Below are positions 1 to 64,000 of a DNA stretch of 64,000 nt, in pieces. A program made the position numbers and the translations under genes. How positions within the stretch are numbered: position 1 is the first letter of the stretch; each line of letters begins with the position of its first letter. The DNA is from Bryoerythrophyllum caledonicum. Its lineage: Eukaryota > Streptophyta > Bryopsida > Pottiales > Pottiaceae. The stretch lies in contig OZ020517.1 of assembly GCA_963971425.1 (NCBI GenBank), forward strand, positions 6,016,501 through 6,080,500. Reading direction: 5' to 3'. Under the pieces are notes generated by a model. It was not told the origin of the DNA. It worked only from the letters and a program-made list of their open reading frames with translations, and searched no databases.

Positions 1-1
1 T

Positions 2-133
2 CAAGAGAGATCCCTAGAAATTCTTGAGAAGATGGCAGAAACTAGTGTAGGATTAATGAGAAACTTTGAGAGAACAAATGAACTCTAAGAGAGAGTAGAT
101 CAACAATTTGATCGCCTAATCAATAAGCTCTAG
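2..133 (+). pseudogene. 3' end of a protein tail, possibly the Harbinger partner ORF
   Basis: Frame 2 from the left edge encodes a charged, coiled-coil-like tail (…LEILEKMAETSVGLMRNFE…) with an in-frame TAA at 86-88 and a second stop at 131-133. It runs tail-to-tail into the transposase, whose stop lies at 136-138, leaving two bases between them. PIF/Harbinger transposons carry a second Myb/SANT-like gene whose product helps the transposase bind DNA and enter the nucleus. The position and helical tail fit that role, but the diagnostic SANT domain would lie outside the window. The assignment is inference, and it is unclear whether the first TAA is the true end or a lesion. Confidence 0.35.
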
Positions 134-135
134 TT

Positions 136-1584
136 TTACTCCGACTCAGAAATCGAACCACTAGAGCTACAATCCTCGAATTCAACCTTTGATTTTTGAG
201 CCAAATGAGCCTTGTAAAAACTGTCCGCTAATACCAAATGGACTTGTGTTGCTTCAGCTAGCATATCCTTCATTTTTTGAGCTCGCTCATTTTTGGTTTC
301 TTCATGTTCTTCATTGTCTTCCTCCATTTCTTCTTCTTCTCTCGGTTCTATGAATGGTGTGTATTCTGCTTCAGGATTGACTTTTTGTAATTCTCTCATT
401 TCCCTCAATGAAGACTCCAAGACTTTAAACATGTCTACTTCTCGCAAATCACCTAGACTTCTATTAGCCTCTTCCTGCAACTCCATCTCAGCATCCTTTG
501 CCCATTCCATGTTGAATTCGTCATTTTCCATAATACACAAATTATGGAGACATAATGCAGCAGTTACCACATCCGGTACATTTTGAAGCGGCATGTCAAT
601 TTTTTTCAGTAGTATACGCCATCTACCCTTTAAAATACCAAATGCCCTTTCAACCGCCATTCGAGTGCTCGATTGGATAAAGTTCCAATGAGCCTTTTTC
701 CTAGGCAAACCTTCCCTCTCTCCTTTGAATGGTGAGTAAAACCAAGGCCGCATAGGATATGCGGCATCACCTATAAACTTAAAAGGTAAAAATGAACCCT
801 TCATGGTTTTTTTCCCTATTTCTGATTTCTGAAATAGAGCCCAATCATGAATTCTTCCAGCCCATCCAAAGTCATAGTCCCAAAACTTACATTCCGCATC
901 TACAACCCCTTGGAGTAAACATGAATAAAAACCTTTTCTATAATAATAAGCTACAAGATCTTGAGATGGTGCTGGAATAGGAATATGACTTCCATCTATT
1001 GCACCTAATATGTAGGGTATGTCGTATAATGCTTCAAAACCCGAAGCAATCTCCTTCATCATTGTAAGCCTGGGCTTCTTAAAAACCAATGGTCGTAAAT
1101 GAATTCTAATTGCTTTACAACATTCCCTCACAATCACCGAAGTAGTACTTAAACCTATTCCAAATAAATCTCCAATCATGGCTAAAGTATTTCCTGTTGC
1201 CAATCGCGATAACGTTACAACGAGCCTACATTCGACGGTAATACTCTTCCTAAGTTTTGTATCCTTTCTCCTCAAAACAGGCCCCCAAAGATTACACAAA
1301 TATTTAAAAGTGGATGGACTTACCCTCATTTGCTTTTGAAACTCTCTCTCCGAATAAGACCCCATAAGACTATGCTCCAAAAAACCTCCATACCTTTGAA
1401 ATTGCCAACAAGACCTCCCAAAATCCACCCTCCGTCTTTGAGCCATAAAAACCGCCATCACCATCATTTGAACATTTTGTTGAAATATTGCAAGTTTTTG
1501 CATTGCCAAAATGCCCACTATAACATACTTCATCACCATAAACACCGAAAGAAGAACAAGGATACGTTCCCTTCTAGAAGCCAT
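136..1584 (-). CDS. PIF/Harbinger transposase (HARBI1-like DDE nuclease)
   Basis: An uninterrupted 482-residue protein, the usual length for the family. It is a nuclear DDE nuclease that cuts and pastes its own element. Catalytic residues are visible as Asp197 in GAIDGSH, Asp247 in GRIHDW and Glu312 in MAVERAFG, with the conserved GDAAYP block between them and LKGRWR after the Glu. An N-terminal helical region (about 75-165) resembles the HTH-like segment of the family. The C-terminal tail is acidic (an EEEEMEED run) and ends in a Ser-rich stretch. I chose the Met at 1584 because the 44 upstream residues from the ATG at 1716 look unlike the family. HDW replaces the commoner HDS/HDA after the second Asp. 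Lack of lesions suggests a young copy. Confidence 0.9.
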   Translation of the reverse strand: MASRRERILVLLSVFMVMKYVIVGILAMQKLAIFQQNVQMMVMAVFMAQRRRVDFGRSCWQFQRYGGFLEHSLMGSYSEREFQKQMRVSPSTFKYLCNLWGPVLRRKDTKLRKSITVECRLVVTLSRLATGNTLAMIGDLFGIGLSTTSVIVRECCKAIRIHLRPLVFKKPRLTMMKEIASGFEALYDIPYILGAIDGSHIPIPAPSQDLVAYYYRKGFYSCLLQGVVDAECKFWDYDFGWAGRIHDWALFQKSEIGKKTMKGSFLPFKFIGDAAYPMRPWFYSPFKGEREGLPRKKAHWNFIQSSTRMAVERAFGILKGRWRILLKKIDMPLQNVPDVVTAALCLHNLCIMENDEFNMEWAKDAEMELQEEANRSLGDLREVDMFKVLESSLREMRELQKVNPEAEYTPFIEPREEEEMEEDNEEHEETKNERAQKMKDMLAEATQVHLVLADSFYKAHLAQKSKVEFEDCSSSGSISESE

Positions 1585-1865
1585 GGTAAAAGAATGAGAG
1601 GTAAATTTCAGCAAATTGTTCCATTCATATAGTAAGAAATGAATGGAATCTTGGCGAATGGTATGGGGTTTGGCCACTCCACTTGGCCTTTGGGGCTTCA
1701 TACCACAACCGGCCAAACCTTCAATCTATATTATTTAATGTATGTTTTTGGCAAAAAAGTTTGGCGTCTCGCCATAGTTTGGCCACTCATTTTGACGGTC
1801 GACCTCTCAACTTGGGCATAGTGTGAAGCGGCCCTAATCCTTTGTCTAGTAGGCATCGTTTTAGT

Positions 1866-1918
1866 AAGTGGAACGAATAGACACTCTATTCACGCCGGCC
1901 TCCTTTTGGAGACCGGAG
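1866..1918 (+). repeat. 3'-end motif shared with 51.3 and 51.6 kb
   Basis: The segment GAACGAATAGACACTCTATT, followed by CACGCC and a GGAGACCGG-like block, recurs at 51339-51398 and in weaker form at 51610-51680. In each case it leads directly into TTCTTCTTC. This looks like the 3' end of a retroelement, possibly the dual-endonuclease family at 42-51 kb, in which case this is a severely 5'-truncated copy. The family link is inference. Confidence 0.5.
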
Positions 1919-2163
1919 TTCTTCTTCTTCTTCTTCTTCTTCTTCTTCTTCTTCTTCTTCTTCTTCTTCTTCTTCTTCTTCTTCTTCTTCTTCTTCTTCT
2001 TCTTCTTCTTCTTCTTCTTCTTCTTCTTCTTCTTCTTCTTCTTCTTCTTCTTCTTCTTCTTCTTCTTCTTCTTCTTCTTCTTCTTCTTCTTCTTCTTCTT
2101 CTTCTTCTTCTTCTTCTTCTTCTTCTTCTTCTTCTTCTTCTTCTTCTTCTTCTTCTTCTTCTT

Positions 2164-2193
<30 letters not shown>
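1919..2193 (+). repeat. (TTC)n microsatellite, about 92 units
   Basis: An apparently uninterrupted TTC/CTT run of 275 bp. The homologous spot at 51384 has only five units, so the long tract here looks like expansion of a short retroelement tail. Reading frames through it (poly-Phe, poly-Leu, poly-Lys, poly-Arg) are artefacts. Confidence 0.98.
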
Positions 2194-2195
<2 letters not shown>

Positions 2196-3779
2196 CAACA
2201 ACCATCTTACTTTAGATGGCATTTTCAGCCAATAAAAGATAAAGAAATGTTATGAACGAGCCATGTCTAGTCATTTATTTGCTAAAAAATAGGAGTAGAT
2301 TCCCAACAATATTCTATGAATTGTATAATTACGTTGCTAAATTTTTCAAAGCACTCATGCAACCACAAGTTGTGCAACATACTTGACATACAATTTGCAT
2401 GCTTGTTGCACTTGGCTCATTATAGTACGTATCAATCTACAACTCATATTGCCTCCCGCATTTTGATCCCAATACAAGGGCCTATTTGCGCAACATTTGT
2501 CAATGGATTTAATATACCTCATGAACATAAAAGGAATCAAAGTGAACATCATTGTGGATGATCAAGGCTTTGACAACAACATTAATAATATTGACAACCT
2601 ATTTCAGGAGAACATTAAATTTTCAACTTGCTCACAAATAGCGTAGTAGGATAACTAGACTAAACTTGCTCACAAATAGCGTACCACTAGACTAAACATA
2701 AATTTCAGTGTAGCGTTGAGTATAATCTCTACTTGCATTGAAAACCACCAACAATCTATAAGGCATAACATACATCCTAGTTCAAACTACAACATGATCT
2801 TAGACTCTTTCTTAAAGCCATAATGTGATAAAGAAATCTATAATGTGAAAGATTTTACTAGAAATTTATTTACAAACTTTTGATTACAAATTTTAGTTTT
2901 GAAATGTCTTCTTCAATACATCAATAGATGCTCTAAACTTTGTATAAAAGAAAAGTTTCTTTACAACTCAACAATGTTATAGCTACCTAAATTTCAAGTA
3001 CTAGTATGTAAATTAACTTATTATGTTTCCACCAAGCTTGCAATAAATTTATTCCATGTTTTTTTAACATGGGACACTATGCAAAGTCATGCTTGTCTCA
3101 TTTTTTCAAAATAACAAAATACTATCAAATAGACTTCTTCAATCTAGAAGGTTTAGGGTCATGGTTGACCAAGCTAGTATAAAAAACTTGTCACAAAGGC
3201 TGTAGGGCCAATATCACGAGCATTCTTTTCCTTCCTAGTGCCAACTTAGATTCGATTTTGGATTTTTGATGATGGAATGTAATTGCTAACTTCTTCAACA
3301 TTACAGACTTTGAAATTTTTAGAATTTTTCCTTATGGTTCGACCAAGAGAAGTATATCTATCATTACTACATACCTGTCACAAGTATCTTAAATCGAACA
3401 AATATACTTCTTTTGAGAGGTTCACGAGGTAAAATACTTTGAAATTTTTAGGACACTTTCATACCATAATTTGTTCACACATTATGATTGAAAATTCTAA
3501 ATCGGAAACTTAAATTTAGTTTTATTGGTAGAAAACATGCTATTTTTTACGACTCCTAGATTAGGAATTAATGTTGGTTTTTCTCCAAATTTGGATCAAA
3601 CCTTCTACACCATACAAAAAATTATCTTGACACCTTAGTTTTTCCTTAAAAAAAATATTTTTCCATCATTTTTGTGAAAACATGATTTTGGTGCTCTAAT
3701 TCAACATATATATTTTGCAGTATATATGATATATTTTTTAAGTATACTTTGTCTTGGTTTAGGGTTGGGCCACCTACAT
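2194..3779. other. AT-rich intergenic DNA without a recognisable gene
   Basis: No supported gene. A 21-bp direct repeat (AACTTGCTCACAAATAGCGT plus A) occurs at 2625-2645 and 2663-2683, a 38-bp period that includes a shared ACTAGACTAAAC. Short ORFs around 2316-2561 lack homology that I recognise. Confidence 0.6.
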
Positions 3780-4995
3780 AACGACACATGTTGAATCAAC
3801 GACATCCCTTGTGTTGTATGACTTGCGCTGCAACGAGCTTGCTTTTTGGAATTGCCCTCCTACTCGCCTTGAATTTGCTCCCTATTGCCGCTCATGCTCC
3901 CTCCGAGGCTCCTTGGTGGTGGCTTATGCCTGGCACAACTATGTCTGAGGTTTCATGGCCATGGCTCATGGCTCTTTGTCGCTATGGCTGGTGTTGCCTC
4001 GTTATAGCCAAGTTTTTGCCTTCTCTCCCCTCTAATGAAATTTTGCACTAACTCAATTTGGGGAATAGACGAGGTGTATTCAAAAAATATCCTCAGATCC
4101 GCTTTTCCTACCCATAAATCATCCTGCATCTTCCTCCAAGCACGCTAATGCTTCAATGGCCTCAGCTTCATGGAGGTGTTGGGTCTAATCTTTTTGGCCT
4201 CCTTCGCATCTGTTGCTCCAAGAGTATTTCTTTCTAGTAGGTATGATGTCCCCCCCTGTCTTTGCGATCTCAGCGTCCGCTTGATGCAAGGCTATCCGGT
4301 GGGCCATCGGAGTTGTCGTCTAATGGTACGAAGGCGTGGATGCTAGGCCAGGAGTGCCGTGTAACCGGGCAACAATGAAGCATCTCCTACTAGTGTGCTT
4401 TGAGGTTCCTTGCTCGATGGAGGAGAGGCGAATGATCCTAGCCGGCCAGGGAGGTGTCGGTCCTTCTCTAGGTGGAGTGATTAGCTCCGGTCATGCTCCC
4501 TCTCTAGTGCAATCACATCCAGCTGCTCCAATGTCGGCGTCCGTGGAATGGTTGGATCGTTGTTGGTGTTGGCTCTCTGTCTTCTTGTTGTTGCCCTCTC
4601 GTCTTCCTTAGTATTATCTACTCTCGTGCCACTAGGTTTTCTTGGGCTGTTGTCCTCTCTTGCCGCCCGTGAACCATCGATATTGAAGTTGGTTACGCCT
4701 TGGCAATCACACCCTCTTCGCTTTTGACACAAGGTTAGGGTTCGTCCCTCGATGCACCCTCTTTACCTAGCACATTCTCTCAGGGTCTCCCTAGGTGCCC
4801 AACCCTCCCTAGCGAGCACATTGTGTGGTAACGCGCCTACTAGGCTCCAACAACCGCTGCCTTCTACCGCCAACTTGTCCTCTTCTTCTTCTGGCTCAAT
4901 GTCCATATTTACCACCACCTCAAGGTAATATGATTATTACCATCCATGAATGGTGTGCACAATCCACATTCCGGCTTCTGATTTATTTCCACAAA
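3780..4995. other. GC-richer island with short ORFs, unassigned
   Basis: Base composition changes sharply from the AT-rich surroundings. Short open stretches exist on both strands (for example 3788-4051 plus, 4336-4611 plus, 4481-4732 minus), but none shows a domain that I recognise. The minus-strand 4481-4732 peptide is Arg- and Glu-rich. This could be a decayed retroelement or an exon relic. Confidence 0.35.
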
Positions 4996-6732
4996 CAAAC
5001 TCTCTAGATGCCTCCAGGTAGGCTCAAGAGGAAGAAAGGCGCATTGGATTCTCTTAGTCTACTTTCCCACTTGAAACACATGGAAAATGACATAGGAATT
5101 TCATGAGAGATTTTGTCACACGTCTATGTTTACTAGGCCACAATCCATACATTCAATGGACTAGTACCATATCGTGCTCTGGCTTGAGAGAAGAATAATT
5201 AGTTAGAAGTAGCCTCTGCATTCTATATGTAGAAATCATCTAAACAGTAGTGAAAACTTAGTTCAAACTTGTAGAAACTCAGTATCTTATGGATCAATTG
5301 ATTTTTTCCTTATCTTTAATGTCCCACATGTCTTATGCTGGCATTAAGTTCTGAACATATAACATACCACCATGATGATGGAAATTGCTCATTTGAATTC
5401 ACTTACACATTTAAGATTAGATTCAGACACAAAATCTTAAATTGTACCTTGACATGGGGAAGCATCAACTTGAACTGATGGTGATGGTTATCTTTTGTTT
5501 AGATTTTGGTTTATGTAGCTTTTGTAGTTTCTATGGTATATGTCAATTTTATGTCCTCTCTTTAAGGATTTTCCTTATTTTTATACGCTTGCCTATTGGA
5601 GACAACGGACCAAAAAACATGGTTATATTGTATATGTCGACTGTACTATTATAATTTATTACTCATTTACACTTGAAATATATTAACATAATTATAATAT
5701 CATAGTCCAAGTACATAATACAAAAAATGATATTTGAAATTTGAGTTTAGTATATAGTTGCTTATTTTTTGGCAAATGCACAAGAATAGATATACATACT
5801 TCAAAAAAATTAGTATAGTATTTTATTTTACTTTAGTATTTAATTTCAATTGCTGATAAACTTAATTTTAGTATTCAACTTGATAGTTATACTATTTTCT
5901 AATAAAAATTAGGATTTATGATTGGATTAAAAGAATTATTTAAAAACTTTTTCTAACCAATAGAATTTGGATAGTCTATTGTAGTAAAATATTTTCTTAA
6001 AATATTTTTATAGGTAATATAATGTTGTTAAACTATTTTTTTTACTTCAAACATGTTCTACAGTCTCATTTTTTAATAAAAAAAGAATGATAATATGCTA
6101 GCTTATATTTGATTTATACTAAAGGATGTTTTAATTATTGATCTAATTATCTTCTTTTAATTTTATAGATATTGATGCAACTTATATTTGAGAATAATTG
6201 GTAATATGTTTTATAAAAAAAATTGATTAGCATTTTTAAGTATTCATTTAAATAATAATAATATTTTTAGATTTATAATTGTTGATGATACTAGTTAATA
6301 TTTTCAAGCTAATTTTTTTAAAAAGAAACAATATTATTATTATTATTTTAACAAAATAAATTATAATACATATTTTTCTTTTAATTGAAGTCAATTTGAT
6401 ATCTAATGTAATAAAAACTATTTAATATGTATTATAGTCCTTAGAAAAACTTTGTACAACAACTTACGACTGATAAATTTTTTTAATTCTTATACAAGGA
6501 GTATAGAAGGAATTTTGTTTTTCCGTCTCCAACTCTAGATTCTTTCCACACTTAAAAAAACTTGCACAAAAACTTTCATGAAATTTGACCTTACAAATTA
6601 AGTGATTATAGTGTTTAGAGGAAAATAAACATTTCCTTCCTTTGTGTATAAAGGATTATTAGACTTTGACTTCATCCAATGTTAAAATTTTGTACTCATG
6701 AGGATCTAAATTTATTTTTCTTGAGATTGTAG
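4996..6732. other. AT-rich intergenic DNA
   Basis: I see nothing coding here. Runs of A/T and short ATT/TAA repeats dominate, notably at 5640-6470. Confidence 0.6.
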
Positions 6733-6812
6733 ATGATTTGCTTGTGTTCACCATTAAATAATGGTTTCTTGTATACATAACCATTATTTAATGGTGAACA
6801 CAAGCAAATCAT
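6733..6812. repeat. Perfect inverted repeat, 34-bp arms and 12-nt loop
   Basis: The left arm 6733-6766 begins ATGATTTGCTTGTGTTCACC. The right arm 6779-6812 is its exact reverse complement. The loop is TCTTGTATACAT. Transcribed RNA would fold into a mismatch-free hairpin. It may be a foldback MITE, a small-RNA precursor or a recent inverted duplication. Confidence 0.9.
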
Positions 6813-8550
6813 TTAAAGTAAAACTATACTAAGGATGGGGGGTCAAATATTGTAAAAGTTAATACTTCAAACTTTTATGGAGAAAATATATTATAAAATC
6901 AAAATCCAAAAAATGAAAACAAACTTGGTTTATGTTACATCTTTTCATGCAATAATAAAATAAATAAAAGGATACAAATCTCTAAGTTCAACATAGAAAA
7001 ATTAAAACAAAATAAATTACGTATCAAATTGTTAAAACTTTCAACTTTCTTTGATATAATTTTTTTTACACTACTCATCTATTCTTATATCATTTTATAA
7101 TTTTAGAAAAATCTTAATGTCAATAATATTAGTTCTTTGTATAAAAAATCCCAATTGTAATTGAAATTTTAAGCATTTAGTATTAGTTTTCAATTCACAA
7201 AAGATAACTAATATTCATGGTACATCATGACTTCAATTTTATCCTCAAAGGAGGCAAAACTACCAACTTGAGTTTAAGGACCACCAAGTTTCTTCCATAC
7301 ATGATAAGGATCATTTTAATATCCAAGTTTTATGATTTGGAAATCATAAGCAATAATATAGAATGAGAGAACAATGTAGCATGAAAGAACAAAGTATACA
7401 TTTTCAATCAATTACACATTCAACACAACTCTATGTCCTTCTATACACATGTAATATGTGCCACTATCTTTAACATTTGCGCACATTCATGGAGTTGTTA
7501 ATAAATAGTGGCTTTGTCCTATATGGTTGGCACTAGGCTCCAAACCATGTACTATATGCAATTGCATTGTCTTAGACTATGTTGAGAACTTGTGGCGTGG
7601 GGGGGCAATTTGATTTGGCATTGGAAATTGTCGTGATAGCCAAATTTGTGCATATGCCAGATGTCTACCCTCGTCCGCTTGGTATTCTATGCTATATTTA
7701 GTGGTGCAATTGTAGTACAAAATGTTTTTGAAAGTTATAAAAAAGCTCTATCTTATTTTAGCATCTATCTTATTTTAGCATCTATCTTATTACTATATAT
7801 CCATTTTTAGATTTTTCTTTTAATATAGTGAGGGTGCCATATGTCTCATTTTGGTATAAAATCATCATCTTTAGAATAATTTCTTATAATATTAATTTTT
7901 ATAACTAGAAATAATGACAAATTTCTATCTACATAGTCCTATACAAAGATATTTATATGTAAACTTTACTTATTATTGTATACCATTACTATATATTGAT
8001 GCAAATATTATTGCAATTATAATATCTTCATCTCTTATAAATATTGTTGCAATAATGATGTATACATTATCGCCAAAGTATAATATAACTACCTAACATT
8101 AGAAGGAATAGTCCATTTCAACATCTTTCCTTAAAGATAATGGAAGTAACATTGTGTATGATACTCCATACTTCCATAAATAATTTAGAATTTAATAAGA
8201 AAGTGCTAGGATGTCAGCCATGCACCATGAGTGGTGAGCTATGAGCAATGATAATTTTAGGAAAATTTAACAGACCTTTTATAGAATGAACGTTAAAAAT
8301 TATAGACATCTGGCAAAAGTGTTTGAAAGATATTCGTGTACATTTTTAGTGTGCTTTAAACTAAATTTCAAACGTGATTCCTAATGTACCATTTTTCCAT
8401 TGGAAATAGTGTGACTTGTGACTACTTTCCATGACTAACTTGCTTTTGTATGCAATTATACAAGTGTAACGTCTTTAGCGATTGGAATTGCCAACATAAC
8501 CAATCTAATGATGTACACTCCATCTTGTCTTCAAGACAACTTTCTTTACT
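6813..8550. other. AT-rich intergenic DNA
   Basis: No gene recognised. A short tandem array with a 17-bp unit (ATCTTATTTTAGCATCT, about 2.5 copies) lies at 7748-7790. Confidence 0.55.
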
Positions 8551-8747
8551 AAAAGATGAAAAAAAAGAGAAAAAATTATCACCTGAATGATAGTGGGGAG
8601 ATATCCAATATATGAATCTCCAAATGGAATGGTCGCAAGTTCGATTCATGGCTATAAAATCTTCTCCTACCTGACAGGATTGCCTCAAGTTACCAATATA
8701 GCAACTCTTGTGTGCCAAAAATTAAAAAAATAAAAAAGATGAAAAAA
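8551..8747 (+). mobile_element. tRNA-derived SINE with 14-bp target duplication
   Basis: The body (8565-8733, about 169 bp) is flanked by AAAAGATGAAAAAA at 8551-8564 and 8734-8747. A B-box-like GTTCGATTC lies at 8638-8646. An A-box-like GATAGTGGGGAG lies about 40 bp upstream, so an internal Pol III promoter is likely. The 3' end, CTTGTGTGCCAAAAATTAAA and onward, matches the 3' end of the L1-type LINE at 33533-33568. This implies that the SINE borrows that LINE's reverse transcriptase. Confidence 0.75.
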
Positions 8748-11700
8748 TTGCATGATGAATGAATTGTAATACATGAACAAATGAGGATCAATCTACTACG
8801 TATAGGGTTTAAGGTCTAGGGTTTAGGATTTAAAGTAGGTCGTGCGAGCCATCTCACCATGTCACTGTTGGAGTATGGCAGGTGCAAATGTGGAAAGCTT
8901 CATTCTATTGTAATGGAGAAAGTACTAAATTTACATTCGTTAAGATAATCAAGTGTTGCATGTCATATTATACTTCCTATGCAGATCAAGACTTCCTATC
9001 AATTACCACTTCTATTGTTGGAGTCACAATCCACTGGGAAGGCAACTGGGTTCATATCATGAAGTTCTTCAACATATCAATCTACGGTGCATTCAATACA
9101 CAAGAATATTTGTACCTTGGAAGTGTCTAACTAGGTTTCTTAAGGGTTTCTTTGAATCATTTCATCAATCTTAGGATCATTAAAATTGTCAAGAAGTCTA
9201 CTTTTAACTCTTCAAGGACCACCACTACTATATATATGAAAAAAAACTACAAATATTGGTCTCATTCTACATCTGAGTATAGGATCTTGTTATGTACTAC
9301 CATAATGATATATGAGATTTTTCACATGATTTTGACCATTTGAATTAGAAGAGTATAGTATTTAATGCAACTACAATTATGGTTTTTTTGTACCTTGATT
9401 TCAAAAGGTTAACACTCTAAGGTTTTTTGATAAAACGATTTTTTTACACTAAGAAAAGCTTCTAAAATTTACCATTACAATCTAGATGAAGTAAGGTACT
9501 TGTCCAAAAACGTTTGTTGTGTTCAAGGTGTTGAGCATATATGAGACAATTACTTTTTAATTTATCTTGAATGGGTCTTTTCATCATATCCGAGACAATT
9601 CAACAACAAAAAACATATCAATCACACCAAAAAATTTATATGTATAAATATATATCTATATATGTATATATATATATATATAATTTCTTTGTGATCTTGT
9701 TTTCATAGATAATCTTTTTCCAAACAATGAACATAAAAAATTATTTTGTTTTTTTTGAGGTAGGAAAAAAATAAAAGAGCAAAATCTCAAAATTATATGT
9801 CTATTTATATTTAAGAATAAAAGCTTTTTTTGGTGAAGTGTCCACATTTATTGAGTCCTCTCAGTGTGAAATTTTTTCTCTATATAATTTTTTTTTGTAT
9901 AATCTCAAACGAAGCTATGTTGGTTCGTTGTATACAATTCTCAAATTTTTTTAAAGTAACTTGGTAAACTACCCATACTAAAAAAAAATTGCTTTGTATA
10001 GCATAACTTTTTCATCAAATGTTGAATTTGAAAAGGAATTATTCTTCTATGAAGCTTCTAGACATGTCCATTTATAGTAAAAACCTCAAAAGAGAATTGT
10101 TGGAAATTGATACCATATGAATTTGCCATAATTTTTTAATTTTAATTTTTAAAAAACATTTGGCCCTTAGGAGGTTGAATAATTGTTCAAATTCTTGGAT
10201 ACACATGTAAAGACTGCTTCTTAGTTTTTTAAGAGCCATTGATTGCATCCACAAAGATAATTTATAAGTTTGTCTTGCTAAAATGAAATATAATATCTAA
10301 AATTCTAAATGTGCAAATTGGACGACTCGAGTGGTCATAGTATGAAGCTACAAAAGTCATAGTTCATGGGTTTAGTGTTTGATAATTCATAGAAAAAATC
10401 AATAGATATAAAAATATATGCATGCTAAAATCATTAAATTATGAAAAACATGTTAAATTTTTTTCATTAGTTTCATTGTCATAAAAATTTATGATTATAT
10501 ATATTATTTTATTTATTGTTTTTTATTTTAAAGAAAATTAAAAAATTCCTATGGTGCTAGTGATTGTTGAAAGGCTAATAAAAATGATTAAACAACATAA
10601 CTAGATTATGACAATTGGTTTGTATCCAACAATTTATTTTTCTTCATGAATTTTTTATATTGAAAACAATCCATGGCCTATTGAATGAGACTTTGGTCTC
10701 CATTCTCGTCCTACCTATGCCAAGGTTGACAATCAATCTTCTTGGTGCCATTTCTCCTAGTATGTGTTACCATCTAAGCAATTTTGAGAATAAAGACTTT
10801 TGGATCTTGGCCTCTAAAATTAAGGACAAAGAGCCTTCTTAAGCTTTTGCAATTTGATTTGGTGAAAATCCATGTCTTCAATCATTGCTTCTAATATCCA
10901 AGGCACCTCTAATTCATAACAAACATGCCATGAATCGGATATTATGTTGAAGTTTCTTTTGGTCAAATAATGTTCAAAAGTGAAGACTTATAATATCTTC
11001 AAACCTTGGCACAAAGGATGGTGCCAATGCCAAACCGTATATAATTACAAAAAAAAATATAGTCATTAAAAATAATCATAATTTACACGGCTAAATAGAG
11101 GAAGTAGGTAGAAACATATGTTTAGGTGAAGTTAGGCAAAACATTATTTGCCCAACCTTACATATATTTTATAGCTTTGAATTTGTTTAAAGTCTTCATG
11201 TCTTCCTCAATGACCTTAGCATTATAGTTGTTATTTTTGTGAAAGTAAAAAGATTCATTTTGTTTGTTTCAAATACCATAGCTACTTACAACATGATTTT
11301 ATTTTTTAAGAAATGAAAATTTGAGATAATATTGTAAAAAACATAGAAAATGTCTAACATGGTTTATCTAAATCACTTCAAAACATTTTATGTAGCTTTT
11401 TTGCTCAAAATAATGAAACAATCTTTTCAAATTATTCAAATATTTGATAAAGAGGCAATGATAAAGATATGTTGCAAACCTCTATGTTGATTAAAAATAA
11501 TAAAATCATATAGGTGTTTATCTACTAATACGTATAGAGTAGTAGCTTGTTAGTAGTAGTGGAGATGGATAAATAATTAACACTAATATGATGAGACTAG
11601 TGTGACAAAATATGATGAGAGTAGTGTTCCATTGTGAAAAGAAGATTACATACCTCTTTGTCTTTTGGTCAAAAGTTAGAACCACATATTATCAAAACAT

Positions 11701-13430
11701 GCAAATGTCTGACTTTGGGATATATTCAACCCATTTAAATCTCATAACCATCCATTCAACTCCAAATGAAGGTTTGCTACTAATAACGACCGCTTAATCT
11801 TGGCCGGCAGTGTTGAGGGGTACGTACTGGCGGCCACTAGCTAAACATGGTAACACACTTGAAACTCATAACTAATTCACATCTCATCTAAAAAATATGA
11901 AATCACGATTGATGTGTGTAGTATAGAAATTCGATCTTTCATTGAACTCTTCAAAATCACTCCATGCAATTCAATTCTAGGAACTTCTATGGGGATTGGA
12001 TCTTTTCGTTTAATGTATAAGTAGCTTAAGGTCACATGAAGGTTGTAATTGTGTTTGTTATTGAATTAACCAAAGTATACTTCTTTAAGAAATTAATTAT
12101 TATTCGGAGAACACTCTTAGTCCAATCAAATTGATATTAACTTTAGTATGCAGTAGATGTATCCATGATCAATTTGATAGTCACAAAATTGTAAATTCCT
12201 TTACCTTAGTCCATATTACAAATGGTATTATGCCATTTTGCGTAATTGAAAATAGGGTTTTGATACTTAACTCATGCAATTCTCCCATTCCTCTTTACTC
12301 CATCTTTACTCCTTGTAATTTGATCTCAATCCTCCCTTGAGATCACCTTATGTATGTCAAATGCCTTAATCACAATTCATGGATTCTCACACATCAATTT
12401 ACCATCCTGATCTTCCTTAATTACAAAGACTCAATTAATTCTAATTCTAATTATAATATTCTCTTGGATGAAGGTTGCGCATACCTCCTATCCAGTAGAT
12501 TATCCTTAATTGAATTAATGGTTTTGTATGTCAAATCATTCAATAAATCATCTAGTGGATATGGTTGGCCGGACACATTATCCAATAGAACATAATTCAA
12601 CCAAGCATTCACATTTCTGGATGACTTTGAATTTTTATGTTATAATTTGAAGCATGTATATTACTCTCACACTTAGTAACCTACACTTAACTCCAATTGA
12701 TAGAAAACTCAAGTCTTAGCTATTGTAGGATCGTCATCTCTACAATTAACTTATTTAATTCCAGTAGATAGTCACGGTTGTAACTCCCAAGCAACCCTGG
12801 ACTTCTTGTGGACTTCCTTATCAAATGGATCTCTTACTCTCTCTCATCCAGTTGATAATAGTAACTCTGGACTCCCTTAACAACCTCCCCAACTAGGACT
12901 CCACATACCCCCTTAACCCTGAATTCCGTATCAAGTAGATTTCTGCAGTCAGAGTGTATGCACGTTAGCAAATCCAGTTGATGTGTTACAGGTGAGACCA
13001 AACAACTCCAATAATCCGACTTATCCAGTTGATCACGCATCAATTTGATAGTATATGTGCATGGTGAATCCAGTTGATATGATCAGAACATAACCACTAA
13101 CACTATACAGTCATAACAAGAATCTAATTGATGGCAAAATATGATCAAGTAGATTAAGCTAAGATAATGACTAACACTGTAAAATGCAATCGCTCAAAAC
13201 TAAGTGTGTAGTGTTTCCTTGGTCCTCCCCTTCTTCTCTTACAGTTCTAGGTAGTTACATAATGGTGGTTTGACATCCTAACTACCAAAACTACTTCATA
13301 CATCTATTTGATTCATATTCACATGACCAAACCTAATTCAAGTGGATTAGAGACTCTATTCACACCAAAACAACATAAACTATATCAATTTGAAAAAGTT
13401 ACTACTACAATGTGAACCTATGGTGAGAGA
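8748..13430. other. AT-rich intergenic DNA without recognised genes
   Basis: Only short ORFs occur. A degenerate telomere-like stretch (AGGGTTTAAGGTCTAGGGTTT) lies at about 8812-8832. A TA-rich microsatellite is at 9647-9682. From 12480 to 13075 the motif CCAGTTGAT or CCAGTAGAT recurs irregularly (for example near 12848, 12973, 13025 and 13068), which suggests an eroded repeat. Confidence 0.5.
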
Positions 13431-14460
13431 GGATGGCTCCTCCGAAGTGCAGAGCGTTGGTCCTCATGGCTCCTCACAGTGGTATGCCTAGTGCTTGCGG
13501 CTGCGAGTGGAAGAATAGTAGGAAGAAACTAGGATCTAATGACTAAAAGCTAAGGCATTTCACACTTTTGCCGTGTTGTTGAATGCAGTGTAGCGGTACT
13601 TTTGGGAGCGAGATCTGTTCTGCTTAGCTCTAGAGTTAGAGATAGATTAATTGTAGATTTAAAAACATACAAGTTACTGATTGTGGGTTGTTGCTAGCGA
13701 GTCCTATCGGACAACTTTTGTTGGGGCAACTGGCCCTATCCGTCTTTGGAGGAAGAGGCGTGTGCAGTACTCGAGTGGCCATTGTTGTTGCATGCTACAA
13801 GGTGCACGGTGCTGTGGAATCTCTACGCCCACACGGGGTTGGCGTGGCATCTTCTCGATGATGTCTTGCAATTGGATCTGCACGTACCTAGTACGGGGTG
13901 TGTTGCAACTTTGAGCCAAACAATTAAAAACTGCACGCTACCATGGCCCGTGCCACGCCACCAATGATCTCATTGTAGAGATACTGCATCTCAGTGCATG
14001 AATGCTAGCCTACAACCTAATGCTGGAAGAAGTCTCCCAGGGCCGTCCGTTGGTCAAAGCTCCTCGACAACTGGGTGAGACTAAAATCCTTGTCGACCTT
14101 GAGACCGTGATACATGTTCAACAAGCCTCTAGGCTGTGCTTCTATGTTATAAGGGCCAGCCCTGGAGAGGTACTCCTAGAAGGATACTCTTGCAACTATG
14201 CGGGGTTGCTGCTTCATGACCTCAAATGCGAGATCCAAGTGAATCAAGAGATAGTAAGAGTGAGTCTCAATATCTGAGTGAATTCAGCTTCATTGCTTGT
14301 TTCCTTGGTGGATGACCTCCGGACCAAAGATGCAAGGATGCAAGGATGGTATGAGGGGCTCCAACGAGCGATTGGCAGGAACGTTCAGCTAGGAAGGAAC
14401 CTTAGAGGATGATTCTTCTTAGTAAAAGAAAAGACTGCCACGTTGATTGGAAAATTGATG

Positions 14461-14892
14461 CTACTCATGCCGTACCGACCACAAGAAAGACTCTGTAACT
14501 TCCAACGATGGATGGCGGGGTTCGACCCGATTAACAATGATTACAATAATCAGACCACCTCTGCCACCGGGGCCATCAGAATGAAGACTCCAACGTGAGT
14601 CACCTTGCGCCATGTGCAAAAAGAGTTTGTTGGTGTCATTGATGAGATTGCAACTGGAATAGGAGAGATCATTGGAAAGGGCAAGATGCAAGATAAGATG
14701 ATAGGGAAGGTGGAAGAATATTGTTACTGCCTCACATTGGACACCGGTGTTGGATTTAGGTCCTAGTCACAAACAAGAATCTAGGAATGAAACACACTAT
14801 ATTGGTCCAATATAACAATCTACCAATAAGGTATCGTTTCTGTCTGGATATTAATCATTCTGTGAAAGACTTCCCGTTACGCCCAGGCCTTC
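14461..14892 (+). pseudogene. LINE ORF1 remnant: DUF4283-like plus zinc knuckle
   Basis: Around 14610-14760 the translation reads like DUF4283 (…EFVGVIDEIATGIGEIIGKG…). Near 14808-14892, after a frame change, it continues QYNNLPIRYRFC then …HSVKDFPLRPG, the C-x-H-type knuckle that ends plant L1 ORF1. The last Cys of the knuckle appears replaced by Phe. In plants this ORF1 protein coats LINE RNA. Stops (for example at 14595-14597) and frameshifts make this copy non-coding. Confidence 0.7.
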
Positions 14893-17069
14893 ATAAACAC
14901 TGTCAGGATGTGGAGGTGGCAAAGAGCAATGGTGCGGTTGTATCCTAGCATGAGGCTTCAAGAGGCACCTGTAAAGCAGTAGTGCGGAAGGATACAAAGA
15001 ATCCAAACTAGCTAATTGCAGCCACCAAAAAAAAGATCATCAACTCCGAAGAAACAACAAGACGAGGAACAAACGCCAAGGCCGATTGCATGGTGACTAA
15101 AGGGGGTCAACGAAAGGGAGATCTGATACCTTAAGGTCACTGCATTGATGGTGATGGCTTCCAATTGCAGCGCAACAAGAACCGCAGACGACAATGTGGA
15201 ACGTGCAAGATGGAGCAAGTGAAAGGTAGAACAAGATGTGGGGAGCGCGTACAGATCTCCAGCGAATAGAGGCACCAAAACATGTACGCCTCCCTTAACC
15301 TCGCATGTTCTCCTCCTACCACCCAAGAGCAAAAGAATGCCTCTCGAGGGACAAAGCCCTCAAGGACGGGGAGGACACCCTCATGTGCAACCTAGCCCCA
15401 AAAGGAGACAATGGGGCAAATAGGGGTGTCCCTCTCTCGCTTCTCGGTACCTCTAATGTGCTTGGAGGATTTGACGATATGTTGATGGACAACCCTTGAA
15501 GATCAAACTCTGCTAAGGAAGACACTCCCTCAGTATATCATTCCCAGAATCTCTAGCCACCTCCCGATGGTGGCGAGGAAACGTCACCGGCCTTGCGGGA
15601 AGGGTCCGCACCAAAAAGAGAGACTCTACACAGGCTCTCAGCTACTTGCACGGAGACAAAGCTTTGGTTGTGCCAGAGCTCAAGAGCCGCATCAACAACG
15701 ACCTCACTCCAAAGAGTGAACCGACCGTGGCGACCCTCGTCTATCTGACGGGGCAAGCTCCACCCTCCTCCAATCCGCTATAGGTTGGATGCGCCAACGA
15801 GTAGGGCAAGAGTGAGCATAGCAGTTTCTATCTCATGGACGGGCGCGACTTCAATCAACGACCAAGTCTAGACTGTCCCGGTGCCCCTACGTGGTTTGAG
15901 TGAAGACACTGAAGGCCTAGTGGATCAGCTGGCCACTCCTCTCCAAGAACAACCGCCCATATGCGTAGAATCTTTGAAGGTCATGGCAACAATTTTTAGA
16001 CCAACAAGCAATTTTCAGGCCCTACCACTAGTGGTAGATGGCGACATGGTCCGCTCGCAATGGGCGCAACGTAAAGTTAGCATGTCACTAAGAGGTGGAG
16101 GTAGATCTTCCACAGTTCTTGTCCGCTCATGCTCACGTACTCATAATAGAATTGTGGGTGGTCAGGAGAGCCTTTTGAAGGTGGTCATAGGTTCTTGCAA
16201 AGTCGGCAATGCCAATAGCGTCAAGGGGAGAGTACTTGGTAGAAGGGAAATCTCCAATCCATCAAGCAAAACGTTTGGAATAGATCAGACAATAGGACCT
16301 TTCATTCAGGCTCCCCAAGGGCAGAAGGAAGAGGGCCTAGACATTCGACCCCAAGCTCCACCCTTGGCGATCCTTGCTTTAGAGTTGCTCTAGCAGACAT
16401 AGGCAGAAGATTGAGGGAAATTAGGGAGGCACAAAGGGGCGATTCCCGGACTTCAATGGGCACAAGAGAAACTATAGGTCCTCAAGTTGAAGGGTACGTG
16501 GGCCAATTTAATTGAACTTATTTCTTGGCAACGGAGTCAAAGGGGGTGACTCCAACGTCCGTTAGAAAGGCTTTCTAGAACTAGGGTTATTCTCGAATGG
16601 ATGTGTCATTGAGCAAGCAAGCTACAATGGAAACTCCTTAGATGAAACACCCTCTCTATTTCAATTTGAGGACATAGTGCAAGGGGGCGACAGCCTGTCC
16701 GCCAAGGCATAAGGAGAAGATTCCATAGACACTAACTCTACATCTCCATAGTTCTTTGGCTTGAGACACCCTCATGCTCATACAAGATCTGAAAGTAGTC
16801 TATATCTAGGCACTCCTCCTAGCCTACAATACGAATGGATCTTCCAAGACCTTGAAGAACGTGGTAGCACTATTTCCGCTCTTACGCGCATAGAAGACAG
16901 ACAAGGGAGACAAAAACTTCTCGTGTTGGTCCAGGGCCGAGCCATACCGAAACGGCGTGTTCTCCTTTAGAATGGGCGTTACAGAATCTACACCATCAGG
17001 AGGAATACGAGTCTTCAACATTTGTGTCTCGACGACGTCTCCAAGGCCACTTCCCTCCCTCCTTTGATC

Positions 17070-17870
17070 ATGAATTTACAAGTCATGAGCCATAATGTTT
17101 AGGGTCTCAAAAATGCCGAAAATATCAATAGACTTAGAAATTACTTATGTCTTCTCCTCCATTTCCTTGACATCTAAAGTTTGCAAGAACACAAGTTGAG
17201 GGGGCCAACTTTAGAGGAACTTGGCCATTGTTTTTAGAGTCAAGCAAAAGCTTTCAACTCTGAGGACCTTGAAGCCAACTAGGTTGTGGCTGGCTGTGGG
17301 AGGCTCTCTGTGCTAGTCTCAACAAGAATTCTTCCCCTTGTCCAACATTATGGTATTTCAAGGGTAGGGTCATTCAATGGGCAATTATGAAGGCTCTAGA
17401 GGGACGTGACTTAGAGAATCTCAACGTTTATGCACCTCATACCACTTTCTAGAGGATTTTGCTATGGAAAGAATTGTGTCTCTCTCTCCCCCTTCTTGCC
17501 AATGGGTGCTTGGGGGCGATGGAAACTTTGTTGAGAACCATAGAGACAAGACTTTGGCCCTTTGCACAAATGTTGTCTCACATAGAACTCTTGGAGTTTG
17601 CAGCCTTGAAGGAACACCTGAATGTCGAGGATTTTTTCAAGTCCAACCAACAATTGCGGTTCACGTTGGATAGGAGAAGAAGCGGTTCGGAGCAGGTACT
17701 GGCAAGGCTCGATCGATTCTATACCTTCTTGAGTCCAGCTAGTCCAATTAATCACCATGTAAAGTCCTATAAGATCTTGGATGATGGAGGTCACTCTGAC
17801 CATCTACTTGTGATCTTGTCTATTGATATGGAAGATGCCCGACCTAGAGGCTCCAAGTTTAAGCTTGATG
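17070..17870 (+). pseudogene. LINE APE-type endonuclease remnant
   Basis: From the ATG at 17070 the reading is MNLQVMSHNV-stop-GLKN, the 'SWNVRGL' start of L1 endonucleases. LQEHKLRG follows (the catalytic Glu region). Later pieces are LNVYAPHT, GGDGNFVENHRDKT (equivalent to GGDFNMVE..DK) and a GHSDHLLV block (the SDH motif). These pieces sit in several frames separated by stops. The intact enzyme nicks target DNA to prime reverse transcription. Confidence 0.8.
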
Positions 17871-18219
17871 CCCGTACCATAAGTAGGAGTGGTACGTGAG
17901 CTAAAGGCTTGTTGGATGTCATGCTCCCCACTTCTGGGGTTCTTTGAGAAAATGAGATGTATCGTCAAATGGTACAAGGAGCTATGCAAGTCCAAGGCCA
18001 AGGAGCAAAGGGCTACAAAGTGTAAACTTTGTAGCCACCTAGAGAGTTCTCGGGTCTCTCTTCACCTCAACCCTCTTGCCATATGCACAGGACGGTAAAG
18101 GGCAAGTGAAAGACGCCCTGTAGCTTTGTGAAGACTGAAAGATGGAAAGGCAATAGGTCAAGAGCGAGACCTGATGGCAACAAGTTGGTAACAGGCCTTC
18201 CTAGGAATCCTTCCAGAGC

Positions 18220-18823
18220 ATGAAGCTTCGTACTGCTACCTCGTGCATCATTGATCTCTCTGACGCTAATGGCATACCCTGCACACATCAAGCAGAGCTG
18301 GAGGAAATTTGTTTTGAATACAACTCTTACCTCTATACTCAAAGAGAGCAGACATATGCTCAGGAAGAGGCCCAAGGGGTCATGCTCAAGGGTCCGTTTG
18401 CAAGACCGAGCGCTTTTATGAAGGTGGCATTAAGCAAACCGATCTCTCTCAATGAACTCACTACCGCAATTAAAGCTCTTGCCTTCCTCAAGTCCCTCGG
18501 GCCGGATGGGATTGTTGCGAAGTTGTATAAAGTCTTGTGGCTTGTGATTGGCAATGACTATCTAGCCATGATTGTGGAGGCGCTTGAGGTAGGAAAGTTT
18601 TGGGGAGGGATTATTGACGGTCTCGCGGCTCTCCTCAGTAAGGGAGGCGAGAGGAGCTCCTCAATAATTGGAGATCCATCACCCTACTCAATGTTTCATA
18701 CAAGGGGTTTGCCAAGGCCCTATAGTTGAGGTTGCAGCCAATGCTCATGGAGCTTATCTGCCCTAACTAATCTCCCTTTCTCCCCATGGGGATTATCCTT
18801 GATGACATTTGCTTGATCCAAGA
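18220..18823 (+). pseudogene. LINE reverse transcriptase, N-terminal part
   Basis: The segment contains LTTAIKALAFLKSLGPDGI, corresponding to the 'SPGPDGL' block of L1 RTs, followed by a KLYKVLW stretch. After a frameshift near 18.72 kb, ICPN-stop-SPFLPMG then IILDDICLIQD corresponds to 'ISPNQTAFIPGRSILDNI'. The reading stops exactly at 18823 where the LTR element begins and resumes at 31219, so the insertion bisects the RT. Confidence 0.85.
18819..18823. other. Target-site duplication CAAGA, left copy
   Basis: CAAGA directly precedes the left LTR (TGTGAGCC…) and recurs at 31219-31223 directly after the right LTR. A 5-bp duplication is normal for Ty3/gypsy integrases. Confidence 0.95.
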
Positions 18824-21686
18824 TGTGAGCCAAATAAACCGCCCCTAACGGGTGGCCTACCTTGAACACAAGATCCTAAAATCGGGATACAACCCCGTGC
18901 ACAATCACCATTGGAACTAACCATACATGCCCCATTCAGATCATAGTGGTTAGATTGTGGTTACTTGAGATTTTAGTGGACCAATGGGTGGTGATGACTG
19001 GATTCAGCCTTAAGTTGATTCCGAACTTCAAGCACACGTAAGTTTTGCTCTAGGACTCTGTTTTCAACATTTTAAAGCTTAGATGAGTGCAGCTCGGCCT
19101 TATGGACTCATTTCGACCCTCAAAGACCAATTCCAAAACAAGGTGCGACCCTGACGGCAACGGACAGCAGACATGCTTCCCTTTTTTTTATCCAAAATTT
19201 ATATTCCCATTATCTCTTAGGTTATAACCCCGTTATTCATGTTTGTTTTCTATATCCTTATTGTTTTTTTGTGCTTAACGCAATGGCAGCCTCCAATTAC
19301 CCGTCCGGATTACCCTTGGACTCACAATCCGGCGACCAGCAGTGCAACAATCAACTTAGATGTTTATTTAAACCCATGCACCATACATCATGTGTATATC
19401 ATATACATTCACACAAGGAGTCCTACTCAAACATCCTAGCATACATGCACCCTAGCTGCGTTTACTTACTATTTTGTATTAAAACCGGTTGTTTTGTTAG
19501 GTTTGATAGAAAAAACCCTAATTTTGTTGGAAATTGGGCAGCGCTTCCGCACGATTGTTGTAACTAATAAAAATTAGGGTTCCTTCTGTACATGCTATCA
19601 AGAGAATAATGAATCAATTTGGGAGAGGAAGGAGGCTCCCTGATCCCGCTCAATTCACCCTCTACCTTGTTTGTGTTCGTCCTTGGTTGTTGCTCTTGAT
19701 CGTGTCTTCCTCCTCTTGTGTTGTGATCGTGTCTTCCTCCTCTTGTGCTATGATCGTGTCTTCCTCCTCTTGTGCCATTCTCGTGATCGTGTCTTCCTCC
19801 TCTTATGTTGTGATCATGTCGTCTTCCTCTTGTGCCGTTCTCGTGATCGTGTCTTCCTCCTCTTGTGTTGTGATGGTGTCTTCCTCCTCTTGTGCTATGA
19901 TCGTGTCTTCCTCGTCTTGTGCCGTTCTCATGTCGTCCTCCTCTTGTGCCGTTCTCGTGATCGTGTCTTCCTCCTCTTGTGTTGTGATCGTGATCGTGAC
20001 TTCCTCCTCTTGTGTTGTGATCGTGTCTCCCTCCTCTTGTGCCGTTCTCGTGATCCTGTCTTCCTCCTCTTGTGCTGTGATCGTGATCGTGTCTTCCTCC
20101 TCTCGTGTTGTGATCGTGATCGTGTCTTCCTCCTCTCGTGCTGTGATCGTGTCTTCCTCCTCTCGTGCGGTGATCGTGTCTTCCTCCTCTTCTATTGTGA
20201 TCGTGTCTCCCTCCTCTCGTGCGGTGATCGTGTCTTCCTCCTCTTGAGCTGTGATCGTTTCTTCCTCCTCTTGTGCTGTGATCGTGTCTTCCTCCTGTTG
20301 TGCAGTGATCGTGTCTTCCTCCTCTCGTGCTGTGATCGTGTCTTCCTCCTCTCGTGCTGTGATCGTGTCATCCTCCTCTTGTGCCGTTCTCGTGATCGTG
20401 TCTTCCTCCTCTTGTATCGTGATCGTAGCCGTGTCGTCCTCCTCTTGTGCTGTGATCGTGATCGTGTCTTCGTCCTCTTGTGTTGTGATCGTGATCGTGT
20501 CTTCCTCCTCTCGTGCTGTGATCGTGTCTTCCTCCTCTCGTGCTGTGATCGTGTCTTCCTCCTCTTGTGCTGTGATCGTGTCGTCCTCCTCTTGTGCCGT
20601 TCTCGTGATCGTGTCTTCCTCCTCTTGTATCGTGATCGTGGCCGTGTCTGCCTCCTCTTGTGCTGTGATCGTGATCGTGTCTTCGTCCTCTTGTGCTGTG
20701 ATTGTGATCGTGTCTTCCTCCTCTTGTACTGTGATCGTGATCGGGTCTTCCTCCTCTTGTGTTGTCCCTATCTCTCTCAAATTCGCTACTGTCTACCTAA
20801 ACAAAATTCTATTCAACGGCCGGGGCTTCCGGCTCCTCTCCAGTCCACGCTCCTACACTCTCACATTCCTCTCCTACACAGTCCTTGCATGAATGAGAGT
20901 CTCTCTAGGGGGTAACCCCCAAGTTCTTTGCTCCCCTTGTGTTCCCACGGTCGTTCCCTGCCGCCTTTTCCTTCTTCCATTAACAACCTTCTTCATAAAA
21001 AAACCCATTAACCTATGACTACTTAACTCCGTGCCACCCTTGCATTAACAAAAGTGGGTGTCCCACTAACCAAGGAATATCTAAATCTCCTACTTTAACT
21101 TATGCCACATGGTATGTGCATGATCACCAATAAGTGAGCTATTTTAGCTAATTCAAGGATGCAAAAAATCTATTACTCCACCTAGCTTGAATTTCCCTTG
21201 CTTGGGATTTAGGACTAATTCACCAAGTGATGGTGAGGGTTTTTTCCACTTCTTTTGGACCCCTTTTTACTCATTTCTTTCATGGCTTTTCAAAGCCTCA
21301 TCTTTTTTTTTTCTTCTCACCATCATTCTTCTTCTTCTTCTAATTTTTTCCGTGGTTTCCTCACCGTGGCTAATTGCGGTCCCCGACTCGGTAGGAGGTA
21401 AATTCTTCTCCACCACTTCCATTTCTACTTCTTTTCTATTGTTTTTTGTTTTCCTAAACTTTTCCTTATTTTTTCCTTTCTATTTATTTTTTGGTTAACT
21501 TCATAAAATCCTTGGTTGCCACAATGTGGCTCCTATTTAAAGAATTAGCGCATGGAAAGGCTATTTAGCCATCTTGATCAAAAACCATGAGCTAACCAAT
21601 GGGATAACCCATTTCTACTACTTGTTAACCTTAACGCACCCGATGCGTGGTCCATTCGTCACCGTGGGCCGTTTTTGCGGCTCACA
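18824..21686 (-). repeat. 3' LTR (left copy), 2863 bp
   Basis: The copy is offset by exactly 9532 bp from the right LTR. It begins TGTGAGCC and ends GGCTCACA, an 8-bp inverted terminal pair. It contains a 27-bp-period minisatellite (19698-20765) and an AACCCTAATTTT / AAAATTAGGGTT inverted pair at 19514-19525 and 19570-19581. Open frames inside it are by-products of the repeat. Confidence 0.97.
19698..20765. repeat. 27-bp-period minisatellite in left LTR
   Basis: The unit is about TGATCGTGTCTTCCTCCTCTTGTGC plus two bases. Variants carry a 6-bp TGATCG insertion or a CCGTTCTCG replacement. Nearly all units are multiples of 3 bp, so long frames stay open: plus-strand Val/Ser/Cys and Arg/Val/Phe/Leu types, and on the element's sense (minus) strand a 325-codon acidic run of TITAQEEED-like repeats at 19803-20780. 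I regard these as repeat artefacts unless translation is shown. Confidence 0.95.
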
Positions 21687-21831
21687 CATGGCGGCCATCT
21701 GGGACAACTCGAAAAAGCAGAGAACCCAACTCTTGCGCTTGGGCACACGGTCAAGTCTCATCTCTTTGTGTTTGAATGGATTACGGTTGTAAAGAATTGG
21801 GAGGTTTCAATTGAGAAGGATTGTGAGGAAA

Positions 21832-22782
21832 TCACACCTTGTACTCTTTGCATCGGTTGCCCGATGTTCGCGTGGAGAATTCCTCGCCGTTAAGGGTTTG
21901 GAGTTGAACGGAGTTGTTGAAGATGACGTCCTTCACGAGATAAGGTCCCAACCACAAGGCATCGAACTTGCCTAGAAAATCCAATCTCCTCGCGTCTTGG
22001 AATAATGTGGGCCAATAGTAACCCGCGCGAAGGACTTTTTGGGCCGTCAAGGTCCTAGAGAAGTGCCCTCTACACGCGCTGTCGTGGCAGGCCGAGAGGA
22101 TCGTGGGGATTTCTACGGACGTCACACATCGACATAGCATGCCGTCGACCTCACGACGGTACAATTTGCCTTCCACTATAGTAAAGTGGCGGCTATGAAG
22201 GCGAACTTTTCTACGCTCCTTTTTGGACAATGAGTCCGGTAGAAGGTGGGTGGTAAGGAATTCGGCCACTAAGTTGTACCATGAGGTAATGGAGGATACT
22301 TTAAACAAGTCCTCATCTATCAAGGCCTCATCAATGGGGACTACGCCGATTTCCTCTGAAAGACGGGAGAAGTGATCCGCTTGAAGGTGCATCCTTCCCG
22401 GGCGGTACTCAACCGTGTAGTCAAACTCTTCTAAAAGTAAGACCCACCTCGCTAAACGACCACTCAAATACGCCTTGTTGACGAGGTACTTGATGGCCAT
22501 GTGATCCACGTAGAACACCACGGGGTTGAGTAACAAGTAATGGCAAAAACTTTTGACCGAAAAGACCATTGCCAAACATTCACGTTCGGTGGTTGTATAG
22601 TTCTTTTCGGCGGGGTTTAATTGCCTACTTGCGAAGGCAATGGGGTGGTCCTTGCCATTAAGGCCCACCTGTTGGCACAAGGTGCTTCCTACTGCCACCG
22701 CCGAGGCATCGCAAAAGATGTGGAAGGGCAACTCCCAATTTGGGGGCCTCAAAACCGGATAGCTGGTTAATTCCCCCTTCAA
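21832..22782 (-). pseudogene. gypsy RNase H and truncated integrase
   Basis: A 316-residue open frame. Residues about 15-150 form the RT-linked RNase H (IFCDASAVAVGS, then YTTTERECLA, then a YVDH and QADHFSRL end). About 190-265 form the integrase H2C2 zinc-binding region (HSRHFTIVEGKLYR, CHDSACRGHF, GYYWPTLFQDARR). The sequence then jumps near 21985 to LDFLGKFDALWLGPYLV, the C-terminal post-core segment. The whole DDE catalytic core, normally about 150-200 residues, is missing, so this product cannot integrate DNA. A frameshift near 22790 separates it from the RT. Confidence 0.88.
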
Positions 22783-23535
22783 AGTTCAAAACCTCGAAGG
22801 CCTCTTGGCAACTTGGGGTCCACTCGAACCTCACGTTCTTTTGGATGAGTCTAGTGATAGGCATGGACTTCGTGGCATAGTCATGGATAACCTCCCGATA
22901 CCACCCTATGTGTCCTAGGGTTATTTGTATTTCTTTGACGTTTGTGGGAGGATGTAACTCCACGATTACCTTCACCTTGTCGGGATCCGGCTCTCTACCC
23001 TCTTTGGAGACCACAAATCCTAGCAAGACTCCCTTTTCTACGGCGAGGAAGATCTTCTCGGGATTGAGAGCGATACCGGTGCGCCTACACCGCTCGAAGC
23101 TTTGCCTCACACATGCGAGGTGGTTGTCCTTCGTGGACTGGGTGCTAAAATCATCAATGAACACCGTCATTGATTTATATAAGAGGTCTGAGAAGGCATA
23201 GGTCATGGCCCTCTGGAATGCGGAAGGGGCATTACAAAGCCCAAGAGACATGACCAAATAAATGAATGTGCCCCATGGAGTATCTCCACGGGTTGAATGA
23301 ACCCCGCTTGGAGTAGCTTCTCCAACTCTCCTTTGACAATGAGCTGTAGGTTAGGATTCATACGCCGCTCTTTTTGTCTAATGGGAATAGTGCCCAGGAG
23401 AAGGGGAATGTGATGTTGTGTTACCGCGGGGGAAATGCCCTTGAGGTCTTTGTATGACCATGCAAAAATGTCCCGAAACTCAACCACCAGTGACTTGTAT
23501 TCCACCATCTCCTCCTCGGTCAATCCAACACCCAC
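22658..23535 (-). pseudogene. gypsy reverse transcriptase with internal deletion
   Basis: The 5' part (23203-23535) runs VGVGLTEEEMVEYKS to GELEKLLQAGFIQPVE. It then passes, after a frame change near 23.27 kb, straight to TPWGTFIYLVMSLGLCNAPS and the FIDDF active-site block (about 23150-23164). The usual stretch between 'GFI.P' and 'WGTF', which carries the PKK…DFR block and the first catalytic Asp (FLDGFSGY-type), is absent. The connection domain follows (GREPDPDKVKVI, WTPSCQEAFEVL). The preceding protease frame ends at an in-frame TAG at 23536-23538. The enzyme would be inactive. Confidence 0.85.
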
Positions 23536-25179
23536 CTATATACTACGGACCTCGTCCTCGTCATGAGAGACCACCATCAACTTCCAATCATCGTGATGTA
23601 TGTGTGGTTGTTGAGTGGATCCCTTGTACCAATCGTTCGGAACTTGGGGGTATGTTGCCCCCGAACCACTAGCTAGAATACCAGTGGATGTTCTCCGAAA
23701 GTGGAGAGATGGGTTGAGAGGGCCTTTGTCCACCAAAACCTCCAATTCTATCCCTTGTGTGTTGTCGACATCCATCCCAAACACCGCTGCGGGTTCTAAG
23801 TCATCGAGAAGGGAGACAAGGCTAGGTTCCAACTTGGTCTCCGCCTCAATCAATTCACTCTCCATGAAATGCACGGACATAGCTTCATCCGCGCTCAAGG
23901 TGGGGTGTTTCCTCAACCATTCTACAAACTCTCCGGTGGGAACCCACTCATAAAGGCCCGGTCCCATGCTCTTGAAGGGCATCACGTGGGCCTTCGAGGG
24001 TTGGGCTCGATCCACCGCCTTATGGGACACAAACCTCACTCTCTTGGGAGGCTCCTTTGTTAGAACCTCTTGTGATTCAACCTCCGACAAGCCCATGCAA
24101 CCGTGGCATAATCCTAGCCTACTTGGTTGGATATGGACCGTAGTAGGGTTCTCCGGTGGACCATAGGTGATGTTTGATTTCGATCCTCCCCATTCTACCG
24201 TGGCATTGGCAATTCGCAACCAAGGCCTACCTAGTAGCAAGGGGTATGCCTCCTTGTTAGAGTGCATTCGAATGACTTGGAAGGTGAGGAAGTACTCTAT
24301 TCTCTCCGTGGTAACCTTACAACCACTAATTTGGCCTAACGGGGCCTCCGAACTTTGATTAGCCATGTCGATGATGTACGGTGAGGATTCCGTGATGTCT
24401 AGGCCCAACTTCTCCATGGTTGAGAGGGGCATAATGTTCAAACCACTACCACCATCTACTAGTACATTGGGTACCACCTTGTCTACGATTGAGACCTCAA
24501 TTTGAACCGCCCTGACCTCGATATTGGGATGTGCGGATTTAACACGGGCTGCCAATCTAACCCTTGCCTTAGGCCTCCGCTTCACTGGGGTGCCTGACCT
24601 AAGGACCTTCCTCATGGGTGGTGGCACTTCCAATAGTTGAGCAATGGTGATGTCCGCCTTAAGGCGACTCAAATCCGCCCATAAGTCGTAAGGTCCTTCT
24701 CCCACTTGCTCCTCGACACGTGGAAATGTGTTAACCTCGGGATCAGGGATTGGTGGACCCTCCTACGCATCTTGGGGGGTGGATAATGGTGTTCGGGACT
24801 TAGGTGTTCCGTGGGAGGGCCTCAAATTGGCCCGTCGAGTGCCTTCCATCCCCTCTTTGGTGGTCTCGTTTAGGTGAGAGAAGTGAGGTGAATCTTCCTC
24901 CAAAGTCTCACCATCCTCCGGTATGGGTGGAGGAGGACTCGAGTACCTAGGTTCCCGCCGGTTAGACCGAGTTTGGATTGCCAACGCCGGTAACTCACAA
25001 GTTTTTCCTTCCTTGGTTGAGGTAACCTCGTGGAAAACTACATTGAGCTTAGTGAGGGAAGGGATATGTGTGGAAATGACCTTACTTGACTTAGTGGCGT
25101 AGCGAACATCTTGTGGGCCTTGGTTTTGTTGCCCCCCTTGGTTAATAGGGATGTAACCGTCCTTGGTATTAACCCCCAT
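23536..25179 (-). pseudogene. gypsy aspartic protease region
   Basis: Two consecutive open stretches in one frame (24763-25179 and 23536-24705) are separated by a TAG at 24763-24765. The retropepsin motif reads VLVDGGSGLNIMP at about 24441-24480, with the Asp kept and Ser/Thr changed to Gly relative to D(S/T)G. A PLLLGRPWLR block follows (the 'LGRPWL' end of plant RVP_2 proteases). The protein continues into a Pro- and Glu-rich linker. The protease matures gag-pol polyproteins. Frame differs from the upstream NC segment, so a frameshift lies near 25.2 kb. Confidence 0.85.
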
Positions 25180-25742
25180 TGGAGGAGTTTGATTTTGGCG
25201 GTTATTGTTGTAGTCGTAGTAGAGACTAGGTGGTCTAAGCCTCTAAGGGTATTATCAGAGGGAGGGTTACGTGCACCTCTCAAGTGATCTTGAGCTTGTT
25301 GAGGGTAGTTCCCCGATCGAAAAGGCATGGGAATCACCTTGTCCGATCTACGACACACGTGAGTAGGGTGATTACCTCCACAGTTACCACATACTACTCC
25401 ACTTTCGACCCAACACTGCCCCGGTGCGTGTCTCTTGCCACAAGTGTGATGGATTTCAAATCGTGGTCTCGGGGGTCCCCCATAACCTTGACTCGGAGGT
25501 GCATAGCCTTGCGGTCCATAGTTAGTTACCGCCGGTGGTTGATTCCTATGGGGAGGCACATACAGGAGTTGAGTGGCTTGGTGCTGAGGTGCTGCCACTG
25601 TAGTGGTGCAAAAAAGGCTGGTGTGGCCCGGTTGGCCACATTGAGTACACCATAGGCCCGAAGCATGTCTACCGGACTCTATGGGTGGAGGTGTGGGGTT
25701 AGGGACTTGGTTTTTAATCAACAAGGCCATTTGGTCTTGCAT
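25038..25742 (-). pseudogene. gypsy gag, nucleocapsid part with two zinc knuckles
   Basis: The frame holds a CX2CX4HX4C knuckle (CTQCGQPGHTSLFC) and a second, shorter one (CGNCGGNHPTHVC), with a Pro/Gln/Tyr-rich linker between. Such knuckles bind the element's RNA. The frame is continuous with the gag segment 25827-26858 apart from stops at 25827-25829 and near 25771. Confidence 0.85.
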
Positions 25743-25826
25743 GGCCTTGATTTGTTGGGCTAACTGGTCCTAGAAACCTTGTTGGCCTTGGAGAATTTCA
25801 TTCTTTATTTCCTCTTTCCATGTGCC

Positions 25827-26858
25827 TCATCCTTCATGATAGGTGAGCTCGGGGAGAGCTACCGGTGGCCTAACGTTCAAGGGTCGAGCATAGTAGTTCC
25901 ACATGGGGACATGTACACCCGTGGCTCCTTGGTTAGGCTCTAGGGCTGGTCCTTTGCCCTTGGCATGGATTGGTATGAAACTAAGAATGTGGTGCTCTTC
26001 CTTCCTCCACATGCGCTCTTGGTCTCGATCGACTTGCTCTATTAGCCTAGCTTGTGCCTTGGCAGCTGCTACCGATGTGGGGCAGACCTTCAAAATCTCC
26101 CTAATGGTTCCCTCATTGTCGAACCCTTGGATAAAGAAATGGGTTAAGGTGTCATTGGTGAGGAGGTTTCCCACGAACCTTGTAACCACTAGCTCGAATC
26201 TCCTAATGTAGATCGTGATTTCCTCCCCTGGACCTTGACGTAGCCCGGCTAGGGCTGTGAGGGCGTTACTTTGACCTACTTCGGGTCTAAAGTGCTCCAA
26301 AAAAGCCCTCATAAGGCTATCCTAATCCTCAAAGGTGTCGGGAGGGTGATTCCTATACCACTCGTAAGCGGCATCCTTCAAAGTACACGAGAACCACACT
26401 AGGAAATAATTGGTGTTGGTGATGAGGCAAGTAGTGAGGAGTTCAAGAAACCGTTCCACGTGTGCGGAGGGGTCTTCATCCTTGGTTCCTCTAAACGTGG
26501 GCAAGTTGGGTGGCATAGGCGCCGTTTGCAAGCCCTCGGGTACTACGATTGGTAAACCCCTTGGCTGAACCAAGGGATTAATGGGAGGCCAGACCGGGGG
26601 TGGTCCTCTAGAGGCCATGGTAGGGGCTGATGGGGTACCTCGTGGACTAGTGGTGTTGGTGGTATTCACCGGATCGAATGAGGTGGAAGGAAAAGATGGG
26701 GGTAAAGGAAGGAAAGGGGCTGGAAGAGCCTCTAGTTGTACCTCTAAGAATCCTTCCGCCGTGTCCTTGGTGAGCTCCCTTGACCTACTCCTTCTTTCAC
26801 TCGCCGGTTCCCACGGTGGTGTGAGGGAAGGTCTTTGGGACCTCGTGGCACGGGACAT
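25827..26858 (-). pseudogene. gypsy gag, capsid part
   Basis: The start is MSRATRSQRPSLTP. A Pro-rich region leads into the retrotransposon-gag fold (LPTFRGTKDEDPSAHVERFL, then AAYEWYRNHPP and MRAFLEHFRP, then EEITIYIRRFELVV and FIQGF). An in-frame TAG at 26322-26324 interrupts it just after …DTFED. All parts otherwise stay in frame. The product would form the particle shell if read through. Confidence 0.88.
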
Positions 26859-28355
26859 CTACTCTAGGGTCCAAGGATAAGGTCTTGTCGTTCGTTGATG
26901 GTAGTCATGTCCTCCAAAAGTTTTCCCGTCCAAGGTTTAAAAGTCGTGGGTGGATCTACACGAAACACGGCCTATCTCAAACGAGGAGTGGGTGTTTCCC
27001 ACACTCCTACTCCCAATACTATCACGAGGATGGACTGACTCAAGACCAAGACGAGAGTTTTAGTTGTGGAGTTTTAGCTCGATGTAGCCACCAAAGAATC
27101 CTATTAAGGACTACCCTTCATGGGCAAACGACAAAAAGCTAACCAAATTGAGGAATGTCTCCACGAGCATCACCCCGTTGGAAAGTTGTTCCCCAATTGG
27201 CGCCACACGGTACAAATCCTTACTGTGGGGCTGACCTAGACTTCAACTTGATAAAAGGTGGGGTTCCTCGGTATCTTTGGTATTCCCCTTCCACCTTTTA
27301 CCAATTCGAGCTAGGCATTACCCACTAGGAGGAAAACGACAGAATCACGGGACGGAATACAAGCATGTGTGTGGACAATGTTATCACCGTGAAGGGGACA
27401 TAGCTTGATGCATCTCCAGCCACCCTGCCACCATTAGTTGGAAGCGACCGTGGACCTAATCGCACTCTAACGATTCTAAGGCCAACCAATGGGTCACATA
27501 CAATGTTTTAGAGGGGGATATCTCACCTTTTAGCAACTCCCGCCACTCCAAATGTTAGCACAAGATTCGTTGCAAGCAATTTCGTGGTTGGCCAATCCTA
27601 GCGTTTCTAAGGCAATTGTTCCACACGGCTTAAGTGGAGAATTAAGGTTTTCTAACCCTCATATGGTCACCACATCCAAGTTGATCCTATTTTACTACTC
27701 GCGGTCCTAAAAGAGGGTGTAGGGCACATACCGTATGCCGCGCTCCTGCCAATCAGCACCCCTACGTCTTGGACACGTCCACGGCTCCAACTCCCCTCCG
27801 AGGTAGCTCATTCACACATGCACCATTAACTCGCAACAATTGATTCAAGGCTTCAATCAACACCAAGTTGTACTTACCTTGGTGGTTAGTCAAGCGTGGG
27901 GGGAAGGAAGGGGTGCCCTTGTCCCATACCCGGGCTCATGCACCCTTCCCCTTCGACCTAGGGACTCACTGGAAATCCTTGCGGAAATCCGTGGGAGGGC
28001 CTCAACCTTTCACCCTTAGGCCCCTTGCTCAACTCACAGCCACAGGACTAGAAGGGGATCCTTCCAACACAAGGTGTTTTGTAGTTGGAAGGTCGGGAAA
28101 CCACACTCCCTTCTAGACCCCCACCTTTAAACACAATTTGGCACGTTCATGCATTCACAACACTTCAAGACGTTCACAAAACATTCACAACTTAACGATC
28201 ACTCAACCATACATGAGCAAGTTGAGCACTTACCTCAAGCTACCCAATGCTGCTCCATATACCATGAGGCTATTAGCGTTTCTACCTACATCCAAGATAA
28301 AATAATCCACACAATCAAACAATGAGCACGCCTCCTCCCGGCGGACGCACCAAAA
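26859..28355 (-). other. gypsy 5' leader and possible primer-binding site
   Basis: About 1.5 kb lies between the 5' LTR and gag with no supported ORF. Next to the LTR (about 28334-28353) the minus strand reads TTTTGGTGCGTCCGCCGGGA. The TGG start suits a tRNA 3'-CCA primer, but I cannot assign the tRNA. On the other side, next to the 3' LTR (21687-21831), I see no clear polypurine tract. Confidence 0.5.
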
Positions 28356-31218
28356 TGTGAGCCAAATAAACCGCCCCTAACGGGTGGCCTACCTTGAACA
28401 CAAGATCCTAAAATCGGGATACAACCCCGTGCACAATCACCATTGGAACTAACCATACATGCCCCATTCAGATCATAGTGGTTAGATTGTGGTTACTTGA
28501 GATTTTAGTGGACCAATGGGTGGTGATGACTGGATTCAGCCTTAAGTTGATTCCGAACTTCAAGCACACGTAAGTTTTGCTCTAGGACTCTGTTTTCAAC
28601 ATTTTAAAGCTTAGATGAGTGCAGCTCGGCCTTATGGACTCATTTCGACCCTCAAAGACCAATTCCAAAACAAGGTGCGACCCTGACGGCAACGGACAGC
28701 AGACATGCTTCCCTTTTTTTTATCCAAAATTTATATTCCCATTATCTCTTAGGTTATAACCCCGTTATTCATGTTTGTTTTCTATATCCTTATTGTTTTT
28801 TTGTGCTTAACGCAATGGCAGCCTCCAATTACCCGTCCGGATTACCCTTGGACTCACAATCCGGCGACCAGCAGTGCAACAATCAACTTAGATGTTTATT
28901 TAAACCCATGCACCATACATCATGTGTATATCATATACATTCACACAAGGAGTCCTACTCAAACATCCTAGCATACATGCACCCTAGCTGCGTTTACTTA
29001 CTATTTTGTATTAAAACCGGTTGTTTTGTTAGGTTTGATAGAAAAAACCCTAATTTTGTTGGAAATTGGGCAGCGCTTCCGCACGATTGTTGTAACTAAT
29101 AAAAATTAGGGTTCCTTCTGTACATGCTATCAAGAGAATAATGAATCAATTTGGGAGAGGAAGGAGGCTCCCTGATCCCGCTCAATTCACCCTCTACCTT
29201 GTTTGTGTTCGTCCTTGGTTGTTGCTCTTGATCGTGTCTTCCTCCTCTTGTGTTGTGATCGTGTCTTCCTCCTCTTGTGCTATGATCGTGTCTTCCTCCT
29301 CTTGTGCCATTCTCGTGATCGTGTCTTCCTCCTCTTATGTTGTGATCATGTCGTCTTCCTCTTGTGCCGTTCTCGTGATCGTGTCTTCCTCCTCTTGTGT
29401 TGTGATGGTGTCTTCCTCTTCTTGTGCTATGATCGTGTCTTCCTCGTCTTGTGCCGTTCTCATGTCGTCCTCCTCTTGTGCCGTTCTCGTGATCGTGTCT
29501 TCCTCCTCTTGTGTTGTGATCGTGATCGTGACTTCCTCCTCTTGTGTTGTGATCGTGTCTCCCTCCTCTTGTGCCGTTCTCGTGATCCTGTCTTCCTCCT
29601 CTTGTGCTGTGATCGTGATCGTGTCTTCCTCCTCTCGTGTTGTGATCGTGATCGTGTCTTCCTCCTCTCGTGCTGTGATCGTGTCTTCCTCCTCTCGTGC
29701 GGTGATCGTGTCTTCCTCCTCTTCTATTGTGATCGTGTCTCCCTCCTCTCGTGCGGTGATCGTGTCTTCCTCCTCTTGAGCTGTGATCGTTTCTTCCTCC
29801 TCTTGTGCTGTGATCGTGTCTTCCTCCTGTTGTGCAGTGATCGTGTCTTCCTCCTCTCGTGCTGTGATCGTGTCTTCCTCCTCTCGTGCTGTGATCGTGT
29901 CATCCTCCTCTTGTGCCGTTCTCGTGATCGTGTCTTCCTCCTCTTGTATCGTGATCGTAGCCGTGTCGTCCTCCTCTTGTGCTGTGATCGTGATCGTGTC
30001 TTCGTCCTCTTGTGTTGTGATCGTGATCGTGTCTTCCTCCTCTCGTGCTGTGATCGTGTCTTCCTCCTCTCGTGCTGTGATCGTGTCTTCCTCCTCTTGT
30101 GCTGTGATCGTGTCGTCCTCCTCTTGTGCCGTTCTCGTGATCGTGTCTTCCTCCTCTTGTATCGTGATCGTGGCCGTGTCTGCCTCCTCTTGTGCTGTGA
30201 TCGTGATCGTGTCTTCGTCCTCTTGTGCTGTGATTGTGATCGTGTCTTCCTCCTCTTGTACTGTGATCGTGATCGGGTCTTCCTCCTCTTGTGTTATCCC
30301 TATCTCTCTCAAATTCGCTACTGTCTACCTAAACAAAATTCTATTCAACGGCCGGGGCTTCCGGCTCCTCTCCAGTCCACGCTCCTACACTCTCACATTC
30401 CTCTCCTACACAGTCCTTGCATGAATGAGAGTCTCTCTAGGGGGTAACCCCCAAGTTCTTTGCTCCCCTTGTGTTCCCACGGTCGTTCCCTGCCGCCTTT
30501 TCCTTCTTCCATTAACAACCTTCTTCATAAAAAAACCCATTAACCTATGACTACTTAACTCCGTGCCACCCTTGCATTAACAAAAGTGGGTGTCCCACTA
30601 ACCAAGGAATATCTAAATCTCCTACTTTAACTTATGCCACATGGTATGTGCATGATCACCAATAAGTGAGCTATTTTAGCTAATTCAAGGATGCAAAAAA
30701 TCTATTACTCCACCTAGCTTGAATTTCCCTTGCTTGGGATTTAGGACTAATTCACCAAGTGATGGTGAGGGTTTTTTCCACTTCTTTTGGACCCCTTTTT
30801 ACTCATTTCTTTCATGGCTTTTCAAAGCCTCATCTTTTTTTTTTCTTCTCACCATCATTCTTCTTCTTCTTCTAATTTTTTCCGTGGTTTCCTCACCGTG
30901 GCTAATTGCGGTCCCCGACTCGGTAGGAGGTAAATTCTTCTCCACCACTTCCATTTCTACTTCTTTTCTATTGTTTTTTGTTTTCCTAAACTTTTCCTTA
31001 TTTTTTCCTTTCTATTTATTTTTTGGTTAACTTCATAAAATCCTTGGTTGCCACAATGTGGCTCCTATTTAAAGAATTAGCGCATGGAAAGGCTATTTAG
31101 CCATCTTGATCAAAAACCATGAGCTAACCAATGGGATAACCCATTTCTACTACTTGTTAACCTTAACGCACCCGATGCGTGGTCCATTCGTCACCGTGGG
31201 CCGTTTTTGCGGCTCACA
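28356..31218 (-). repeat. 5' LTR (right copy), 2863 bp
   Basis: This matches 18824-21686 base for base as far as I compared, except T at 29419 and A at 30296. It should hold the promoter for the minus-strand transcript. I did not find a convincing TATA box by eye. Confidence 0.97.
29230..30297. repeat. 27-bp-period minisatellite in right LTR
   Basis: The copy of the left-LTR array, with the same unit order. The C-to-T change at 29419 lies within it and the G-to-A change at 30296 at its edge. Confidence 0.95.
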
Positions 31219-31223
31219 CAAGA
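31219..31223. other. Target-site duplication CAAGA, right copy
   Basis: Matches 18819-18823. Removing one copy with the element restores a continuous LINE reading at this point. Confidence 0.95.
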
Positions 31224-31720
31224 CACGATCCACCATGCCAAGGTAACAGAACAATTGCTTCTCTTCTTCAAGCTTGAATTCTCGAAAGCGTATGATCATG
31301 TGGACTTCCATTTCCAATTCCAGGGGCTTGAAAGAATGGAATTCGTGGCTAAGTTCTGTCTGATTCTTACCTTAGTGTTCAAGGAGGCCAAGGCTAGAAT
31401 CAATGTGAACGGGCGCACTACTAAAAGCCTTCCCCATCAAGCAAGGGATGTGGCAAGGATGCCTAGTGGTGCCCTACCTCTTCCATATCATTGGAGAGGT
31501 GCTCAACAAGTATATAAAAGAAGAGGCTAGGAGGAGATGGATTAAAAGATAGATATCTCGGGCGCGGTCGAACAACAGATCCTTATATCGTTTGCAAACG
31601 ACTCCTCCTTGACCCTTGCAGTAGAGGAGCCGGTAGTGCTTAACATTCTTGATATGTTGGCATGATTTGGAGAGGCCTCTGGATTGGTACTAAATGCAGA
31701 GAAGTTTGTTGCATACTTCT
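31224..31720 (+). pseudogene. LINE reverse transcriptase, catalytic part
   Basis: The reading DTIHHAKVTEQ, then KLEFSKAYDHVD (equivalent to KLDFEKAYDRVDW, first catalytic Asp), is followed by INVNGRTTKS. After stops and shifts it continues SFANDSSLTLAVEE (31588 onward), where FADD has become FAND, so one catalytic Asp is lost. FGEASGLVLNAEK follows. Both the stops and the Asp-to-Asn change show that the LINE was dead or decaying. Confidence 0.88.
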
Positions 31721-33568
31721 TGGGGTCATAGGGGTGCCGAAGGCCCACGTGGATGGATCGGTTACCATTTTGGTGGGCCCTTAGTAGAGTGGTCTCCAAA
31801 CTCTTAGGGACTCCGTTTTGGCTTGACCATTGTTCTACAAGCGTGGACCAATTTGTCCACGCTATGTTGGAAAACTGACACAATGGAGTGCCTTGCAGTC
31901 GAGTTGCGCAAGGCGCATGATGATTGGCATTATCATCCTCACCTCTACCATCCTATTCTTCTTGGTGACTATAAGTGGCCATCCAGCCTTTGGTGTAGTT
32001 CGACTCCCAACTTTTGGGCTCCCAACGGCTCCAGTCTTTGGAATAGAACCAAGCGTTCATGGCAACAACTATACAAAGAGGCACACGTGGTGGCGACTCC
32101 TCACAACCTTGAGGAATGACCTAGTTCTCTTTTATGGTGGTCAAAGGACCTGGCGTCAACCCGACCTAGTTTCCCCAAATCCAGGAGGGCAACGCTTGGC
32201 CAAAAAGGCCTCTTCTTCTATAGAGATGTCTTGCTTCCGGAAGAGAATCGTTTGCTTTCCTTTTAAGAGTCGGTTGAGGAGAGGGATCTGTCCGAAGGCA
32301 AAAGGGGCCAGTGGACGGCGGTCTCCACCCAACTTACAGGTCAGCTGAGAGTCGTTACTTTTGTTGAGAGGACAAGACTCAATCCAGGCAAATGGGTCGA
32401 GGTCTTTGCCTCAAGAGTTGATGGCCCACTCTTGTACCTATTGTAGAGTGTCGGGCTGACAACCCCCAGAATGCTTTGTATACCTGATTGGTGGAGCTTC
32501 AATGGCATGGCCTCACTCTTCACGGTGGCCAACCTCTCTCAATCACTACAAGAGGTTCTTATGGAGACCCTTTCCTTGGAGGTGGAAGGTTGCTTAGAAA
32601 GCGTGAGGATCGTTGCGGTGACAAGAAGCACCAATTAGCTTCTAGATCGCCTCGATTTGTGTACTTCAGAAGAGTTTGGTCATTGTTGTAGGACCCCGGT
32701 AGAATTTGGTGGGAGATTGGAACCTCTATGATGACTTACTCCACCCAATTAAGGAGAGATTCTCAGGAAGAGGCGCCCCCCTCTCAACCTTGCGCGACCA
32801 AGTGTTACGCAACCAAGTGGCATAACACGTTGCCAACACAGTTTCAATTTAAGTGGGCTAGCACTTTGGACTCTGAGCGTGCTGGCAAGGGAGTCGGTCT
32901 TATCTGGAAAATGTGGCATCGTGTCATGGCTGTGAACCAATGGTGGCATTGTGCCTTCCCTGAAGTTGACGAGTGTTGTGTGGTCTGTCCCTTAGGTGTG
33001 GTGGAAAATATTTGCCATAGATTCTGGAAACGCCCCCAAACTAAATCGATTTCAAATTACGTCGTCAAGGTCCTCAATGTTGTTGGTAATTTGGGTGGTA
33101 CTCAATGAGCAAAGCCCAACTTGGGCTTGCTATCTTTGCTACTAGACTGCCCCGGAAATTCAAGAAGGTTAGCCGAATCTAGCTCTTACGCAGAGGTATG
33201 ACATTGTGGACCTTGTGGATTGTTGGAAACAACTCGGTCTTCAACTAGCAGGAGTGGAGTGTGGGCAAAGTGCAAAGGGTCATTTGGCAAGGTCTCACGG
33301 ACTACGATAGGGTGGAGTGGGGGAGGATTGCTACGGCTAGCTGTAATCAAAGTCGGATCGATGCCACCAACCATTTGATGCCATTTGAGGTTGTCTTGAG
33401 GGTGTGTGCGGTAGGCAGGGCAAAAAGGTGGTTTGGGTTCCGAAGTTTTGGTAGTGGTCTTGTCCAGTCTCTTGCGTGGCGGGTCCTGGCACGCTCTTTG
33501 TGGTTTCTAGTTTCTTCTTTGTAAGTAAAGTTTGCTTTTCTTGTGCCAAAAAATAAAATAAAATAAAG

Positions 33569-35827
33569 TATGAAATCACTTGGGTTGAAGTTGTAAATTC
33601 TATTGGCTATTGTTGAAAAAAAAAAAAAAATTATTTGTTTCCTATATATTTATGCACATTGCTCAACTTGTCCGTTATGGAGGGGTTTTCTTAGGTAGAA
33701 CTGCTACGCAAGCACATGTTCCAAGAAGAAATATTAATAGCAAGGGTGAAATTTTGGTGATAGTGGGTGGACTGTTGCACATTGAACGAATGCGCAACTG
33801 TAAGAACATATGAGCTCTATGAAGCTGAAGACGAGCCCTTATTTTTTTTGTTTTAGTGTGATAGCCACAATGGCTACAGAGACCATGGAGCTATAGCACT
33901 TCCGACTTTCTCCTGAAACCATACAAAACCAAATTTTCTCCATAAATATCCATTTTGGAGAATCCATCTCCATAAACATAGAATTGTACATCCTTTTTGG
34001 CAACATGAAATCATAAATTTTGGAGTCCCGGCTATTCATTTGTGGCAATATGGCGATATAGCAATGGCCATTAATGAAGTTTTGGCGACATGAAATCATA
34101 AATTTTCCACTTCTTCGGGAATGTTTTATTTGGGGGAAAAAAATTCGCAATTTGGCTCCAGATCGACAGAAAAATAAGGGTTGTTGAAGACTCATGTAGA
34201 TAGTCAAGGCGACGATCCCAAGGATATGACAACGCCCCTGACTTTGTTGGTGTCTGCGAAACCCTTCTAAAAGCAGCCCTGCAGTTAGGGCTTTTTATTT
34301 TGGCGACAGTCTGACAGATTCGCTTTGCTGTGAGATGTGGGTTGGGTTAAATTTTGGAAGGAAGATATCTCACTAGCCGAAAGAGAATCTGGCGAACGAA
34401 AAAAAAGCCCTGCCTACAGTGCTTCATCGTCAGAGCCAGCATGATCTCAGATCGCCGAATATTGTACTGTACACCAATTTATAGGTGCCAGACTCTTATA
34501 TTTCTTGGCAGAATTGAACCCCTAATGAACCAATGTTCCCTTCGAGGACATTTTGAGTTCGGGTAGGATTCCACGATTTCAAATTTAGGCAAGATTTTCT
34601 AATAACTTTTTTATTACATGGGAAACTTTCTATCAGTTTCTCGCAGACATATTTCTTTTAAGAAATTAGACTTATTGTTCAAAAGTTACAAACATTACTA
34701 GTAACATATATAAATAGTGCAGAGGTTTAGTGTGACATTTAACAAATAGTGTAGCAAAATTTAATTGATTTCAAAGTCAATAGAAATTCAATTTTTTGTC
34801 CATTCAAAAAAAATCCTCTTAGAAAGGAGATGAAAATCTTTGCATCTTCCGTATGGATTTTTGAATTTCAAAAGTATGAGAAGGATATGATGTATGCAAA
34901 ACTTGAAGTGTATTGTTAATTCTCAGCACATAGTTGCATTGTAGGAATTTTTAAGAACATCTTCTACCCCTCTTCTACTTCTAAAATTTGGTGCACATGT
35001 GCCTAATATGATCCTTTTAAAAGTTGAATTAGAAAATCATGGACCGTAGTACAAAACGTTGCCATAGAAGGTGGTCGAGGTTTATTGAAGGTGTTTAGTA
35101 TGGCCTTAAGAGGAGTTTATGTCTCAGCTCAATGGCTGATATCTTTCAATCCATGCGATCAAACTAATCAAATGCTTTACCACACATGCTTATAGAAGCC
35201 TAGTACAAGACCCTACAATTATATATGTAAAATATGTGTTTGCTTGCATTTTGTGTTGAATGCATTGAAACTCAAGGTTTTCATTGAGTTTGGATGCTAA
35301 AATGTCATAGCCATTCAGCGATAAAACTGAGATTTAATTGCAAGAAAAAGTAACCACAATAAAGGTCACTATAGGATCGGCCACAACCAACACTGACCAT
35401 AACAAAGCTGAAGCTAAGACACTAGGGACAAGACCTAGTCCAAAAAACTAACGTCTCTCTTCTAGTGCACATAGCTTCAAAGCAACTTCTAGTGGAGTTG
35501 AAATGGGTGGAAGCTTTGATCTTGTTTGAATTGGAGTTGGCCGTGACTTCTACAGATAATTAATACAACCGACTAGGCCCTTGCTCATGAGGCAAACAGA
35601 AGCGTCCAACCTTGGAGGGTTGTGTGGGGTTTGGCACGCTAAAAGCATGGCGACGAGCCTCTGTAACTATAATTAAAAGCCTTCCGTGAGGCTTTTGGCG
35701 AGGCATCATTATACTGAGGACCAAGTGTCCATTTGAGGGACAAACTTTTCCACTTTTACCACAATTATATTTCAGGTCGTATTTTTACATTCTCAAAAAC
35801 TTCACCTTGGATATTTTTTAATGAATG
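33569..35827. other. Intergenic DNA without recognised genes
   Basis: An A15 run lies near 33616-33630. The phrase ATGAAATCATAAATTTT occurs twice (about 34004 and 34092). Short ORFs such as 33839-34207 (minus) show no recognisable domain. Confidence 0.5.
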
Positions 35828-36357
35828 TAAGGTAGAGGTACCCAATTCCGATCACTTAAGCTAGTTCGGGAGTCAAGTGACATTGTGTGTCAAAAAAATT
35901 ATGTAGAGAGATGGGGAACTAGGAATGAAACTCAACAAATATTTTTCAAATTTAATCACAAAGATTTGCAATTGATATAGAATTTGAAGGCCCAAAAACC
36001 ACCGGAGCCCATAACCAAAGTGTAGAGTAGGTGAGATTTAGTGCCCTCCTTTGCCCAATGCCAATAAGTGAGAGTGAGTAAAAGGAAGAAGACATGCCAT
36101 GGATAACCAACTCATGGAGGGTACCCAATGCCGATCGGCCTTGTTGGACTTTCGAAGCAATGCCACCAATGAGAGTTTAGTTGAGGTGGAGCAACCCAAA
36201 ATTGCACAATTCATGACCCAATGCCAATAATGACTAAAATCTTCAGACTTTGAGTAATCGGTTTTGGGTCACTTCATGCACCATTTCATTGCATTTGCCA
36301 TTTTCATGCACCAAGCCATGCATACTCTACTGATCGGAACTGGGTGCCTCTACCTTA
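35828..36357. mobile_element. MITE-like element with about 27-bp inverted ends
   Basis: The left end TAAGGTAGAGGTACCCAATT (35828 onward, through CCGATCA at 35854) is the reverse complement of 36331-36357 with two mismatches. TA or TAA/TTA at the edges could be the target duplication. ACCCAATGCC-type subterminal repeats lie inside (about 36055, 36123, 36218). There is no coding capacity. Superfamily unassigned (Tc1/mariner or Harbinger). Confidence 0.7.
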
Positions 36358-37080
36358 GTAGTTATCCTCTGAAATTCCTTGGGGGGGGTAAAATAACCTT
36401 TTAAAATGATGAAGGTCAGGAGGCTCCTTTTTGATGAACAGTGCCGCGCTATCACCAGAAAGAGCAGTTTGCAGGTGGCAGTGCGAAGCAAGCGAACGGC
36501 GGCGAATGGGAGGGCTGGAGGAAGACGGTGGACGTCAGAGGAGGCGTCCGTCCGCTCCAACACAACTTGGACTGCCACACTGCAGGCTTTGAGACTGCTC
36601 AAACCACTGCAGCCCACTTTCGACAACGTCGCCGGAGGCATCAGCTCATCCAGAATATCATGTGCCAGAACGCTGCCATGCTGCGTCCGGCGCCGGAATT
36701 AGCCCCCTCTGCCCATCCAGATCCCCTGCCACCATCCGAAGGCTTCATCCACAGCACCGGATCTGCTATTTCCCTTGTAAAGCGACCGTGCTTGCTGGTT
36801 GTGGCGATGATCTCGTTACGTCATCTGCAGGAAATTTTGTAGAAACGCTGAAAATAGTAAGAGCAGTTCGGAGGAAGTTCAACTAAAAAACTGGGCGCGG
36901 TAGTTGGCATTCCTTTCTCGATCGCTGGGTGGATGATGGGAGATGCTGTGCGCGCCATGCGAGCGCTTCGGAGTTGCGCAGGCCTATGAGCTCACGCACA
37001 TGTGTGCAGATGAGCCTCCGTTGGGGCCCAACGCTTGGTGATGGGCCCACTAATCAAAAGCCAAATTTGGATTAATTTTT
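36358..37080. other. GC-rich patch with overlapping short ORFs
   Basis: GC rises abruptly from about 36400 to 37030. The plus strand has overlapping open frames at 36406-36702, 36441-36842 and 36662-36886, Arg- and Ala-rich without a known domain. This could be a promoter/first-exon island or captured DNA. I cannot choose between these. Confidence 0.35.
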
Positions 37081-37084
37081 TTAA

Positions 37085-37245
37085 GTATTAATTGGTTCCT
37101 AGTGTAAATGCGTTGGGAACTCTTTGGGAACGGGGGAACGTGTTGGGAATGGAGGAACACATTTGAGAACACAATTGAAAACACAATGGGGTACTATGGG
37201 GAACAACATGGGAACTCATTGGGAATGTAATGGGAATGTTGTGGT
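37085..37245 (+). repeat. Degenerate G-rich tandem motif (TTGGGAAC-like)
   Basis: Variants of TTGGGAAC or ATGGGAAC recur about every 10-20 bp (for example GTTGGGAACTC, GTTGGGAATGG, CATGGGAACTC). An eroded minisatellite. Confidence 0.55.
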
Positions 37246-37457
37246 AATAATATGGTTAAAAAGGTAAATCACAAGAGGGTAACCAAATGGTTTGGTTAGG
37301 AACCATATCAAATTTTACCATGAAACTGGTGTGGGCATGGGGAGCCCAACCTAGGCTTTTAGGGACCATATCTGGGAGATGAAGCCCCATATGGTCGTCA
37401 TGTGCATGAGCCTTATCTTTGGCTTCTTGTGTCATGTCAAGCTCTTGTTTTGTCGTC

Positions 37458-37500
37458 ATTTTTATTTTTATTATTTTTATTTTTGGCACAAAAACAAACA
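37458..37500 (-). mobile_element. LINE or SINE 3'-tail relic
   Basis: The reverse complement reads GTTTTTGTGCCAAAAATAAA followed by further AAAAAT units. It resembles the LINE 3' end at 33533-33568. No target duplication was found, so the insertion's extent is unknown. Confidence 0.45.
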
Positions 37501-37582
37501 GAGTTTGAATTGCAAAGCACATGGGACCTGCCGTCTTCTTTTTCACTAGTGACTTCCAAACTTATCCAAGTTCATCCCCAAC

Positions 37583-38445
37583 TTAATCCCTAAATTACCA
37601 AGAGACCCCTCAGGGGATTATTGAAGGTTTAGGCAAGTTCCTATTGTGTCAATTTATAATATTCTTTTTTGAAATTTTTACGCTAGATGGACATTATTAA
37701 AAGCTTTGTGTGAGTCCAATTTTTTTTCCTAAATCCGACATTTCATGAAAAAGTTGTAGGGTTTTGAAGTTCCAATGGGGAAAGCAAGCACATTGGGCAA
37801 CTTCAATTTTTTTTGTTAGGACACTCTATTGAATGTGAGATTTTCAATAATAGCAAACAATATTATTTCCTTCCATATTGTCAAAAAAATCTCTTGTTCT
37901 AAGTTTAGTATAGCATATTAATCCAAGTCAAACATTGTTGCACATTGTTGGGCAAGGTACCAAAAAATCTTCTTCCTTTCCACATAAAACTTAGAGATCT
38001 TCATGTTTTTTTCTTTTTATTTCCCCCACGGAATAACGTGGTGTAAACCTTTTCATTGACCATTCAAATTCTCATTCTAAAACATATTTAAGTTCACATA
38101 GAGATAAAATGTAAATTGACAATTTTTGAACCTTCACTCCTTGCACAATTCTTTTGAATATGCTACACCCTTTGTTTACCTCTAAAAATTGGAGTACAAG
38201 GAACTAGTATCATGCTTAACATGATGGTAATGAATCTAGACCTTAAGTAGTGCAAAAATTGGACACCAAGTGAAGTCAAAGTCTGTTATCTCCTAAATGG
38301 AGGGAAGTAAAGAACCCTTCTATGTATTTCAAGTACTATTATCTTTCAATCCGTGTGGTCAAAGTTTTAAAAAATTGTGGGTATGTTACTTAATAAGTCT
38401 TAATTAGATCCTACGGTTTAACTCAGAGATGAAAGTTTTGGTTTT
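37583..38445 (+). mobile_element. piggyBac-like non-autonomous element, truncated
   Basis: Starts TTAATCCCTAAATTACCA, close to the TTAACCCCTAAAGGACCA end of the copies at 52211, 58671, 62131 and 62550. Its body (AATCCAAGTCAAACATTGTT, TTGTTGGGCAAGGTACC, TACCTCTAAAAATTGG) aligns with the copies at 52.2-53.1 and 58.7-59.6 kb. The right end is missing, replaced by the retroelement fragment that follows. Confidence 0.7.
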
Positions 38446-38469
38446 CTTCCTTACTCATTGCATTGAAAC

Positions 38470-39600
38470 GAGCAGTTTTGAACAATACACACTACCCACG
38501 CCCATTTTAGACTCACTAATCTTATCCTTCAACATCCAACTCACGAGTGTTGGATCTTTCATCCCCGGTCAGATGCCCATCCAACTCACCAAGTTCCACT
38601 CACCCTTTGACCACAAATGGATAGGAAATGGTATTGCGCACCCCCACAACATAGAAGAAACACAACAAGCAATACATTGTACAAGACTTGCGGCCAAAAA
38701 TGACCCAGAATATAGCTCCACTCTTATAATCACACCAGACAATAACCGGTATCAAAACTTTAACCCACACATAGGCTCAAACTCAGATCCCTATATCATC
38801 GCATTATTTGAAGCAGACTCTGTACCATATGAAGAACCCGCATTACCACATGAACTAAGAAATAAACTAAGAGTTGAGCCCTCCACCATACAAATACTAT
38901 GCATACACCACCAAAATAACAATATTGGCACCATTGAACAAATTTCTACACTCACCTCTACAACAAACAATTATGTCATACACCAACTATATACAAAAAT
39001 AGCTCCATCTACACCTTCCCTATTCCCAATAAACCACAACAAAAAAAATGGACAAAACTTAAACACGCAAACACAACACCAAATTACCTCACCGCACCGC
39101 CTCGCCCCCCCCACATATTCAAATCACATTTCATTAGAATTTTGACCTTGCCCATAGCTACTACAGAGATGGTTCCTTCAAAAAATCAACAAGTCAGCCT
39201 GGGGCATTGGCATAGAGAAAAAGTTGGATATGGCATATACAACTCAACCAAAGAATTAAAAATATCCAAAAGACTACATAGACTTAAAAATATTCTTAGA
39301 GAAAAAATGATGGCCCTACATAAGACCCTCCAAATTATCACTACACAATACACTACTGAACCCGCATACATCTTAAATGACTGTATTAACATAATATATC
39401 TATTAAACACACAAATAACACACCCTACCCTCCACAATAGCCACTTCGACCAAGCCATGTTAACATCTATGGTTCAAATGCTTTAAAATTGCACACAGAT
39501 AGAAATCCTTCATAAAGTCAGAGCACATGTCAATATTGATGATTTTGGACTCACCAAAAACATGCTTTATCAAATTTTGTACTGGACAATACATGGGGAG
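38470..39600 (+). pseudogene. Truncated second copy of the dual-endonuclease retroelement
   Basis: The translation from about 38490 (EQYTLPTPILDSLILSFNIQ) aligns collinearly with 48.8-49.9 kb of the large element (LAHYSLPKILLDHIITSFNI). Shared blocks are HSPF, GIAHPHN, LIITPDNN, YEEP and ILCIHH in the unassigned domain. RNase H pieces follow (YYRDGS, VGYGIYN, ILNDC, and KVRAHVNID after the stop near 39.48 kb). About 25 residues of the RDKIFGS…KWKG segment are deleted. Two open stretches (38429-39145 and 39142-39486) cover it. It lacks EN, RT and the C-terminal endonuclease. Confidence 0.85.
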
Positions 39601-39739
39601 TGCCCGCAAACAACTCTTCTAGGGAATAAAATAATTTCCATCCATAATGTTTGAAGAGTCCCACGCAGCAATAAGACTTGGATTACGGTAGCTGGATTTG
39701 ACCTTGGCTTCAGACTTACGCCGGAACTGAAGCGAATCG

Positions 39740-40175
39740 TACCACTCAACTCGAGAACCTTATGTATAGGTATGTATTTTGTTCTGTAGACAACATAAAA
39801 TGTATCAAAGTTTATCAAGCACCTTACACCTTTGGATTAAAGATTCTTTAGCTAACATCTTTCATTTGGAGTTCATTTCAATATCTCAATCTTATCATGT
39901 TCAAATACCACACCATATATGCGGAATATTGTAGCCACCAGTGGCACCTTTTGACTTAGGGTTAATCTTTAAACGTCAGCCGGGAACCGTATGTACATAC
40001 ACGTAGTTTACTTTTTGGAATACAAAAATGCATGAAAGTTTAGCAAAAATACACCTTTAGATTGAAGATTTCCCAACTAACATTTTTCATTTGGACGTCG
40101 TTTCAATATCGCAACCTTTAAATCATGTTCAAAAACAACACCATACATGTAGAATATTGTGGCAGCCAGTGAGTT
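39740..40175 (+). repeat. Two direct copies of a roughly 200-bp repeat
   Basis: 39760-39950 and 39990-40165 align (TTCATTTGGAGTTCATTTCA against TTCATTTGGACGTCGTTTCA, then TCATGTTCAAA…ACACCATA). An inverted relative lies at about 40770-40940 (TGTCATATTTGAACATGGAT, CATTTTTGTATTCTAAGAG). The arrangement suggests a broken DNA transposon with subterminal repeats. Confidence 0.5.
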
Positions 40176-41940
40176 TATTAGACATGTAAGGGTAAAGTGG
40201 AGGGATCAATTACCATAATGTCATAGTATATTCCAACCAAAATAGAATAGATCAACACTTTATTCACACCTTCAGAGAACAAAGTTCTCATGGAAGTGTG
40301 CCACCAAAACAACTTCTGGATTCTGAATAGATGCTTAGCCATGTTAACCCTTAAAGGTTTGAGAAGCCATATTTGGATTGCAATATATTCTACGCAATGG
40401 TCAGTTTCGTACATAATTCATTCAAAATGGGGCTTGTACAAAAAATTTGGGAAATTTAAGAGATTTGTCTAGACAATACTCATGTAATACCAAGGTGATA
40501 CTCGAATAATGTATAGGTGATACCTATATAATACATATATTATATCCATGTAATGACTAGGTCATATCCATTGTGTCCAAAGCACTGTGTCCATGAAAAA
40601 TAATTCATTTGACAAGTAGGTAATATTTTATTTGTATATCACATACAAGCTGTAAGAATTGATGTATACACTAGTTACAAAAGTTTGTATTTGTGTAGAG
40701 CCCGATACAATAACACATGACATTTCAAATTTAGATCATTGCAGCACCTACTTCATGCTTGAGAAGTTCCGAAATGGTCATGTATTTTGCATATGTGGTG
40801 TCATATTTGAACATGGATAAGGTTCAAATATTGGAATGACCTCCAAATAAAGATGTTACTTGAAGAATCTTGAATCCAAAGATGTATGTCTTGCTATACT
40901 TTAATACATTTTTGTATTCTAAGAGTAATATACATGACCATATATATGGTCTGATTTGGACCATTTAAGGGTTAACTTCTACATTGTCAGCTTTCCCATG
41001 GCACATTGTTGGAGCCAATAGAATGAACAACACGCATACAACTAAGCTGTTGAGGATATGATACCCTCAACACTCATATCATTCAAAATGCTTGTAACAT
41101 TCATAATAAACATACTACTTATAATATTCGTGATTTCTCATAATACCTTCACTATTTCAAAATATTCTCATCCTCATAACGTTTATGATGCACAATGTGT
41201 TACTCCTTGTGATCATCATAATCATCAAAATTAACCTGTATGACGGTCCTCAGATGATACCCTCAAAATCTGTGAATGAAATCGTCCACGAGATGCAAGA
41301 ATGGTTGAATATTGATGAATATCTCCAAAACATAAATTAATCTATCATAACATAAAAAATTGACATGGTCTAGCACCAAGTGTCACATACTATGACAAAT
41401 ACCCTACGGAATCAAATTAATAGATATGAATACCATCATTTACTTGTTTTGCATTGGATTTGATCCTCACTATTCCTTTTGGAACAAGTTGTGAGCAAGG
41501 AACTTTTACCTTTCACTAGCAAGGAACTTCTTCAATGTTCATATTTTCAAATTTTCAAATTAATAATAATAATAATAATATCTTTAATATTATATTAAAT
41601 ACATTAATTTTTTGACACTGTGCTCTCCCACTACAACACTTTTGAGAATGTTTGGATCATCTAGCAAAAGGCGTGTTGCAGCTCCTGGATTAACCTTTTA
41701 CGATGCAAAGGGGTGTGTGGCTTTTCCTCTCATTTTTGAAATTGCATTTTGCTGCACCTTTTGGGGTTAACAGCTACTGTATCAATAGTTATCTACTTTG
41801 GTTGGACTTAGAAAGATAGGAACCATGTCTTGAAAATGCAACTTTGTAAATTTTATCATTATCTATAACAATCTTACCATCAATAAAGAAGTGGGGAGAT
41901 TAAGATAATTTTTTTTGTCACTTCTATATCTATCTTTACA
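40176..41940. other. Intergenic DNA without recognised genes
   Basis: An AATAAT microsatellite lies near 41560-41580. TGATACC/ATAATAC-type repeats occur at 40490-40560. No gene-like frame. Confidence 0.5.
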
Positions 41941-41950
41941 ACAAGCACCA

Positions 41951-42025
41951 TGGCCTTGGTGTAGTGGTTTGGGTCATGGCACACTAGTGAGGTGGTTGTG
42001 AGTTCAAGTCCTATTGTGGGGGTGG
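41951..42025 (+). mobile_element. tRNA-like SINE head
   Basis: An A-box-like TGGTGTAGTGG (41958 onward) and a B-box GAGTTCAAGTCC at 42000-42011 have tRNA-like spacing and resemble heads of plant SINEs. No cloverleaf with a proper anticodon stem was evident, so a working tRNA is unlikely. It abuts the 5' side of the large retroelement, and I see no SINE tail. Confidence 0.45.
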
Positions 42026-42111
42026 TATGCACTACCTCAACCACGGTTGGAAAACTGACATGGCAAAACAACCTGCAGACATGTTACAAGGAAATTCTGA
42101 GTTTGTACAGG

Positions 42112-43095
42112 AAACAAATCGTAGCAGGCAGGAAAAGAGACGGGAGCAGGGAAGATGGTGATACTAAGTTACAAAATATAGACAGATTACTAAGTAATAG
42201 GCTTGAGGAGAAATTGAGCAGATGCAGAGGCATTGTTAGCAGAATATGGTTGAAGGGAGATGTAGAGGATAGAGTATATAGGAGGAAGACAATATATAGG
42301 CAAAAAACAAAAAAGATATGTAATAAAAAGATAATACAAATTACCAATGATATTATACAAAAGATTATCAAAAAATACAAAGAAAGTGACAAAAATAGTG
42401 ACAAAAAATACAAAGAAAATGTCAAAAATCTGACTGAGATGAAGAAAATAATAAGTTCAATTGTTAAACAAAATACATCCAAAAGGTATGTCATCAAAAA
42501 AAAATATACTCAAAAACAAAAATCAAGCAACAAACTCCAAAATTACAAAATAAAAGAGAGGACAAACACAAAAAGTAAGAAATTTTTTAAACCTAGTAAA
42601 GAAGTAAAAAATACAAAGAGAAATAAAAAATTTAGAACTTACATGAAATACATATGGAAAACAAAGATTAGAAATGATTCAAAACAAATAAATACTAAGA
42701 AGAATATTAAAAAACAAAGGAAAACTACAAGAGAAGATATAACTAACAAAGGAAATAAAATAAAACTAAAGACAGGAAATAAACAAAGAAAGTAAATAAA
42801 ACAAAAATAAGAAAAGGTAATAAAATAAAAACAAATAAAAAAATAAATGAAAAGGATAAAATTAATCAAAGGAATAGATTAAATATACAATCAAAAAACA
42901 AAAGTATCAAAACCAAAATAAAAAATAAAAGGAATAAGAGAAAAGATGGAATAGAATAAATAATAAAAGGAAAGAGAAAATAAGTATCATAACACATATA
43001 ACAAAAAAGGAAACAATAATAATGAAAACAATAATGGAAATTTTGTAATAAAGATACATAAGGGTAGAAGGGAATCTAAACCCAAAAACCATCAA
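42112..43095 (+). pseudogene. Lys-rich ORF1-like region
   Basis: Very A-rich sequence encodes mostly Lys, Asn, Ile and Arg (open from about 41992 to 42795, then broken). It is in the same frame as the large ORF that starts at 43114. By position it could be a basic RNA-binding ORF1 equivalent. Composition alone could also arise from an A-rich leader, so function is inference. The reverse strand gives false Phe/Leu/Ile 'membrane' frames. Confidence 0.45.
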
Positions 43096-43113
43096 AAGAC
43101 AAGGAATATTAAA

Positions 43114-45705
43114 ATGGCTAAAAATAGGAAATTCAAGGAGAGTAAAAAGAGATATAATAAATTAAATAGGAAGAAGATAGATACTTATAAAATTTCAAAG
43201 GTTTCAAATAGAGCAAGTAATATTAAAAATAAAAGAACAAAACCGGAGAGGATATGTAAGAAGAAAATAAAGGGTAAGGTAGAAAACCATTATCATAAGA
43301 ATACAAATAATAAGAACATAGCAACAAACAACATTACTAAAAATAGAGTATGCTTCCTAAGAAAATTAAAGTTAAGGGATGGAAAATTAACCAAATTAGT
43401 AATGAGAAACACAAGTTCTAGATTAAAAATGAGTAGAAAAGATACTAAAAACAAAACAATACATACTAAAAATAGAAGTTGGAATACAAATTATAGGGAT
43501 AAAAAGAAAGTCAATAGTAAAATTAAACTTGATATGTATAAAGATGAGAAGAGTTTGCGATTAAAGAGTAGAAATTTGTTGATAATGTGTAGAAGAAAAA
43601 TTGAAGCCGGGATGTCCGTCTGGCTGGCCGGCTGCTCCCCAAAGGAGCCAAAAATAGACTTACTAAAAATAGAAATTCTAATGAAAGTAAGAGTATATAC
43701 GAATCTTTCTGAAATAAATATCAATTTGTTCTTAGAAATCATATTTTTAGACAAAATATTTTTAGGAACAAATCTTTCAGAAAACTCATTATTTCAACCT
43801 ACTTACTTTTTGACCAAAACAAAATGTTATAAAAAATCTATTTTTAACACTACCTCAATATATGTATCTAAGACAACCATCAATACATATTATTACAAAT
43901 ATAATGATATACATCATCTGATCAAATGTGGGGATATTGAAACCAACCCTGGCCCTATGCCAGATGTGTTTGAAACCCACCCATCAGCTCATAAACGTAG
44001 ATACAAAACATACTTCATTTCTTGTACAATCAAACTCCAACCTGAGTATCAACACCTTGCAAAAAGTTTCTCCCCCATTCTAAAACAAGATCACCAATAC
44101 CACCAAATTACTATTAGAGACTTCCCACACTTAAACACATATCTCAACCGAATAAGAAATTACCCTTTAGGACAAATATTATTTGCACTAACAACAACCA
44201 TCAGCCCTAATATAAATTCATGTGAACACCAACTAATAAATTTTCCCGAACCGGATTGGACCGCCAAGCTATTAAACAAGATGTGTACACTACCAAACCC
44301 ACCCGAAAGGCATATTCACATTGAACACCCATATACAAAATCTATTACAAATAATCAAAAAATAATAAACCCCTCATCTAGTATACACAAAGAATTATAT
44401 GATTTCATACACCAGACACAAAATGCACCATCAATACAAATGCTAAAAATTAAATTTCCTTTTCTACCAAACAATCTTCTCGAAGAAACACTAAGAATTT
44501 ATGAACCCCTAGATGAGTACACACACCCCCCTCCATTGACCCATATCTCATCACCATTTCAATCCAATACACATAACAATAGCCATCAAACTAATATTGT
44601 TACATGGAATGCAGCTACACTAAATACTGCATTACCTAGTTTAGAAGAACTTGCCTTACATACAAACCCGACCATTATCACCATCCAAGAAACTAAACTA
44701 ACTGCCACCAAGTCAATAAAGTACATACAAAATTTATTCCCAGATTATAAACTAATATTTAACAATACTCACGCACTAACTAGATGCATTCAACAACGGA
44801 TCCCTTACACACCCGCTAGAGGAGGACTACTTACACTAATAAATCACAAATATGCATACCCAGGAAATATCACCAAAATAGCAACCCCTCTAAAAATCTC
44901 ACCCTACTTACAAATTATACACATACAAAACCATCCACTACAACCATGGCTATTAATACACCTATATATGCCCTCACATCATGAAGATATTGAACTAATC
45001 CCAATAATACAACAAACTATTACAACACAAATTAACACATATTCTAACCACACTCTCATACTATGTGGAGACTTTAGTAGAGACATAGCTTTAATAGGAC
45101 GACAAAATGAACATAATACCACACCACCACAAGAAGAAGATTTTGCATGGAAAACATATATTGATAGCTTAGCACTAGCATATGTCCCAACAAATACAAA
45201 CTACTCTAGACAAGGTGGATACAACTATACACATACAAGTCTAATAGACGACTTTTATATCAAAACACAAAATCACAATCTATACACATGTACCACAATT
45301 ACAGAAGCCAATCTTAACTCTGACCATGCACCCATTTCACTACACATACCCCAAAACAAACTTATTGCACGCCACCCCACACCACCTACCTCGAGACCAA
45401 TTAGAATATTCAACCCTATACCGCAAGATAATTTAGATAAATTCAACACAAATTTTTATGAAAACAACACTTTACAATTAAATGACCTAGACACCATATT
45501 ATCATACGAACATCTAAATCCCGATCAATGGAAACTAGCATGCTCCCATATGGACGAAATCACTCAAAAAATATCAGAAGCTATAGAAAATACGTGTAGC
45601 ACACCACCCATACCTACACTCAATGATAGAATCTCAAAACAAGGAGGATACTTACCACGCAAAATCCAAAAACATGGAAAAAACATGTTGCAACATACCA
45701 CCTAA
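43114..45705 (+). CDS. Retroelement ORF: basic region, 2A, APE endonuclease
   Basis: An open frame of 863 residues. Residues 1-190 are strongly basic (Lys/Asn/Arg-rich). Residues 272-281 are the 2A motif CGDIETNPGP, which would release the N-terminal part and restart at Pro281. Residues about 495-750 are an APE/EEP-type endonuclease with Asn499 (TWNAATL), Glu526 (QETKL), a LYMPS block, Asp653 (GDFSRD) and SDH at 736-738. These are the catalytic landmarks of target-primed retrotransposons. The frame ends at 45703-45705, where the downstream RT continues in another frame, so the stop reflects a frameshift in this copy. The true start could be further upstream, since the frame is shared with the 41992-42795 stretch. 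Confidence 0.85.
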   Translation: MAKNRKFKESKKRYNKLNRKKIDTYKISKVSNRASNIKNKRTKPERICKKKIKGKVENHYHKNTNNKNIATNNITKNRVCFLRKLKLRDGKLTKLVMRNTSSRLKMSRKDTKNKTIHTKNRSWNTNYRDKKKVNSKIKLDMYKDEKSLRLKSRNLLIMCRRKIEAGMSVWLAGCSPKEPKIDLLKIEILMKVRVYTNLSEININLFLEIIFLDKIFLGTNLSENSLFQPTYFLTKTKCYKKSIFNTTSIYVSKTTINTYYYKYNDIHHLIKCGDIETNPGPMPDVFETHPSAHKRRYKTYFISCTIKLQPEYQHLAKSFSPILKQDHQYHQITIRDFPHLNTYLNRIRNYPLGQILFALTTTISPNINSCEHQLINFPEPDWTAKLLNKMCTLPNPPERHIHIEHPYTKSITNNQKIINPSSSIHKELYDFIHQTQNAPSIQMLKIKFPFLPNNLLEETLRIYEPLDEYTHPPPLTHISSPFQSNTHNNSHQTNIVTWNAATLNTALPSLEELALHTNPTIITIQETKLTATKSIKYIQNLFPDYKLIFNNTHALTRCIQQRIPYTPARGGLLTLINHKYAYPGNITKIATPLKISPYLQIIHIQNHPLQPWLLIHLYMPSHHEDIELIPIIQQTITTQINTYSNHTLILCGDFSRDIALIGRQNEHNTTPPQEEDFAWKTYIDSLALAYVPTNTNYSRQGGYNYTHTSLIDDFYIKTQNHNLYTCTTITEANLNSDHAPISLHIPQNKLIARHPTPPTSRPIRIFNPIPQDNLDKFNTNFYENNTLQLNDLDTILSYEHLNPDQWKLACSHMDEITQKISEAIENTCSTPPIPTLNDRISKQGGYLPRKIQKHGKNMLQHTT
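43933..43956 (+). other. 2A ribosome-skipping motif (D-I-E-T-N-P-G-P)
   Basis: Codons GAT ATT GAA ACC AAC CCT GGC CCT match the DxExNPGP consensus exactly, preceded by Ile-Lys-Cys-Gly. Separation would occur between Gly280 and Pro281 of the ORF at 43114. 2A motifs are known from several non-LTR retrotransposons of protists and animals, including trypanosome L1Tc/ingi. Here it sits between the basic region and the endonuclease, so it could yield two products from one ORF. Confidence 0.92.
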
Positions 45706-45708
45706 TTA

Positions 45709-47678
45709 GAAAAGCAATATATATCACAAAAAACACACCACAATGGCGATCACATCCAATTATCAATGAATTAAACAAACACACCCATGTCAAGATCCCA
45801 CCACCCCCAAATGACGACTTACTTATTGAACCATGGATAAATGATCTAGCTACACTAGCCAAGACTGCAAACAAAATAGCAAGAAAAATCACGTCAAAAT
45901 ACACAAAAGAATGTATAATAAAGGCTATATCCAAATACAGACAATTATATGAAATAAGCCCAAAAAAGATAAACAATAAAGTATTCAAAAACCAAGAAAC
46001 ACCACCATTAGACTGCATCACAGATCGCAATAATAACATACTAACGAGCACGCAAGACATTGCCAATGAAATTTACATACAACAATCAATTATTAATAAA
46101 CCCACTGTTCCAACATGTTATTACTTACCAGACAACCCTCCTGAATGCACATACGGAGTTAGACAATATCCATGGCATGACCTAGAAGGCTTTGTAATAG
46201 ATGAAAGAGGTCATCTACAAACTCCGCTACATACATACTTTGATCAAGAAACTTTTGACTTATGCCTAAAAAACCTTGCAAACAACAAAACCCCAGGACC
46301 GGACAGAATACCCAACTCTATCCTGAAGAACATGCCTACAAACTTCCACCGCATCTTATTCCTATTCTTTAAACATTGCTATAAACAAAAACAAATTCCG
46401 GCATCATGGAAAATAAGCCTCACAATACTACTATTCAAAAAAGGTGACCCATCTCAACTACCAAATCACAGACCTATAGCGCTAGCCAACACTATATACA
46501 AATTTTTTACAAGTACACTAACATCAATACTCTCAACATACAGAGAAAAACACCAAATTCTACATGACAACCAAGAAGGGTTCCGTGCCGAAAGATGCAC
46601 ATCTAGACAATTACAATTACTAATAGCGGCTTTAGAAGATGCACAACTAACAACGCAAGATATATATTTACTCTATATAGATTTCAAAAATGCATTTGGC
46701 TCCATTGACCACGCCCGTCTACTAGCCATTATGAAAGATTTAGGATACCCTGAGGACGCGGTAATGCTAGTAGGAGATATCTACTCACAGTCTAACACCA
46801 TTTTTACTGGTGAATACTTTGGCCAAACCCAAAAAATATCCATACAAAGAAGCACAATACAAGGAGATACACTTAGCCCATATCTCTTTCTTGTTTTTCT
46901 AGAACCACTTTTACGATGGTTACAAAGAGGAAAATACGGCTATACCTTGGGAACTTCAAAAACAACAATAAATACAGCAGCATACGCAGATGATCTTGCA
47001 ATCATAACAAACAAACTTCCCTCAATAAAAAATCAACTTAATAAAATGGACAAATTTTGCAAATGGGCTGGAATGGACCTAAGAATTCCGAAATGTGCAT
47101 ATACTGGATGCCCAAACAAATCCAAAACAAATCAAATAGTCTTCAAAGCACTAATACAAGTTGCAAATATATCATACAGAAACCAACCGATTTCCATACT
47201 ACATCAAAATGAGCCATATGTATATCTAGGAATACAACTAGTTCCATCATTGAATTGGAAAATACAGACACACACAACAACCACCAAACTAAATAAACAA
47301 TGCAACCAATTAGTAAATTGTCCAGCTACTATTAAATAAAAAGTCAGCATGGTAGACACAATTATAAGAGCAGGCATTGCATATAGTTTTTACGCGGTAC
47401 CATACTCACTACCTACTATTAAAAAACTAAACAAAAAAATTATAGCAATACAAAAGAAAATTTGTGGGCTACCGAATTGCACTCCCAACGTAATTACCCA
47501 ATTGCCACATGATATGTTTGGCATAGAAGCATTCTCATTAAAGAACGCATACCTAAGGTGCATAGGTGAACAACTACGCAATGCTCTTAATGACACAAGA
47601 AAATTGGGAATAATCTATAGAGGTCTTACACATTTTATACTTGCTAAATACGGCGGAGCACAAGAGATTCCCAGATAA
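45709..47678 (+). pseudogene. Retroelement reverse transcriptase
   Basis: Frame 3 carries a non-LTR RT: NNKTPGPDRIPNSIL, then WKISLTILLFKKGDP and NHRPIALANTIYK, YIDFKNAFGSIDH (Asp at 46680-46682), IQGDTLSPYLFLVFLEPLLR and TAAYADDLAIIT (YADD at 46983-46994). A thumb region follows. The upstream half (45.71-46.33 kb) joins the endonuclease after a one-step frame change near 45.70 kb. A TAA at 47337-47339 interrupts the thumb, then the same frame runs to 47678. The catalytic triad is intact. The 'QGDTLSP' and 'EPLLRWL' blocks resemble R2/NeSL/Dualen-type RTs more than plant L1. Confidence 0.9.
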
Positions 47679-49420
47679 ACAATATGATTGCTTAAGATCA
47701 CCTACAACAAGAACACTCTATCTTATCAAACGATGTGGAGGCGCTCACTTGAGAAGTACAACAAGAAACTTTCCACTTGAAGCCACACCTCTTGAACAAA
47801 TGTGGCTAAACCTATCATCATAAATATTACCACACTTCACCCCTAAAGCAAAATCACAAACTCTTCAACAAATTATTGCTTCAAAACATACATGAGATAA
47901 AACATTTAACACTCCCAAATGGTCTTAATCCAATGTCACATGATGAATTCAAAATATACTACAGTACACCAACTAAAGTAATCAAACAAGCCCTTAACAT
48001 AGCTGAACAACTTTTTTGCTATCCTACATGCAACCCACAATGCCAAAACCCATGCATTGAGCACCCTACACCACGAACTCTAAAACATGAATATAGAACA
48101 CACGACCATCATATTTTACCCAACCTTGGTACAAATCCTATACACCTCCCACCACCACCACATCCCCCTTATTTGAAACCACCAATTAAAATCACCAATA
48201 ACCCAACTACATTTCCCATACATTCAATATTAGACCACAAAGAAAACAAAACAAAAGACAAATACAAAATTCCAAAAACATACCACACCTACCTATGCCA
48301 ATGGAAATTACCAAACGATATTACATATAATAAATGGATACCACAAAGTGACCTCTTCCCACTAAACATACCAATAACTATACAACACAACACCTCCTTG
48401 CTTGCTCAATATTACACCACAAAACAACATACACATTATAGAAATTTAATAAATACCCATTTTGTAGAAGAACAAACCCGAGATACAAGATACATACTTC
48501 CAACCATGCCCCTCCCCCTTATACATATCAATGTAAATGAATGCAATCCCTCAAAAGATATCAACACCAACCAAAACACCATACAAATAAAAGATGAAAC
48601 GGCACACTTTTACGATGAAACAGGCAAGCACCTCATGACTATACCTATAACCAGACTAAAATGGCTATGGAACCAATACTCCAAAGCAAAAGATTCACCA
48701 CACGGATTAACACCTCCTACACAACCATTTGAAACAGAAATAATATGGCTATACCAAAGATACAAATATAGAATTCCAAAAACCGATCCACTTAAACTTG
48801 CACATTACTCTTTGCCAAAAATATTACTTGACCACATCATAACATCTTTCAATATAACTCACACGTATTTTTCCTCAACAGTAACCTGCTCCACTGAAAT
48901 AGATAAGTTTTACTCACCATTTAAAAGAGACAAAATTTTTGGATCTATGGGACAAGCATTTTCTTACAAATGGAAAGGAATAGGCTATGCTCACCCACAT
49001 AACAAAATAGATACCTAGAAAGCTATACACTGGGCTAGACTTGCAGTAGAAAACAATCCAAACACCATTACAATAATAACTACTCCCGACAACAACTGGT
49101 ACCATAACCTAACACCACATAAAGGCCCCTATCCAGACACACATGTTGTTACATATGTACCAGCAAATACAATAACATATGAAGAACCAACAAAACCACC
49201 CGAATTTACTAAAACACAAATAGAACCTTCTGCTCTTCACATATTATGTGTACACCATAAAAACACCAGTGTTGAAAATAATGAACAAATCACCGCCCTA
49301 ACTACAATTTTTAACAAACTCCAAATCCCTCAACCATACATACAAATTGCCCCGCCAACACAACTAAATACACAAGTTAACAAAAGCAAAGAATGGAACA
49401 CACTCACATATCCAACAGAC
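47641..49420 (+). pseudogene. Retroelement region between RT and RNase H, unassigned domain
   Basis: After a frame change near 47.66 kb comes a spacer with a Cys cluster (CNPQCQNPC). A conserved block follows at 48.78-49.21 kb: FYSPFKRDKIFGSMGQAF, KWKGIGYAHPHN, a TAG at 49016-49018, then KAIHWARLA, TPDNNWYHN and TYEEP. The same block recurs in the copy at 38.5-38.9 kb. The spacing W-G…PHN…A…PD-x-x-W faintly recalls phage-type N6-adenine methyltransferases (W.G..NPPY…W), as found in DIRS elements, but the NPPY residues are not present. I do not recognise the domain. Open stretch 47876-49018. Confidence 0.7.
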
Positions 49421-49489
49421 AACTTAGTCACAAACTACAATACAACAACAATTCCTAACTTCATAAATGATAAACAATCCAAATTCTTA

Positions 49490-49920
49490 TCACAATACTG
49501 CTACTATACTGATGGCTCATTTCTCCCACCACAAGATATGGGCGATCATTGGACTCGTGAAACTGCAGGATATGGAATATACAATCAATCCAAAATATAG
49601 AACTAGCCATAAGACTCCCAGGTTTACAAAACATATTTAGAGCTGAAATAATGGCAATATATACAACCCTACAAATTATTACCTCCAAATACCCTAATGA
49701 ACCTGCACACATTTTCACAGACTGTTTAAATGGCCCGTACAATATCTAAACACAACTCAAACACCCCACCCAACATAATAACCACCCGGACAAAACCATT
49801 CTACAAGATATAGTGCAACAAAGAACACAACCTACATCATTGTACAAAGTACGAGCTCACGCAAATATAGATGGCAACAAAAAAGCTGACGAACTAGCCA
49901 AACAAGGTAGAGACAAAGAT
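49490..49920 (+). pseudogene. Retroelement RNase H
   Basis: The four acidic positions are visible: Asp in YTDGS (49511-49513), Glu in RAEIMAI (49645-49647), Asp in FTDC (49720-49722) and Asp in HANIDGNKKADELA (49870-49872). This domain removes the RNA template after first-strand synthesis. A frameshift near 49.60 kb and a stop at 49747-49749 break it. RNase H is a known part of Dualen/RandI, I-clade and related elements. Confidence 0.88.
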
Positions 49921-50952
49921 TACCACAATGCAGCCCTACCACATGAATTTGCACATTCTACACCATATTACTTTCAGAGAGACTGGTGGCATTCTATGGA
50001 CGAAATTCCAGATAAAGGCCCTATAAGATTCCTTGAAAAGCATATTATTAAATATGACAAAGAACATAACTTAACAGACATTGCAACAAATTTCCCCAAT
50101 ATAAATAAATGGATAAGTAACACTGACATTGACGATAAACTATCCAATGAATTTTGGACTAATAAACAGGTAACAGACTCCCAAAATACATGCCTCCTAA
50201 AACTAAGACATGGTCAATATATGGGCAATGCTAGAAAACAACTATTTTTTGGCAGAGAATTATATCCATCAATCACATGCTCAATATGCAACTCCCAAGA
50301 TCCAGACACATGGTTACATGTACTGCTAAAATGCAAGCAACACCATATACATGCGCTTAGAACAAAAAGACACAGTAAAGCAATTTGGGAAATTAAAAAA
50401 CTATTAGTCTCATCAAAAAATTCAAGATGTTATACCCTCATGAATGCGGGCACATGTAATGATAAACCACCAGAGAATACAGTCCCTCCATGGCTGTTAC
50501 CATGTACATGCGTACAACAAAGATGCCAATGTAATGCACGACTAAAACCAGACCTACTATGCATAAAAGGACTACCCTACCAATCAAACCCCCCAACATC
50601 TCCCAACATCAATTTAAAGGTACAATTTATAGAATTCACATACTGTAATGACAGATTCTCACTAGATACCATTGAGAGAAAGATAGAAAAATACCAACCT
50701 CTCATCAACGATATTATCAACAAAGGTTGGATATTTGAACCACTAATAGTAATTACAGCAGGTGCCAGAGCATCTACATACATCCCTCCTATGAAAATCC
50801 TAAAAACCAAACTCAAAATACCAAAGAAACTTATAAAAAATACATTTAGAGAAATAAACACAATTGCTATACACCATGCCATGTCCATAATATTACACAA
50901 AAGAAAAATAGAAAGCGGAGAGCCACTACCAACAGGCGTACAACCACCATAA
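49813..50952 (+). CDS. Retroelement C-terminus: RNase H end, CCHC finger, restriction-like endonuclease
   Basis: A 379-codon open stretch. It starts in the RNase H tail. A CX2CX9HX4C finger (CSICNSQDPDTWLH, then VLLKC; about 50278-50334) is followed by RHSKAIWEI, matching the CCHC plus 'RH' arrangement that precedes the restriction-like endonuclease of R2-type elements. KPDLLC (Lys-Pro-Asp at 50545-50553) and IEFTYC (Glu at 50632-50634) fit the PD…(D/E) core, and a later K-x-x-K-Y (RKIEKY) fits the downstream conserved Lys/Tyr. The Asp-Glu spacing of 26 residues is longer than in R2. In R2-like elements this enzyme cleaves the target site. The frame ends at TAA 50950-50952. Confidence 0.78.
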   Translation: MQQRTQPTSLYKVRAHANIDGNKKADELAKQGRDKDYHNAALPHEFAHSTPYYFQRDWWHSMDEIPDKGPIRFLEKHIIKYDKEHNLTDIATNFPNINKWISNTDIDDKLSNEFWTNKQVTDSQNTCLLKLRHGQYMGNARKQLFFGRELYPSITCSICNSQDPDTWLHVLLKCKQHHIHALRTKRHSKAIWEIKKLLVSSKNSRCYTLMNAGTCNDKPPENTVPPWLLPCTCVQQRCQCNARLKPDLLCIKGLPYQSNPPTSPNINLKVQFIEFTYCNDRFSLDTIERKIEKYQPLINDIINKGWIFEPLIVITAGARASTYIPPMKILKTKLKIPKKLIKNTFREINTIAIHHAMSIILHKRKIESGEPLPTGVQPP

Positions 50953-51398
50953 ATCCAACTATTCAAAAAAGTAGTGAAATATAACCACCTTTATTTATAA
51001 TAGTAACCTTGTCACAATATAAGGCCCAAGTTGTTGGAATTTCCTGCTCCTCTAGTTCGATAGCGCCGGATGATCGTAACGATGCTCAAACGAGAACAAC
51101 GGGAACCAAACCCAGACCACCGCTACAACACAACCATGTATTTTCCAAACAACCTGGCAATGTCAACAATGTGACAACCAACGAAACCAACCTTCTACTT
51201 TTATACAACAGAATACACCCCAAACAATCACTTTACAGTGTATTGGTTCTTGGTTTCTGTTATACAGTGTCCACCCTGAGAGGGGTTAGTAGTCCTATAC
51301 CACTGTTGTTATGTCCTGTGGGCATATCATCAAGGGTAGGTCGAACGGACACTATATTCACGCCAACCCATAGGGGTCTGGTGTTCTTCTTCTTCTTC
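50953..51398 (+). other. Probable 3' UTR and (TTC)5 tail of the retroelement
   Basis: No coding evidence. The motif GGTCGAACGGACACTATATT (51333 onward) and GGGGTCTGGTGTTC lead into (TTC)5 at 51384-51398. Similar motifs followed by TTC repeats lie at 1866-2193 and 51610-51680, as expected for 3' ends of one family. Whether this 3' end belongs to the coding part is inference. Confidence 0.5.
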
Positions 51399-51690
51399 GG
51401 GGGTAGTGCCTACCACCATAGTCCACCCAATTATGGTGCGGGTCCCAAGGCCTCGTTGTATGGGGACCCACAAAGCCCTCGGGGGCAGATGACATGTCGG
51501 TTGTCTCTAAGGCAATTAGTGTAGGGAAGCACTTAGTGTAGTAAAGTGTTTATCTTCGAGAGGGGGGAGTAGTTTCATTATACTAGCCTATGCTCCGTGC
51601 CCATATGCTTAGTGAAGAGAATGAACAAACACTATTTTCATATGGATCACCTTTGGAGACCGATGTTCTTCTTCGTCGCAACAAATCGTG
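51399..51690 (+). repeat. Second, diverged copy of the 3'-end motif
   Basis: The stretch 51550-51678 (GAGAGGGGGGAGTAGTTTCA, then AACAAACACTATTTTCAT and GGAGACCGATGTTCTTCTTC) aligns with 51270-51398. It could be a tandem 3' end or another truncated insertion. Confidence 0.5.
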
Positions 51691-51699
51691 AGTAAAGAT

Positions 51700-52188
51700 T
51701 TATAGCAATAAAATATATGTTGAATCCTCTTGAGTAAACATTTTGAGAGTTCTTATATTTGTTCTGGATGAAGTCCAAAACTCTCCACTGAATATTATGA
51801 CCCAATTCTATGGGTTCGAGTTGATAAAATACCTCACCATCAACACCAAAACTGAGCACATTGGCCGCTTTCTAATCTCTATGCAAAGTACCCCTCAATG
51901 CAAATATCTCATCTCATATGCAATTTGGCCAATGATTGGAAACATACAACATTCATGATAGTTGATGTCATACATCATAAAGGGTGGGTGTTGGTTACCA
52001 TGGTGTTGCATTCTCACATCCAAGAGTTTCCACAAATCTCCCCACATTTGAACCATCTCAAATGCGAATCTTCCATCTTTCAACAACCTCCCACACACGA
52101 TTGGATTACACTCGAAAACATCCGTTTCATCATTGTATAGGGCAATTGTAATTTTGCGAAGGAAGGCCAAGGGCCACTGCTTTTGCAA
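51700..52188 (-). pseudogene. Protein-kinase pseudogene fragment (TKL-like)
   Basis: The minus-strand reading contains MWGDLWKLLDVRMQHHGNQ, then PPF, IGQIAYEMRYLH and, after a one-base frame change near 51895, LHRD-stop-KAANVL. This is the αD-αE region and catalytic loop (HRDLKAANVL) of a Ser/Thr kinase, with a TAG in place of the Leu after HRD. No DFG motif follows in a clear way, and the N-lobe with the catalytic Lys is absent. There are no introns in the matched part. A processed or transposon-captured fragment is plausible. Confidence 0.6.
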
Positions 52189-52210
52189 GTTAGAAACCAG
52201 ATATCCCGCC

Positions 52211-53110
52211 TTAACCCCCTAAAGGACCAAGTGTCAAAAATGGGCTTTTTGAAAGTTTGATCAGGTTCCTATGGTGTCAGTTTCCAGCATTCTACTTTGA
52301 AATTTTAACTGTAGAAGGATATTACTAAGACTCAATGAAAGAACAACTTTTTCCTAAATCCGACATATAATGAAAAAGTTATAGGGTTTTGAATTTTAAA
52401 TGGGGAGAGCGAGCACTTCAGGCTCCTCAAAAACTTTTGCTAGGACACTCCATTGAATGTGAGATTTCCAATACTAGCAAGTGATATTTTTTCCCTTCAT
52501 AATGTCAAAAAAAAATTTATTGTCTTTTCTAAAAAATAGCATATTAACCCAAGTCAAACATTTTCACGCATTGTTGGGCAAGGTACCAAAAGAACTTCTT
52601 CTTTTCCACATAAAACTCAGAGATTTTCATGTTTTTTACTTTTCTTTTTCCCACAACAATATGTAGTGTAAATATTTTTATTGACCATTTGGATTATCAA
52701 TCTAAAATATATTAATTTCACAAAAATTAAAACTCAAATTGGCAATTTTTGAACCTCCACTTTTTGCACAATTGTTTTGAATGTGCTACACCCCTCCTCT
52801 ACCTCTAAAATTTGGTGTGTAAGGAACTAACATCATGCTTAACACAATGGTAATGGATTTAGACCTTGCGTAGTGCAAAAATTTGATACCAAGTGAAGTC
52901 AAAGTGTGCTAATCCGCTGAACGTAGGGAAGAATATGAACCATTTGTTCGACTTTAAACACTATAATCTTTCAATTGTTGCGGTCAAAGTTTATGAATTT
53001 TTTTGAGTATGTTAGTGAATAAGTCTTATTTGAGATCCTACGGTCAAAACTAGAAATCAAAGTTTTTGTTTCCTTCTTTATTCATTGCACTAGAATCCAA
53101 ATATTTTGAA
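52211..53110 (+). mobile_element. piggyBac-like non-autonomous element
   Basis: Begins TTAACCCCCTAAAGGACCAA, with TTAA as the target and a CCC start typical of piggyBac-type ends. The body aligns with 37583-38445 and 58671-59620 (AACCCAAGTCAAACATTTTC, TTGTTGGGCAAGGTACC, CTACCTCTAAAATTTGG, CCTACGGTCAAAA). I could not find the right terminus. A CTTTAGGGATT at about 53642 is a doubtful candidate. Confidence 0.7.
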
Positions 53111-54090
53111 GTGTTTTTGGTGTGAAACTGTCACGGTATGTTAACTAAGAGCATCTTCACCGGGGCACGGGGCCCTAGGAGATTAACCCGTATACTGTCA
53201 AAATTCCGAATCTGGCCCACACCGCATGCTCCATCCCGGGAAACCGGGCCACCGTTTTGGTGTGCACCTAAGTCAGATGACATCAAATGATACGAATTTA
53301 CAGTGTGAGCAACAAATTATGGTGTGCCGCCCTACCACTCCCCATGTGACACGTGTCGTCGTGTTCCTGTTACCGCTTTTGTGCGAGTCTGCGGTGCAAA
53401 TTTTTTTGGTAGCCTAGGAATCGTCTCCGCTCCTGATAGGTATATTCCGGTCTGCTGTGGGGATTTCTCTGCCAGGGGTGGAGATGCTAAAGGGGATAAT
53501 ACCTTCCAAACAACGGGCAATATCTCATCTTTATGGTCCACACGCAAGATCCGTCGGTTGGGAATCATGAAAAGCACCGCTGCGGGCCAGAGTACGAAAA
53601 ATATCATCTCCTGATTAACGTCAAAATACCTTAAACCGACACTTTAGGGATTCTGAGTTTCAAAATTTGAGATTTAATTGCAAAAAAATATGCTTGGGTA
53701 GAGAAATAAGGTTCTGATGTGGGAGAGAAAAAAAATGAAAACGACGCTATAAATTGTGAGAAATAATTGAGAAAGTGAGTTTTCTCCAATCAACCCTGAA
53801 GTGACCAAGTTTCGTGACAAAACCGATACGTGCTTCTTCAAAATCATAATATCATGCGGCATGATTGTGCGGGGCTCGGGGGGTGAAAACGTGCTTGCAT
53901 GACAACTCCTCAGCATTGCATCAGCTCAACAAACAACTCCTAAACGTCTATGTGGGCTCCTCTTCATCTGATTAAATTTTGCAACTAAGTAGTACACAAA
54001 GTAACTTACCTTGCCTAAAATTGTGAGGCTCCCCTTAAGCTGCCAAATTCGGCAAGTCTCCAGATGAGCGATGAATTGATCACCGTCGAC
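53111..54090. other. Intergenic DNA, partly GC-rich
   Basis: 53150-53620 is GC-richer, with short ORFs (53226-53417, 53324-53614 plus; 53332-53607 minus) and the inverted pieces CGGGGCACGGGGCCC and GGGAAACCGGGCC. I recognise no domain. Confidence 0.4.
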
Positions 54091-54099
54091 GTGAAGAGC

Positions 54100-54440
54100 T
54101 CTTCGCTTGATTAGTTGAACTATTCAAACTGCACTTCAAACTAGTTCCATTTCATTTGATCAGTTGCACTTCAAACTGGTTGCTCTTCGCTTGATGACAT
54201 GCACTTCAAACTGATTCCCTAGTTGCTCGTCGAAGTGGGTTAGTGAGAATTCGCCTGGAAGTGGACGTCAAAGTCAACGAACTGTGTCAAAGTGGACTCG
54301 CTTCAAAGTGAATGTTTATGTATACGAAGTATGTCATTGTGGAAACGAAGTGTACCGAAGTGGACGTTGACCTGTATAGAAGTGGGCTTGTGAGCGTTCC
54401 TGTGCGTCGAACTACATTCATCGAAGTGAGCTCCTTATAA
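54100..54440. repeat. Degenerate tandem repeats (TGCACTTCAAACTG and GAAGTGGAC types)
   Basis: GCACTTCAAACT recurs three times (about 54130, 54168 and 54200) with TTCGCTTGAT between copies. GAAGTG or AAAGTGGAC-like words repeat to about 54430. Confidence 0.6.
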
Positions 54441-54599
54441 CAGTGCGGATTTGAAAATTGAACAAATCTACAGTCGATATAGTCGATACGCAGGTGTTTC
54501 GCAATGCAGTAGCAGTTTCGCAGTGCAGTCTACTTCAAGGCAGCACCTGTTTCGCAGTGCAGTACAGTCTACCGTCGATGCATTGTGCACAATGTAGTC

Positions 54600-54835
54600 G
54601 ATGCACAATGTGCGTGCGAACAGCGAAGTGTGCGAGCAGCAGGGTGTGCGAGCAGCAGGGTGTGCGAGCAGACAACGAAGTGTGCGAACAACTCAAGACA
54701 ACAAAGTGTGCGAACAGCTCAAGCCAGTGAAGTGTACGAACAGCGAAATGTGCAAATAGCTCAAGACAACACGGTGTGCGAGCAGCTCAGTACACAAGAC
54801 ATCAGGGTGTGTCAACAACTCAGTGCAAATAGTCG
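54600..54835 (+). repeat. Degenerate tandem repeat GTGTGCGAGCAGC
   Basis: Units of roughly 16-27 bp centred on GTGTGCGARCAGC are repeated about ten times, including two adjacent AGGGTGTGCGAGCAGC copies at 54650-54670. An open frame (54585-54941) passes through it, giving Cys/Glu/Gln/Ser-rich repeats. Coding status is unsupported. Confidence 0.7.
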
Positions 54836-54879
54836 TAGGAACAACGCAGTGCCAACAGTCTACTTCGAGCTCCTGAACA

Positions 54880-55690
54880 CCGCAAGTGAACCCAGAACTT
54901 GGTCGCACCAATCTACGAAACCGACACTCCTTCCCTCATGAACTGCGCCGCATTTTTTTTTCTCCACTATTTATGAAACCTTCTCCATGTCGAAATAATT
55001 CCATCGCCGCATTTAGATTGTTGTTTGGTCGTGGCGCCATTAATCTTGAAATGGCGTTTCTTATGATGGAAAGATGCAGGGACGCGTTTCCAAAACTGCG
55101 GCAATTGCGGCTGTAAATTCCTGTCAACCTTCCTTTAAATAAGTTTTCTCTTTGCATGTCGACTGTCCCTCACCTGCCTCTAAACCACCCCTCCTGCGCC
55201 AATTTATGTGCAAGTGTGCCTCCACCACGGTGATAAGACCTCCATCGCACGGTTTAATACCCTTTTTGAGTGTTGCTTCAGGGTTGAGTGTCGATTTAAG
55301 GTATTTTGACGTTATCATGCACTTCGGAGTCTACACAAAGCAGATCTGAAGCAGTCACTCTCCGATGATGCTCCAGCAGAAGAAACTGGACAATCATGAG
55401 CACGCTATCCTTGGTGAGATATTTAGGAGGATAAACGCATCAAGGCGTTTCATAGAACATACCGGACCGTATCCAGTTAAGGAGAAGATTATCCACGTCC
55501 GTGGAACATTTGAGCGCTGGTTTGAGGTGGGCCATATACTAGACAATAACAGTACCTCGCAGCCTGGCAAAGAACTGTTTGAGGCACATGGAAGGAGTGT
55601 TTTGAAGAGTTCCACGCGATGGAATAACTTCACGTGGGAGAGCAGTCCCACACGCTGTCAAGGCTTTCATTAGTCGGATGTGTGGCATAC
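54880..55690. other. Unassigned region with short ORFs
   Basis: Frames 54886-55116 and 55365-55673 (plus) and 54936-55157 (minus) are open but not recognised. The peptide at 55365 (…EIFRRINASRRFIEHTG…) looks natural in composition and might be an exon, but there is no supporting domain. Confidence 0.3.
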
Positions 55691-55697
55691 TTCGGAC

Positions 55698-55722
55698 TAC
55701 ACTAAAGATGATATTTAGTGTT
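55698..55722 (+). repeat. Left terminal inverted repeat with TA target
   Basis: TA plus 23 bp, the exact reverse complement of 61157-61181. Confidence 0.93.
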
Positions 55723-56362
55723 CGCAACACTAGTTACGAACTTGAATGCTAAATGTCAATTACCCTACTAATGTAATAACATTAAATGTCAATTCAAACA
55801 CTAATTGTCAATTTCTGTAACTTTTGCCGTTATTACAATTTAGCATATTGACATTTAGTGTTGGTTATGTAACAATGTCATATGCCACATTTCATTGCAA
55901 GTCACCCAAATCTCACCACATGTCAAGAGCAAACCTTCCATGTTGGGCTGAGTATTTTAAGGTTGGATTTCCAAATGATGATTTCGGGGGCAGTTTTTGT
56001 CCAATTTGAGAGTTTTTGGTGCCTATCTAAACTGATTTGAAAAGATGCTTCCAATGGCATCTTACCCATCTTCAAATTCGTCTTAAATAAAAAGTTATAG
56101 TGAATATTTTTGGGCAGATTTCTTGAGTTTTGGTTGAAAGTTTGACGAGGCATATCTTTATCAATTTTGCACCAATTCTATCGAGTGAGGTGAGCAACTT
56201 ATGAGTTTTTTCAAGGAGATTCCATCGGTATACGGTACATCTTCTAATTCGTCGTGATGCAAAAGTTATGAGCAATTTGGTTAGACTGATTTTTTTGACA
56301 TTAAACACTAAATGTAAACAAATTGACATTTAGTGAAACTCAGGTCATAGGGGTAACTACAC

Positions 56363-56388
56363 TACACTAAATATCACTTTTAGTGTAG
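56363..56388 (+). repeat. Internal palindromic inverted repeat, left
   Basis: TACACTAAATATCACTTTTA and the next six bases form the exact reverse complement of 61121-61146. It differs from the outer end at only a few central positions and is likewise bounded by TA. Confidence 0.9.
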
Positions 56389-57185
56389 GATCACGAATAG
56401 TGTACTTACCTTTGTACACTATTCGTGAATAAGTTTACAAATAGTGTTAGCCACCAACACATCAATGATACCCCAATCAACCACCTACCCGGCCGCCATG
56501 CCTTAATTCACCACCTACCCTCATACTCAATCCTATATTATCCCTTCTTGCCTTTGCAGATTTCATCACTCCTCTTGGACTTTGATGTTGCATTCACGAA
56601 ACTTTGCATCTTTGAGATTACATCTTTCAGTCTACTCTTGGGTTAAGCAAGGTTTTCAAGGTTCCCTGCTGGTCCCATGCTTTCGTGCTTCCAAAGTTCT
56701 TGGCAGTGTCCAGGTATTTTCTGCCCATATATTTATGATGCGCGTTTTTAAATTACGAGTGGGGTATTCCTTCGCACCAAAATTATTTCTGGTTTCTCAT
56801 CTGCTGGACGGGGGGGGATATACTTCAGGGTTTTGGGGTGGGGCAATTTTGCAGGCAAGACTTATGGGTTAAGACAAGCGCATGCGGGCAGGGCAAAAAC
56901 AGTGACGACCCAACGACAGTGACACAGTGACGCAGTGTGACGCAGAGCAACAACAGTGCGCACCACTGACAGAGCCACCTGTACCGATCAGCTGTACCAA
57001 TTCCGAAACCATCAATCAGCATACATCATACCATCTGCACCATTCTCACTGTTACAATCACTCACTGCGTCCCTGATTTACCATTTCCAGCCTGACTTAC
57101 CATTTCCAAACGCCGTCTACACATACTGGTGGGTGTGGATGACTTTCATCCTCTGTTGAAAAGCCTAGTAGGAATCATGGACGTT

Positions 57186-58674
57186 AACTCAATTTTTCAT
57201 TTTTCAGGCATGGAGCCCGACGTTCGGGCACCACGGCCGCGAGCCTTGCAGCAAGTATCAACACTACAAACCCGCAAGGACGTTGTCGCCTGGATGATCG
57301 AGGACGAATCATTGCATGGCAGCCTCGGCCTGCACGCACGCACCGTACGCAAGTTCCCTGAGCACTTCAGAGGCAAACACTCCACCAACCTCGTCCGTGC
57401 AAGCCGCTGGTGGGCCCAACGAGATTCTCTTGCGCCACCAGTTGAGCCCGCAACGAACCAAGCCATGTCATTCACCCGCAGCAATTTGGGCAAACAAAAG
57501 CGCTCTCTCAACAAAGCCAGAACCGGACGAGGGCGAAAGAGGTCAACATGGGTCCTTTGGATTTACCCCTTGTTGCTACAGTCTTTTGAAGTATACATGC
57601 GTTCCGGGGTAACTTGCCCTCTCAATACTTTTAGCATTAAACTCTCCTTATACCGCACACTCTCGCGACCCCAAAGATGATAGACCTATTAAAGATAAAA
57701 TAACACACTCATGGATTCAACATTTTATGGATGCAAATAACATAGTTTTGCTTTCACAACGTGGTCGGTTAACATGTAGCCCCAAAAAAGAAGCTCAAAT
57801 AGAAATGAATGTTGCATCCGGTGAATTTAATGAGAATCTTGTTGAAAATTTAGATGAGACACATTTCACCATAAATATGGACAATGGTAGAACATTGGGG
57901 TTTCGTGGAGATTGCTCGGTAAAATATGCTGATGTGGTTGCGGGAGGAGAATCAATGACAATGGTTGTTAGAATTTCGGGCGGACGTAGGGCAATGATAG
58001 AATCCCCCATGATTATATTTAGCAATGAAAATAGAAATTACCCTATCCGAGGATTAGAAGATTCTATCCCCGGTGTGTGTTACCGTACGGGCCTGAAAGG
58101 ATGGATGGACCAATCCATCTTTCCTCAATACTTTGAGGAACCACGAGCATTTCAACCCGACATTTATAACCGTACAAAAATAGTGTGGGTTGATAATTGT
58201 TCGGGCCATAATCTAACCCCTAGATTAGCGGAGGTATTACACCAAAAAAAAACCGTTTTGAGATATTTACCTCCATGTGCCACTCACCTATGTCAACCCG
58301 CCGATAATTTTATTATTTCAAAGATTAAAGATGCGTGGACAAGGCGATGGGAAATGAAGAAATTGGAGCTCATTCAAAGTGATGCATGGCAAAATATTCC
58401 GCGCGGTGACAACCAATGGTCCGGTAAACTTCTTAATCCCGGTAAAAGATTTTTTCTCCAATTGGCGGCCGATTCCATTGAAGAAGTTAATCAGTTATTA
58501 GATTGTGATAATATGTCTTATGCTCGTAAATCTATGATTGGATGTGGTTTAGCTTTAGGGCTAGATGGCACGTGGAATACTAATCAATTATTTCCATACC
58601 TTCAAGAGATTGTTGCAAAATATCCTCAATATTTTGAAGGATTAGAAGTGCCTCATTTGCCTACGGCAAATTAA
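57186..58674 (+). pseudogene. pogo/Tigger-like DDE transposase, one frameshift
   Basis: The N-terminal part (57129-57680, frame 3) has a basic, HTH-like stretch (TRKDVVAWMIEDESLHGSLG) and GRGRKRSTWV. A frame change near 57.62-57.66 kb leads into the open 315-codon segment from the ATG at 57727. That segment contains the catalytic core: Asp43 in NLDETHF, Asp156 in VWVDNCSGHN and Asp193 in CQPADNF (36 residues between the last two), plus DNGRTLGFRGD and YPIRG blocks. This is the DDE_1 fold that excises and inserts the element at TA. The frame starts again upstream of 57727 in the same phase, so that ATG is not the native start. The stop TAA (58672-58674) is part of the TTAA target of the nested element. 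Confidence 0.85.
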
Positions 58675-59620
58675 CCCCTAAATGACCAAACATCTCCCCC
58701 GGGGTCAAATTGGATTTTGGGCATGTACCTACAATTCAGAAAAAATTCGTTTTTCTCTGAAATTTTTATATAATTTAGCCTATGATAAGAGCTTCGTGGA
58801 GATATTTTTATTTTATTTTTTGGATTTGTGGTTTGAACGTTAGTACCACTCATAGTAAAAAATGGGAACTCTTGGCACCTCCAAAAATTTTCACAAAAGT
58901 TTCTATTGACATTGAGATTTTTCACACATCTAGATTTCACACATATAAAGAATATTTACTTCTCTGGAATTTAAAAAAATATATATATTGTCTTTAGTGT
59001 AAAAAGGCATTTTATTCCAAGTCAAACATTTTCACACATTGTTGGGCAACAGGGGAAAAAAATTCATCTTTTCTACATAAAACCTAGAAATCTTCATATT
59101 TTTCACTTTTTATTTTTTCCACAAAAATATGTGGTGAAAACCTTCTTATTGACCGTTTGGATTATCATTCAAACACATATGGACTTCACAAAAAAATAAA
59201 ACGTGAAATGGCGATTTTTGAACCTCCACTCCTTCCACACTTCTTTTGAATATGCTACACCCCATTTTTACCTCTAAAAATTGGTGTATTGGGAAATAAC
59301 ATCATGCTTAAGACAATGGTATAAGATTTAGACCTATACAATGAAATTTTTTTGATACAAAGTGAAGTCAAAGTCTGCTGATCTACTCAACGCAGGGAAG
59401 AAAATGAACCATTGTTTTCACTTTAAACACTAAAATCTATCAATCCGTGCGGTGGATTGCAACCAAAATTTTATTGCATGTTTATATAGAAGTCTATTTT
59501 AACATCTTACGGTTGAAAATCCAAAATGTACTTTAAAATGTAATTTTCATGTCTCTTTTTGGCAGTGGCAGTTTTGGACTGGTTTTAGAGCGAAAGTAGT
59601 CATGGTCCTTTAGGGATTAA
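58671..59620 (+). mobile_element. piggyBac-like non-autonomous element, complete, 950 bp
   Basis: TTAA target copies lie at 58671-58674 and 59617-59620. Ends are CCCCTAAATGACCA and TGGTCCTTTAGGGA, inverted with two mismatches. TTAA duplication with CCC-starting ends is the piggyBac signature. No ORF of note. Its left 190 bp is closely related to the small elements at 62131 and 62550 (TTGATAAGAGCTTCGTGGA-like block). Its middle is related to the 37.6- and 52.2-kb copies. Confidence 0.85.
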
Positions 59621-59626
59621 TATCTA

Positions 59627-60480
59627 ACCTTACAATTTTCAAATCCTTATTTTTTCTAACACCTGCTTTTCCTAACCCTTACTTCTTCAACCCCTTACTT
59701 TTTCAACCCCTTACTTTTCCAACCCCTTACTTTTTCAACCCCTCACTTTTTCTAACCCTTACTTTTTCAACCCCTTACTTTTTGTAACCCTTACTTTTTC
59801 AAATCCTTACTTTTTCTAACCCTTATTTTTTCAACCCCTTACTTTTTCAAATCCTTACTTTTTCTAATCATTACTTTTTCTAACCCTTACTTTTTCAACC
59901 CCTTACATTTTCACCCACTTACTTTTTCTAACCCTCACTTTTTTAATCCCTTTTTATTTCACCCACTTACTTTTTCTAACCCTTACTATTTCAACCTCTC
60001 ACTTTTTTCACCCACTTACTTTTTCACCCATTTACTTTTTCACCCACTCACTTTTTCACCCACTTACTTTCTCTAACACTTACTTTTTCTAACACTTACT
60101 TTTTCTAACACTTACTTTTTCAACCCCTTACTTTTTCACCCACTTACTTTTTCTAATCCTTACTTTTTCACCCACTTACTTTTTCTAACCCTTACTTTTT
60201 AAACCCCTTACTTTTTGAAGTCCTTACTTTTTGAACTCCTTACTTTTTCAACCCCTTGCTTTATTAAATCCTTACTTTTCCAAATCCTTACTTTATCAAA
60301 TCCTTACTTTTCCAAATACTTACTTTTTCAATTCCTTACTTTTTCAATCCCTTACTTTTGTACCCCTTCCTTTTTGTAACCTTTCCTTTTTCAAACCCTT
60401 ATTTTTTCAACCCCTTACTTTTCCTAACCCTTAATTTTTCAATCCCTTACTTTTTCAAATCCTTATTTTTTTCAAATATT
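59627..60480 (+). repeat. 16-bp minisatellite (CCTTACTTTTTCAACC)
   Basis: About 50 imperfect units of CCTTACTTTTTCAACC, with variants CTAAC, ACCCA and AAATC. It lies directly right of the piggyBac-like element and inside the pogo-like transposon. Phe/Leu/Pro frames through it (such as 60231-60434) are artefacts. Confidence 0.95.
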
Positions 60481-60960
60481 TTGTTTTTCAACTGTCTTCT
60501 TTCTCAAATGTTTTCTTTCTAAATCTTTTACTTTTGTAGTCCTTTATTTTTTAAGCACTTTTTTAAAAGAATACTTCTGAAAAAAATTACTTCTTCAATG
60601 TGGTCAGATTTCAAAAGCTCCATTTTTCAATCATATACTTCTAAAAAGTTTCGTGTTTCTATTGTTTATTTTTTGAAATGAACATTTGTCAAATGTCTCC
60701 TTTTCAATTGTATATTTATTCAAATGTTTATTTCTTTAATTGTTTCCATTTTCAAAATTTTCCAATCTTTTATTTTCAATTGTTTCCTATTTTTGCAAAT
60801 CCACTTTTCTTCCATATCTAGGTTCTTTCAATCTTTTATTTTCCAAATCAATTTTAGGTGTTCATTCCATTCTAAATTATATTTTATCCAAATGTTTTTT
60901 TTTTCTAAATGTACTTAAATCTTTGTCGCTTCTTATACTCAAAATGTACACATAATCTTC
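60481..60960. other. T-rich DNA within the pogo-like transposon
   Basis: T-rich sequence with decayed relatives of the minisatellite unit (TTTTCAA words). No gene. Confidence 0.6.
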
Positions 60961-61120
60961 TTCTATCTTGATACACTAAATGTGCACAAGTGAAAAAATT
61001 TATACTGCAATCTTAAGTGGAATTCACATATAGTGTAGTAGTTGGCATTTAGTGTAATGATTTGTCACTACACTAATTGTCAAGTTCACAATTAGTATAC
61101 GGGTTCGCATTTAGTGTCCA

Positions 61121-61181
61121 CTACACTAAAAGTGATATTTAGTGTACTGGTCCCTAAACACTAAATATCATCTTTAGTGTA
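61121..61181 (+). repeat. Right internal and terminal inverted repeats
   Basis: 61121-61146 pairs with 56363-56388, and 61157-61181 pairs with 55698-55722. They are separated by only 10 bp here but by 640 bp on the left side. Confidence 0.92.
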
Positions 61182-61226
61182 GAGGATAGTAGCAAATACG
61201 TAGACGACGCTCTGCATAGTCTACTA

Positions 61227-61852
61227 CACCGTTCACTGAATATAGTGTAGACTAGACTATTTGAAATTTCCTACAGTAATTTCATAAAACGCAAATTAAA
61301 GTGGTCCACTTCAATTTTCCATCCACATCAAATCATGTCCATTAGAAATAGTGTGGCTTGTTTCAAAATAAAACACACGGGAATTGATGTGGATAAGTTT
61401 TTACAAATTGTACTCAAAACCAAAATTATAATATAATAACATGATAATAACATAATATAATAATATAATAATAATATAATAATATAATAACATAATAAAA
61501 TAATAACATATTAATATAATAACATAATAACATAATATAACATAATAATATTATTTTATAACATAAGAATATAACATAAGAATATTAACATAATATTATA
61601 ATATAATATAACATAAAATAATATTAACATAAGAATATAACATAATAAAATAATAATATAATAATAATATAATAACATAATAATAATATAATAACATAAT
61701 AATAACATAAAATAATAACATATTAATATTATATACAATAACCAAAATTGATGTGGTCTACCTCAATTTTCATCTAAAACTAGAATTGATGTGGTCCACA
61801 TCAATTTTCATCCACATTACCTATACCTCCACACTATATTCAGTGAACGGTG
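61227..61852. mobile_element. TA-flanked MITE, 626 bp
   Basis: Exact 22-bp inverted ends CACCGTTCACTGAATATAGT plus GT at 61227-61248 and 61831-61852, with TA at 61225-61226 and 61853-61854. It is non-coding, probably moved by a Tc1/mariner transposase. It starts only 46 bp right of the pogo-like element. Internal GATGTGGTCCAC…TCAATTTTCATCCAC repeats occur toward both ends. Confidence 0.88.
61428..61738. repeat. AT-rich (ATAATAACATA)-type satellite inside the MITE
   Basis: About 310 bp of ATAATA/AACATAAT tandem words. Minus-strand Tyr/Ile/Leu frames here are artefacts. Confidence 0.9.
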
Positions 61853-62002
61853 TACCTGTGTAGATCTCTCCGTTCTCTGTTGCAGCTGCTGCAGTTCTCT
61901 AGACCGTATATTCTCGTGTTCAATATGTCAATGGTCATGTCAGTGCAATAGATTTCAATCACATGCAAGGCTCGCTTGCTGACGGTCGGATTCCTCTTAG
62001 AC

Positions 62003-62063
62003 TAGCCATCTGGATATTTTTATTTTATTTTATTTTTGGCACAAGAAACGCTTAGCCATCTGG
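62003..62063 (-). mobile_element. 39-bp LINE 3'-stub insertion with 11-bp target duplication
   Basis: TAGCCATCTGG occurs at 62003-62013 and 62053-62063. Between them, the reverse complement reads AGCGTTTCTTGTGCC followed by (A)nTAAAATAAAATAAAAATAT. That equals the last dozen or so bases plus tail of the LINE ending at 33568. Reverse transcription evidently stopped almost immediately. Confidence 0.85.
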
Positions 62064-62130
62064 TTTCTAAAGTTCATAGGTCTGATGCAGCGAAAAAGAT
62101 GCTGGCGAAAATTCGCCAGCAACTTTCCTT

Positions 62131-62351
62131 AACCCCTAAAGTTCCTTGACAATTTCCCTCAAAAACTATAAGTGCTACAAACTTTCAAACCACATATCCA
62201 AAAAATAAATTAAAAATAAGTCCACAAAGCTCTTATCAAAGGCAATCTAGCTTAAAAATTTCAGAGAAAATTGATTTTTTTTCGAATTTTAGGAACCTGC
62301 CCAAAAAACAAGAAATCCCCTCGAAGGAGACTCTGGTCCTTTAGGGGTTAA
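62131..62351 (-). mobile_element. piggyBac-like MITE, copy A (221 bp)
   Basis: TTAA at both edges (62131-62134, 62348-62351), with ends CCCCTAAAGTTCCTTGAC and AGTCTCCTTCGAGGGGATTT (both read inward). It is the reverse complement of copy B at 62550-62771 with few differences. Confidence 0.88.
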
Positions 62352-62549
62352 AGTCTTACTGGCGAAATTTACACAAACAAAAATGGCACTTTTGGGTTCC
62401 TCAGTAGGCAGTCACGGAATAGGGTCTTGCGTCGCATCGCCAGTCATGCCGCTGGCGTTGTGCATTAAGTCGTCATCGCGTCTCCACTACGCGCGTCACT
62501 TGTCGCATGTTGGAAGCTGTAATTTCACTCGGCGCGCCTCCTTCTCCAC
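62352..62549. other. 198-bp spacer between facing MITEs
   Basis: GC-richer than its neighbours, with short CTGGCG words. I see no gene. TGCTGGCGAA/TTCGCCAGCA, a 10-bp palindrome, lies just left of copy A at about 62102-62123. Confidence 0.6.
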
Positions 62550-62771
62550 TTAACCCCTAAAGGACCAGAGTCTCCTTCGGGGGGATTTTTTTATTTTTGG
62601 GCAGCTTCCTAAAATTCGAAAAAAAAACAATTATATTTGAAATTTTTATTCTAGATTGCCTTTGATAAGAGCTTCGTGGACATATTTTTATTTTATTTTT
62701 TGGATTTGTGGTTTAAAGTTAGTACCACTTATAGTTTTTGAGGGAAATTGTCAAGGAACTTTAGGGGTTAA
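62550..62771 (+). mobile_element. piggyBac-like MITE, copy B (222 bp)
   Basis: TTAA at 62550-62553 and 62768-62771. It is inverted relative to copy A, so the pair could form a long hairpin RNA with a 198-nt loop. The left part also matches 58671-58860. Confidence 0.88.
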
Positions 62772-63332
62772 GTTAGGTTGGAAGCCAAACTACCGGATTA
62801 ATGTGCTTCTTTTCAACCGCCGCTTCTTGACTGTTGCAAGCGCAACGCTTGCCACAGTTGCAGCCGCTTGCTGAGGTATTGTAGCCATGAGAGGTGAGAA
62901 GTGATAGATGAGGAGTGCTCATCAGTGTCAGGCGTAGGCACGTCAGACGAAGCTGGTGCGCCAAGAATGGCGGCATTAAAATTGACTGTGATCAGGGAGT
63001 TCTAGAGCTTCGGTTTTTTGTCTGTCAATTCTATGCAGATTTGTCTCTCATTGTGTGCGTGGATTGCATTAGGTTTTACATTGTTGCATTTCTGGGGGGA
63101 TCATGGCTCCTCAACAGTCCTCTATGTCGAAATTCTTTACGATGGTAGAGTGCCATTCGATTCTTTGACAGTCGTTGAGCGCCGGGTTTGAAGGTGTGAG
63201 GGTCTCCAGGCAGGGGTCGGAAACTGGTGGCGCAGTGGACGTTGATGTTGGAGAGAAGAGCTTTGGAGACAATGTCCTTGTCGAGACGGCCGCAATAGAA
63301 CCGGCCGTGAGCTCCAATCAGACCTTTAAATC
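62772..63332. other. Unassigned DNA upstream of the hAT-like fragment
   Basis: Mixed composition, GC-richer to the right. An open frame 63175-63444 overlaps the next feature in another phase. No recognised domain. It may include the 5' part of the same decayed transposon. Confidence 0.4.
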
Positions 63333-64000
63333 TTGGACCCCGCAGTTGCGAGCCCCATCATCCAGGCGGCGCAGCGAAAGCGCCAGAGCTACGAGTTCAA
63401 CCGCCACTTTCAGGACAGTTGGGCGGCGTGCTTGCCCTGGGTAGAGTCTGTCATTGACCGTGATGGCCGCGCGCGCCAAGTGCGTTGCAAGGTATGCTCG
63501 GAGGTGGAAGGCCGCGAGAAGCTTTTAGTGCCAAAGTTGGACTCGTTGTGGAGCATGCAGGTAGAAGGAAGACCCTCGCCGGATTCTCGAAGATTAAGAA
63601 GGGCGATCATAACTTCATCTTGACCTGCCAACATGTGAAGAACGAGCCCATTTTCTTTGCGAGGAGTGGATCTAAGACCGTGGTGCAGCAAGTCGTGGAA
63701 GGTACAATCCGATAGAAGAAGAAGAAGCTTGTGCAATTCAGGCTGCTCTTTTCGCTGCTTAGCCAAAGGCGACCGATGACTGACTTTTAGTCCTCACGAC
63801 GATTGCTACAACAGTTCTTGATATGTCTCGTAAGCACTAGAACATACATTGCGGATGGGAGATGGCTGACAGCATGGTCTTGGTGCTCTCTACTCACACA
63901 AAGAAGTTCATCGCTAATTCAAGCTTCTTCTCCATTTCTGCAGATGAGGTAACAACCATAGATCACCGAAGTTGGTTATCACTTCATATTTATGTTGTTA
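63333..64000 (+). pseudogene. hAT-like transposase fragment with frameshifts, cut by window end
   Basis: From the Met at 63333 the reading HFQDSWAACLPWVESVIDRD continues to RCKVCSEVEGREKLLVPKLDSLW, the N-terminal zinc-binding segment of a hAT-derived (ZBED/DUF4371-like) family. At about 63551 the frame must shift by one for the expected HAGRRK (63555 onward). FILTCQHVKNEP and SKTVVQQVVEG then follow, a TAG at 63713-63715, KKKKLVQFRLLFSLLSQRRP, and after another shift ADSMVLVLSTHTKKFIANSS, then FFSISADEVTTIDHRSW at 63.85-64.0 kb. The family's catalytic region would lie beyond the window. Function in host cells unknown. Family naming is from memory of its motifs. Confidence 0.65.

Follow-up and report, generated by a model that had tools for sequence, protein, structure and literature searches.

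A decayed copy of a probable giant dual-endonuclease LINE lineage in Bryoerythrophyllum caledonicum

The inserted LINE copy and its host SINE

The window, the whole stretch of 64,000 nucleotides that was analysed, carries on its forward strand a decayed, 5'-truncated non-LTR retrotransposon (LINE) copy that we assigned to a family named A (Table 1). All of the motifs named in the original prediction (2A, APE, RT, RNase H, CCHC and KPD) were found in the window, and in that order; the ORF1 remnant and the PCIF1-like and chromo-like domains (about 48263-49102) had been missed. Of the extent first proposed, 42060..51398, the end was correct and the start was not, as the truncated copy begins at 42028. 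Among the 20 family A copies compared, nine have their 3' terminus at 51390-51400, and seven share sequence upstream of 42028.

Decay of the window copy is evident in its coding path, which is split into seven open pieces, and only RVT_1 passes the Pfam curated cut-off when these pieces are searched. The APE motif reads GDFS in the window copy versus GDFN in 16 of the 20 family A copies. The longest ORF of a nearby fragment of a diverged relative had no match in a Pfam search.

The LINE lies inside a SINE with a target duplication of ~9 bp, and the same point of the SINE is uninterrupted in two other SINE copies. ARAGORN reported no tRNA in the one SINE copy submitted to it, and an Rfam search of 41800-51800 returned nothing at E <= 0.1. 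At the 3' end, a predicted RNA structure has 96.5% of 455 cells paired and double changes at 11 of its 35 pairs, a value reached by none of 500 shuffles, whereas the control measure of further pair types fell below all 500 shuffles, which is a contrary result.

Table 1. Features of the LINE copy and its surroundings in the window
Feature	Position	Strand	Basis and landmarks
Fragment of diverged relative (pieces of PCIF1-like, RNase H, stretch before CCHC)	38474..39646	+	42-50% aa
Host SINE, left part	41951..42027	+	tRNA-like A/B boxes by eye
5' target-site duplication copy GGGGGTGGT	42018..42026	+	by eye; one mismatch to 3' copy
Decayed, 5'-truncated LINE copy, family A	42028..51398	+	3' end shared by 9 of 20 copies; empty-site SINEs
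Final ORF1 codons and stop, remainder lost by truncation	42029..42058	+	frame by eye from adjoining L029, L012
Basic K/N-rich region, ORF2 frame, upstream of 2A, interrupted in window copy	42060..43911	+	open in L014
2A-type sequence HHLIKCGDIETNPGP	43912..43956	+	motif read
APE-type endonuclease	44596..45336	+	Pfam below cut-off in window copy, above in L027, L038; IVTWNA 44596-44613, QETKL 44683-44700, CGDFSRD 45064-45084, SDH 45313-45336
Reverse transcriptase	46446..47237	+	RVT_1 2.8e-27; YADD 46977-47000
Chromo-like domain core	48263..48358	+	PF00385 below cut-off; hhalign
PCIF1-like domain	48713..49102	+	PF12237 4.2e-6, below cut-off in window copy; FGSMG 48938-48961, HPHN replacing NPPF 48986-49006, stop 49016-49018
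RNase H, D-E-D-H-D retained, frame broken in window copy	49502..49899	+	Pfam in copies; motif reading (residues 49502-49899)
CCHC zinc-finger-like motif	50278..50334	+	motif reading; aligns with R2 motif
R2-type restriction-like endonuclease (RLE) to C-terminus (RH, KPD, E, KY, GAR)	50365..50949	+	hhalign to R2; motifs; KPD 50539-50562, QFIEF 50623-50652
Structured 3' end and (TTC)n tail	51270..51398	+	covariation
3' target-site duplication copy GGGGGTAGT	51399..51407	+	by eye
Host SINE, right part	51399..51675	+	tail 51536-51676 homologous to LINE 3' end

Related copies, open frames and selection

Six of the seven window pieces were traced through the 20 family A copies for order and frame. 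The order was kept in all 20, and adjacent pieces were in a common frame in 16/20, 18/19, 16/18, 14/14 and 13/13 of the copies reaching the five boundaries. Overlapping natural open frames give the plan basic region - 2A - APE - RT - chromo-like - PCIF1-like - RNase H - CCHC - R2-type RLE: a 1432-aa ORF in L027 covers 2A-APE-RT, one of 1352 aa in L021 covers RT-PCIF1-like-RNase H, and one of 975 aa in L015 runs from the PCIF1-like domain through RNase H and CCHC to the RLE. When the proteins that the copies naturally encode are searched, APE, RVT_1, RNase H and PCIF1 all exceed the Pfam curated cut-offs. A sister family in the same genome, C, has the whole plan in a single uninterrupted frame of 3087 codons, read in one copy. 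The single collinear path of the original prediction is therefore borne out by the constant order in family A and the single frame in family C.

The frame was exactly 3087 codons long at 33 of 42 equal-scoring hits and at least that long at 35; two more hits, which likewise show 50.6 bits but differ in E-value and lie outside the 42, had frames of 508 and 594. The RNA of family C would be at least 13.1 kb long. The presence of open-frame relatives in the same genome suggests recent activity. Directly after the family C copy L038 we observed a family A-like stretch (90% over 527 bp); nesting is thus present here. Two pattern scans of viral contigs gave no relative; one matched nothing and the only stretch found by the other was unrelated.

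The fuller copies carry an ORF1 upstream, the versions in families A and C being homologous (39%). The number of open codons before the 2A motif ranges from 28 to about 604-608 across the 15 motif-bearing copies. The longest of these stretches, in L014, was used for a shuffle test, and chance as the origin of the long low-complexity frame was rejected (0 of 300 dinucleotide shuffles as long). The 2A predicted between the basic region and the endonuclease is indeed there, and D[IV]E.NPGP occurs in an open frame in 15 of the 20 family A copies, in the window and in family C (L038). The first ATG of the family C ORF2 frame appears only at codon 477, which counts against a simple translation start.

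APE, RNase H, RLE and the PCIF1-like domain are under purifying selection (dN/dS 0.08-0.15). Between L046 and L038 the values were 0.146 for the PCIF1-like domain, 0.079 for RNase H and 0.077 for CCHC plus RLE; between L027 of family A and L038 of family C they were 0.106 for APE and 0.056 for RT, with dS near or past saturation in such A-C comparisons. Several A comparisons were saturated, and L046 versus L015 gave no score for CCHC plus RLE. The linker between the PCIF1-like domain and RNase H was weakly constrained in one comparison (0.56 over 70 codons). We conclude that the window element is very probably a copy of a giant LINE lineage with two endonucleases.

Competing readings of the domains

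The original prediction had likened the element to Dualen/RandI, and in domain plan the comparison is apt: APE and RLE together, and also RNase H, which characterize that clade, are present in the window lineage. A cysteine protease is reportedly mentioned in the 2005 Dualen abstract; our search for a peptidase in the ORF1 and ORF2 parts gave no Pfam match above cut-off. The window lineage could be no more than a Dualen/RandI family, one that Repbase may already list from a related alga and whose extra domains merely lack annotation, a reading we regard as possible though on balance doubtful. The core enzymes are shared, Dualen encoding both APE and RLE and RNase H being reported from Dualen/RandI (PMC4640811, excerpt), and RandI elements of green algae have 3' repeats, among them (ATT)n and (CTATTT)n, that the (TTC)n tail resembles (PMC3747384, excerpt). 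However, excerpts of the open-licence PMC literature make no mention of 2A, PCIF1-like or chromo-like domains for Dualen. LINE/Dualen is also reported from cryptophytes (PMC12747079, excerpt), and nothing in the open-licence PMC literature searched pairs Dualen with a streptophyte. The evidence does not establish the undescribed lineage that the original prediction thought possible. For the plant-type, probably photosynthetic host, the assembly itself offers contigs with plastid rbcL, recognised by eye.

The PCIF1-like domain passes the PF12237 cut-off in L021, L015, L038 and L046. With hhalign it aligned to PCIF1 over 105 columns (E 3.9e-5) with a score of 37.8, the best shuffle scoring 21.9, a comparison that is partly circular as Pfam had pointed to PCIF1; in a PDB search with a narrower profile, PCIF1 was the sole match at E <= 10 (E 0.26). 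The NPPF catalytic motif is absent and is faced by HPHN in the PCIF1 alignment; [AY][HY]PH[NT] was observed in 14 of the 20 family A copies (the other six stop short of the site), in the window and in L038. It is unlikely that the domain is an active adenine-N6 methyltransferase working on element RNA or DNA with the altered HPHN motif. FGS-G and its neighbouring residues are invariant or nearly so in 10 aligned rows, and a dN/dS of 0.11-0.15 also speaks for activity, but the motif replaced is the one that is key to PCIF1 catalysis (PMC11345611, excerpt). Neither the open-licence PMC papers listed in searches on this subject nor excerpts of PMC11345611 and PMC8868631 report a PCIF1-derived domain in a LINE.

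The neighbouring domain is named chromo-like, PF00385 having matched it under the Pfam cut-off (E 0.0088 and 0.11). Its hhalign score to CBX4/Pc was 26.2 (best of 200 shuffles, 15.1), again partly circular since the target had been found with the same profile, and a PDB search with the middle profile gave only weak chromodomain matches.

As anticipated, PF03372 and PF00075 are above cut-off in copies. For APE, PF03372 scored 29.0 bits in L038 (cut-off 24.5) and PF14529 scored 29.4 bits in L027 (cut-off 27.4); for RNase H, PF00075 scored 54.2 bits in an L038 piece and 50.6 in L046. These L038 scores were reached only with pieces searched singly; the intact 3001-aa protein gave neither domain at E <= 1.

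We consider it very improbable that the lineage is an APE-only, L1/I-like element with a C-terminal zinc-finger domain merely resembling the R2 endonuclease. The C-terminal part had no match among Pfam models, and PDB sequence searches with C-terminal profiles gave no R2. In hhalign, however, it aligned to R2 over 198 columns with a score of 33.0 (18.6 for the best of 100 shuffles) after two of the 11 rows of the alignment had been dropped as too short. The profile comparisons have moderate hhalign probabilities (37.7 and 70.6) and are built on shallow alignments. Against R2, CCHC, RHN, KPD and GAR are in register, whereas in QFIEF the acidic residue does not line up with the Asp of R2 VVD, which counts against the RLE reading. 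The proposed KPD...E restriction-like core is thus supported by the R2 profile, with its acidic residue out of register, and the C-terminal dN/dS given above also argues against an APE-only element.

The RT points the same way. The nearest solved chains to the RT of L021 are those of R2, and the family C RT scored 117-120 bits to R2, 99 to human L1 and 71 to the genome's own L1, the latter two scoring 150 bits to each other. In an RT tree of eight rows the element was on its own branch (support 93/100), apart from R2 and not firmly with L1, a pair that was itself unresolved; the group II intron row had a very long branch and was 40% filled, which makes the rooting uninformative. A firm grouping with L1, which the original prediction had named as evidence against itself, was therefore not seen.

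That an APE-RT element is followed by an unrelated, RLE-bearing element can be dismissed, in spite of the broken frames of the window copy and the nesting next to L038, as order and frames are shared among the family A copies, a single flanking duplication encloses the whole window element with no junction setting off the C-terminal part, and the uninterrupted frame refutes this reading for family C.

A possible mechanism and its relation to known systems

In the dual-endonuclease lineage, 2A would separate the enzyme from a low-complexity N-terminal region during translation, and the enzyme would bind its own RNA at the structured 3' end. Of the two endonucleases, APE and RLE, one may nick the first strand and prime reverse transcription, the other cutting the second strand and RNase H removing the RNA. 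The chromo-like domain may bias the choice of target chromatin. Because NPPF is lacking, the PCIF1-like domain is likely to bind RNA, perhaps at the capped 5' end, rather than methylate it. SINEs with the related 3' tail could use the LINE machinery.

More speculatively, the retrotransposon may have remade PCIF1 as a domain that reads capped 5' ends of RNA without catalysis, with both RNA ends in one complex and the two endonucleases dividing strand cutting; we hold this combination to be improbable as it stands. With the 5' cap held by the PCIF1-like domain and the 3' structure by the RT, full-length insertions would be favoured, which would explain why long frames are so common (35 of the 42 equal-scoring hits).

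Dualen has both APE and RLE, and its position has been read as evidence for an origin of APE elements by replacement of the RLE (PMC4640811, excerpt). In a lineage that has recent copies with long frames, and in which both endonucleases are under selection, the question of why two are kept becomes testable. A PCIF1-derived domain in a LINE would link retrotransposition to mRNA-cap biology, and studies of mechanism have a rich system in the 2A motif and in a structured 3' end that a SINE has in common with the LINE.

Compared with the cap-adenosine methyltransferase PCIF1/CAPAM, the LINE domain has the FGS-G region in common, but carries HPHN in place of NPPF and is embedded in a LINE polyprotein. 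With R2 and other RLE elements the window lineage shares the CCHC-RHN-KPD-GAR C-terminal part and its best RT scores; it departs from that clade in having an APE above cut-off. To our knowledge R2 has neither APE nor RNase H, and it targets rDNA, whereas the one insertion of the window lineage examined is in a SINE.

The 2A-bearing LINEs of trypanosomes and sea urchins are said, in the title of a 2013 paper, to be APE-type, and we know of no RLE in them, unlike the window lineage. The D(V/I)ExNPGP motif is common to both (PMC4981915, excerpt). Dualen/RandI combines APE, RLE, RT and RNase H in one element with simple-repeat 3' tails, as does the window lineage, which by analogy of plan may work in a similar way, and which adds to this set the 2A, PCIF1-like and chromo-like domains.

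Collinear copies and the sister family

We searched the 437 Mb eukaryotic assembly containing the window with a 601-base stretch of the window RT and obtained 40 scored matches, including the window itself, from 2387 first-look candidates; the other 39 were 94–98% identical to the window. Twenty of these family A copies were fetched. The window copy is broken into seven open pieces, of which six were traced through the fetched set. The order of these six was conserved in all 20 copies, and adjacent pieces had a common frame in 16/20, 18/19, 16/18, 14/14 and 13/13 of the copies reaching the respective boundaries. The fetched stretches of L010, L011, L013, L014, L026 and L027 end before the PCIF1 motif and later parts, and those of L023 and L025 reach 50737 and 49243, respectively. 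Stops and frameshifts are scattered and different in each copy. Overlapping natural open frames of three copies (L027, L021 and L015; see table) cover the full path without any repair. Conserved order, common frames and overlapping natural frames thus bear out the single collinear path of the original prediction.

A genome search with Pfam PF12237 gave 150 scored matches, all above the cut-off, from 2614 candidates. Among these, 42 were alike (E-value 4.0e-11, score 50.6, profile range 8–146), an equality of score that does not itself prove identity; one was read (L038, with its upstream stretch L047). The open frame is exactly 3087 codons in 33 of the 42 and at least 3087 in 35. L038 belongs to a sister family, family C. 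In this copy ORF1 stays open over 836 codons, and the distance from the ORF1 frame to the TTC tail is 13.1 kb or more. Where the two families could be matched, identity to family A is 56–64%, and the ORF2 domains come in like order. The first ATG of the 3087-codon frame (L047:3643 to L038) is codon 477. All eight further PF12237 loci (L039–L046) matched the L038 protein. Family C is intact, and the proposed search for intact copies was answered by the 3087-codon frame of the copy read, with the full domain order. A stretch adjoining L038's family C copy downstream is 90% identical to the family A K-rich region, and the elements are therefore nested.

The motif D[IV]E.NPGP is present in 15/20 family A copies, the window and L038, and Met directly follows it in each of them. 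Upstream of 2A the reading frame stays open over 608 codons in L014, more than in any other of the 15 copies, and over 743 in family C; neither length was reached in 300 dinucleotide shuffles. At codon 640 of the L038 frame, ∼100 codons before the intact 2A, GGDINTRPN looks like a decayed second 2A copy. 2A is already known from non-LTR retrotransposons (PMC4981915).

Features of the window, of family A copies and of locus L038 (window coordinates unless stated)
Feature	Location	Length	Remarks
L027 natural open frame		1432 aa	basic region, 2A, APE, RT
L021 natural open frame		1352 aa	RT through RNase H
L015 natural open frame		975 aa	PCIF1-like through C-terminus
Family A-like K-rich stretch	L038:9372-9898		directly 3' of family C copy
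Fragment of another relative	38474-39646		
Host SINE	41951-42027 and 51399-51675		tRNA-like head, A/B boxes by eye
SINE tail	51536-51676		aligns with LINE 3' end
Direct repeats	19564-20915 and 29096-30447	1.3 kb	near-identical; 27-bp tandem arrays
Pol-like ORFs	21832-25769 (-)		flanked by the direct repeats
Transposase-like open frames	136-1725 (-) and 57613-58674 (+)		resemble DNA-transposon transposases, by eye
Microsatellite	1919-2193		perfect (TTC)92; repeat unit of the LINE tail

Enzyme domains and selection

APE, RT, RNase H and PCIF1 scored above the Pfam curated cut-offs in natural proteins of the copies, confirming the first three as originally called. Pfam and PDB sequence searches with the C-terminal part gave no match. 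A profile built from 9 of the 11 rows of the C-terminal alignment matched three R2 sequences over 198 columns (score 33.0, E 3.4e-4; 100 column-shuffled controls scored ≤18.6 and a reversed one 15.9), with CCHC, RHN, KPD and GAR in register and the acidic residue of QFIEF out of register with R2 VVD. The predicted second endonuclease has profile support as an R2-type enzyme across the span from CCHC to GAR. The KPD Asp of PDB chain 8gh6 is Ala in 8ibw, which fits a mutated catalytic residue.

An alignment of the PCIF1-like domain to a pair of PCIF1 sequences covered 105 columns and scored 37.8 (E 3.9e-5; ≤21.9 in 100 shuffles), HPHN lying opposite the catalytic NPPF. A chromo-like segment, below the Pfam cut-off, scored 26.2 (best of 200 shuffles ≤15.1).

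Between L046 and L038, dN/dS was 0.146 for the PCIF1-like domain, 0.079 for RNase H, 0.077 for CCHC plus RLE and 0.112 overall; for L046 and L042 the three domains gave 0.114, 0.048 and 0.09, and a 70-codon linker 0.564. For L027 (family A) and L038 (family C), APE gave 0.106 and RT 0.056, with dS >2. Judging from the domain values, the PCIF1-like domain and each of the two endonucleases appear to be under selection.

The 3' end and insertion site

The 3' end lies at 51390-51400, within or beside a TTC run, in 9/20 copies. The last ∼135 nt have a conserved fold: in a 13-sequence alignment, made up of one SINE tail and the ends of six family A elements and six from other families, pairing holds in 96.5% of 455 cells and 11 of 35 pairs show double changes. 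These values were reached by 0/500 shuffles, and sliding the partners drops pairing to 38–47%; one further measure of the count was not above shuffles.

The window LINE is inserted in a SINE (40 scored matches including itself, from 2368 candidates), two other copies of which are continuous across the LINE junction. Once joined, the window flanks are longer than these copies by ∼11 bases, a surplus interpreted as duplication of GGGGGTRGT, the two repeats differing at one position. As the SINE's own tail aligns with the LINE 3' end, the SINEs may borrow the LINE machinery.

Elsewhere in the window, the direct repeats are perhaps LTRs of an LTR retrotransposon. Assembly contigs C821 and C282 hold an additional rbcL, unlike the first, and a cox1 frame interrupted by in-frame TGA codons; a second organism in the assembly is possible.

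Proposed mechanism and relation to known elements

This is a long two-ORF element with several amplified families, conserved enzymes, a 3' structure, a TTC tail and a target duplication. We propose that 2A would separate the N-terminal part and that target-primed reverse transcription would begin at the 3' structure, with strand cutting divided between the two endonucleases and the RNA strand removed by RNase H. The chromo-like part would act as a guide, and the PCIF1-like part would bind RNA without methylating it.

Among solved structures, the best relatives of the family C RT were R2 (108.8 bits) and then human L1 (77.9). An 8-row tree puts the families on a branch of their own, with support of 93/100, and separates them from R2 (100/100), which argues against placement inside R2. 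On the L1 side of the proposed phylogeny, this tree, with a poor outgroup and the L1 pair itself unresolved, gave no firm grouping.

RNase H retains D-E-D-H-D and not the Arg form, which PMC4640811 describes for the archaeal-like RNase H found in plant L1 and in Utopia. The same paper gives Dualen/RandI the combination of APE, RLE and RNase H common to the present element, so the likeness first drawn to that clade was apt and the element is of the Dualen/RandI kind in plan. The 2A, PCIF1-like and chromo-like domains, for which the available parts of the literature searched hold no description in such elements, are additions to this plan.
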